Assembly: GCA_902774265.1 (NCBI GenBank) | Contig: CACYHR010000053.1 | Span: 1-35,978, forward strand | From: an uncultured Eubacteriales bacterium | GTDB taxonomy: Bacteria > Bacillota > Clostridia > Peptostreptococcales > Anaerovoracaceae | Direction: 5' to 3' | Length of the DNA: 35,978 bases | Part shown: positions 1 through 35,978 of the stretch, in pieces | Layout: each line of letters opens with the position of its first letter | Position numbering within the stretch: the stretch's first letter is position 1 | Position numbers and translations under genes: made by a program | Notes under the pieces: generated by a model | Databases searched by the model: none | The model's input: only the letters and a program-made list of their open reading frames with translations | Told to the model about the DNA's origin: nothing

Positions 1-117
1 CCAAACAAAATGACCTGAGTTTAGCCAGTTATGAAATTTTCAAAGTGCAAATGCTAAAGTAGCGTTAACGTATTAGTGGGGTTTTGACCCCGACATCATG
101 AATATAATGAATGTATG

Positions 118-127
118 ATATGCATAT
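118..127. promoter_or_regulatory. 10-bp palindrome ATATGCATAT upstream of the LysR gene
   Basis: A perfect 10-bp palindrome lies about 100 bp upstream of the LysR-type regulator, in an AT-rich stretch. LysR proteins usually bind dyad-symmetric sites upstream of their own or a divergent gene, so this could be an operator, but it is short and may be chance. A second small hairpin (GGGGT-TTTG-ACCCC) sits near 79-92. No gene is seen in 1-178. Confidence 0.2.
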
Positions 128-151
128 TTAGAATATCACAGTGCGGAGTTT

Positions 152-239
152 GATAAATATCATGAGAAGAAAGGCATTATGGAGATAAGACATCTGATAA
201 ATGTCATGAGGGGAAGGGCGTTATGGAGATAAGACATCT
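152..239 (+). repeat. 44-bp tandem direct duplication covering the LysR start site
   Basis: Positions 152-195 and 196-239 are two copies of a 44-bp unit differing at only a few bases. Each copy carries a purine-rich ribosome-binding stretch, an ATG and the first codons (MEIRHL) of the LysR gene. Because 44 is not a multiple of three, the upstream ATG at 179 is out of frame with the gene and opens a 17-codon reading frame that ends inside the second copy. The downstream copy drives the full-length protein. Confidence 0.85.
179..232 (+). CDS. 17-codon upstream reading frame created by the start-site duplication
   Basis: The first duplicated copy gives an ATG at 179 followed by 17 codons (MEIRHLINVMRGRALWR) and TAA at 230-232. 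The stop overlaps the real LysR start at 223 in another frame. If translated it could reduce or couple translation of the regulator. It is probably a by-product of duplication and not a functional peptide. Confidence 0.25.
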   Translation: MEIRHLINVMRGRALWR

Positions 240-1098
240 GAGATATTTCCTGGCAGTAGCGAGAGAGGAGAATATGACGAGGGCATCGGAGATGCTGCAT
301 GTTTCGCAGCCGACTTTGTCCAAGACCCTGAAACTGCTGGAGGAAGAACTGGGTAAGAAGCTTTTTACAAGAAAGAGTTTCAGCATAAAGCTGACAGATG
401 AGGGTTTGCTGCTTCGGGACAGGGCTGCGGATCTTGTTGCGATGGCAGATAAGATCGAGCAGGAATTCGTATCACTCGACGATCTGACCGGAGGCGATAT
501 ATATTTCGGTCTGGCGGAATCCTATCAGATAAGACATCTCGCAAGGCAGATCAGAGAGTTCAAAGCAATTTACCCGGGTCTGAGATATCACATCACCAGC
601 GGGGATACCGAGCAGGTCACGGAAAAGCTCGACAAAGGTCTTCTGGATTTCGCTGTCCTCTGCGAGACTCCGGATCCGGAAAAATACGATTATATTGAGT
701 TTCCCGAAAAAGATATTTGGGGTGTTGTAATGAGGCGCGATCATGCTCTTGCTGCAAAGGACTGTATACATATTGATGACCTGATCGGCCAGCCGCTTTT
801 CTGTTCTGAACAGAGCTGGAATTATGAGATCAAAGAATGGGCAGGCGAAAAATGGAAGGATCTTGAGCTGGCAGGGACATTCAGGCTATCCTATAATGGA
901 TCAATGTTTGCTCTTGAAGGCCTGGGATTATTACTGACGTTCAGGCATCTGACAGACTGCTCCCCGGAAAGCGGGCTTGTATTCATTCCTCTCGAGCCTG
1001 TTCAGACAACCCGTCTTTATCTCATCCGGAATAAATACGGAACATTCACTCCGATCGCTCAGAAATTCTTCACAAAGATAAACGAATCATTCAGATAG
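223..1098 (+). CDS. LysR-family transcriptional regulator
   Basis: A 291-residue protein with the LysR layout. The N-terminal winged helix-turn-helix spans residues 1-60 and contains the family pattern RHLRYFLAVA followed by MTRASEMLHVSQPTLSKTLK. The rest is a periplasmic-binding-protein-like effector domain (about 90-291). LysR proteins sense a small ligand and activate or repress nearby genes. The ligand cannot be deduced. The start at 223 is preceded by GAGGGGAAGG and gives the canonical LysR N-terminus. The nearest candidate target is the MFS transporter 270 bp downstream on the same strand; there is no divergent gene inside the window. Confidence 0.93.
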   Translation: MEIRHLRYFLAVAREENMTRASEMLHVSQPTLSKTLKLLEEELGKKLFTRKSFSIKLTDEGLLLRDRAADLVAMADKIEQEFVSLDDLTGGDIYFGLAESYQIRHLARQIREFKAIYPGLRYHITSGDTEQVTEKLDKGLLDFAVLCETPDPEKYDYIEFPEKDIWGVVMRRDHALAAKDCIHIDDLIGQPLFCSEQSWNYEIKEWAGEKWKDLELAGTFRLSYNGSMFALEGLGLLLTFRHLTDCSPESGLVFIPLEPVQTTRLYLIRNKYGTFTPIAQKFFTKINESFR

Positions 1099-1226
1099 GT
1101 ATAAGAATAATAATTCACCACTCGGCCAGTTCTATGATGCATTGGAGGGCGAAATACATCTGCGCATCGGCATTCGGCGTAGAGAAGAAGCAATGCACGA
1201 GTACGCTATAGAAATCTCCATTTCTC

Positions 1227-1255
1227 TTAATTATTCTCAGTAATTGGGGTATACT
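1227..1255 (+). promoter_or_regulatory. Candidate sigma-A promoter for the MFS gene
   Basis: TTAATT (1227-1232) and TATACT (1250-1255) are separated by 17 bp. The -10 is good and the -35 is weak, which would suit an activator-dependent promoter. The resulting leader is about 100 nt, has three GCAGCT motifs and no clear Shine-Dalgarno sequence before the MFS start. The rest of 1099-1365 shows nothing else. Confidence 0.4.
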
Positions 1256-1365
1256 TTATTCGTGTGAAATTTGCAGCTATGTTCATGTGCATGATTAAAT
1301 CCCCGCAGAGTATATTTACAAGCTGCAGCTCAGTGCGCAGCTATTGGTTTATAAGTTACTGAATT

Positions 1366-2754
1366 ATGATGGAAAAGGACTCTTACAGTAAAAACCCCCG
1401 AATACTGGCAGCGGCCATGATAACTTCCTTCATGACCACTTTTATGTCGAGTGCGCTTAATCTTTCGGTTCCGTCGCTCGAGAGTTATTTTGGTGTGAAC
1501 GCTGCCTATATAAGCTGGATCGTCAGCTCCTTTACTATTACGGTTGCAGCCATGAGTCTGCCCATGGGCAAGATTTCGGACATTACGAGCCGGAGGACGG
1601 TATTTCTAACCGGAATATCCGGTTTCGGTATTTTATCAGCGGTCAGCATCTTTGCCCCTTCATTCGTGATCCTTATTTTTTTCCGAGTGCTCTCAGGAGC
1701 ATGCGCCGCCATGGTATTCGCCACTAACAACGCGATACTGATAAGCGCTTATCCCCATAATGTTCAGGGGAAAATGCTCGGCTATTCCGTTGCAGCTACA
1801 TATATTGGTCTTACAGCCGGTCCGGTCGTCGGAGGGCTGCTCAACAGTACTCTCGGATGGAGGTCTATCTTCGCCGTATCGACCCTCATTTCTGCTGCGG
1901 CTTTTCTCGCAGCCTTCAGGGCTGTTCCGAAGGATGAACCTGCTTCGCATATATCCGGAACGGATACCGCCGGAATTTTATTATACATTTCTTCTATTGT
2001 AATTAGTCTGTTCGGCATGACAAGTCTCGGAAGCATCCATGCCGCGCCATATCTGCTTGCTCTCGGCTTTGCCATCCTCGCAGTCTTCTTCGTGCATGAG
2101 TCAAGGCGGGAGAACAGCGAAAAGTCTGCGATCTTAAGGGTCAGTATGTTCAGACAGAGCCGGACTTTTATTTTTTCGTGCCTTGCTGCCCTGCTGAATT
2201 ACGGAGCAACTTTTGCTATCAGCTATGAAATGAGCATTTATCTGCAGGTTATTCTCGGCATTCCATCGGGAAAAGCCGGTCTCATGCTCATCACCATGCC
2301 TGCAGCACAGGCACTGCTCTCGCCCCTCACCGGCAGCCTATCCGACCGCATCAGGCCGTCATTGCTGGCAAGTTCCGGAATGGGGATCTGCGCACTCACT
2401 CTGCTGTTATACTCACGATTAAACGAAAATACCGCCACAATCTATGTTGTGACGGTAATGTGCATAACCGGAATGGGTTTCGCCTTGTTTTCATCCCCAA
2501 ATACCAATGCCATTCTCTCCTGCGTCAGCAAAAAAGACTACGGCGTTGCAAATTCCATAATCGCTACGATGCGTACCTACGGGCAGTCATCCGGCATGGC
2601 GATCCTGAGTTCCATCACTGCATTCGTACTCGGGACAGGAACCCTCGAAGCATCCCCTCACGCCGACATACTCCATATGATGCATATTTCTTTTATCACA
2701 TTCGCCTGCATCTGTATTCTCGGCATCTTTTTTTCACTCGCGCGGGATCGCTGA
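1366..2754 (+). CDS. MFS transporter, DHA2/EmrB-QacA-like drug efflux type
   Basis: A 462-residue very hydrophobic protein with about 12-14 predicted membrane spans. Motif A-like GKISDITSRRTVFLTG lies between the second and third spans, and the antiporter motif C-like GPVVGGLL lies near residue 150. The opening (SALNLSVPSLESYFG) is typical of DHA2 proton-coupled drug exporters, which extrude lipophilic or cationic compounds. The substrate is unknown. Two ATG codons in a row (1366, 1369) are possible starts; neither has an obvious ribosome-binding site. The last codons (ARDR, stop) are already part of the 17-bp minisatellite, so the natural C-terminus may have been changed by repeat expansion. 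It probably forms a functional pair with the upstream LysR regulator. Confidence 0.9.
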   Translation: MMEKDSYSKNPRILAAAMITSFMTTFMSSALNLSVPSLESYFGVNAAYISWIVSSFTITVAAMSLPMGKISDITSRRTVFLTGISGFGILSAVSIFAPSFVILIFFRVLSGACAAMVFATNNAILISAYPHNVQGKMLGYSVAATYIGLTAGPVVGGLLNSTLGWRSIFAVSTLISAAAFLAAFRAVPKDEPASHISGTDTAGILLYISSIVISLFGMTSLGSIHAAPYLLALGFAILAVFFVHESRRENSEKSAILRVSMFRQSRTFIFSCLAALLNYGATFAISYEMSIYLQVILGIPSGKAGLMLITMPAAQALLSPLTGSLSDRIRPSLLASSGMGICALTLLLYSRLNENTATIYVVTVMCITGMGFALFSSPNTNAILSCVSKKDYGVANSIIATMRTYGQSSGMAILSSITAFVLGTGTLEASPHADILHMMHISFITFACICILGIFFSLARDR

Positions 2755-2896
2755 TGCCGTGGGATCGCTGGCGACGCGGGATCACTGGCAGTCCGGGATC
2801 GCTGGCGGCGCGGGATCACTGGCGGCCCGGGATTGCTGGCGGCGTGGGATCGCTGGCGGCGTGGGATCGCTGACGGCGTGGGATCGCTGACGGAAT
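2744..2896. repeat. 17-bp GC-rich tandem repeat, nine units
   Basis: Nine consecutive 17-bp units with consensus GGGATCGCTGGCGGCGT start at 2744, 2761, 2778, 2795, 2812, 2829, 2846, 2863 and 2880. The units differ by one to six substitutions but never by an insertion or deletion. Eight of nine contain GATC. The array begins inside the last codons of the MFS gene and fills the space up to the convergent phosphatase gene. There are no spacers, so it is not a CRISPR. GC is far above the flanks. Confidence 0.95.
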
Positions 2897-2924
2897 CCGT
2901 GGCGACCATTCTGGCCGGCACATG

Positions 2925-4472
2925 TCAGCTCTGATTCTGATTCTGATTCTCTTTCTCAGTACCCCTGTAGTGTACGCAGACCATCGTCAGGTCGTCAAAC
3001 TGTTCGGCATTGCCCACAAATTCGTCTACCGATGCACGAACGATCCTGAGTATTTCTTTAGGCTCCGCTCCCGCATCGATATTGAGCGCTTCGATCATCC
3101 TGTCCGTACCATACATCTCATTATATGCATTCGTTGCCTCAGGCACGCCGTCTGTATAGACAAACAGCTTATCTCCCTTTGCGAGCGTTATCTCATAGTC
3201 CCTGTATTTCGCGCCATCCATACCTCCGAGGACCAGACCGTGTTTGTCCCTGAAAAGTTCGAACTTCCCGTCACGACAGATTGCCGGATACTCATGCCCT
3301 GCGCTGGAGCAATCCATCCTGCCGGTAGACAGTTCCAGAATGCCGATCCATGTCGTTACGAACATCTCCATCTTGTTCTGTGCGCAAAGGGCTGCATTTG
3401 CCTTGGTAAGCGCCTCACCTGCGCTTATCCCGAGCTTTGCATAGTTCTGGACAACAGTCTTGGATATCATCATGAAGAGTGCCGCCGGCACACCTTTTCC
3501 GCTTACATCCGCGCATACGACGCCGAGGTGATCATCATCGATCATAAAGAAATCGTAGAAATCGCCGCCGACTTCTTTCGCAGGATCCATGCTGGCGTAT
3601 AGATCAAACTCCTCTCTGTTCGGGAATGCCGGGAAAATCGAAGGGAGCATGCTCGCCTGGATTTCCGTAGCCATATTGAGCTCGGTCTGCGTGGCTGCCA
3701 GTTTGGTGGTTTTGTCGTTGAATATGATGCAGTACATTATGATCAGCGACATCAATACCATACCGTACTGTGACGCATTGCCGAATTCCCCGAATGTCAG
3801 GGCATAATTGATGAGCGGCAGAAATATGAACGTCAGGGCGGCAACTTTCTGATTGCGAGGGCTGCTGCTCCTGATTATCAGTATGGTTGCAACGGCCGAT
3901 GTCACGATAAGATATATATCCTCAAGTGTAGAAGCACCTGTAGTCTGATATTCTCCGGCAGGTCCGACAATGAAAGTGACAGGATAGAAAATATTGGACA
4001 GTATCACAAGAATTTCAAGTGCAAGTAATACGGGTATGCATTTGTCCGCCGTCTCTGCAAGCCTGCCCTTGAAGCCGAGTGTAATTCTTACATATTGGTA
4101 GAAATTGTAGATCATTACAAGGTCAATCAGTTTGCTGAGCATTACCATTGCGAAGTTGACAGGTCTCAGTTCCGGAACGCCAAGCGTGAAATACATCAGC
4201 ACATTTACCAGAAATCCTGCGCACACCATGACATTCAGTGTGCGAAAAGCTCTGGTTCCGTCTCCCTCCTGTTTCATGGTTCCGAAATACAGCGCTGCGC
4301 ATGTGAACGCTCCCATCGCATCAATGCCGCAATCGAACAGAGAATCCACCATCCTCGCGTAGATCTCTTCATCCAGAAAAAACAGCCAGCTCAGCCCAAT
4401 GCAGATCAGAGCTGCTGCAACGGTAAATATCAGTCCGATTAACAAACTTGCTTTTTCATTTTTTTTCAGCAT
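2925..4472 (-). CDS. Membrane-anchored PP2C/SpoIIE-type serine phosphatase
   Basis: A 515-residue protein. The N-terminal half has about seven to eight hydrophobic segments (residues 10-255) and resembles a membrane sensor. It is followed by a short coiled linker (KLAATQTELNMATEIQASMLPS) and a SpoIIE-type PP2C domain (about 285-500) with metal-binding motifs GGDFYDFF, ADVSGKGVPAALFM, TDGVPEA and FDDLTM. Such enzymes dephosphorylate anti-anti-sigma (SpoIIAA-like) proteins and so switch on stress or sporulation sigma factors; no partner is nearby. The ATG at 4472 has AGGAG five bases upstream and is preferred to GTG at 4478. The C-terminal tail ENQNQNQS is encoded by a GATTCT hexamer repeat. 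It converges with the MFS gene and is a paralogue of the phosphatase at 29805-31559. Confidence 0.92.
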   Translation of the reverse strand: MLKKNEKASLLIGLIFTVAAALICIGLSWLFFLDEEIYARMVDSLFDCGIDAMGAFTCAALYFGTMKQEGDGTRAFRTLNVMVCAGFLVNVLMYFTLGVPELRPVNFAMVMLSKLIDLVMIYNFYQYVRITLGFKGRLAETADKCIPVLLALEILVILSNIFYPVTFIVGPAGEYQTTGASTLEDIYLIVTSAVATILIIRSSSPRNQKVAALTFIFLPLINYALTFGEFGNASQYGMVLMSLIIMYCIIFNDKTTKLAATQTELNMATEIQASMLPSIFPAFPNREEFDLYASMDPAKEVGGDFYDFFMIDDDHLGVVCADVSGKGVPAALFMMISKTVVQNYAKLGISAGEALTKANAALCAQNKMEMFVTTWIGILELSTGRMDCSSAGHEYPAICRDGKFELFRDKHGLVLGGMDGAKYRDYEITLAKGDKLFVYTDGVPEATNAYNEMYGTDRMIEALNIDAGAEPKEILRIVRASVDEFVGNAEQFDDLTMVCVHYRGTEKENQNQNQS

Positions 4473-4508
4473 AAGCACTCCTGATAATGATTTATTTTTT
4501 CATATTGT

Positions 4509-4540
4509 ATTATAACATGATGTCAGGGTCAAAAGGTCAA
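4509..4540 (-). promoter_or_regulatory. Candidate promoter for the PP2C phosphatase gene
   Basis: On the minus strand a consensus TATAAT (4509-4514) lies about 40 bp upstream of the gene. Two TTGACC boxes occur upstream, 12 and 20 bp from the -10; neither spacing is ideal, so the -35 is uncertain. The paired TTGACC copies could instead be a regulator site. Confidence 0.35.
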
Positions 4541-4661
4541 AGCAATAATTCCGGGCAGTTTTAAAGGTCGGTCAATTCAGCCATCGGCCAGTTCTGAGAG
4601 CGAAGTGAGCGGAGTCTGCAAACTCCTCGTGGTTTCGTTTACATGGTGCAATACAGTTAGT

Positions 4662-4691
4662 TTTCCATTGAATATGCGGATTTGCTATACT
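4662..4691 (+). promoter_or_regulatory. Candidate promoter for the MDR dehydrogenase
   Basis: TTTCCA (4662-4667) and TATACT (4686-4691) are 18 bp apart, about 55 bp upstream of the start at 4747. A hairpin (GGAGT-CTGCAA-ACTCC) lies upstream near 4611-4627. Confidence 0.35.
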
Positions 4692-4746
4692 GCGATTGAG
4701 GAGTGAGTGCTATAAGGATTTAGATGCGGAAGAGAGGTAGTATTCT

Positions 4747-5808
4747 ATGGACGGTAAAATGACAGGCGCAGTACTGCCGGGAAACAGCACCGTTGAATTT
4801 AAAGAATTCGATATACCTAAGCCGGGATTCGGACAGGTACTTATCAAAACTAAAGCTTCGACGATATGCGGATCCGATATACGCGCAATCTATCGCGCCC
4901 ATACAGGCAAGGGTGCGGAAGGCTATATGGACGGCATAATAGCAGGACATGAGCCTGCCGGGATAATCGTAGAAGAGGGACCGGGGCTGAAACGTTTCAA
5001 AAAAGGCGACAGGGTTATCGTATACCATATTTCAGGCTGCGGAGTATGCAATGATTGCAGGAGAGGCTACTTTATTTCCTGCAAGAGTCCTTTCAGGGCC
5101 GCATACGGCTGGCAGAGAAACGGAGGTATGGCACCGTATATTATTTGCGATGAAAAAGATCTGATCTCGCTGCCTGATGAGCTGACATACGAGGATGGAG
5201 CTCAGGTAGCATGCGGATTCGGTACGGTATATGAGGCATTAATGAAGATAAAAGTCTCCGGCAACGACATAGTTCTTGTGACAGGACTCGGGCCTGTGGG
5301 GCTGGCGGCGCTGATGTTAGCTAAGGCAATGGGCTGTGATAAAACCATCGGCTGCGACATAAACGAAGACAGACTGAATCTCGCAAAAGAACTCGGCTTA
5401 GCTGATTATGTATTCAATTCATCCGATCCGGCTGCATGTGAAGAGTCTGTCATGCAGGTAACTAATGGTCTGGGCTGTGAACGGGCTGTCGACTGTTCGG
5501 GAAACAACAGCGCAAGGGCTCTTGCTATACGATGCACAAGAGAATGGGGCAAAATGGCAATGGTCGGAGAAGGCGGCGATGTCACATTCTATCCTTCCCC
5601 TGATATAATGCACGGCCAGAAAACGATATTCGGAAGCTGGGTAACTTCACTGTGGCGCATGGAGGAGCTGGTAGAACATCTTGTCCGCTGGGGCATACAT
5701 CCGGATAAACTTATCACTCACCGCTTTGAGCTTAAAGACGCGGACAAAGCATATGAACTGATGGCGAGCGGCAACTGCGGCAAGGTTGCAGTTGTTTTCC
5801 CTGATTGA
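4747..5808 (+). CDS. Zinc-dependent MDR alcohol/polyol dehydrogenase
   Basis: A 353-residue medium-chain dehydrogenase/reductase. Catalytic-zinc motifs are CGSDIR (residue about 41) and GHEPAG (about 66). The structural-zinc lobe is complete as CGVCNDCRRGYFISC. The nucleotide-binding Rossmann fold has GLGPVGLAALMLAKAMG near residue 180, followed by a acidic residue (CDINEDR) that favours NAD over NADP. Members oxidise alcohols, threonine, sorbitol or sugar alcohols; the substrate cannot be told from sequence. It stands alone, with its own promoter and a shared terminator downstream. A purine-rich GAGAGG lies nine bases before the ATG. It is 16 kb from the RiPP locus, so a role as a lanthipeptide LanJ reductase is not supported. 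Confidence 0.9.
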   Translation: MDGKMTGAVLPGNSTVEFKEFDIPKPGFGQVLIKTKASTICGSDIRAIYRAHTGKGAEGYMDGIIAGHEPAGIIVEEGPGLKRFKKGDRVIVYHISGCGVCNDCRRGYFISCKSPFRAAYGWQRNGGMAPYIICDEKDLISLPDELTYEDGAQVACGFGTVYEALMKIKVSGNDIVLVTGLGPVGLAALMLAKAMGCDKTIGCDINEDRLNLAKELGLADYVFNSSDPAACEESVMQVTNGLGCERAVDCSGNNSARALAIRCTREWGKMAMVGEGGDVTFYPSPDIMHGQKTIFGSWVTSLWRMEELVEHLVRWGIHPDKLITHRFELKDADKAYELMASGNCGKVAVVFPD

Positions 5809-5857
5809 TAAAGGGTCTGCGATAAAGGATCCACGGCGATAAAAATTCCAAAAAGCG

Positions 5858-5881
5858 ACACCGGAGCGGCTGCTCCGGTGT
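5858..5881. terminator. Bidirectional intrinsic terminator between convergent genes
   Basis: A perfect 10-bp stem (ACACCGGAGC / GCTCCGGTGT) with a GGCT loop is followed by a T-rich stretch on the plus strand and by A-rich/T-rich sequence on the minus strand. It separates the MDR dehydrogenase from the DUF362 gene. Confidence 0.85.
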
Positions 5882-5893
5882 TATTTATGCATT

Positions 5894-6934
5894 TTATTTT
5901 TTCTTATTGCGGCCCCAGAAGACATTGTAGATATCCGGTTTCCATACCGGCGTGATGTCTTTGACTGCTTCTGCTGCAGTTATCTCTGTATCGCCATTAT
6001 CGATATCTATCAGTGTATATCTGTCATTACCCATCCCGAGCTCCTTCATGTAGCTGAGCTGACGCAGTCCGTGACGGGATTCGACTCTCTCGATCAGAGC
6101 TTTGCCGCCGCCCTCAGGAAGATTATAGATCATGTCCATGCAGGCGTTGTCTACGGCAAGTATGTCGAGCGATGCGAGTATGCCGACATCAGGCGTTACC
6201 ACTGGCTCTGCTCCGGCGCCTTCGCAGTCACATGATACCGACATGTTTCTCATTGTATTGATAAAGCAGATATGTGACCCGAAGTGGTCGATCACAGACT
6301 TGCTGCTCTCAGACATTCTCTCCATGAGTTCCTCTTCCGCTATGCCCCAGGTATTGTCTGTTCCCGCAGGTGTGTGGATCTCCTTCTTGCCTATGCGGCC
6401 ATCCGCACAGCCGATACCTATATTCTTGTTGCTTCCGCCGAAGCCTCCCAGAGCGTGGCCCTTGAAATGCGTGAGTACGAGCAGCGAATCGTAATTCAGG
6501 AGATTCTTACCTACATGCATCTCTTCAAACCATTTGCCGCCGTTTACCGGCAGAGCTGCGACTCCGTCCTCATCTGTAATATCCACAGGGCAGAACGTCC
6601 ATCCGTTTGTTTTGAGGGTCTCTCTGTGCTGCTCTGTCGTGTAGCGTCCGCCTTCATAGTAGGTATTGGTCTCTACTATGGCAGCATCCGGAAGCCTCGA
6701 TTCAAGAAGCTCTCTGACCCATGGCCTCGGTATGATATTCGGACCTTCCGGCTCTCCGGTGTGAAGCTTGACAGCTACACGGCCTTCAAGCACTTCGCTC
6801 ACTTTGTCGTAAATCTTCATGAGCCCATTCCCGGACAGATCGCGGGTAAAAAATACTATGGACCTTTCTCCGCTTCTCTCATCAAATGGTACGTATTTAT
6901 TTCCGTCTTTACCCGGTATTGCTCTTTTCAGCAT
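5894..6934 (-). CDS. DUF362-family protein
   Basis: A 346-residue protein recognised by the DUF362 core motif LTHFKGHALGGFGGSNKNIG (residues about 156-175) followed by GIGCADG and by the early VAVKLHTGEPEG segment. The family is often annotated as an Fe-S centre protein because many members carry a C-terminal 2x[4Fe-4S] ferredoxin domain. This one lacks that domain and its CxxCxxC motifs, so it is a stand-alone core version. No reaction is established for the family. The start has GGGGAGAG directly upstream. It lies downstream of aroG on the same strand with a 125-bp gap that contains a perfect CCGGAAT-G-ATTCCGG hairpin without a T-run, so it may be partly co-transcribed with the aromatic operon. 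Confidence 0.85.
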   Translation of the reverse strand: MLKRAIPGKDGNKYVPFDERSGERSIVFFTRDLSGNGLMKIYDKVSEVLEGRVAVKLHTGEPEGPNIIPRPWVRELLESRLPDAAIVETNTYYEGGRYTTEQHRETLKTNGWTFCPVDITDEDGVAALPVNGGKWFEEMHVGKNLLNYDSLLVLTHFKGHALGGFGGSNKNIGIGCADGRIGKKEIHTPAGTDNTWGIAEEELMERMSESSKSVIDHFGSHICFINTMRNMSVSCDCEGAGAEPVVTPDVGILASLDILAVDNACMDMIYNLPEGGGKALIERVESRHGLRQLSYMKELGMGNDRYTLIDIDNGDTEITAAEAVKDITPVWKPDIYNVFWGRNKKK

Positions 6935-6989
6935 AAGCTCTCCCCTTTCCTTGTTTTTATCCCTTTCTGTTCTGCGTATCGTGAGACCG

Positions 6990-7004
6990 CCGGAATGATT
7001 CCGG
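6990..7004. other. Small perfect inverted repeat between aroG and the DUF362 gene
   Basis: CCGGAAT-G-ATTCCGG, a 7-bp arm palindrome. There is no U-run after it on the minus strand, so it is not a classical terminator. It may be an RNA-processing or stability hairpin at the operon end. Confidence 0.35.
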
Positions 7005-7059
7005 AAAAGATCTACACAGATATTTTACTAAATCGGGGATTGACACGCCAGCAGTTTTA

Positions 7060-8046
7060 TTACAGCATTTCTGCTATCTCATATATCATTCGCTCCGTCT
7101 TCTCCCATCCGAGACAGGCGTCAGTTATACTTTTGCCATACACCCCGCCGTTGACAGGCTGACGGCCATCTTCGATATAACTCTCGACCATAAATCCTTT
7201 GACCAGTTTTTTCACATCGCTGTTGTAGCTGCACGACAGCATGACGTCCTTCATTATCCTCGGCTGCTCAAAAGGGTTCTTGCCGCTGTTGGAATGGTTG
7301 CAGTCAATGATGACTCCCGGATTATAAAGTTTCGCCTTTGAATACAGTCCCGCAAGATATACAAGCGTTTCATAGTTGTAGTTCGGATGCAGTACTCCCT
7401 GCCTGTTTACATAACCCCTCAGTATGGCATGTGCGAAATGATTCCCGTGTGAGTGTCCTTCCCATCCTCGGTAGATGAAATCCTGTTCCCGCTGAGCCGC
7501 ATGAATGGCATTCATCATGACAGAAAGGTCACCGCTGGTGGGATTCTTCATCCCTACCGGACAGGCTATAGCGCTGGCAGTGAACCTGTGCTGCTGATCC
7601 TCTACACTGCGCGCACCAATGGCAACATAACCGAGCAGATCATCCAGATACTTATACGTCTCCGGATACAGCAATTCGTCTGCACATACAAATCCTGTTT
7701 CAGACAGAGCCCTTATGTGCAGCTCCCTTGTCGAAATAATTCCTTTGAACAAATCCGGTCCGGATTCCGGATCAGGCTGATGAACGAGACCTTTGTACCC
7801 TTCGCCTGTCGTCCGCGGTTTGTTGGTATATATCCTCGGCACTATCAGAAGTTCATTTCTGACTTTGTCCTGTACAGGCACCAGTCTTGATATGTAGTCC
7901 ATAACACTGTCTTCGTTATCCGCGGAGCATGGCCCGATAATCAGGGCAAGTTTGCTGCTTTCACCCGCAAAAATAGACCGCAGTAACATCTTCTTAGTCT
8001 CCGAAGGTATCGGAAGTTTACGCTTAAAGTCCATATTCATTTCCAT
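7060..8046 (-). CDS. aroG: 3-deoxy-7-phosphoheptulonate (DAHP) synthase, class I-alpha
   Basis: A 328-residue DAHP synthase of the AroF/G/H type. It condenses phosphoenolpyruvate and erythrose-4-phosphate, the first step of the shikimate pathway. The active site looks complete. Metal ligands are present as Cys in IGPCSADNE, His in IDCNHSNSGK, Glu in VKGFMVESYIEDG and Asp in YGKSITDACLGWE, and the substrate motif KPRTTGEGYKG is present. The ATG at 8046 overlaps the aroA stop by one base (TGATG) and has AGAGG nine bases upstream. An in-frame ATG at 8067 would add seven residues but has poor spacing. It is the last aromatic gene of the minus-strand operon, and the only intact DAHP synthase here, in contrast to the degenerate class I-beta homologue at 12843. 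Confidence 0.95.
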   Translation of the reverse strand: MEMNMDFKRKLPIPSETKKMLLRSIFAGESSKLALIIGPCSADNEDSVMDYISRLVPVQDKVRNELLIVPRIYTNKPRTTGEGYKGLVHQPDPESGPDLFKGIISTRELHIRALSETGFVCADELLYPETYKYLDDLLGYVAIGARSVEDQQHRFTASAIACPVGMKNPTSGDLSVMMNAIHAAQREQDFIYRGWEGHSHGNHFAHAILRGYVNRQGVLHPNYNYETLVYLAGLYSKAKLYNPGVIIDCNHSNSGKNPFEQPRIMKDVMLSCSYNSDVKKLVKGFMVESYIEDGRQPVNGGVYGKSITDACLGWEKTERMIYEIAEML

Positions 8047-9287
8047 CAGAGAACCTCTTTTACACATACTCCTATGCTTTGCAGTTTGCCGAAGTAATCA
8101 GGAAAGCTCTTGTTTACTGCTTCTGCGCCATCTATTATTCCTCCGGTCCGGGCACACATTACGGCAAGAGCCATGACTATGCGGTGGTCATTATGGCCTT
8201 TCAGGATCTCTGACGGTGTTTTTGCTCCGCATCCGATCGTCATGGAGTTTTCCGTAATTCTCGTGTCGACTCCGAATTTTGCCAGTTCTTCCTGCATCGC
8301 AGCATTCCGGTCGGATTCCTTGAAACTCAGTCTCCTGGTCCCGGTCAGTGTGCATCCTCTTCTGAGCGCAGCATAAGCTGCAAGTACCGGTCCCAGATCC
8401 GGTGTATCTGCTATATCCAGCGTTGCAGCCTCTTCATCCAGCTGTCTGAAATAATCAACGCACGTCTTATCCCCCTGGCTGCTGAATGCGTTGAGTCCGC
8501 TCACATCTGCTCCGAGAGCAAGAAGATACGAAGCTCCCGACCAGTCTCCTTCTATCGTCACATCATGACTCTTATAGCTTTGCCCGCCCGGAACGCTTAT
8601 CACCTGTCCGTCCTGCTCCCATCCGGCCCATACTCCGAACTGTCCGAGAGCTTCAATTGTCATGTCTATATACGGCCGGCTTTCCGCACGTCCCTCAATT
8701 ACGATCCTGCTGTCCCCTTCAAGAAGCGGCAGAGCGAAAAGCAATCCGCTTACGAATTGACTGCTTATATCTCCCCGGAGTTTATAGGTTCCGGCCGGAA
8801 GGCTGCCGCTTACAAGCAGAGCCTCTTCCATATGCTCAATCCTTAGTCCCTTCTCTGCGAAGAGATTGTCATATACGGACATAGGCCGGCTCAGAAGAGT
8901 ACGGCTGCCGGTGAGTGTGACTTCCCTTCCGCTAAGTGCCGCAAGAGGTACCATGAATCTGAGTGTGCTTCCGCTTTCCCTGCACCGAAGCACCGAAGCT
9001 TTCATGATTCCCCGGGAAATCCCTCTGACCATCAGAGTCACATTCCGCCCGATTTCTATATCTTCGCTTTGATGTCCCGCATCTGTCACGGCTGTGATCC
9101 CGGCTCCAAGTGCTTTGAGACAGTCTATGGTCGCAAGTATATCTTCAGAAATATCAACAGCTTTTACAGTGCTGACCCCGTCTGCCAGTCCTGCACATAT
9201 TAACATTCTGTGAGCCATACTCTTGGAACCGGGTGCAGTTACTTCCGCTCCTCTGCTGATATCTGTTCCCCTGATTTCCAGCTTCAT
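8046..9287 (-). CDS. aroA: 3-phosphoshikimate 1-carboxyvinyltransferase (EPSP synthase)
   Basis: A 413-residue EPSP synthase, which transfers the enolpyruvyl group of PEP to shikimate-3-phosphate. Visible motifs are PGSKSMAHRMLICAGLA near the N-terminus, LRCRESGSTLRFM, the catalytic DTPDLGPVLAA segment, FKESDRNAAM and GHNDHRIVMALAVM near the C-terminus. All key basic and acidic residues I can check are present. The start at 9287 forms a 4-nt ATGA overlap with the aroEK stop and has GGAGG eight bases upstream; the in-frame ATG at 9302 is less well placed. The gene is therefore translationally coupled inside the operon. Confidence 0.95.
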   Translation of the reverse strand: MKLEIRGTDISRGAEVTAPGSKSMAHRMLICAGLADGVSTVKAVDISEDILATIDCLKALGAGITAVTDAGHQSEDIEIGRNVTLMVRGISRGIMKASVLRCRESGSTLRFMVPLAALSGREVTLTGSRTLLSRPMSVYDNLFAEKGLRIEHMEEALLVSGSLPAGTYKLRGDISSQFVSGLLFALPLLEGDSRIVIEGRAESRPYIDMTIEALGQFGVWAGWEQDGQVISVPGGQSYKSHDVTIEGDWSGASYLLALGADVSGLNAFSSQGDKTCVDYFRQLDEEAATLDIADTPDLGPVLAAYAALRRGCTLTGTRRLSFKESDRNAAMQEELAKFGVDTRITENSMTIGCGAKTPSEILKGHNDHRIVMALAVMCARTGGIIDGAEAVNKSFPDYFGKLQSIGVCVKEVL

Positions 9288-10519
9288 TTCATGGCCCTCC
9301 ATATTTCATCTGCGGTGCTTTCTTCCGTTCCCTGCACCTTGATTATAACATCCGCTGCTCCTTTATATATCGGATAACGTTTCTCGTATAGTTTCCTTAT
9401 CTTGTCTGCGTTATCTGCAAGCGGCCTGTCATCTGACGGAAGCAGATCTTCAAGTCTGCGGTCAAGAAACACGATCGTGCCATTCATCTTCAGGGCGTCT
9501 GTATTCTCTTTTCTCAGAACAGCACCGCCTCCGGTTGAGATCACTTTACCCCCGCTGAGAGAAGCTTCAAAAACCACTTCGCTCTCAAGATCGCGAAAAT
9601 GCTTCTCTCCATACCTGCTGAATATCTCCGTGATCGGCATACCTGCCCGGGCAACGATCTCATCATCTGTTTCGACCAGCGGTCTTCCGAGCTTTTCTGA
9701 CAGTATCCTGCCAAGCGTGGTCTTGCCGCTGCACGGCATTCCGGTAAGCACAATGCTGGTCTTCTCTGACATGAGTTCTCTGTATATCCTGCTTATCTCG
9801 CTCCTGTTAACGGATTCTCCCGTGAATAACTCTGCTGCAATAACTGCCTGAGCGACCAGCATATACAGTCCGTTTACGGCAGTGATCCCTTTCTCAGCGG
9901 CCCTGCGTACCAATGCAGGTTTCAGCGGATTGTATACCACATCCACTACTCCTGCTGTATCGGGAAATCTGTCCGGGTCAAACGGTATTCCTGTTATGTC
10001 AGGGTACATGCCCGCCGGTGTGGTATTGATAAGTATTCCTGCGTCAGTATGATCCCGGTAAGCATCTTCATATGTGACAGCCCCGTCTCTGCCGCTGCGG
10101 CTGACTCTGATGATCTCCGCCGCTCCGAGATCGGACGCTACACGTTCAGCCGTCCTGCTCGTTCCCCCCGAGCCGGCGATAAGAACTTTTTTGCCTGCAG
10201 GATCGATTTCCATATCCTCAAAGAGTATTTTCATTCCTCCAACGTCGGTGTTATATCCGATCAGCTTTCCGTTCCTGTTCACAATGGTATTGACGGCACC
10301 GACTTCTCCGGCCAGATCACTCATATCATCGAGATATGGTATCACTGTCTGCTTGTACGGCATTGTCACATTAAGGCCGTCAAAATCACGGTTTGCAAGG
10401 AATCCGCCCACTTCCTCCGGTGAAAGCTCGATATGTTTATATGGGTATCTGCCTATCTTCGCGTGTATATCCTGCGAAAAACTATGTACCAGTTTCTTCC
10501 CTATCAGTCCGTATTTCAT
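9284..10519 (-). CDS. aroE: Fused shikimate dehydrogenase-shikimate kinase (AroE-AroK)
   Basis: A 411-residue bifunctional protein. Residues 1-250 are shikimate dehydrogenase: HSFSQDIH substrate loop, catalytic Lys in LNVTMPYKQ, NTDVGG and the NADP-binding GSGGTSRT. Residues about 252-411 are shikimate kinase: P-loop GMPCSGKTT, ETDDEIV, FRDLESEV, STGGGAV and the lid DRPL. The two halves catalyse consecutive steps (dehydroshikimate to shikimate to shikimate-3-phosphate), so the fusion couples them. The start overlaps the aroB 3' end by 38 bp, but MKYGLIGKKL is the conserved AroE N-terminus and AGGGG precedes it. Dehydroquinase (aroD/aroQ) and chorismate synthase (aroC) are not in the window. 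Confidence 0.95.
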   Translation of the reverse strand: MKYGLIGKKLVHSFSQDIHAKIGRYPYKHIELSPEEVGGFLANRDFDGLNVTMPYKQTVIPYLDDMSDLAGEVGAVNTIVNRNGKLIGYNTDVGGMKILFEDMEIDPAGKKVLIAGSGGTSRTAERVASDLGAAEIIRVSRSGRDGAVTYEDAYRDHTDAGILINTTPAGMYPDITGIPFDPDRFPDTAGVVDVVYNPLKPALVRRAAEKGITAVNGLYMLVAQAVIAAELFTGESVNRSEISRIYRELMSEKTSIVLTGMPCSGKTTLGRILSEKLGRPLVETDDEIVARAGMPITEIFSRYGEKHFRDLESEVVFEASLSGGKVISTGGGAVLRKENTDALKMNGTIVFLDRRLEDLLPSDDRPLADNADKIRKLYEKRYPIYKGAADVIIKVQGTEESTADEIWRAMK

Positions 10520-11561
10520 CTCTGTCCCCTGTTATGTAATGCAGTCTTCCCCTCAGCTCTTCCGGTGTCATCCGTTTGATCACCGCGTTTCCGGGTTCCT
10601 CTGCGAATACCGCATTTATCTCTCCGTTTTCCATCTTCTTGTCATGGATCATGGATCTAAACACGGCTTCATGATCACAGTCAATTCTCAACGGAAATCC
10701 CAGTCTGCTCAGTACCGGTACAAGTCTGTTCCTTGCTTCAGGCGAGCACATCGGGATCATTCCGACTGCAACACACCATCCATGAAGCATGCCGGTAACA
10801 CTCTCGATCCCATGTCCTATCGTATGTCCATAGTTCAGTATCCTTCTGATGCCGGCTTCACACTCATCTTCTTCAACTACAACCTTCTTGACTCTGAGCG
10901 CCGCCTCCAGCACGCGTTCAATGCTTATCTTCTTCATTATACTGCCGGGATCTGCATCATTGTCTCCCAAGACCGTCTTTTCAATATATCCGAAGAGATC
11001 TGCATCCGCTATCATTCCGGCCTTGATTATCTCTGCAAATCCGCTGAGCATCTGATCCTCCGGCAATGTATCAAGGAGCTCAGTATCTATCAGCACCATC
11101 CCGGGCTGCCGGAACACGCCTGCGATATTCTTGACTCCTCCGAGATTGATAGCTGTTTTACCGCCGATAGAACTGTCTGCCTGCGACAGCAGCGTCGTAG
11201 GGATGTTATAGAAATCTATCCCTCTCATATATATCGCTGCAGCGAATCCTGCGAGATCGCCGGCCATCCCTCCTCCAACCGCTATGACACAGTCGCTTCT
11301 GGTAAAGCCTTCTTTCAGCATCATTAGCAGCAGACGCTCAAGCCATTCCGTACTTTTACTGCCCTCACCCTGCGGGACAGTCATAATGAGCGGACGGCTG
11401 CATTCCGATGCAACAGTCTCCGCATAGCCGGCAGGGACCCCGTCATCGGTAACTATCAGGCATTTCCTGTCAGTATTGAACATTTCACCCGTCCTGCTGA
11501 TGCATCCGCGCTCGATGACTACCTTATATTCGCTTTCTTTGGTATTTATATCTATATACAT
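10482..11561 (-). CDS. aroB: 3-dehydroquinate synthase
   Basis: A 359-residue dehydroquinate synthase, converting DAHP to 3-dehydroquinate with NAD and a divalent metal. Motifs are the NAD-binding GGGMAGDLAGFAAA, IPTTLLSQADSSIGGKTAIN, and metal ligands Glu in AEIIKAG and His in LNYGHTIGHGIE and MLHGWCVAVGM. The C-terminal 13 residues overlap the aroEK start. It begins 24 bp after the pheA stop, with GAGGA upstream, so it belongs to the same operon. Confidence 0.95.
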   Translation of the reverse strand: MYIDINTKESEYKVVIERGCISRTGEMFNTDRKCLIVTDDGVPAGYAETVASECSRPLIMTVPQGEGSKSTEWLERLLLMMLKEGFTRSDCVIAVGGGMAGDLAGFAAAIYMRGIDFYNIPTTLLSQADSSIGGKTAINLGGVKNIAGVFRQPGMVLIDTELLDTLPEDQMLSGFAEIIKAGMIADADLFGYIEKTVLGDNDADPGSIMKKISIERVLEAALRVKKVVVEEDECEAGIRRILNYGHTIGHGIESVTGMLHGWCVAVGMIPMCSPEARNRLVPVLSRLGFPLRIDCDHEAVFRSMIHDKKMENGEINAVFAEEPGNAVIKRMTPEELRGRLHYITGDRDEIRTDREETGT

Positions 11562-11585
11562 TTCATCGATTTCCTCACTGGCGGA

Positions 11586-12437
11586 TCACTGATTCCGGGA
11601 TATGTCCCCGGTATTACAGATCGTTCCGACGATCTTTACTGCCGGACATGCAGCACTGAGCGCTCTTCTGATCTTTTCAACATTTTCGGAACTGCATTCT
11701 CCTTCAAGTTCAGCGTAGAAATAATAGTGCCACTCCAGGCCCTTAAGAGGTCTTGATCTCAGAACCCTCATATTAAAATCATATGCACTGATTATATTGA
11801 TGGCCTTGGCCAGTCCTCCGATCTCATCCCTGACCGTAAACATTATCAGGAAGGAGTCGATTGCGGCTTCCCCGTCCGGATCGCGGTTTGTTCTTGACAG
11901 CACCGCATAGCGAGTGGTGCTGTCCTCGTCTTCAGATGCAAAGATGTCATTGACATAGAGACCTCCCGAGAATATGAGGTCATACACTTTGCCGACTTCT
12001 CCCGAGTAGCTGTTCTCAACAGGCAGGACTGCCGCCTCGCATTCACCCGTCTCGACAGCTCTGTATGCATCGCGGAACTTCTCAAAAGACATAATATTTC
12101 CTTCGGGAAATATCTTGCCGGCCGCTTTATACCCTGCACTCCCGGAAGATCCCGCACAGGCAATATTTATGCCGCTGAGGATAATTCGCTGCCATCTCTT
12201 ACTGATCTCCATAAGATCGTGCTGGAAGCTGACATACATGGATCTTATCCGGTCATCCCGGATATGCGCACTTTGTTTTTCTATCACTTCCTGTTCCCTG
12301 CCGTTATCTTCAATAGGTAATCCCCTCTGCCGCTTATATTCTGCGACCTGCTCAACTATCGACATCCTCTTCTCAAACAGCTGCGCCATCTCTGCATCGA
12401 CAGCATCTATCCGATTCCGTATCTCCCTGATATCCAT
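11586..12437 (-). CDS. pheA: Chorismate mutase-prephenate dehydratase (P-protein) with internally deleted dehydratase domain
   Basis: A 283-residue protein in three parts. Residues 1-88 are an AroQ-type chorismate mutase helix bundle (MDIREIRNRIDAVDAEM, RRQRGLPIEDNGREQEVI-like region). Residues about 90-180 are the first lobe of prephenate dehydratase (GSSGSAGYKAA, AVLPVENSYSGEVGKVYDL). The C-terminal about 90 residues are an ACT regulatory domain (IGGLAKAINII, LRSRPLKGLEWHYYF). Typical P-proteins are about 375 residues. By eye against E. coli PheA, about 85 residues are missing between YVNDIF and STTRYAVLSR. That removes the second lobe, with its SHPQ region and the catalytic Thr motif. The frame is kept. 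Mutase activity and Phe sensing may survive; dehydratase activity probably does not. It is the first gene after the attenuator and has AGGAG upstream. Confidence 0.88.
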   Translation of the reverse strand: MDIREIRNRIDAVDAEMAQLFEKRMSIVEQVAEYKRQRGLPIEDNGREQEVIEKQSAHIRDDRIRSMYVSFQHDLMEISKRWQRIILSGINIACAGSSGSAGYKAAGKIFPEGNIMSFEKFRDAYRAVETGECEAAVLPVENSYSGEVGKVYDLIFSGGLYVNDIFASEDEDSTTRYAVLSRTNRDPDGEAAIDSFLIMFTVRDEIGGLAKAINIISAYDFNMRVLRSRPLKGLEWHYYFYAELEGECSSENVEKIRRALSAACPAVKIVGTICNTGDISRNQ

Positions 12438-12472
12438 CTCTACTCCTGTTATTATTTAATCAGCGTTCCTGT

Positions 12473-12501
12473 AAAAAGAGCCGGTCCTCCGGACCGGCTC
12501 T
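12473..12501 (-). terminator. Attenuator terminator in the pheA-aro leader
   Basis: On the minus strand a perfect 11-bp stem (AGAGCCGGTCC / GGACCGGCTCT) with a 3-nt loop is followed at once by TTTTT, 35 bp before the pheA start and after the leader peptide stop. The competing segments are visible: a GGUCC upstream (plus-strand 12522-12526) can pair with the GGACC of the terminator, and CCGAAGG (12529-12535) can pair with CUUUCGG in leader codons 11-13 (12579-12585). Confidence 0.9.
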
Positions 12502-12538
12502 GTCAGTATATTTCTGCATCAGGACCTGCCTTCGGACA

Positions 12539-12616
12539 TCATAAATTGCAGCTGCGAAAGCTGCTGAAATAATAGTAACCGAAAGCATTCTCATAAGCGA
12601 ATTTGTGATTATTCAT
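12539..12616 (-). CDS. Phe/Tyr-rich leader peptide of the aromatic operon
   Basis: A 25-codon reading frame beginning MNNHKFAYENAFGYYYF. Four Phe and four Tyr make 8 of 25 residues, with an uninterrupted Tyr-Tyr-Tyr-Phe run at residues 14-17. AAAGGG precedes the ATG by seven bases and a TTGACT-17-TAAAGT promoter lies upstream. The stop codon is followed after 37 bp by a perfect intrinsic terminator. This is the architecture of pheA/tyr-type transcription attenuation: when charged tRNA-Phe or tRNA-Tyr is scarce the ribosome stalls on the aromatic codons and the terminator does not form. The peptide itself has no expected function after synthesis. Confidence 0.85.
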   Translation of the reverse strand: MNNHKFAYENAFGYYYFSSFRSCNL

Positions 12617-12649
12617 AAATTTTCCCTTTAAATTAGTGAATTTATATGT

Positions 12650-12678
12650 ACTTTAGTGCAAATTTTATGCAAAGTCAA
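12650..12678 (-). promoter_or_regulatory. Promoter of the pheA-aroB-aroEK-aroA-aroG operon
   Basis: On the minus strand TTGACT (12673-12678) and TAAAGT (12650-12655) are exactly 17 bp apart. Upstream, two copies of AATTGGG (within 12679-12700) and two of GGGCTTG(G)AC could be operator sites. It faces the promoter of the divergent aroF-like gene. Confidence 0.6.
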
Positions 12679-12768
12679 GCCCAATTAATCCCCCAATTGC
12701 TTTATTTTTAGTCCAAGCCCTTTGCGCCGGGCATTGCCGAAAGTATGGCGAAGGTAACTGTGAAATTG

Positions 12769-12774
12769 TATAAT
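12769..12774 (+). promoter_or_regulatory. -10 element of the aroF-like/tyrA operon
   Basis: A consensus TATAAT lies 66 bp upstream of the aroF-like start. No good -35 is seen at 16-18 bp, so an activator or a weak promoter is likely. There is no leader peptide or T-box on this side. Confidence 0.4.
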
Positions 12775-12842
12775 ACCATATATTACAGATGAAAATTTCA
12801 GATTTCCGTACAACAGGTAAATCGGGATTGTGAGGATTAATT

Positions 12843-13847
12843 ATGATAGTAATACTGAAGCATGGTGTTACAGATGAAAAAAGAGATCAGCTGATACGCT
12901 GGTTCGAATCGCAGGGATTGGGTGTCGATATTTCAAAGGGTGAGTTCCAGACTATACTTGGACTGATCGGAGATGTTCTGTCGCTTGATACGGATATGAT
13001 AGAAAGCCTTGATATAGTTCAGGCAATACGCAGGGTCACCGAACCGTTCAAGCGATGCAACCGAAAGTTCCAGCCTGAGGACAGCATAATCTCAGCAGGT
13101 GACACTCTCATAGGCGGAGGAAATTTTGGCATTTTTGCCGGTCCTTCTTCGCTTGAAAGCGAGGAGCAGGTCATCTCGATCGCAAAGAGCCTCAAAGCCT
13201 CTGGCGCGAATGTCCTGATCGGCGGAGCTGTCAATCCGCGCGTCACTTCTTATATCATTCAGGAACAGAATCTCAGAGAGATCGGGTATCTTGTATCAGC
13301 CAAAAGAGCGACAGGCATGCCTGTTGCCAAAGAGATCCTTTCTGTAGAAGATGTTCCGAGATATGAAGACATCGACATTCTCCTGGTGGGCGAGCGCAAT
13401 ATGACCAATTATCCGCTGCTTGCAGAACTCGGATCTATGCAGAAACCGGTGATCCTCAAGCGATCTGTTTCTGCAACACTTGAAGAGCTGCTGATGGCCG
13501 CGGAATACGTCATGGCAGGCGGTAACAAGAATATCATCCTGTGTGAACGCGGAATCAGGACTTTTTCTGATTATACGAAGGCTACACTGGATATTGCCGC
13601 CATACCTCTCCTTAAGGAACTGTCACATCTGCCTGTAATTGCGGATGCCAGCAGGAGCACAGGGCTCGGGCGTCTCACCGGTCCTGTCTCTAAAGCGATA
13701 TGTGCTGCCGGAGCTGACGGACTGATTATAGATGTTCATAACGATCCGCCGCATTCAGCCTTCAACGGCAATCAGGCTGTTACGGTAGAAAGTTTTGCGT
13801 CAATAGCAGCAGATATTTCAAGAATTCATGAGGTGATTACAAAATGA
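12843..13847 (+). CDS. aroF: DAHP synthase class I-beta homologue with substituted metal ligands
   Basis: A 334-residue protein of the Thermotoga/Bacillus-type DAHP synthase family. Residues 1-70 are the ferredoxin-like regulatory domain and 80-334 the TIM-barrel core. Core motifs are recognisable (GERNMTNY, LKRSVSATLEELLMAAEY, ILCERGIRTFSDYT, SHLPVIADAS). All four metal ligands known from T. maritima appear changed: Cys in GPCS is Ser102, His in DPSH is Arg271, Glu in EVHP is Asp297 and Asp in SDGxQ is Asn308. The Lys of GGAfKPR is Asn131. I infer it no longer makes DAHP and may be a regulatory pseudoenzyme or have a new reaction. It overlaps tyrA by ATGA, and GAGGA lies seven bases before the start. 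Confidence 0.88.
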   Translation: MIVILKHGVTDEKRDQLIRWFESQGLGVDISKGEFQTILGLIGDVLSLDTDMIESLDIVQAIRRVTEPFKRCNRKFQPEDSIISAGDTLIGGGNFGIFAGPSSLESEEQVISIAKSLKASGANVLIGGAVNPRVTSYIIQEQNLREIGYLVSAKRATGMPVAKEILSVEDVPRYEDIDILLVGERNMTNYPLLAELGSMQKPVILKRSVSATLEELLMAAEYVMAGGNKNIILCERGIRTFSDYTKATLDIAAIPLLKELSHLPVIADASRSTGLGRLTGPVSKAICAAGADGLIIDVHNDPPHSAFNGNQAVTVESFASIAADISRIHEVITK

Positions 13848-14671
13848 TAATCGGAGTAGTGGGGCTTGGCCTTATAGGAGGCTCTTTCGTCAAGTGTTAT
13901 CATGCCCAGGGTCATACTGTTTACGCGTATAACAGATCACGAAAAACTATTGATTTCGCTTTGCTCAGCGGTTATGTCGATGCCGAACTGACAGAAGACA
14001 ACGTGTCCGAGTGCGATCTCATAGTTGTGTGTATGTATCCTGAGGCGTCAATTGAATGGATCAGATCGATGGCTCCGTATTTCGGACCGGGACCGATCGT
14101 TATGGATGCCTGCGGTACCAAGCGCAATATATGCGAAGAATGTTTCAAGCTTGCAGAAGAGTACGGATTTACTTTCGTCGGCGGTCATCCGATGGGCGGC
14201 ACCAAGTTCTCCGGATATAAATATTCAAAACCGGATATGTTTCGCGGCGCCCCTATGGTCATAGTACCGCCGCGTTTTGACGATATCGATCTGTATGCCA
14301 AAATCAAAGATCTGCTGGCTCCTCTTAATCTGGGGCGCTATTCCATTACAACGGCCGAAGATCATGACAAGATGATCGCATTCACATCCCAGCTGTCGCA
14401 TCTTGTAGCCAGCTCATACATTAAGAGTCCTTCTGCCGAGAGACAGCGGGGTTTTGCAGGAGGCACATACCGGGATATGACCAGAGTGGCGTATCTCAAT
14501 GCGCCGATGTGGGCAGAGATATTCATAAGTAATAAAGACTTTCTGCTCGCAGAGCTCGATAGTCTTATAGATAATCTAAAAAAATACAGAGCTGCCATCA
14601 GTGAAGAAAAGGTAGAAGAACTCACAGAGCTTCTTGAAGACGGCGCCCGCCGTAAAGAAACACTGGGATAA
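13844..14671 (+). CDS. tyrA: Prephenate dehydrogenase
   Basis: A 275-residue TyrA that oxidatively decarboxylates prephenate to 4-hydroxyphenylpyruvate for tyrosine synthesis. The NAD-binding motif GVVGLGLIGGS is at the N-terminus. HPMGGTKFSG and TSQLSHLVASS carry the conserved substrate-binding histidines, and GGTYRDMTRVAYLNAPMWAEIF is the family signature helix. There is no ACT domain and no fused chorismate mutase, so the mutase of PheA must supply prephenate. It overlaps the aroF-like gene by four bases, implying translational coupling and perhaps physical interaction of the two products. Confidence 0.95.
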   Translation: MIIGVVGLGLIGGSFVKCYHAQGHTVYAYNRSRKTIDFALLSGYVDAELTEDNVSECDLIVVCMYPEASIEWIRSMAPYFGPGPIVMDACGTKRNICEECFKLAEEYGFTFVGGHPMGGTKFSGYKYSKPDMFRGAPMVIVPPRFDDIDLYAKIKDLLAPLNLGRYSITTAEDHDKMIAFTSQLSHLVASSYIKSPSAERQRGFAGGTYRDMTRVAYLNAPMWAEIFISNKDFLLAELDSLIDNLKKYRAAISEEKVEELTELLEDGARRKETLG

Positions 14672-14732
14672 TATCACGGACAGCCGCTGCAGTATCGCAA
14701 ATGCAGAGTCACAGGCAAAGGAGTAAATGATT

Positions 14733-16085
14733 ATGTGTTTTGGCAATGATTTTCTCTGGGGTGCAGCCAGCGCCGCTTATCAGATCGAAGGTGCTTACAA
14801 TGAGGACGGCAAGGGTCCGAGCATATGGGATGTTCTTTCTGTTGGTCATGTTGCCCATGGCGACAATGGAGACATTGCATGTGATCACTATCACAGGTTC
14901 AGAGAAGATGTCGCTCTCATGAAAAAGATCGGTCTCAAAGCATACCGTTTCTCTGTCAGCTGGCCGCGCATCATACCAGAGGAAGGCACAGTCAACGAAA
15001 AAGGTCTTGATTTCTACCGCTCACTCGTGCAAGAACTGCTGGATGCGGGGATAGTGCCGCTCTGCACACTTTACCACTGGGATCTGCCTCTGTGGGCGCA
15101 CGAAAAAGGCGGATGGTACGCGGACAGCATCAGTGATGATTTTGCCGAATATGTCAAAGTAGTTATTGATGCTCTTTCTGATAAAGTTTCTTACTGGATG
15201 ACCTTCAACGAGGGGACTTCATTCATCGGCGAAGGCTATCTGCACGGAACACATCCTCCGTACGAGACTGCGCCTGCAGGATCAGAGGAGGAATTCGATA
15301 AGGTCATATGTTTATCTAGGAACCTTATGCTGTCGCACGGAAAGGCCGCTGCAATTATTCGGGAGAGAGCTGTTCTGCCTCCTAAGCTGGGCATCGCCAC
15401 GGACAGCACCCTCTTCATGCCGGATTCTGAGAACGAAGAGGATATCCGAGCAGCAAAGTCAAAAACTTTTGCTCAGGACATCAATCATTATCTCCTGAAC
15501 TGGTGGCTCGATCCTATCATGTACGGTGACAGCGGCGATGATGATCACAGGATCCACCCGCGTATGAGGGCAGCGCTGTCTGATGAAGATATCGCAATCA
15601 TCCATCAGCCGCTCGACTTTATCGGCTGGAACTGTTATCTGGCCAATAATTATAATGAAGGTCCGGACGGCCGTATGCCGGTCTACTGGCCCGGCATCCC
15701 GCGCACCAATATGGGCTGGCCGGTAACGCCTGACGCCCTGTATTGGGGAGTCCGGTTCATATATGAAAGATATAACATCCCTGTCATGATCTCCGAGAAC
15801 GGGATCGCTATCGTTGATTTTGTCATGGATGACGGATGCGTGCATGATCCGCAGCGCATACAATTCATGAAGTGGTATCTGCGCGGACTCAAAAGAGCTG
15901 TCAGTGAAGGCTTCCCGGTGGCCGGCTATATGGCGTGGTCCATCATGGACAATTTCGAATGGGCACAGGGATATGAAAGAAGATTCGGACTGATATATGT
16001 TGATTTTCTGACTCAGCAGAGGATACTCAAAGATTCCGCGCTGTGGTATTCCGAGGTAATCAAAAGCAACGGCGAAAACCTGTAA
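14733..16085 (+). CDS. GH1 family beta-glucosidase
   Basis: A 450-residue glycoside hydrolase family 1 enzyme with no signal peptide, so cytoplasmic. It begins with the family signature FLWGAASAAYQIEGAYNEDGKGPSIWD. The acid/base Glu is in MTFNEGTSF, where the usual NEP is NEG. The nucleophile Glu is in VMISENGIA. The C-terminal FEWAQGYERRFGLIYVD is typical of enzymes for unphosphorylated beta-glucosides and lacks the phosphate-binding pattern of 6-phospho-beta-glucosidases. AAAGGAG lies nine bases before ATG 14733; ATG 14727 is too close to it. It probably supplies glucose for the convergent ROK kinase. No sugar transporter is in the window. Confidence 0.93.
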   Translation: MCFGNDFLWGAASAAYQIEGAYNEDGKGPSIWDVLSVGHVAHGDNGDIACDHYHRFREDVALMKKIGLKAYRFSVSWPRIIPEEGTVNEKGLDFYRSLVQELLDAGIVPLCTLYHWDLPLWAHEKGGWYADSISDDFAEYVKVVIDALSDKVSYWMTFNEGTSFIGEGYLHGTHPPYETAPAGSEEEFDKVICLSRNLMLSHGKAAAIIRERAVLPPKLGIATDSTLFMPDSENEEDIRAAKSKTFAQDINHYLLNWWLDPIMYGDSGDDDHRIHPRMRAALSDEDIAIIHQPLDFIGWNCYLANNYNEGPDGRMPVYWPGIPRTNMGWPVTPDALYWGVRFIYERYNIPVMISENGIAIVDFVMDDGCVHDPQRIQFMKWYLRGLKRAVSEGFPVAGYMAWSIMDNFEWAQGYERRFGLIYVDFLTQQRILKDSALWYSEVIKSNGENL

Positions 16086-16133
16086 CCGCCGGCATACTTG
16101 GCATACTTCAATAATATTGAGAATTTCATGCAA

Positions 16134-16171
16134 AATCCCTCAAGACCTGAAACTTGAGGGATTTTGTTTTT
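16134..16171. terminator. Bidirectional terminator between the GH1 and ROK genes
   Basis: An 11-bp perfect stem (AATCCCTCAAG / CTTGAGGGATT) with an 8-nt loop is followed by TTGTTTTTT on the plus strand and by TTTTG on the minus strand. Confidence 0.88.
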
Positions 16172-16202
16172 TCCCGTACCGATGATCCCGAGCTTCATCA
16201 TA

Positions 16203-17144
16203 TCATTCAATCACCATCTTAACTGCGCCGTACATGCCCGCGTCGTTTCCGAGCTTTGCAATGGCAAAACGTGCATCTTCCGACGCGTGGAAAGCTGCGC
16301 TTCTGAAGTATTTGCGAACGCTTGCGAGAAGTATCTCTCCGGCTTTGGATACCCCGCCGCCGAGCACGAAGATCTCAGGATCGACTACAGCAGAGATTAT
16401 CGAACATGCACCGCCGAGCATCTGACCTGCAAAATCAACGATCTCAAGCGCAATGACATCGCCCTGTTTTGCATGATCGAATACGTCCCTTGCCGTGATC
16501 TCCGGAAGATCGCGAAGCGTGGACGGACGATCGCTCAGTGCGAGAATATCCTCTGCCTTTCTGACAATGCCTGTTGCGGATGCATACTGCTCGAGGTGTC
16601 CCGACTTTCCGCAGCCGCATATCCTCTCTTCAAAACGGTTCACGAGCATATGACCGATCTCTCCGCCTGCGCCGAAATGTCCGGCAACTATCTTTCCGTC
16701 GATGATGACTCCGCCGCCTACGCCGGTGCCGAGAGTGATCATGACTACATCCTTATGGCCTTCACCGCCGCCTTTCCACATCTCACCGAGGGCAGCAGCA
16801 TTTGCGTCGTTGACAACCTTGATGTTTTCGACGCCTGTCAGAGCTGTCATCTCCTTAGTCACATCGACAACTCCCCATCCGAGGTTCGCGCATTTGTTGA
16901 CTATACTGTCCTGAAGTATAGGACCGGGAACATCGACGCCGATCCCCTTTATGTCGTCCTTTGTGATTCCCTTTTCTTCCAGCTTTTTTTCTATTGACTC
17001 AGCGATGTCAGGCATAATATTGCAGCCGGCATCTTCCTTTCTTGTTGGGATCTCCCAGCTTTCAAGCAGAACTCCGTCTGTTGAAAACAGACCCATCTTG
17101 ACGGTCGTACCGCCTACATCAATTCCGAATGCATAATCTTTCAT
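16203..17144 (-). CDS. ROK-family sugar kinase (glucokinase type)
   Basis: A 313-residue ROK kinase. The ATP-binding phosphate loop is DVGGTTVKMGLF at the N-terminus, the catalytic segment is VVNDANAAALGE, and ITLGTGVGGGVIIDGKI and GEIGHMLV follow. The zinc motif normally read CxCGxxGCxE is here CGCGKSGHLEQ, so the third Cys is His; His can also bind zinc. It phosphorylates glucose or a related hexose in the cytoplasm and pairs with the convergent beta-glucosidase. It lacks the N-terminal DNA-binding domain of ROK repressors. GGAGG is eight bases upstream of the start. Confidence 0.92.
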   Translation of the reverse strand: MKDYAFGIDVGGTTVKMGLFSTDGVLLESWEIPTRKEDAGCNIMPDIAESIEKKLEEKGITKDDIKGIGVDVPGPILQDSIVNKCANLGWGVVDVTKEMTALTGVENIKVVNDANAAALGEMWKGGGEGHKDVVMITLGTGVGGGVIIDGKIVAGHFGAGGEIGHMLVNRFEERICGCGKSGHLEQYASATGIVRKAEDILALSDRPSTLRDLPEITARDVFDHAKQGDVIALEIVDFAGQMLGGACSIISAVVDPEIFVLGGGVSKAGEILLASVRKYFRSAAFHASEDARFAIAKLGNDAGMYGAVKMVIE

Positions 17145-17185
17145 TTAACAAGCCTCCATTTATTGATTCCTCTGTTGCAGGGACA

Positions 17186-20100
17186 CTACTTAACTTTAAT
17201 CTTTATCTTCCTGTATACACCATTCTGAGCATATACGTATACATTACATGTGCCTTTCTTCCCGGCCTTTATCTTTCCCGTCTTACTCACTGTTGCCACA
17301 CTCTTGTTGCTGCTCAGGTAGCGCAGCTTAGGTGCATAGCTCACCGGCATCAGTTTTTTACCCTTATCGAGTCTGATGACACCGGCTTTGATCGTATAAG
17401 TCCTGCCCTTCTTAAGAGACACTTTCGCCTTCTTTACTGTCACACGCTTTGCGGCCGTATAACCGGCCTTGCTTCCCGATGTACAGGCATATACCGTCGG
17501 ACTCTTCTTTCCATAGACCTTCTTGCTGCCGTCCATGACCCATGGCCTGACGTACGCCTTGTATGCGGTCTTCTTCTTCAGACTCTTCTTTGTCCATTTG
17601 ATGGTCTTATCTCCCTTGATCGTTTTTACCAGTTTAGGCGTATTTTTCTTTCCGCCTTTTGCCAGGAATATATCATAGCCATCCGCACCATAGATCCTGT
17701 TCCAGGAGAGTGTGAGACTGCTGCTTCCCTTAGACGCAAGTTTTGCCATAAGTATGGCATTCTGCGCAGATCCCGATTCGGCAGCTCCCGTAAAATCAAC
17801 GGTTACCGTCACCGGATAAGCCGGCATCATGAAGCTTCCCGTGAAGACATTATTTGCCCCGGTCATATCCAAATTTTCGTAAAGGATCGAACCATCCTCT
17901 GCCGATGCTACAGTGACCTTAGGTGAATATGCACCTTTCGGTCTTACTGAAACGATGACTTCATCTCCTTCAAACGTTTTGGTTTTATTGATTTCAGCGG
18001 TTCCATGCCAGATGTTTTTATTGCTGAAACTGATGTCATATGACTTGTCAGCACTTAGGATGACCTCCCCTTCTGTGCTCACTCCGGTCAGATAATCAGC
18101 GTTGTCGCTCACAAAACATCCTGTCGCGCCCTGATGCGTGCCGCCCGGAGAGAACCCGTCAGTAATAATGACCGAACTTCCGGTCTGCGGCGATACGGCT
18201 GTAGTAATCCCTATCAGAGCTTCCGACTGAAGGGTACCGGTGACAGTAATCGTTTTGTCTTTCTCCAGATATACATTTCCGATATCTTTTCCGATATCTT
18301 CAGAGGCTGAACTTCCCGATTCGTCCTGGTAGTACCTGGAATTGCCGCTGATGACCGGTTTGTCTTTTATTTTGAAGGCACCATCAATGAACCTCACGCC
18401 GCATCCTTTGCCGCTCATCTGCCCGTTGCGTGATATGGTGCCGCCGCTCATGGTGAATTCGGCATTGTTTCCTTCGATTGTGACACCGCCTCCTCCGTGA
18501 AGATTTTTAATGAGTGAACCCAGGGTGTCAAACATACCCGTATTCCCGACTATGTCTCCGCCGCTCATGTCAAATGACCCGCTGATGATCTGTACGCCTC
18601 CCGTAAGCATGCCCGTATTTTCGGATATGGCGCCGCCGCTCATGGTGAAAGTACCGCCCGAGACCTCAACGCCTCCTGCTATGACTCCACTGTTGCCGGT
18701 CAGGTATCCGCCGGTCATAATGAACTTTCCATTGTTCAGTATGGTCACTCCGCCGGAGTTACTGTCGCCGCCTAATTTTCCGTCACCGGTGTTTTCGGCA
18801 ATACTGCCTTTCTCAAGCGTTAAGCTTCCCCCGTCGACTGTGACGCCTCCGGCTTCAGTCAGACTGTCTCCTCCTTTTATCACACCTTCTCCACGACGAC
18901 TGCTGTCGGTGATCCGCAGGTCTCCTTTTACCATTATGACGCCACCGTATTTCTCGCTCTTTATACGGTTGCGGTTTATTACATGGCCTTCCAGGTCGAG
19001 AACGACCGTCTTTCCTTCAGGAACGATCAGCATACCGTCTTCTTCACTGCCGCCATTATCAGCGATATAATCGGAATCAAGCGTGACCACGCCGCCCTCG
19101 GCTATCTTCGCTTTCAGCTCACTCCAGGAGCTGCTCCATACCGCTTCCAGCACAGTATCTTCAGTGATGTCCGCGCTCATTCCCGCAGCCTTGATCTCAC
19201 CGGTATCCCCGATCTTCCAGCCGACGAAAACCCTGTTGTCAGGTGATGTGAACAGGCATTCAGGCAATGTGTAGCTGATATCATTTGCCGCAATGACCGC
19301 ATCCATCTGCCCTGTGCCGCCGCCGCCGGCAAAGCTGATCATTACAAGCCCGTGGCCGCACTCGCACACAGGATCGTCCACGGTCCCGCTGTGCGCTTCG
19401 GTTTTTTCATATCTGCATATAGTGCAGGTTTTTGTATGGGTAGTTGAGCCGGCTTCGTACGCCCACACATGATGTGATGACGCGTCAAGCTTATCCCAGA
19501 CTGTTCCGCAGTTCGGGCAGCTGCCGATATGATATGTTTCATCACGGGTACTGATTTTTGCGTTCCTGTGATCACACGGCATGATCACGAATTTGTTGTA
19601 AACGTTGCTCCTCTCTTCAAGAGCTCTGCGTCTTTCTCCGGCTGCCGGGATGACTTGCTGATTATTTGGTTTGGTGGCTATGACCATGCAGTCAGGATAG
19701 TCGAATACATCTATATGACCGGTGATGGTTCCGTCACTGTCTTTTGCTCCTTTGCCGAAGACCTTGGATTCACCGGAATAATCAGCTGTAGAAGCAGTGA
19801 TCATTCCTCCGGTGATATTGACTATTGCAGAGCGGGCATATGCGCCGCTTCCGATAGCAGCACTGTAATCGTGGGCTCCCGATGTTAAGCCGAGAGTCGA
19901 TGCTGTAGCTGTAACATTGCCGCCGCTGATATTAATTGTGTATCGGCCGTGTGAGTCCTCTCCGTTACCGATACCGGCGCCGCCCTGAGATCCTTTCGCT
20001 GTAACTGTTCCTCCTGTGATGTTGATGACACAGTCGTCATGAACATCTCCGTGCTTGCCGCCTCCGCCGATGCCTGCGCTGTTTCCACCGGCAGTAGCCG

Positions 20101-20671
20101 TGACCGTGCCGCCTCCTATGGTGACACTGCTGACATTTCCGGAATCGCTGCCGCCGATACCCGTGCCGTACCATGAATAAGCTGTGATCACGCCTCCATA
20201 GATGGCAATAGATCCGGCATACTCTCCATAAGTATTTGTCGTCTTATCGCCTCCTATGGCCGCGCCGTAGTCACCACTTGTTGCCCTGAGCTTTCCACTT
20301 TGCCTGCTTTGCCCGTATATGGTCAGGCTGCTGCCGTTCGGTACATGGATGCCCGAAGAGCAGTTAAGATTGGCGCCATCCTCAAGAATGATCTTTACGT
20401 TGCCTGATATCTGAACTCGAGGGCCGAACTTGAATTCTTTCCCCGTATTCCCGGCTACGTACCAGCCTCCGTTGACGTCTCCGCTCAGCCTGAAACCATC
20501 CATACCGTTAAGCATTGTATATGTGCTTATGCTCTGTTCACTGCCGGACTCGTCAATGTAAGTTACGGCGCTGTCCGCGTATGCAGGTCCCATCGCCAGC
20601 AGAAATGCCGCGCAAATCGCGGCTGAGACTACCGGCACAAGCACCGTTATCAGTTTACCCTTTCTTCTCAT
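17186..20671 (-). CDS. Large secreted beta-helix/FnIII/Ig-like surface protein
   Basis: A 1161-residue secreted protein. Residues 1-33 are a signal peptide (MRRKGK, hydrophobic core, AYADS). Residues about 60-320 and 570-800 are parallel beta-helix-like regions built of Gly/Ser/Thr-rich repeats (GGTVTATAGGNSAGIGGGG; MSGGAISENTG-type units). Between them lie a Cys/His-rich stretch (CPNC, CTIC, CECGHG; about 370-450) and an InlB B-repeat-like segment (VGWKIGDTGE). The C-terminus has a fibronectin III-like domain (about 980-1065) and a bacterial Ig-like (Big_2) domain (VATVSKTGKIKAGKKGTCNVYVY). There is no LPXTG or SLH anchor. A carbohydrate-binding or adhesive role is plausible but unproven. 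ATG 20671 has GGGGAG upstream and is preferred to the upstream TTG at 20701. Confidence 0.88.
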   Translation of the reverse strand: MRRKGKLITVLVPVVSAAICAAFLLAMGPAYADSAVTYIDESGSEQSISTYTMLNGMDGFRLSGDVNGGWYVAGNTGKEFKFGPRVQISGNVKIILEDGANLNCSSGIHVPNGSSLTIYGQSRQSGKLRATSGDYGAAIGGDKTTNTYGEYAGSIAIYGGVITAYSWYGTGIGGSDSGNVSSVTIGGGTVTATAGGNSAGIGGGGKHGDVHDDCVINITGGTVTAKGSQGGAGIGNGEDSHGRYTINISGGNVTATASTLGLTSGAHDYSAAIGSGAYARSAIVNITGGMITASTADYSGESKVFGKGAKDSDGTITGHIDVFDYPDCMVIATKPNNQQVIPAAGERRRALEERSNVYNKFVIMPCDHRNAKISTRDETYHIGSCPNCGTVWDKLDASSHHVWAYEAGSTTHTKTCTICRYEKTEAHSGTVDDPVCECGHGLVMISFAGGGGTGQMDAVIAANDISYTLPECLFTSPDNRVFVGWKIGDTGEIKAAGMSADITEDTVLEAVWSSSWSELKAKIAEGGVVTLDSDYIADNGGSEEDGMLIVPEGKTVVLDLEGHVINRNRIKSEKYGGVIMVKGDLRITDSSRRGEGVIKGGDSLTEAGGVTVDGGSLTLEKGSIAENTGDGKLGGDSNSGGVTILNNGKFIMTGGYLTGNSGVIAGGVEVSGGTFTMSGGAISENTGMLTGGVQIISGSFDMSGGDIVGNTGMFDTLGSLIKNLHGGGGVTIEGNNAEFTMSGGTISRNGQMSGKGCGVRFIDGAFKIKDKPVISGNSRYYQDESGSSASEDIGKDIGNVYLEKDKTITVTGTLQSEALIGITTAVSPQTGSSVIITDGFSPGGTHQGATGCFVSDNADYLTGVSTEGEVILSADKSYDISFSNKNIWHGTAEINKTKTFEGDEVIVSVRPKGAYSPKVTVASAEDGSILYENLDMTGANNVFTGSFMMPAYPVTVTVDFTGAAESGSAQNAILMAKLASKGSSSLTLSWNRIYGADGYDIFLAKGGKKNTPKLVKTIKGDKTIKWTKKSLKKKTAYKAYVRPWVMDGSKKVYGKKSPTVYACTSGSKAGYTAAKRVTVKKAKVSLKKGRTYTIKAGVIRLDKGKKLMPVSYAPKLRYLSSNKSVATVSKTGKIKAGKKGTCNVYVYAQNGVYRKIKIKVK

Positions 20672-20703
20672 ACTCTTTTCTCCCCGTTTTGTCGTTGCCA
20701 AAT

Positions 20704-20716
20704 GTTTTCAGAAAAC
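20704..20716. promoter_or_regulatory. Palindrome in the 5' leader of the surface protein gene
   Basis: GTTTTC-A-GAAAAC is a perfect inverted repeat 33 bp upstream of the start codon and just downstream of the promoter. It could be an operator or an RNA hairpin. Confidence 0.3.
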
Positions 20717-20748
20717 GTATATATTTCAGCACGATTTTTATTCTGATT

Positions 20749-20777
20749 ATTTTATCACATACAAAATACAGCAACAA
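20749..20777 (-). promoter_or_regulatory. Promoter of the surface protein gene
   Basis: On the minus strand TTGTTG (20772-20777) and TAAAAT (20749-20754) are 17 bp apart, about 75 bp upstream of the start. Confidence 0.45.
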
Positions 20778-20823
20778 CTTGTCAGTGAACTATACCGCAG
20801 ACTTTCCACCCTTTCTGATTTTA

Positions 20824-20853
20824 TGTAAAAGAAAGAGCCGATTTATCGGCTCT
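20824..20853 (-). terminator. Terminator of the RiPP precursor operon
   Basis: On the minus strand a perfect 9-bp stem (AGAGCCGAT / ATCGGCTCT) with a 2-nt loop is followed by TTCTTTT. It lies about 90 bp after the last precursor gene and before the surface protein promoter, so it closes the LanM-precursor unit. Confidence 0.85.
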
Positions 20854-20945
20854 TCCCAAAAATCTATTCTGTTTCTCTATACAAGCTTAATATGGGTTGC
20901 TGCTAACTCCTCTTATTTGCATTCCTGAATATCGGCGTCAGTATT

Positions 20946-21257
20946 TCAGGCAAATGCAGCAGCACAAAGACACGTTCCAATAAAAGATGTAGAAATTGTT
21001 ACCCCCCATGATAATCTTTCTTCATCAGACCCTCCTCCTGCGGCTTTTGCAAGGTCTTCATCTGACAGTATCCCTTCCTGTTCCGATAAATTATAGATTT
21101 GTGTCATTGTCTCCTTGAATTCTTCAAAAGCGAGTCCATCCTGCACGGAGCTTGCGATCGCATAGGCTTCTTTTGAGGATTTGCATGCTTTCATTTTCTG
21201 CATCAGTTCTTCATCTTCTACCAGTTTCTGTAAAAACAGTTTCATTTCTTCTTTCAT
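20946..21257 (-). CDS. Nif11-like leader RiPP precursor peptide A1
   Basis: A 103-residue precursor. The leader (residues 1-76) has the Nif11-like helical pattern MKEEMKLFLQKLVEDEELMQ, then EAYAIASSVQDGLAFEEF, and ends with SDEDLAKAAGGG, a double-glycine cleavage site. The core of about 27 residues starts SDEERLSWGVTISTS and continues FIGTCLCAAAFA; it has seven Ser/Thr and two Cys. Class II lanthipeptide precursors have this layout, and the LanM gene is immediately upstream in the operon. The ATG at 21257 has AGAGGA nine to ten bases upstream; an in-frame ATG at 21281 gives a non-family extension. Cleavage would need a C39-type protease, which is not in the window. Confidence 0.92.
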   Translation of the reverse strand: MKEEMKLFLQKLVEDEELMQKMKACKSSKEAYAIASSVQDGLAFEEFKETMTQIYNLSEQEGILSDEDLAKAAGGGSDEERLSWGVTISTSFIGTCLCAAAFA

Positions 21258-21336
21258 CGTGTTTTTTCCTCTCTGCCGCAATTAACAGCAATTCATCTTT
21301 AATGTCCGGTTTCTTGCTTTCTATTTCTTCTTTCAT
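21211..21336 (-). CDS. Small charged reading frame between the two precursors
   Basis: A 41-codon frame starting MKEEIESKKPDIKDELLLIA. It begins 24 bp after the A2 stop and overlaps the A1 start in another frame. The first residues MKEE match the precursor leaders, but the rest is only charged and helical, with no double-glycine and no core. There is no clear ribosome-binding site. It may be the fossil of a third precursor that recombined, or a chance frame. Confidence 0.25.
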   Translation of the reverse strand: MKEEIESKKPDIKDELLLIAAERKKHDERRNETVFTETGRR

Positions 21337-21359
21337 GTCTATAGCCGATCAATAAACTA

Positions 21360-21656
21360 TCAGACGTACGCCGCTAACCCGGCAGCAGCGATTCCACTAC
21401 ACACAGTAGCAAAAACCGTATCACCCGAATCACCTGCACCGCCTGCAGCCTTTGCCAGATCTTCATCGGTCAGCTCAGCAGTCGTCTGCTCATAAAGCTC
21501 CGCCGTCGCTTCTGTAAATTCCTCAAAGGTAAAACCATCCTGCACGGAGCTGGCGATCACATAAACTTCTTCAGGAGACTTGCACGACTGCATCTTTTCC
21601 TGTAGTTCCCTGTCCTCTGCCACTTTCTGAAAAAATAGTTTCAGTTCTTCTTTCAT
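21360..21656 (-). CDS. Nif11-like leader RiPP precursor peptide A2
   Basis: A 98-residue precursor with the same leader as A1 (MKEELKLFFQKVAEDRELQEK, EVYVIASSVQDGFTFEEF, LTDEDLAKAAGG). The core is about 25 residues: AGDSGDTVFATVCSG followed by IAAAGLAAYV. It has only four Ser/Thr and one Cys and a hydrophobic, Ala-rich end. GGAGG lies eight bases before ATG 21656, which supports that start over the in-frame ATG at 21671. The gene starts 90 bp after the LanM stop, so all three are likely one transcript. With one Cys it could form at most one lanthionine ring. Confidence 0.92.
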   Translation of the reverse strand: MKEELKLFFQKVAEDRELQEKMQSCKSPEEVYVIASSVQDGFTFEEFTEATAELYEQTTAELTDEDLAKAAGGAGDSGDTVFATVCSGIAAAGLAAYV

Positions 21657-21745
21657 CCTTATTACCTCCAACGATCTTACATAGCTAGCATAGTAAGTAT
21701 ATCACAACTATCTTCAAAACATGTCGCCTTTTTGTAACACAGAGC

Positions 21746-24448
21746 CTACATCCATCGCAGGTAAGCGCTGAGGATGCATCCTATTCCCGTGGTACCCATG
21801 GCTAAGGAGGAGTCAAAGAAGCTCCGCACTCCTTCAGCCGTGACATGGAAGACCCCGTTTTCATCTTTACGGCGTATCATAGCGCCCAATATCTGTCCGG
21901 CTTTATCCGCCAGAGCGGGCTGCCTCTCCGCAAGTCTCATGCAGCACAGCGCAGTCAGAGCGTTGCCGTTGTTGAGACTGTCCACGGTCAGAAGCTCTTT
22001 TTCATCATCAAGGCTTTCGATAGCCTGCTCAAGCACATCCCGCGCAGATTCGCAGTCGAGCCATCTCAGGCAATGATCCGCAGCAAGCCCTATGCCGGCA
22101 GCGTATGGATCTCTTTTGCCTGCCCACTGCATGCCCTTCGACGGCGCTGACCATCCTTTTTTATAGCTGTTGTATTCGGATCGCAGGCCGTCGAAGATTT
22201 TTTCAGCCCCTTCGGCAAAGCGGTCCTTTCCCGTGTATCCGTAAGCATAGGCCAGAGCGGCCGCCATACCGGCGCTGCCGTACAGGCCGTCCATTTTTGC
22301 CGCCGGCAGTCCGTCAAGTATCTCATCCGCCAGATGAGTCACTGTTTTGGCCGGGATATCCGCATTTATGAGCGAGCAGGATACAAGAAGTCCGGCGGTC
22401 CCGCACTGCACGTTCCAGGGATGGCATGTGCCCTTTTCACCGTCCGAATATTTGTGTTTTTTCTGTATCTCAGCGGCCTTTTCCAGACCTGCCTTCTTCA
22501 TCTGCTCAAGCGACAGCAGTATCCCTCCGAATCCCGCGCCCAGTCCGCCAGTCATGCGCTCTGTATTTCTCCCGTCGGAATGCAGGGCATCCAGATAGGT
22601 CTCCATTCCATGCAGGCACTGCCCGGCCAGCGAATAAGCCCTGTCATGCATGTCGCTCAGCTCCGGATCATCAAGCACCATGGCACACAGCAGTCCTGTA
22701 TCAGCCCACGAAGTAAAGATCCCGCAGGATACAAGGTTCTCCGTGCCGGCGATCGTGCTTACCCAGCTCACTGTTTTTCCATCGGAGTGTATCAGCTTCT
22801 CATCTTCAAGAGCCGACAGTGCTTTCTCTTTTCCTAATGCCTGTCCGTCCAGTTCGTAAGACCCGCCGCTACCGGCTTCACTCAGGGCCACGTGTGCCAG
22901 ATTATTGCGAATCAGACTTTCCTCAAATTTCTCTTCCTTTTCGGAAAGACGTGAAAGCCTCTTTTTGAGTATGTCGATCCCTGAGCTGAGAAGGAATCCC
23001 TCCTGTATGACCCGGCTTCTGTCTTCGCCGCAAAGGGCGTGCGATCTGATGCCGCTGCAGTAATACGGGATATCTCCGTCCATCATGCTGTCAGCCTCAT
23101 ATTTAACGATCGCGTCATTCGTGTACAGTCCGTTTACGTCAAATGGTATGCGCAGATCGGCAAGAAGCTTCGCCTGTCTGTCCGGATCGGACAGAGCTTC
23201 AGGAGCAAGCAGCCTGCTCATCATGAGACCGTAATAATATGAATTGCGAACGATTATCCTCAGCGTTCCGCCAATGTATCGCTCAAGCATCGGCAGTATC
23301 TCATCGCGGGCTTTTATCATGCGCGAATAGCCTTCCCTGAAGCCCTCAATGAAGTCTTCCTCATAACCCATTACGGTATACGCCTTCCCCTCAAACCGAG
23401 GCAGACATTTATTGCTGCTGAATTCAGCATAAAGAGGTGAGATTATGCCCATCCTGTGCAGTCTGACAGGAAATGCTCCGCAGCTGAGAACGCTGTACCT
23501 GTAATCATCCCACGGTGCTTTATCCATGACGCCGATATCCTGCTGAGGCACGTCCCCGTCAGATATCTTTGCCTGAGGTTTCGCTTTATATGAAAAGACT
23601 GTCTCGAGATCGAGCGCGCAGGGGAACTCGCCGCAGCTCATGATGTTCTCGCCGTGCATGTCGGTGCTTCCGAGCGCATGGAATCCGGCTGCCAGGCAAC
23701 CGAAGTTACGGTAAAATCGCCTGATACCGTCAATGTCACTCACTTCGGAATGCTCAAGTCCCTGTATGAAGGCGTAATCGCCCCGGTCTATGACCGCAGG
23801 AGCAATGGTGCAGTCCGAAAACCATCTGTCTGTGAATTCACGGTAAAACGCGTCAAGGCTGCAGTTGTGCGGCTTGTAAAAGCATGTGCCCGCATCTGTC
23901 GTTACACCGATGACAGTCTGACCGTGCCTGTGCATGTCGGCGCCGCTGTCGCTTAGCCTGAGCACCTGCGTGAATTGCCGCCCGCCAAACAGCTCTTTGG
24001 ATATCTCAGCACTGTCCGCCGCAAGCCTCTTTACGAAGGTCTTCTTGCTCGAGATGAAGGATCTGCGGATCGATTCCTCAAAGCCCTTTACCAGGAAGTA
24101 TTTTTCGCGCAGAGCTTTGCCTTTATCTTTAAGGATCTCTTCTCCGGCAGTCCTGCAGGCCGAGTCTATGGCTTCGGTATTCCCGCCTTTCATGGTGAGG
24201 TATTCCCGGATGTCGAGCTCCTTGATGTGCTCCCTGGCAGAAAAGACGAGTATCTGCGTGAACGGTGCACCAGCCTTTTTTATATAGTCTTCTTCAAGAT
24301 CCTTTACCGCATCCGCGCTTAACAACGCTGCTGCGCCGGCATCAGCCGATAATACTTCCGCAACAGCTTCCCTTGCATCTTCTCTGAGAAAAGCGTAAAC
24401 GTCGTTTATCTCCAGAGCCTCTATCCAGTAATTCCTGTATTCATCCAT
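21746..24448 (-). CDS. lanM: LanM-type lanthipeptide synthetase with zinc-ligand-less cyclase domain
   Basis: A 900-residue class II lanthipeptide synthetase. Residues about 80-520 are the DUF4135 dehydratase, which phosphorylates and eliminates Ser/Thr to Dha/Dhb. Its catalytic set is present: D171/H173 (GADMHRHG), K192 (CFYKPH), D263/H265/N268 (STDMHGEN) and D280/E282 (ALDLET). Residues about 570-900 are LanC-like, with repeated GxxG barrel motifs (GGLGAGFGG, QCGTAGLL, DGLYGSAGMAAAL, GTTGIGCILSAYLRW). The zinc motif WCHGxxGIG reads RDPYAAGIG (780-787), and the CHGN motif reads NNGN (826-829). So by eye all three zinc ligands are lost, and ring closure may be uncatalysed or absent. AGGA precedes the start. 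The gene now lies directly downstream of an IS110 insertion in the opposite direction. Confidence 0.93.
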   Translation of the reverse strand: MDEYRNYWIEALEINDVYAFLREDAREAVAEVLSADAGAAALLSADAVKDLEEDYIKKAGAPFTQILVFSAREHIKELDIREYLTMKGGNTEAIDSACRTAGEEILKDKGKALREKYFLVKGFEESIRRSFISSKKTFVKRLAADSAEISKELFGGRQFTQVLRLSDSGADMHRHGQTVIGVTTDAGTCFYKPHNCSLDAFYREFTDRWFSDCTIAPAVIDRGDYAFIQGLEHSEVSDIDGIRRFYRNFGCLAAGFHALGSTDMHGENIMSCGEFPCALDLETVFSYKAKPQAKISDGDVPQQDIGVMDKAPWDDYRYSVLSCGAFPVRLHRMGIISPLYAEFSSNKCLPRFEGKAYTVMGYEEDFIEGFREGYSRMIKARDEILPMLERYIGGTLRIIVRNSYYYGLMMSRLLAPEALSDPDRQAKLLADLRIPFDVNGLYTNDAIVKYEADSMMDGDIPYYCSGIRSHALCGEDRSRVIQEGFLLSSGIDILKKRLSRLSEKEEKFEESLIRNNLAHVALSEAGSGGSYELDGQALGKEKALSALEDEKLIHSDGKTVSWVSTIAGTENLVSCGIFTSWADTGLLCAMVLDDPELSDMHDRAYSLAGQCLHGMETYLDALHSDGRNTERMTGGLGAGFGGILLSLEQMKKAGLEKAAEIQKKHKYSDGEKGTCHPWNVQCGTAGLLVSCSLINADIPAKTVTHLADEILDGLPAAKMDGLYGSAGMAAALAYAYGYTGKDRFAEGAEKIFDGLRSEYNSYKKGWSAPSKGMQWAGKRDPYAAGIGLAADHCLRWLDCESARDVLEQAIESLDDEKELLTVDSLNNGNALTALCCMRLAERQPALADKAGQILGAMIRRKDENGVFHVTAEGVRSFFDSSLAMGTTGIGCILSAYLRWM

Positions 24449-24473
24449 AGATTATCCTCATGCTATCTTCAAC

Positions 24474-24488
24474 CAGGAGCAAAGCTCC
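24474..24488 (+). repeat. Left subterminal inverted repeat of the IS110-family element
   Basis: CAGGAGCAAAGCTCC, itself a GGAGC/GCTCC hairpin, recurs in inverted orientation at 26154-26170 as CAGGAGCTGAAGCTCCC. Subterminal inverted repeats are known in the IS1111 branch of IS110. The true ends of the element are probably some bases outside. Confidence 0.4.
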
Positions 24489-24559
24489 AACAAGCTCGCT
24501 ACTACAATGTATTTATGGTTAATACTCCCAACATCCAGTTTGGATATTATCCATCTTAT

Positions 24560-24720
24560 TGCTTAGGCTGTTAGAATGAGTGAGGCAATCGGTCTGACTA
24601 CAAGCTCACTGGACTCCCGTCCGTAATCAAGTCAGTCAACCAGCCCTCATTCGCAGCGTTCGTTTTACGCAGATTGAACTTTCGCGTTCGTGTAAATACA
24701 CCAGTAGATTGAATAGGCAA
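24560..24720 (+). ncRNA. Putative bridge RNA of the IS110 element
   Basis: The non-coding region upstream of the transposase can fold into nested stems: GAATGAG (24574-24580) with CTCATTC (24646-24652), inside it CTGACT (24594-24599) with AGTCAG (24630-24635), and inside that GGAC-TCCC-GTCC (24611-24622). A second domain follows with GCGT/ACGC and GAAC/GTTC hairpins. IS110 elements of the upstream-RNA type encode a two-loop bridge RNA that pairs with target and donor DNA; position and layout agree. The exact ends are unknown. Confidence 0.5.
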
Positions 24721-24772
24721 TGAGAGAAGCTGGCCCCGGCCATTGCTAATAACTATCAAAGGAGTATTTATC

Positions 24773-25993
24773 ATGTTGAACGCAGTTGGTATCGATGTCG
24801 CAAAACGCAAGAGTACCGTCACGATCAGGAGGCCCGGTGACGAGATCGTACTTCCTCCATGTGACATCCATCACAACCAGTCAGAGATCAATGATCTGAT
24901 TGCCTTCATCAAGAGCCTCAATGGCGAGACTAAGGTCTGCATGGAACACACCGGCAGATACTATGAGCCTATGGCTTACTGGCTTTCCAATGCAGGTATC
25001 TTTGTCAGTGCCGTCAACCCTCTTCTGATCAAGGACTTCAAAGATGAGGATTCATTCCGAGCTCCTAAAACAGATAAGGCGGATGCAGCTAAAATAGCTC
25101 GATACACTCTTGACCGCTGGACCAAACTGAAGCAATATGGTCGTATGGACAAGATACGCAACCAACTCAAGACAATGAACAGGCAATTCGGGTTCTACAT
25201 AGATCAGAAAACTGCTATGAAGAACAATCTCATCTCTCTTCTCGATGAAACATATCCCGGAGCCAACAACTTCTTTGACAGCCCTGCTCGTGAAGACGGC
25301 CATCAGAAGTGGGTAGACTTTGTGTATACCTACTGGCATGTCGACTGCGTCAGGGGCAAGTCTCTTAAAGCCTTTACTGAACATTACCAGAACTGGTGCA
25401 AACGTAAGGGCTACAATTTCAGCGTGCGCAAGGTCAAGGAAATCTATGAAAAGTCCTCCGACCTTATCGCCATGTTCCCCAAGGATGACAACACCAAAAT
25501 GCTCGTCCGTCAGGCTGTAGATGTCCTGAATTCGACCTCTGCTACAGTTGAGATACTTCGCAGAGAGATGGATAAAGCCGCCTCTACACTCCCTGAATAT
25601 CCTGTCGTCATGGCTATGGATGGCGTTGGTCCTACTCTTGGACCTCAGCTCATGGCTGAGATCGGTGATGTCACCCGGTTTACCAAGAGAAGTGCGTTAA
25701 CGGCATTTGCCGGAGTTGATCCTGGCGGGGATCAGTCAGGAGACCATGAACGCAAAAGCAATCGCACCTCCAAGAAAGGATCTCCACATTTAAGAAAAAC
25801 TCTTTTCGTTGTCATGGATGGCATTCTGAAACGCTCACCAATGGACAACCCTGTCTATCTGTTCATGGATAAGAAGCGTTCTCAGGGAAAACCCTACCAT
25901 GTCTATATGACTGCCGGAGCTAACAAGTTCCTGCGCATTTACTATGGACGTGTTAAGGAGTATTACGAAAGCCTCGAAGAATCCAAGGAGTAA
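24773..25993 (+). CDS. IS110-family transposase (DEDD recombinase)
   Basis: A 406-residue transposase. The N-terminal RuvC-like domain carries the DEDD residues: Asp8 in VGIDVAKRKST, Glu in VCMEHTGRYYEP, and two Asp in KTDKADAAKIARY. The C-terminal Transposase_20 domain has MAMDGVGPTLGPQLMAEIGD and FAGVDPGGDQSGD, where the Ser is the recombinase nucleophile in characterised members. It appears full length and intact, so the element may be active. AAAGGAG lies eight bases before ATG 24773; the upstream in-frame TTG at 24743 is unlikely. The enzyme would work with the upstream bridge RNA. Confidence 0.93.
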   Translation: MLNAVGIDVAKRKSTVTIRRPGDEIVLPPCDIHHNQSEINDLIAFIKSLNGETKVCMEHTGRYYEPMAYWLSNAGIFVSAVNPLLIKDFKDEDSFRAPKTDKADAAKIARYTLDRWTKLKQYGRMDKIRNQLKTMNRQFGFYIDQKTAMKNNLISLLDETYPGANNFFDSPAREDGHQKWVDFVYTYWHVDCVRGKSLKAFTEHYQNWCKRKGYNFSVRKVKEIYEKSSDLIAMFPKDDNTKMLVRQAVDVLNSTSATVEILRREMDKAASTLPEYPVVMAMDGVGPTLGPQLMAEIGDVTRFTKRSALTAFAGVDPGGDQSGDHERKSNRTSKKGSPHLRKTLFVVMDGILKRSPMDNPVYLFMDKKRSQGKPYHVYMTAGANKFLRIYYGRVKEYYESLEESKE

Positions 25994-26153
25994 TAACCCC
26001 AACAACCAATACACATCTCCTGCCGATGCACTGCATTGGCTTTGTTTGGTTTCTTAAAATCCAACCTGTATAAAATTTTCAAAGTTCGTCAAAATCTGCT
26101 TGACTTTCTATTTGCAGACTTGATTGGAGCGAGCGACGCCGTCAACAGACACC

Positions 26154-26170
26154 GGGAGCTTCAGCTCCTG
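26154..26170 (-). repeat. Right subterminal inverted repeat of the IS110-family element
   Basis: On the minus strand CAGGAGCTGAAGCTCCC, matching the left repeat at 24474-24488 except for two or three bases. It forms a GGAGCT/AGCTCC hairpin. Confidence 0.4.
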
Positions 26171-26173
26171 AGA

Positions 26174-26206
26174 GCATCAGTGGGGGATTGTTACCCACCA
26201 CTGATG
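26174..26206. other. Strong hairpin at the right IS boundary and YcaO stop
   Basis: CATCAGTGG pairs with CCACTGATG, and the inner GGG pairs with CCC around an ATTGTTA loop with a single bulged A. The YcaO stop codon lies in this hairpin, so the last about ten codons of YcaO derive from it. It is probably part of the mobile element and may act as a terminator or as a structural end. Confidence 0.6.
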
Positions 26207-28018
26207 GTCGAAAATGGCTAACGAGCTCAGTCTGTCCAGCAGCTCCTGCTGCGAAACCCTGCTGTCCTTCATGGCGTCCTTGATCCTGATAAGGATCTCT
26301 TCCTCGACCATATTATCGCAGCCTTTGCCGTTCAGTTCACAGTTCTCACAGTCAAAGCATTTTATCCTCGGGAAGTTGCGCCTGAGTATGCCGTCCGGAT
26401 CTGCCGCTTCATCTCTGATGCGTGACGCATTCTCTTCTCCAAACAGCGCTGACACCAGATTGAAGGCGCCTTCATCGTCCAGTCCCATCACGCGGGCCCT
26501 GCACCAGTGTGACATAGCCTTGTAGTATACACATTCATTATCATCGGGATAATATGTCACAAGTTTTTTAAAGAAATGCTTCGCGACCTCATAGTCCCCG
26601 CGTTTGAACGCGATGAATGCGGCTATCCTGTCTGTATTCATCCTGTCGTCAGTGACAGGCCGTCCGATGATGGCAACAGGCGTGTTCTCGATGAACGAGT
26701 TCTCTTTGAAGCGTATTATCCTGAGTATGGAATCCTCCTCCTCCGCTGTGATTTCAGGGAAATGAGCGAAGGCATCCTGCGCTCTGCAGGCGGTCGTGTT
26801 CGTCCTGAGATACGTGCCGCCTATATTGTACATTTCGGTATATCCCGGCACCACTATCTGGACTGCAGGGAATCCCATGTGTGAGCTGTCCCTTATGAAC
26901 ATATGCCATCCGTCACGCTCAGCCATGCTGATCATGCGGGCGACAAACTCCTTGTTGTTCCCGCCTTCCCACTCAGTCCACGGTCTGTATTCCCAGTCAG
27001 GCTTGCCGCTCAGAAGCGTTGCGGGATAGACTCCGACATTTACCTTCATTATGTTTGGGATATTGTGATAGGCTTCGGCCTGTTCTTTGCTTCCGTAAGT
27101 GTTGACAGAGCTTATCTCGTCTACGTTCCTGCCCTGGAGAGCTTCTGTCAGAGTCCGCTCCACAGCCACTGCCATCGAAGGATGAGAGCCCAGCTTGACT
27201 CCGAAAGTGCCGTTTTGACGGTCCGTTATTATTGAAGCCGCGACAGGGAAGCCTTTTCCGAGAGAACAGTCCCTCACGGATATATGATATCTTCCGTCGC
27301 CTTCGATCTCCTTTATAAGACCCCATATGCTGTACTTTTTCAGTTCTTCTTCGGGTATCTCAGGCGGCACGGCCTGTCCTGTGAGGATCATCTTGTTGAC
27401 ATAACGCTCATAGACCTCGCACATTCCCTGCACTATCGCCTCTTCGATGGTATTGCCCGCCGCCATCCCGTTGGAGCCGCACGAAAAATACACTGCTGCA
27501 CACGGAATATATACGACCTTGCCGTCACTTACATCGGCAAACGGCACCGTTGTTATCTTTCCGTCATTTCTCTTCTCGTAAGATCTGGCATATTTCATCA
27601 GGATCAGCTGTTTTGCTGCCGGGTTATCACATCCGAGCTTTTCAAAGATAGCCCTCAGAAACGCATCGTCCTGTTCTTCGACCTCCGCTACCGGAACTGC
27701 TTTTTCGTCAGGAAAGAGAACGAAGTCTCCGTGTTCTGCCACTCTCGGACGAAGCGTTGCCATGGAAAGCCTGACATTCTGGATGCGCTCCATCAGTTCC
27801 GCATATCCGCTTGCGCTCGCATAGAGCCTGTCAGTACCCTTGCCGTTGGTGCCGAGCGCCGACGGATACAAAGAAACGCGATTACAGAAAGCACCGTCGC
27901 TCTTGTTGTCCATCCAATCCATGACGGTAAACAGTCCCGCTTTGTTCAGGATTTTCTGTACCCTGAAGATAGTATCCCTAGGATCATTATCTTTATATTT
28001 GTTATAATTGGTCTCCAT
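26177..28018 (-). CDS. YcaO-family ATP-dependent cyclodehydratase-like protein, altered C-terminus
   Basis: A 613-residue YcaO protein. ATP-site motifs are GTNGKGTDRLYASASGYAELMERIQ (residues 56-80), SNGMAAGNTIEEAIVQGMCEVYERY (182-206) and TEALQGRN. YcaO enzymes use ATP to activate peptide backbone amides for azoline, thioamide or amidine formation. The C-terminal part is TPR-like (GDYEVAKHFFKKLVTYYPDDNECVYYKAMSHWC), as in the stand-alone E. coli YcaO, and has a four-Cys cluster (Cys554, 557, 560, 567). No E1-like or TfuA partner is present. The last residues DHQWWVTIPH come from the hairpin at the IS boundary, so the native end was probably replaced. The start overlaps the flavoprotein gene by 17 bp. 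Confidence 0.9.
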   Translation of the reverse strand: METNYNKYKDNDPRDTIFRVQKILNKAGLFTVMDWMDNKSDGAFCNRVSLYPSALGTNGKGTDRLYASASGYAELMERIQNVRLSMATLRPRVAEHGDFVLFPDEKAVPVAEVEEQDDAFLRAIFEKLGCDNPAAKQLILMKYARSYEKRNDGKITTVPFADVSDGKVVYIPCAAVYFSCGSNGMAAGNTIEEAIVQGMCEVYERYVNKMILTGQAVPPEIPEEELKKYSIWGLIKEIEGDGRYHISVRDCSLGKGFPVAASIITDRQNGTFGVKLGSHPSMAVAVERTLTEALQGRNVDEISSVNTYGSKEQAEAYHNIPNIMKVNVGVYPATLLSGKPDWEYRPWTEWEGGNNKEFVARMISMAERDGWHMFIRDSSHMGFPAVQIVVPGYTEMYNIGGTYLRTNTTACRAQDAFAHFPEITAEEEDSILRIIRFKENSFIENTPVAIIGRPVTDDRMNTDRIAAFIAFKRGDYEVAKHFFKKLVTYYPDDNECVYYKAMSHWCRARVMGLDDEGAFNLVSALFGEENASRIRDEAADPDGILRRNFPRIKCFDCENCELNGKGCDNMVEEEILIRIKDAMKDSRVSQQELLDRLSSLAIFDHQWWVTIPH

Positions 28019-28778
28019 CTGATTCTCTCTTTACCTTTCTCACATATTCAGCAAAAGATCCGCAGTCCGCCACTCCGCGCTCCAGGCAGACCTTTATCTC
28101 ATCCCAGTGTTCTATGCCTGCTATTTCTTTCAGGACCACGGATTGTTTTATGCTCCTGACTCTGCCTATCCATAACTGCTCCTGTATTTCCGTTATAAAC
28201 GAAGCGGGATCTTTGCATGCTGCGATCAGCCTCTCTGCAGCGGCATCCATGACAGGCCCTGCTTCATCCTCCCTGTTGATGTTCGGCGACCTGTAATTCA
28301 TCACAGTTATCGCATCTGCCACGGAAAGTCCCAGAAAACTCATGTACTGCTTCAGGCGGTCTTCGAGGCCCGGATCGATGCTGGAATCAGTTGATGCAAT
28401 GGTCACGCAGGCTTTTCCGGCCAGATCGTAGCGGTGGCTCCAGTATGTCAATCTGTCTATCACTGTCTTTGTGATGCCGGACATATCCCAGAGGTATACC
28501 GGCGTGCACAGAAAAACAGCATCGGCTTCCAGCAGCTTTTGCTTGAGCAAAGGCATGTCGTCTGTCCTGTCCAGCGGGCATATCCCTGTTTTAAAGCACG
28601 ACGCACAGCCCCTGCAGTGCTCTATCCTGAGCTGATCCGCCGTTATGCACTCATAGCTTACCCCGATGCCCTCTTCTGCCGCCTTTCTGATGACATGTTC
28701 GGCAAGCATGTCGGATGCTCTCTTCGTATGTGATTTTTCTCCCATGAAGGAGCCTGCAAAAGATATTATTCGCAACAT
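28002..28778 (-). CDS. Flavodoxin-fold NAD(P)H-dependent FMN oxidoreductase
   Basis: A 258-residue protein of the NADPH-dependent FMN reductase/iron-sulfur flavoprotein type. The N-terminal flavin phosphate loop is FAGSFMGEKSHTKRASD, then CRGCASCFKTGICPLDRTDDM (residues 55-75), and TPVYLWDMSGITKTVIDR (about 91-108), which contacts the isoalloxazine. The Cys cluster could hold an iron-sulfur centre or be redox-active. The C-terminal 80 residues are an extension of unknown role. It is the first gene of the minus-strand RiPP unit and overlaps YcaO. In that context it may oxidise azolines or reduce dehydroamino acids, but this is inference from position only. Confidence 0.88.
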   Translation of the reverse strand: MLRIISFAGSFMGEKSHTKRASDMLAEHVIRKAAEEGIGVSYECITADQLRIEHCRGCASCFKTGICPLDRTDDMPLLKQKLLEADAVFLCTPVYLWDMSGITKTVIDRLTYWSHRYDLAGKACVTIASTDSSIDPGLEDRLKQYMSFLGLSVADAITVMNYRSPNINREDEAGPVMDAAAERLIAACKDPASFITEIQEQLWIGRVRSIKQSVVLKEIAGIEHWDEIKVCLERGVADCGSFAEYVRKVKRESDGDQL

Positions 28779-28862
28779 GATATTTATACATCCTTTCCAT
28801 CTCTATTTATATCATATCGGTATCTTTTATCATAGATTTTAAAGATAATCACCGGTAAAAAG

Positions 28863-28890
28863 GGAGACAGGGGACGGTTCTCTGTCTCCT
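28863..28890 (+). repeat. Left 28-bp inverted REP-like repeat of the RAYT element
   Basis: The repeat starts GGAGACAGGGGACGG and ends TCTGTCTCCT; its outer 8 bp are palindromic (GGAGACAG / CTGTCTCC). A perfect inverted copy lies at 29819-29846, on the other side of the transposase gene. Confidence 0.9.
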
Positions 28891-28897
28891 AATCCTT

Positions 28898-29659
28898 TTA
28901 TCCATATTTCAACGCTTTTTCGATTATTTTCTTTGAAATCCCTGTCAGCCTGCTTAACTGACGTATTGAGATTCCTCTACGTATGAGTTTTCGTATCGAC
29001 AAATATAGATCCTGACGTTCATCAGGCTTCCCGACTGCAGGTTTGAACACCCGGAATTCTTCAAGAATCATTTCCGTAGCCTTATCGTCTGTCAGCCTAA
29101 CAGGTATTGTATCATCTATTTCGAGAAATTTGTCATCATTATTGATCGATACGAATTCTGCCAATGAGGTTGGCGTTAATAAAGAATATGCGTATTCTGT
29201 ATCCGATATTCCTGTCTCACCGCACAAGTATTCCCGTCCGCTGCTGAATGCATATTCATCCGGGCTTTTACATAAACCCGCTACAACAGGATTTCTCAGA
29301 ATGTACCGTAATGCCGCAATGAAATACTGTTCACAATCGATTACCTCACTTTTGAACCTATCCTGAAACAGATGACCGGTTCTTTCGTATTTCCCGTTAT
29401 ACCAATACACAAAAGAGTCTGCGATCCGCTTCATTGCGAGCGACAGAGGTTCCTTTTGCACGCGTATCAGCAAATGTACATGATTACCCATCAGGCAGTA
29501 TGCAAACAGATTGTATCCAGATTTTTTTTTATACTTGCTAAGTAGTTTTATAAAATACACATAGTCAGCTTCTTCATAGAAAATCTGCTGTCTGTTGATG
29601 CCTCTCAGCATTACATGATATATCCCTGATTCACTAATTTTTCTGGCTGTTCTTGGCAT
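28898..29659 (-). CDS. REP-associated HUH transposase (Y1_Tnp)
   Basis: A 253-residue protein. Residues 1-130 are the HUH single-strand nuclease domain: the opening MPRTARKISESGIYHVMLRG is typical of RAYTs, the metal-binding histidines are in YCLMGNHVHLLI, and the catalytic Tyr is in AALRYILRNP. The C-terminal part ends in a helix-turn-helix (GISIRQLSRLTGISKKIIEKAL). RAYTs nick and rejoin REP hairpins. The domain looks intact. Upstream Shine-Dalgarno is weak (GGGGA), as often in transposase genes. Confidence 0.92.
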   Translation of the reverse strand: MPRTARKISESGIYHVMLRGINRQQIFYEEADYVYFIKLLSKYKKKSGYNLFAYCLMGNHVHLLIRVQKEPLSLAMKRIADSFVYWYNGKYERTGHLFQDRFKSEVIDCEQYFIAALRYILRNPVVAGLCKSPDEYAFSSGREYLCGETGISDTEYAYSLLTPTSLAEFVSINNDDKFLEIDDTIPVRLTDDKATEMILEEFRVFKPAVGKPDERQDLYLSIRKLIRRGISIRQLSRLTGISKKIIEKALKYG

Positions 29660-29720
29660 ATTTGTTCCCCGGCTAAAGCTCCTTCAGATAACGATAAGTT
29701 TCTCCTGTCGTTTTCAGGAA

Positions 29721-29749
29721 AATAAAAATCAGTCGGGAATCCCCGACTG
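29721..29749 (-). terminator. Terminator downstream of the second SpoIIE phosphatase
   Basis: On the minus strand CAGTCGGG-GATT-CCCGACTG (29730-29749) is followed by ATTTTTATTTT. It lies about 55 bp after the phosphatase stop and inside the RAYT unit's outer flank. Confidence 0.8.
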
Positions 29750-29804
29750 TATAAAAAGAACATAACTCCGTATATTGATGCTCACGTGACAACGTCATGT
29801 AGAG

Positions 29805-31559
29805 TTAGTGTAACTGTGAGGAGACAGAGAACCGTCCCCTGTCTCCTCCGAGATACCTGAGGCACAGCATAGTCGTGTCATCGAACTGAGGAGCATCCTT
29901 AGCAAAGTCCCCGATAGCCGACTTCATATTATTTATGATCGTCTCCGGACCCGCGTCAGGCACACAATTGAGAGCTTCAAGCATTCGCTCTTTTCCCATC
30001 ATGCCGCCTTCAGTATTACGTGCTTCAGGCACACCGTCCGTATACACAAACAGAGTATCACCGGCCCCCAGAGTGAACGATCCCGAGCTGAATGTCATGT
30101 TTCTTCTTGCTGCGAGCGGTACGCTGTGTATGTCGTCGATCACCTCAAACAGTCCGCCTTTTCTTCTTAGTACAGGGTACTCGTGTCCGGCGTCTACATA
30201 CACAAGCTCACCAGTAGACAGTTCCAATATTCCAAGCCATGCCGTCACGAACATATAAGCCTTGTTCACCTCCATTAGCTGCCGGTTCACGTGGTTGAAC
30301 ATCTCTGCAGGATCCTGCACGCCCTTTTCGGCCTGGCTCTTGATGAAGTTTTTGGCCGTTACCATGAAGAGCGATGCCGATATGCCCTTGCCTGATACAT
30401 CTGCTATGACAAGCGCTAAATGATCGTCATCGATCATAAAGAAATCGTAGAGATCACCTCCGACCTCTCTCGCAGGATCCATGGATGCATAAAGCTCGAA
30501 CCTTATGTCATCAGGGAACTTCGCCGGAAGCATACCCAACTGGATCTGTGAAGCTATTCTTAACTCCGCTGCGGCATATTCCTTTTCGGCCGTCATTTTG
30601 CGCAGTCTGACGATCGAATTCTTCACATCAGCCTCCATACCGGTCATGCTTAGCCAAAGATCTTCCATCTCATCAGCGGTCCTTATATCCAGAGTCTCAA
30701 ATATCGATTCAGTTGTCTCATCGATGTCCGCATTGTCTCTTTCGGTATACTCTACCGCCGCATCAGAGAGTTCTCTCAGATAGGTTATTATGTGCTTCCT
30801 GAGCATTTTTGATGTCAGCAACGCCAGTAAGAACACCGTGACAGCGGCCACAAGGATGAGGATCAGAAGGAATTTGTACATGCCCTTTACGAAATCAGTA
30901 ATATCTATCTCGGCGTCGACGTAACCGAGGAATTCCCCGTCTTTAGAATAAACTTTGATGTAATCAGCGGCATAGACTCCGTCTTTGCTAAACACTATGA
31001 TATCGAGCATCCAGTCTGATGCACATGCTTTTTCTACCCCTTTTAATTCTTTTTCAAGCGCTTCCTTATCCGTATTGTCAAATATCAGCCATCCGCCCGG
31101 AGGATAAGCATACTCGCCGGTATCACCGTCAAGGACGAACACATAATTGTCGGCTTCCGGATCGGGAAAGAACATCAGCATGTTCACAGCGCCCACGTTC
31201 TTATGAAAGACCTCAAGAATTTCCTTTGCTCTCTTGTAGTCCTCATCGTCAAGTGAGCCGAAATAGCTCTTATGCACATCCTCTATTTCCTGGTAGAACT
31301 CCTCGTGCAGCTCCGGAGGCATGCTGTAATATATTTCCCTGGTTTCCTTGAAGATTTTCTCTATGTAATCCGTGTCCTGCACTGCCATCATACTGTACAT
31401 AAGGTGCCTGGCCTCGCTCTTGAAATGACGGAGACTCACATAAATGTGCAATAAAAGACCGATCGTGCTGAACGTCATTATCAGTATCAGCGATCCTGCC
31501 AGTATTGCCCTGAAGGCTTTTGTACGTAGTGAAACATATCTTCGATTGTCTTTATTCAT
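29805..31559 (-). CDS. Sensor SpoIIE/PP2C phosphatase with extracellular domain
   Basis: A 584-residue membrane protein. There is a membrane span at residues about 17-40, an extracellular Cache-like sensor (45-230), a second span at 232-255 (FLLILILVAAVTVFLLALL), a HAMP-like/coiled linker, and a PP2C SpoIIE domain (about 355-560). The domain has GGDLYDFFMIDDDHLALVIADVSGKG, TDGVPEARN and FDDTTML. It should dephosphorylate an anti-anti-sigma factor in response to an external signal. The catalytic domain is very similar to that of 2925-4472, so they are paralogues with different sensors. The C-terminal tail GDRGRFSVSSQLH is encoded by the right REP repeat of the RAYT unit, so the original C-terminus was replaced by insertion. 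Confidence 0.92.
   Translation of the reverse strand: MNKDNRRYVSLRTKAFRAILAGSLILIMTFSTIGLLLHIYVSLRHFKSEARHLMYSMMAVQDTDYIEKIFKETREIYYSMPPELHEEFYQEIEDVHKSYFGSLDDEDYKRAKEILEVFHKNVGAVNMLMFFPDPEADNYVFVLDGDTGEYAYPPGGWLIFDNTDKEALEKELKGVEKACASDWMLDIIVFSKDGVYAADYIKVYSKDGEFLGYVDAEIDITDFVKGMYKFLLILILVAAVTVFLLALLTSKMLRKHIITYLRELSDAAVEYTERDNADIDETTESIFETLDIRTADEMEDLWLSMTGMEADVKNSIVRLRKMTAEKEYAAAELRIASQIQLGMLPAKFPDDIRFELYASMDPAREVGGDLYDFFMIDDDHLALVIADVSGKGISASLFMVTAKNFIKSQAEKGVQDPAEMFNHVNRQLMEVNKAYMFVTAWLGILELSTGELVYVDAGHEYPVLRRKGGLFEVIDDIHSVPLAARRNMTFSSGSFTLGAGDTLFVYTDGVPEARNTEGGMMGKERMLEALNCVPDAGPETIINNMKSAIGDFAKDAPQFDDTTMLCLRYLGGDRGRFSVSSQLH
29819..29846 (-). repeat. Right 28-bp inverted REP-like repeat, inside the phosphatase gene
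   Basis: A perfect inverted copy of 28863-28890. It lies within the last codons of the phosphatase reading frame, whose Gly-Asp-Arg-Gly-Arg-Phe tail it encodes. Confidence 0.9.
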
Positions 31560-31721
31560 TCTCTCACGAAGAAGCCTGGTCAGCTTGATCCGCAGCTATT
31601 GTCGAACTCCTGATCTTCAACGTTGCTTCTCTCTAATAAAACAGGCGATATTTGTGCCGACTGCTGTTTGATTCTTCTCTATCCACTTACTTTGTATCAT
31701 GTAGGAGGGCACTACGCAAGT

Positions 31722-31811
31722 ATGCACAGAATTTTACTCTCATTTTTCATTTCTGTCGCAGCAAGTGTAGCCGGCTACTACATTTGCAAGTGGCTGGACA
31801 GAGATGACTAA
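31722..31811 (+). CDS. 29-aa hydrophobic peptide, possible type I toxin
   Basis: A 29-codon frame, MHRILLSFFISVAASVAGYY followed by ICKWLDRDD. It has one membrane-spanning segment and a charged C-terminus, the layout of small type I toxins. GGAGG is present 13 bases upstream. A strong terminator follows 19 bp after the stop, so this looks like a short independent transcription unit. A longer in-frame start at 31623 exists but adds a non-family N-terminus. I do not see a clear antisense antitoxin promoter. It could also be a small membrane regulator. Confidence 0.5.
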   Translation: MHRILLSFFISVAASVAGYYICKWLDRDD

Positions 31812-31830
31812 GTAGTGACCAGCACGAAAA

Positions 31831-31862
31831 AAGGCATCAGAGCGGCTACTCTGGTGCCTTTT
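31831..31862 (+). terminator. Terminator after the small hydrophobic peptide
   Basis: A 12-bp stem (AAGGCATCAGAG / CTCTGGTGCCTT, one G-U pair) with a CGGCTA loop is followed by TTGTGTT. It also has A-rich sequence upstream, so it can work in both directions. Confidence 0.82.
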
Positions 31863-31989
31863 GTGTTAGCATGAAAATTCTACTCGCTTTTCAGCTATAA
31901 ATAGTATAGCACAGTTGTAAATGTCTTGAATGCACCACCCTGTATTTGTTTGTGTCAAGTAAACGTTGACAATATCCCTGCAATCTTTA

Positions 31990-32115
31990 AGGCTGGTGCG
32001 GGAAAGGATATTCCGTGTCGCTGCGACGACGGCCACTACTCAGGCCGGCACGAGCAGCTATAGGGCGTGCGCCGAACGGCAGGCAAACGCCGTGAGACCA
32101 ACTGATCCGTCTTTT
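31990..32115. other. GC-rich structured block of unknown nature
   Basis: About 120 bp markedly richer in GC than the flanks. It has three hairpins in a row: GTCGC/GCGAC near 32018-32027, CGGCC-ACTACTCA-GGCCG (32030-32047), and GGCGT...ACGCC (32064-32091) enclosing GCCG-AA-CGGC. The minus strand has a short frame (MRIGKDGSVGLTAFACRSAH). It may be a repeat element or structured RNA. Otherwise 31863-32141 contains no gene that I can support. Confidence 0.45.
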
Positions 32116-32141
32116 CCTATACGCATACAACGACTTTGCAT

Positions 32142-32447
32142 TTATAGAGCCATCCAGCCCACATAAAACGATACTACCGTCCAGGCCGAGGTTACGGATA
32201 CAATAATGGAATCGGTACTAACTCCGCCTGCAGCCTTTGCAAGGTCTTCATCTGTCAGTTCCTGATTATTCTCATGTACTTCCTGCAATTTCTGCCCTGC
32301 TGCAACGAATTCCTCGAATGTAAAACCATCCTGCACAGAGCTTGCAATCGCATAAGCTTCTTCCGGGGATTTGCATTCCATCAGCTTATGCCGCAGTTCC
32401 TCGTCTTCTGCTACCTTCTGTAAAAACAGTTTGATTTCTTCTTTCAT
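32142..32447 (-). CDS. Nif11-like leader RiPP precursor peptide A3, Cys-free core
   Basis: A 101-residue precursor whose leader closely matches A1 and A2 (MKEEIKLFLQKVAEDEELRHK, EAYAIASSVQDGFTFEEF, LTDEDLAKAAGG). The core starts VSTDSIIVSVTSAWTVV and ends SFYVGWMAL. It has eight Ser/Thr and no Cys, so it can be dehydrated but cannot form lanthionine. It lies about 8 kb from lanM, beyond the IS, RAYT and phosphatase genes. It has its own TTGAAA-16-TATAAT promoter and GGGAG eight bases before the ATG. The leader similarity implies the same modification enzyme. Confidence 0.92.
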   Translation of the reverse strand: MKEEIKLFLQKVAEDEELRHKLMECKSPEEAYAIASSVQDGFTFEEFVAAGQKLQEVHENNQELTDEDLAKAAGGVSTDSIIVSVTSAWTVVSFYVGWMAL

Positions 32448-32486
32448 TGGTATAATCTCCCTTCAAAACAACAATGACTACTGATT

Positions 32487-32514
32487 ATTATACAGCAATA
32501 CCCTACTTTTTCAA
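32487..32514 (-). promoter_or_regulatory. Promoter of precursor A3
   Basis: On the minus strand TTGAAA (32509-32514) and a consensus TATAAT (32487-32492) are 16 bp apart, about 40 bp upstream of the start. This is the strongest-looking promoter in the RiPP region. Confidence 0.6.
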
Positions 32515-32591
32515 TTCTTGACCGGGGATGACTCTCGTGTGATTCTCAAAGTGACATCTATAGCTATATCTGAAGTGTTGATCTAAGTCGT

Positions 32592-33668
32592 TCAGTCACC
32601 GAAGCTGACTCCCATGAGTTTTGCTTCTTTAATAATCCTTGCTTTCGGATCAACCATCTTAAGCTTTCCGGCAACTTCCGCAAGCGGAACCTTGACCATT
32701 TCGCGGTTCTTGTATCCGACCATAAATCCGTATTCTCCTTTCAGAATCAGATGTCCGGCTTCGGATCCGAGTCTGCTCGCGAATACACGATCATAGGCAA
32801 CCGGTGCACCGCCGCGCTGTACATGACCCGGCACGGTAACGCGAACTTCACGTCCGGTCTTCTTCACGATCTGATCGGCAAGTTCATAGGAAACAGAAGG
32901 ATATTTACTTTTCGAAAGTTTTTTCTTGTATTCCTTCTTGGAAAGCTTCGCGTCTTCTTTGGAAATGGCGCCTTCCGCAACCGCGATAATCGTAAATCTG
33001 CGACCTTCTCTGTCGCGTTTTTCGATGACATCAATGATTTTCTTTAAATCGTATGGAATTTCCGGGAGAAGAATAATATCCGCTCCGCCCGCAAGCCCTG
33101 CATTCAGAGGCAGCCAACCGACTTTGTGTCCCATGATTTCAACGATAAATACCCGGCCGTGCGAGAACGCGGTCGTATGGATCTCATCAATCGCACGCGT
33201 TGCGATATCGACAGCGGACTGAAATCCGAACGTCATATCCGTGCCCCAGAGGTCATTATCAATTGTCTTGGGAAGCGTCACGACATTGAGTCCTTCTTCG
33301 CTCAGCAGATTGGCTGTTTTATGGGAACCGTTTCCACCAAGCATCACGAGGCAATTGAGTTGAAGCTTGTAATATGTCTGCTTCATCGCTTCAACTTTGT
33401 CGAGTCCTTTCTCATCCGGTTCACGGATTGTTTTAAACGGACAGCGGGATGTACCGAGCATAGTCCCGCCGATTGTGAGAATATTGGAAAAATCCGAATC
33501 CGAGAGAATGCGGAACTTTCCATAGATCAGGCCTTTGTACCCGTCTTCGAAGCCGTAGAATTCTACCGGCTCTTTGGAATTCTTGGTAATCGTTTTATAA
33601 ACGCCGCGCATAGCCGCATTTAGTGCCTGGCAGTCACCGCCGCTGGTAAGCATTCCGATTCGTAACAT
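32592..33668 (-). CDS. pfkA: 6-phosphofructokinase
   Basis: A 358-residue phosphofructokinase, the committed step of glycolysis. Motifs: MLTSGGDCQALNA at the N-terminus (usual GGDAPGMNA), LGGNGSHKTA (usual GGDGS) and LPKTIDNDLWGTDMTFGFQ, MGHKVGWLPLNAGLAGGAD and VPGHVQRGGAP. The Gly of GGNGS is the ATP-type residue, while Lys in PKTIDND is more usual in PPi-dependent enzymes. This mixed type is found in many Clostridia and is generally annotated as ATP-dependent, but the phosphate donor should be regarded as open. AAGGAGGG precedes the start. Confidence 0.93.
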   Translation of the reverse strand: MLRIGMLTSGGDCQALNAAMRGVYKTITKNSKEPVEFYGFEDGYKGLIYGKFRILSDSDFSNILTIGGTMLGTSRCPFKTIREPDEKGLDKVEAMKQTYYKLQLNCLVMLGGNGSHKTANLLSEEGLNVVTLPKTIDNDLWGTDMTFGFQSAVDIATRAIDEIHTTAFSHGRVFIVEIMGHKVGWLPLNAGLAGGADIILLPEIPYDLKKIIDVIEKRDREGRRFTIIAVAEGAISKEDAKLSKKEYKKKLSKSKYPSVSYELADQIVKKTGREVRVTVPGHVQRGGAPVAYDRVFASRLGSEAGHLILKGEYGFMVGYKNREMVKVPLAEVAGKLKMVDPKARIIKEAKLMGVSFGD

Positions 33669-33708
33669 TTTTGTACCCTCCTTCTTGAAAAGTGATTATC
33701 CAAGTTTA

Positions 33709-33738
33709 TTTATAATACAGAACAGACTGTTTCTTCAA
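33709..33738 (-). promoter_or_regulatory. Promoter of pfkA
   Basis: On the minus strand TTGAAG (33733-33738) and TATAAA (33709-33714) are 18 bp apart, 40 bp upstream of the start codon. Confidence 0.45.
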
Positions 33739-33927
33739 GAGCGAACTCTCACAGAGCAGCATTGCCTACATAGTTCATCCCCTGCCTGATGCCTTGAACT
33801 ATCCCTTTGAATCCCTATTGAGGCGGGAAAGCCAAATCCTGAACACATTGAAATTTCGACGAAATCCAGACTTCTTGTTCGATTCCTCTTTTTTCAAGTC
33901 CTTTATTAATAAGATTGATTTGGAATA

Positions 33928-34189
33928 TTAACTGGTCACTTCATATTCCCAGGTTTCCCATTTGTCATCACCCAGAGAAAAATCAAGTAGCTCTGCTGCG
34001 ACAATAGGAGATTTTATCCGAATAAGGTTGTCCCAAATATCATCGTCTATAACTGCGAAATGTTCAAGGACTTCATCCCGCAGAATTACATTACGCTTCA
34101 GTGTTCATGTAATACTTCCAGTCTTGCTTTACAAAGCTTATAATAGCGACTTTACTCAGCCATAGCTTTATAATATCTCGAGTTTTGGC
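33928..34189 (-). pseudogene. Frameshifted gene remnant of unknown family
   Basis: Two overlapping minus-strand frames read like one protein. The first (34189 down to a stop at 34091) reads ...KLWLSKVAIISFVKQDWKYY and ends MNTEA. The second, shifted, continues LKRNVILRDEVLEHFAVIDD and ends ETWEYEVTS at 33928. Neither has a good start. Composition and continuity suggest a decayed gene fragment. I do not recognise the family. The rest of 33739-34250 shows only a further possible remnant on the minus strand near 33810-33900. Confidence 0.4.
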
Positions 34190-34253
34190 TTAATAAGTAC
34201 AGTTGAAATGCATCATATAGTCATCGTTACGTCAATAAATCAATCGACTTAAC

Positions 34254-34283
34254 AAAAAAGAACTTCCGGAATTACCCGAAAGT
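34254..34283 (-). terminator. Minus-strand terminator left of the toxin-antitoxin region
   Basis: ACTTTCGG pairs with CCGGAAGT (one mismatch) and is followed on the minus strand by TCTTTTTT. It would stop transcripts reading leftwards from the toxin-antitoxin pair. Confidence 0.65.
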
Positions 34284-34466
34284 CCCCAAAAATGGAGCTG
34301 CTGACGAGATTCATGTTTTTGAACCCGTTACAATTACTAGGCTACAGGTTGCAGAAAAAATATCAACCCATTCATTTCATCAATAATCTCATTCATTTTC
34401 GACTTTCGTGAAACTACTTTGTGATTTCTCCTCAAGTTTCTCCAGCACATTAGGAGAGTCATCTTC

Positions 34467-34554
34467 GGTCAAGGACGCCTTCGGCGCCGCAATGCGGGCT
34501 TCGCTTCTTGACCTTGCTGTATCCGGGTGTTTCTAAGATATTGTACACCCGGAT
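34467..34554. other. Two adjacent large hairpins downstream of the toxin gene
   Basis: GGTCAAG (34467-34473) pairs with CTTGACC (34507-34513) around an inner ACGCC-TTC-GGCGC type hairpin. Next, ATCCGGGTGT (34521-34530) pairs perfectly with ACACCCGGAT (34545-34554). Neither is followed by a T-run. They lie 26 bp after the toxin stop and may stabilise that mRNA or be a repeat element. Confidence 0.4.
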
Positions 34555-34579
34555 TCGAAGTTTGATGTTCGCGTTCCTG

Positions 34580-34828
34580 TCATAGTTTATCTATGTCGTC
34601 AGCACCCGACCAGAGAATTCTCCTTACATCCATATCATCGCCATCTATAACGTGAAAATATGGCTCATAACTGTCTGCACCAAAGGTTCTTTCTTCTACA
34701 AATTGAAGAGTCTTGTCATAGAATCTCTTTGATACAGCAACGCTTTCTGTTTTATCCAAGAGATACAAGGTGATATCTATCATATCCCATAGAAAAGTTT
34801 CAGCATAACGCACATTAAATCTTTTCAT
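34580..34828 (-). CDS. RelE/ParE-type toxin
   Basis: An 82-residue basic/aromatic protein starting MKRFNVRYAETFLWDMIDI and ending MDVRRILWSGADDIDKL. The ending resembles the VRRILYGRRDxEKL terminus of RelE/ParE toxins, with which it shares size and operon position. RelE members cleave mRNA in ribosomes; ParE members poison gyrase. Which applies here is not clear, as the middle is short. The ATG at 34828 lies inside the last codons of the antitoxin (14-nt overlap), typical of such pairs. A longer frame to 34870 is unlikely. Confidence 0.72.
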   Translation of the reverse strand: MKRFNVRYAETFLWDMIDITLYLLDKTESVAVSKRFYDKTLQFVEERTFGADSYEPYFHVIDGDDMDVRRILWSGADDIDKL

Positions 34829-35165
34829 TAAGGATATCCTCCAGTTTTGAGCGGATCTCGCGGATCTCATCTGCTGTGTAATATTTCATTGTGCCTTTTG
34901 CAACCTTATCATCTGCTTCCTTAAGGCTGCTTGCAATATATTCTGCATAGTGCCCATATCTTTCAGCGCTGCCCTTGTACGCAGACACAGATTCATAATC
35001 TTTATGGGCTGTGATCGCAAACGGTATCCCTTGCTCTCTGACAGCCTGCTTCAGAAAAATATTGATTGCAGTTGTCATATTGAGCCCCAGCCCAGCAAAT
35101 AATGTTTCTGCCTGCTTTTTAAGATCTTTATCTATTCTGAGATTCATACTTGTTGTATCACCCAT
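34815..35165 (-). CDS. RelB/DinJ-family antitoxin
   Basis: A 116-residue protein. The N-terminal ribbon-helix-helix has the RelB/DinJ signature MNLRIDKDLKKQAETLFAGLGLNMTTAINIFLKQAVREQGIPF, given here in two parts: MNLRIDKDLKKQAETLF and NMTTAINIFLKQAV. The charged C-terminus (DEIREIRSKLEDIL) should bind and neutralise the toxin. GGAGG lies eight bases before ATG 35165; the in-frame ATG at 35180 overlaps that site and is rejected. The antitoxin dimer probably binds the 39-bp palindrome covering its own promoter. Confidence 0.9.
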   Translation of the reverse strand: MGDTTSMNLRIDKDLKKQAETLFAGLGLNMTTAINIFLKQAVREQGIPFAITAHKDYESVSAYKGSAERYGHYAEYIASSLKEADDKVAKGTMKYYTADEIREIRSKLEDILNEKI

Positions 35166-35191
35166 TAAAATCACCTCCATTCTCTACAGAA

Positions 35192-35220
35192 ATTATATGC
35201 AATTATCTTTACAATGTAAA
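35192..35220 (-). promoter_or_regulatory. Toxin-antitoxin promoter
   Basis: On the minus strand TTTACA (35215-35220) and TATAAT (35192-35197) are exactly 17 bp apart. The palindromic operator covers nearly all of it. Confidence 0.75.
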
Positions 35221-35233
35221 GATAATTGCATAT
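35195..35233. promoter_or_regulatory. 39-bp perfect palindromic operator of the toxin-antitoxin pair
   Basis: Two 19-bp arms (ATATGCAATTATCTTTACA and its exact reverse complement) flank a central A. It lies on the promoter 30 bp upstream of the antitoxin. RelB-type ribbon-helix-helix dimers bind such sites for autoregulation. Confidence 0.9.
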
Positions 35234-35239
35234 TCTTGT

Positions 35240-35266
35240 AATAATTCAGACAGTGTCTGGATTATT
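35240..35266. promoter_or_regulatory. Second imperfect palindrome beside the operator
   Basis: AATAAT-T-CAGAC-AGT-GTCTG-G-ATTATT, a 6+5-bp dyad with one mismatch, seven bases from the toxin-antitoxin operator. It may be an additional repressor site. Confidence 0.35.
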
Positions 35267-35310
35267 GGATGCTTTATTCTTTTAACATTGCTCATATTCT
35301 ACGAATAAAG

Positions 35311-35335
35311 AAAAACTCCGGAACAAGTCCGGAGT
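35311..35335 (-). terminator. Minus-strand terminator right of the toxin-antitoxin pair
   Basis: ACTCCGGA (35315-35322) pairs with TCCGGAGT (35328-35335), followed on the minus strand by TTTTTC. It closes whatever is transcribed leftwards from the window's right end. Confidence 0.7.
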
Positions 35336-35374
35336 CGTGGAGCTGTTACCGGAGGAGCATAGCCGACGTAGGTC

Positions 35375-35421
35375 AAGGTTCCCGATCTTACGCCAACGGC
35401 GTTCCATCCGAAGGGAACCTT
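35375..35421. other. Nested hairpin element, possible small structured RNA
   Basis: AAGGTTCCC (35375-35383) pairs perfectly with GGGAACCTT (35413-35421), enclosing ACGCC-AAC-GGCGT (35390-35402). It lies 40 bp before the minus-strand terminator, so a minus-strand RNA of about 110 nt could end there. Confidence 0.45.
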
Positions 35422-35487
35422 ATGGGGGGAAGTATCCCGAATTCCTCCTTGCTTCATGCATTGTCAGTCTGGTAGCTTTTTCAATAA

Positions 35488-35661
35488 TCATTCTCCAATC
35501 ATCACATATAAATTGTAAATTGCTCTATATGTTTCTTCTATTCTGTCCATGTCATCAATAAACTGGATATTATTTCTAATGCACCAATTCTTTACCACCG
35601 CAGCAGCTTCCTCATTCGCATAAAAATGTGTTGTATTCAGTTTAGTTCGCTGAATCGGGGA
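35488..35661 (-). pseudogene. Open frame without a start, probable gene fragment
   Basis: A minus-strand frame of 57 codons with protein-like composition (KLNTTHFYANEEAAAVVKNW, then CIRNNIQFIDDMDRIEETYR) ends at TGA 35488. It has no ATG near its 5' end and overlaps the tail of the neighbouring gene in another frame. It may be a remnant, or be joined to that gene by a frameshift. Family not recognised. Confidence 0.35.
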
Positions 35662-35701
35662 TCATCTCCGGAAGTTCTTCCGTAACTTTTTCAGGTTCTG
35701 C

Positions 35702-35978
35702 TTACGGGACCATTTCCGGAAGCGCATCCGGAGCTGGTTCAGGTTTGCTTTCTGCAGACGTTTCGGCGGCTTCTTCTACAGGGATCTCTGCGGCTCTGGC
35801 AGCAGCTTCTTTTTCCGCGACCATTTCTCTGTTCTTCTCAAAATGCTCATCCATCGCATTGCATGCATTGACGACAGCTTTCTTTCCTGCCTTGAGCAGG
35901 TTAGCTGCTATCGATGTCGACTCACCTCTTTCCCTGGCTTCAGCCTCCTTCTTCAGATCATCCTGCAGTCCTGCAAGC
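35702..35978 (-). CDS. 3' end of an unknown helical protein, cut by the window edge
   Basis: The last 92 codons of a minus-strand gene whose start lies beyond the window. The visible part is alpha-helical and charged (LKKEAEARERGESTSIAANL, AVVNACNAMDEHFEKNREMV) and ends in a Pro/Glu/Ala tail (SKPEPAPDALPEMVP). After the TAA at 35702-35704 the same frame continues AEPEKVTEELPEMIPDSAN to a second stop at 35642, repeating the LPEM motif. So the first stop probably truncated a longer repetitive tail. I do not recognise the family. Confidence 0.7.
   Translation of the reverse strand, partial: LAGLQDDLKKEAEARERGESTSIAANLLKAGKKAVVNACNAMDEHFEKNREMVAEKEAAARAAEIPVEEAAETSAESKPEPAPDALPEMVP

Follow-up and report, generated by a model that had tools for sequence, protein, structure and literature searches.

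The stretch of DNA analysed here (35,978 nucleotides, hereafter the window) carries a modification cluster in which an FMN reductase, a YcaO enzyme and Nif11 precursors are encoded around a LanM. The latter (21746..24448, minus strand) is a zinc-less LanM of 900 amino acids composed, according to Pfam and TIGRFAM profiles, of a DUF4135 dehydratase half and a LanC-like half, and its reading frame is intact, with 900 codons open. The YcaO gene (26177..28018, minus strand; PF02624, 7.1e-49) is of the E. coli YcaO type, as a profile of six YcaO proteins of the window type had E. coli YcaO (4q84) as best match. Its product is 48% identical to YcaO1 of a related locus, L025, and 78% identical to a paralogue on contig C25 of the same genome, and its final 13 residues come from a dispersed repeat. 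The YcaO start is overlapped by the gene of an NADPH-dependent FMN reductase-like flavoprotein (28002..28778, minus strand; PF03358, 6.1e-15), 46% identical to that of L025. This window flavoprotein matched two solved-structure sequences only, 1sqs (SP1951) and 7d38 (Cd1), and is a candidate LanJB-type dehydroalanine reductase. An IS110-family element (24501..26118, plus strand; transposase 24743-25993, plus strand; NF033542, 1.5e-57), whose borders were set by visual comparison with unoccupied copies of the target repeat, sits between YcaO and LanM; it is outside the pathway and its insertion may uncouple the expression of the two genes. Scanning for consensus promoters and terminators yielded nothing above chance level.

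Two precursor genes adjoin the LanM gene and a third lies nearby, cores being defined as the residues after GG. Precursor A (21360..21671, minus strand; PF07862, 2.3e-9; TIGR03798, 6.2e-13) has the core AGDSGDTVFATVCSGIAAAGLAAYV, with one Cys and a C-terminal Val; precursor B (20946..21281, minus strand; PF07862, 1.4e-5, above cut-off; TIGR03798, 25.4 bits, under the 32.3 cut-off) has the core GSDEERLSWGVTISTSFIGTCLCAAAFA, with two Cys; and precursor C (32142..32447, minus strand; TIGR03798, 1.3e-11) has the core VSTDSIIVSVTSAWTVVSFYVGWMAL, with no Cys and eight Ser/Thr. The three cores comprise 25-28 residues, 4-8 Ser/Thr and 0-2 Cys. Genome-wide, five Nif11 matches had E values of 0.1 or less; three scored above cut-off, and three of the five lie inside the window. 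Further pathway genes are found elsewhere in this genome: a LahSB orthologue (C25:48861-49757; 56% identical to that of L025) is located on a different contig from the LanM (C53), and contig C25 also carries YcaO, Nif11 and C39 genes. A genome search for the C39 family gave three matches, all outside the window, and two C25 C39 transporters match that of L025 (842.6 and 589.7 bits).

The dehydratase half is well conserved. Pfam recognised DUF4135 at 1.8e-55 (LANC_like at 1.2e-4, under its cut-off) and the TIGR03897 score, 262.1 bits, is below the curated cut-off of 304. The preliminary description had listed D171, H173, K192, D263, H265, N268 and D280 as dehydratase residues; this numbering proved correct, as all seven, encoded within 23609..23938 (minus strand), match CylM/LicM2 active-site positions and are invariant in an alignment of eight LanMs. 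MAFFT alignments disclosed two further elimination residues, R397 (CylM Arg506) and S403 (CylM Thr512), whose roles in CylM are taken from PMC4550811; the Thr512 position is Ser in the window LanM and two other LanMs and Thr in the remaining rows. The window LanM hence has a class II DUF4135 dehydratase with both kinase and elimination residues. Its gene is the one DUF4135 ORF retrieved by an assembly-wide profile search. No relative was found in the viral contigs scanned with an alignment of the window and L025 LanMs, and a plasmid scan with the LanM query returned 147 records, none reaching 80% query coverage; the best 15 of these 147 were LanMs that aligned with half of the query or less, at 21-26% identity, one of them without annotated feature.

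The LanC-like half does not carry the Cys, Cys and His/Cys ligands and acid His of a class II LanM. Asp780 (22109..22111, minus strand) replaces the first zinc-ligand Cys, Asn826-Asn827 (21968..21973, minus strand) replace the Cys-Cys/Cys-His ligand pair, and Tyr723 (22280..22282, minus strand) replaces the LanC acid His (NisC-His212 type). That all three zinc ligands are replaced had been proposed by eye; D780, N826 and N827 indeed fall in the ligand columns of two MAFFT alignments, and in the same columns of a profile-profile alignment (hhalign, probability 98.8), so that the zinc-site assignment is confirmed at sequence level. The six LanC glycines (G639, G642, G785, G828, G885 and G888) are invariant in the eight-LanM alignment. 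An alternative zinc site formed by Cys675, His676 and Cys682, named beforehand as what would overturn the proposal, was not borne out: these residues lie outside the site columns, in a stretch that is mostly gap in the L025 LanM, which has none of the three. Cys575, Cys588, His601, Cys611 and His792 are common to the window and L025 LanMs and also lie outside the site columns; elsewhere in the alignment, only L068 matches any of these five residues (His at 601). A separate cyclase acting in trans was sought across the assembly, where the sole LANC_like match was the window LanM itself; since the assembly is 90.8% complete, such a cyclase could be missing from view.

As regards its origin, the C-terminal half of the window LanM was matched by the LanM HMM at 46.6 bits and by the LanKC HMM at 30.9, and for that of L025 LanM alone was listed (30.8 bits). 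Two zinc-bearing sisters used as controls reached 175 and 197 bits with the LanM HMM, 41 and 43 with LanKC, and the LanKC cross-match of the window is therefore background. The window and L025 LanMs pair in the trees of both halves (support 100/99 and 100/100), their nearest neighbours being zinc-bearing LanMs of the same genus, with which they form a five-row clade (support 100/100 for the dehydratase half, 86/93 for the cyclase half). The cyclase half is more diverged than the dehydratase half, the ratio of their identities to the sister L062 being 0.67 (window) and 0.70 (L025); the window and L025 compared with each other give 0.87. Three zinc-bearing sisters compared among themselves give 0.97-1.01, and three other pairs 0.89-0.94. 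HMM scores, and trees in which neither CcaM nor any LanKC was included, speak against a class III origin of the cyclase half; it probably derives from a class II LanM cyclase by loss of the ligands, and not from the acquisition of a class III domain. That this half resembles a class II domain in decay, and not a class III domain, was stated in no paper that we found.

The zinc-less state was then placed among related LanMs. L025 holds a full-length relative, 32-34% identical to the window LanM over its whole length, which is without the same zinc ligands and has Met at the acid-His position; congeneric LanMs retain the zinc site. In a sample of 27 LanM ORFs, the three adjacent to YcaO all are without ligands (YcaO directly adjoins the zinc-less LanM in L025 and L022), whereas, of the 22 LanMs not next to YcaO with a readable cyclase half, 20 have the complete set of three ligands and 19 have the acid His; the 22 are what remains after subtraction of the YcaO-adjacent ORFs and of L076 (551 aa) and L081 (632 aa), which were unassessable, and they include L078 and L079, whose dehydratase halves are identical, and L022-B, about 3 kb from a YcaO. 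This pattern was not found in the published literature. The first LanM alignment was made without three duplicates, the partial ORFs L047, L053 and L054 and one of two ORFs in L052; the trees of both halves were built without L018 and the second L052 ORF as well, and the cyclase tree also without L014. A larger tree comprised 26 of the 27 rows (one partial ORF being left out), neighbourhoods were read without the partial places L054 and L055, and the dehydratase profile retrieved no LanM ORF from the region around L049 (read as L082). L022-A shows no ligand in a full-length alignment, whereas in the alignment of a truncated copy the second column was occupied by a Cys (TCGG). Zinc loss without visible YcaO was seen in L065 (on a 5.3-kb contig) and L075. 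The ligands were likely lost at least twice, which we did not find in the published literature either. Cores free of Cys do not require zinc loss, because zinc-bearing LanMs accompany them in the L022 locus (two YcaOs, one about 3 kb off, and ten Cys-free cores around) and in L068 (10 of 12 precursors Cys-free).

L025 is also informative for the pathway, as its operon encodes a LahSB orthologue (4.5e-121 against 6uak), two YcaO, the zinc-less LanM, an FMN reductase, a radical SAM protein and six Nif11 cores, all Cys-free, together with a C39 domain nearest to LahT147 (6mpz, 180.7 bits; next 44.2). As L025 has the genes of the window cluster and, in addition, a LahSB orthologue and a transporter resembling LahT, the window cluster looks like part of a lah-type pathway. 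Judged by sequence, the window LanM is likely the dehydratase of such a RiPP pathway, one that would phosphorylate and eliminate Ser/Thr in Nif11-leader cores and no longer close thioether rings, its LanC half having lost both the zinc site and the acid. In the proposed scheme, Nif11 leaders would be bound, YcaO would alter the core backbone, LanM would convert Ser/Thr to Dha/Dhb and the FMN reductase may turn some Dha into D-Ala; LahSB would methylate C-terminal Val/Ile/Met, and the C39 transporter would cleave after GG and export the product. Cores A and B contain one and two Cys, so that substrate composition would permit rings, and spontaneous ones may form. The initial suggestion that this LanM dehydrates without cyclising is supported by homology and by two precedents, CcaM and the zinc-ligand mutants of lacticin 481 synthetase, which reportedly still dehydrate, with impaired cyclisation (Paul 2007). 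CcaM is a zinc-less LanM beside YcaO whose product carries eight dehydro amino acids but lacks lanthionine, and its retained LanC-like domain is required for dehydration, the leader not being required (PMC10676384). By analogy, the most likely function of the retained LanC-like half is to support the dehydratase and its core or to hold them in position, and a structural or core-recognition role would be at least as likely as the leader binding first put forward, because CcaM dehydration needs the domain and not the leader.

Other readings of the locus were weighed. A strict dehydrazole enzyme, i.e. a LanM acting only on Ser beside azoles made by YcaO and a dehydrogenase, would agree with a zinc-less LanM adjoining YcaO as in CcaM/LanMbC; we nevertheless consider it unlikely, as no SagB-type dehydrogenase (TIGR03605) was matched in the 90.8% complete assembly, the leaders are Nif11 and not nitrile-hydratase, the cores have 0-2 Cys, the scanned neighbours of the YcaO, an E. 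coli-type one, include no partner protein, and the cyclase half resembles class II more than class III. Cyclisation without zinc is assumed for class III LanKC enzymes. If the LanC half did likewise, cores A and B, which hold Cys, would give true lanthipeptides, and LanKC cyclase domains without zinc ligands are described in PMC7268733; such cyclisation is nonetheless quite improbable here, as the acid His is lost too (Y723; Met in L025) and no Cys occurs in the six L025 cores or in the four cores next to the zinc-less LanM of L022. Slightly less probable still is a decaying gene, with a dead cyclase, an IS110-broken operon and a LanM being lost, for although IS110 lies between YcaO and LanM and the cyclase half is diverging faster, the 900 codons are open, dehydratase residues and LanC glycines are invariant across the eight aligned LanMs, and the zinc-less state, common to L025 where IS110 is absent at that place, is probably older than the insertion.

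Beyond the dehydratase reading, it may be speculated, with considerable doubt, that YcaO partnership drove repeated independent cyclase loss in the class II synthetases of these bacteria, leaving LanM a pure dehydratase with its dead LanC half as scaffold; together with FMN reductases, such enzymes would then make a large and little-studied family of Nif11 peptides, rich in Ala/Val/Ser/Thr and poor in Cys, with Ser/Thr turned into dehydro or D-amino acids, a YcaO-modified backbone and a methyl-esterified C-terminus. Family-based annotation would tend to predict a lanthipeptide synthetase and rings that probably never form, whereas the clusters described here predict linear dehydrated peptides, possibly with D-amino acids. 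The two zinc-less LanMs and their zinc-bearing relatives of the same genus constitute a clean natural system for the role of a non-cyclising LanC in a dehydratase, and are also suited to asking whether the zinc site is under weaker selection where LanM has a YcaO partner or where cores lack Cys.

Compared with ordinary class II LanMs (CylM, LicM2, ProcM), the window LanM has the dehydratase residues and the LanC glycine pattern in common and differs in having neither zinc ligands nor acid His. Its zinc-less LanC-like domain is shared with class III LanKC, which, according to PMC7268733, dehydrates by dedicated kinase and lyase domains, and to which the C-terminal half scores lower than to LanM. 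Zinc-less LanMs beside YcaO have already been published (Pei 2023, citing Huo 2020), and the window LanM appears to belong to this small, already glimpsed family working beside YcaO enzymes. The preliminary description names Nif11-like precursors, and neither the YcaO/FMN-reductase cluster nor this published family. With the LanMbC dehydratases of dehydrazoles (CcaM) it shares the fusion of DUF4135 to a zinc-less LanC-like domain and the YcaO neighbour, here with IS110 in between; it differs from them by Nif11 instead of nitrile-hydratase leaders, few core Cys, no SagB dehydrogenase found and a cyclase half with the look of a degenerate class II domain. The lah pathway of Lachnospiraceae bacterium C6A11 (LahM1/M2, LahSB, LahT, LahA1-9) likewise has several Nif11 precursors and pairs YcaO with LanM (PMC10676384), and LahSB is published to methylate C-terminal Val/Ile/Met. 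Of the seven lah core ends readable from the primers in PMC6363468 (Bobeica 2019), six have Ile, Val or Met as last residue, and five share with the cores here a richness in Ala/Ser/Thr/Leu. Unlike in lah, the pathway genes are split across contigs C53 and C25, IS110 separates YcaO from LanM and two window cores have Cys. The likeness, drawn from gene content and core ends, extends to the LahSB orthologue and LahT-like C39 of L025 and to the LahSB of the window's own genome.

The LanM gene (24448 to 21746, minus strand) starts with ATG and encodes a protein of 900 aa. Pfam recognised its dehydratase half as DUF4135 (1.8e-55), the confident match to the solved structures LicM2 and CylM ended at about residue 574, and the NCBIfam type 2 LanM model scored 262.1 bits, below its cut-off of 304 bits. 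The preliminary description had considered the dehydratase complete, and the seven residues on which it relied (D171, H173, K192, D263, H265, N268 and D280) were found at those positions, aligned with the P-loop and catalytic residues of CylM, whose roles are described in PMC4550811. The remaining two elimination residues are, by alignment, R397 (CylM Arg506) and S403 (CylM Thr512), the latter Thr-to-Ser replacement also occurring in two other LanMs of the comparison table.

Loss of the zinc ligands in the cyclase half, also claimed from the sequence, was confirmed: two MAFFT alignments and one profile-profile alignment placed D780, N826 and N827 in the zinc columns and Y723 in the acid His column. 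A full-length relative (32-34 % identity) was retrieved from a MAG of Lachnospiraceae bacterium RGIG3762, from roe deer abomasum (locus L025), and has Ala, Tyr, Asp and Met in these four columns. The LANC_like score was below threshold in Pfam (21.3 bits vs a cut-off of 23.2) and reached 24.6 bits in the genome search including neighbours. As the six LanC glycines are invariant across eight LanMs, the fold is probably kept.

To survey LanMs, overlapping sets of genomes were searched: 296 and 349 of the family (6 and 8 with a match, respectively), 47 of the genus (4), 393 of the order (5) and 391 of the class (13). Neighbourhoods were read for most LanMs found, i.e. 25 loci including the window, with 27 LanM ORFs. 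Three LanMs adjoin YcaO, i.e. that of the window (with IS110 in between), that of L025 and one of the two LanMs of locus L022 (L022-A), and none retains any zinc ligand in the full-length alignment. All three ligands are kept in 20 of the 22 other assessable LanMs, a rate uncorrected for kinship. The exceptions are L065, which lost the first Cys together with its loop as well as the second Cys, and L075 (first ligand replaced by Asn, third by Gln). The loci inspected for YcaO spanned 5-20 kb, which leaves its absence unproven on short contigs, e.g. L065 and L066. The LanM of L065 (G009:C467) is related to L022:13648-16782; both have Tyr for the acid His and Cys-free Nif11 cores nearby. This pair, whose L065 member also lacks the zinc loop, possibly captures cyclase loss at an intermediate stage.

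Read along the minus strand with decreasing coordinates, the window cluster consists of an FMN reductase (28778-28002), YcaO (28018-26177), LanM, and the precursors Nif11 A, then Nif11 B; a third precursor, Nif11 C, is located at 32447-32142 (minus). A 1171-aa secreted-looking beta-helix/Big_2 protein (17186-20701) is next to the precursors. The plus-strand IS110 (24501-26118) between YcaO and LanM lies within a palindromic REP-like repeat (flanks 24468-24500 and 26119-26217), from which YcaO takes its final 13 codons and stop codon. Comparison with empty repeat copies identified the insertion point as a CT dinucleotide, which is found at both ends. With itself included, the repeat has at least 44 genomic matches (40 of 124 candidates scored), and the matches listed comprise no further copy of the IS110 body. 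An IS200-like Y1 transposase (28898-29659; Pfam 3.7e-13) is a candidate REP-associated tyrosine transposase of this repeat family. The window also encodes a RelB-like antitoxin (Pfam 1.7e-11) overlapping a 96-aa ORF without Pfam match (34580-35180), likely a toxin-antitoxin pair, and an aromatic amino acid pathway cluster (7060-14671) that includes two DAHP synthases and a protein fusing shikimate dehydrogenase to shikimate kinase.

The L025 locus comprises LahSB, two YcaO, LanM, an FMN reductase, a radical SAM protein with SPASM, six Nif11 precursors, a second radical SAM protein, a 177-aa ORF without Pfam match, a C39 transporter and another ABC protein. Its methyltransferase is a LahSB orthologue (6uak, 406.7 bits; next 75.2), and LahT147 is the nearest match of its C39 domain (6mpz, 180.7 bits; next 44.2). 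The genome of the window carries a LahSB orthologue on another contig (C25), in a region with C39 transporters, a Nif11 precursor and a YcaO 78 % identical to that of the window. As beside the window precursors, large proteins, one with List_Bact repeats, flank this LahSB, and a DUF5714 protein (L019:3537-4247, G000:C25) lies directly upstream of this second YcaO-Nif11 locus. L022, from the same family as the window genome, encodes two LanMs, one zinc-less and one zinc-bearing, along with a YcaO, a LahSB-YcaO fusion, two FMN reductases and ten Nif11-like ORFs. The fusion (L022:7838-10627) is 929 aa long, its methyltransferase part being 42 % identical to that of L025 and its YcaO part 30 % to that of the window. 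FMN reductases commonly adjoin zinc-bearing LanMs of the sample as well (e.g. L070, L072 and L078) and are therefore not specific to the zinc-less state. The YcaOs at window 26177-28018, L019:4288-6114, L025:2373-4184 and L025:4203-6020 have in common a four-Cys C-terminal stretch (window sequence CFDCENCELNGKGC) that may form a metal or Fe-S site and is absent from the YcaO at L022:4250-6091.

Considering its residues and available precedent, the window LanM would dehydrate Ser/Thr without enzyme-directed cyclisation. Zinc-ligand mutants of lacticin 481 synthetase reportedly provide such a precedent. Another is CcaM, a published zinc-less LanM beside YcaO, for dehydration without cyclisation (PMC10676384). 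By family-level analogy with LanJB (PMC7268733), the flavoprotein (PF03358) might form D-Ala. No SagB dehydrogenase was matched in the genome, and no TfuA or YcaO partner protein occurs among the neighbours scanned.

The precursor cores of the window contain one (A), two (B) and no (C) Cys, those of C25 and C27, a further contig, one and none, and all those of L025 (6/6) and L022 (10/10) are Cys-free. A Cys-free core alone does not imply zinc loss, since the L068 LanM is zinc-bearing and yet 10 of the 12 precursors around it lack Cys, counted after the first GG. This locus (G374:C7), which also has an FMN reductase, encodes twelve Nif11-like precursors, all with terminal Trp, seven with Arg-Trp. 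As Cys-free cores are common beside zinc-bearing LanMs, confidence in dehydration without rings is slightly lowered, and that in two rival readings slightly raised. LahSB methylates C-terminal Val, Ile or Met; the precursors end in Ile in L025 (6/6) and Val in window A and C25, and in Ala in window B and Leu in window C and C27, so that not all fit. Among LahA core ends from published primers (PMC6363468), LTNFAAGAI, SLFAATAI, AASSAGAV, AVTMSLLAV and ALSLSLSAM resemble the present cores, LTAIRKALM and NSWSRIAS less so.

Phylogenetic analyses paired the window and L025 LanMs in both the dehydratase (100/99) and cyclase (100/100) halves, with zinc-bearing LanMs of the same genus as sisters in both; two of these sisters adjoin precursor-like ORFs (L020:10121-10351 and L062:8519-8737) whose region beyond the double Gly contains Cys. 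L022-A did not join this pair, a single origin being recovered in 0 % of 200 bootstrap trees; although its branch is long (2.44), this position makes it likely that the zinc site was lost at least twice. The cyclase half of the window scored 46.6 bits with the class II model vs 30.9 with class III, and that of L025 matched class II only.

LahM1/M2 are termed unusual class II synthetases in a review (PMC10373908). In the literature covered on zinc-less LanM/YcaO/Nif11, lah and dehydrazole, nothing was found on the window cluster or on the decayed cyclase having arisen from a class II domain, which is no proof, as Huo 2020 lay outside it. According to the portions of PMC10676384 available, zinc residues are absent from all LanMs of YcaO-associated networks, one of which includes the cluster reported earlier by Huo 2020. 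The cyclase of LanMbC is described there as class III, whereas that of the window and L025 is nearer class II by model score and by a tree that comprised neither CcaM nor LanKC. The window cluster is thus of a known kind, i.e. a zinc-less LanM with YcaO, with an evolutionary twist worth testing.
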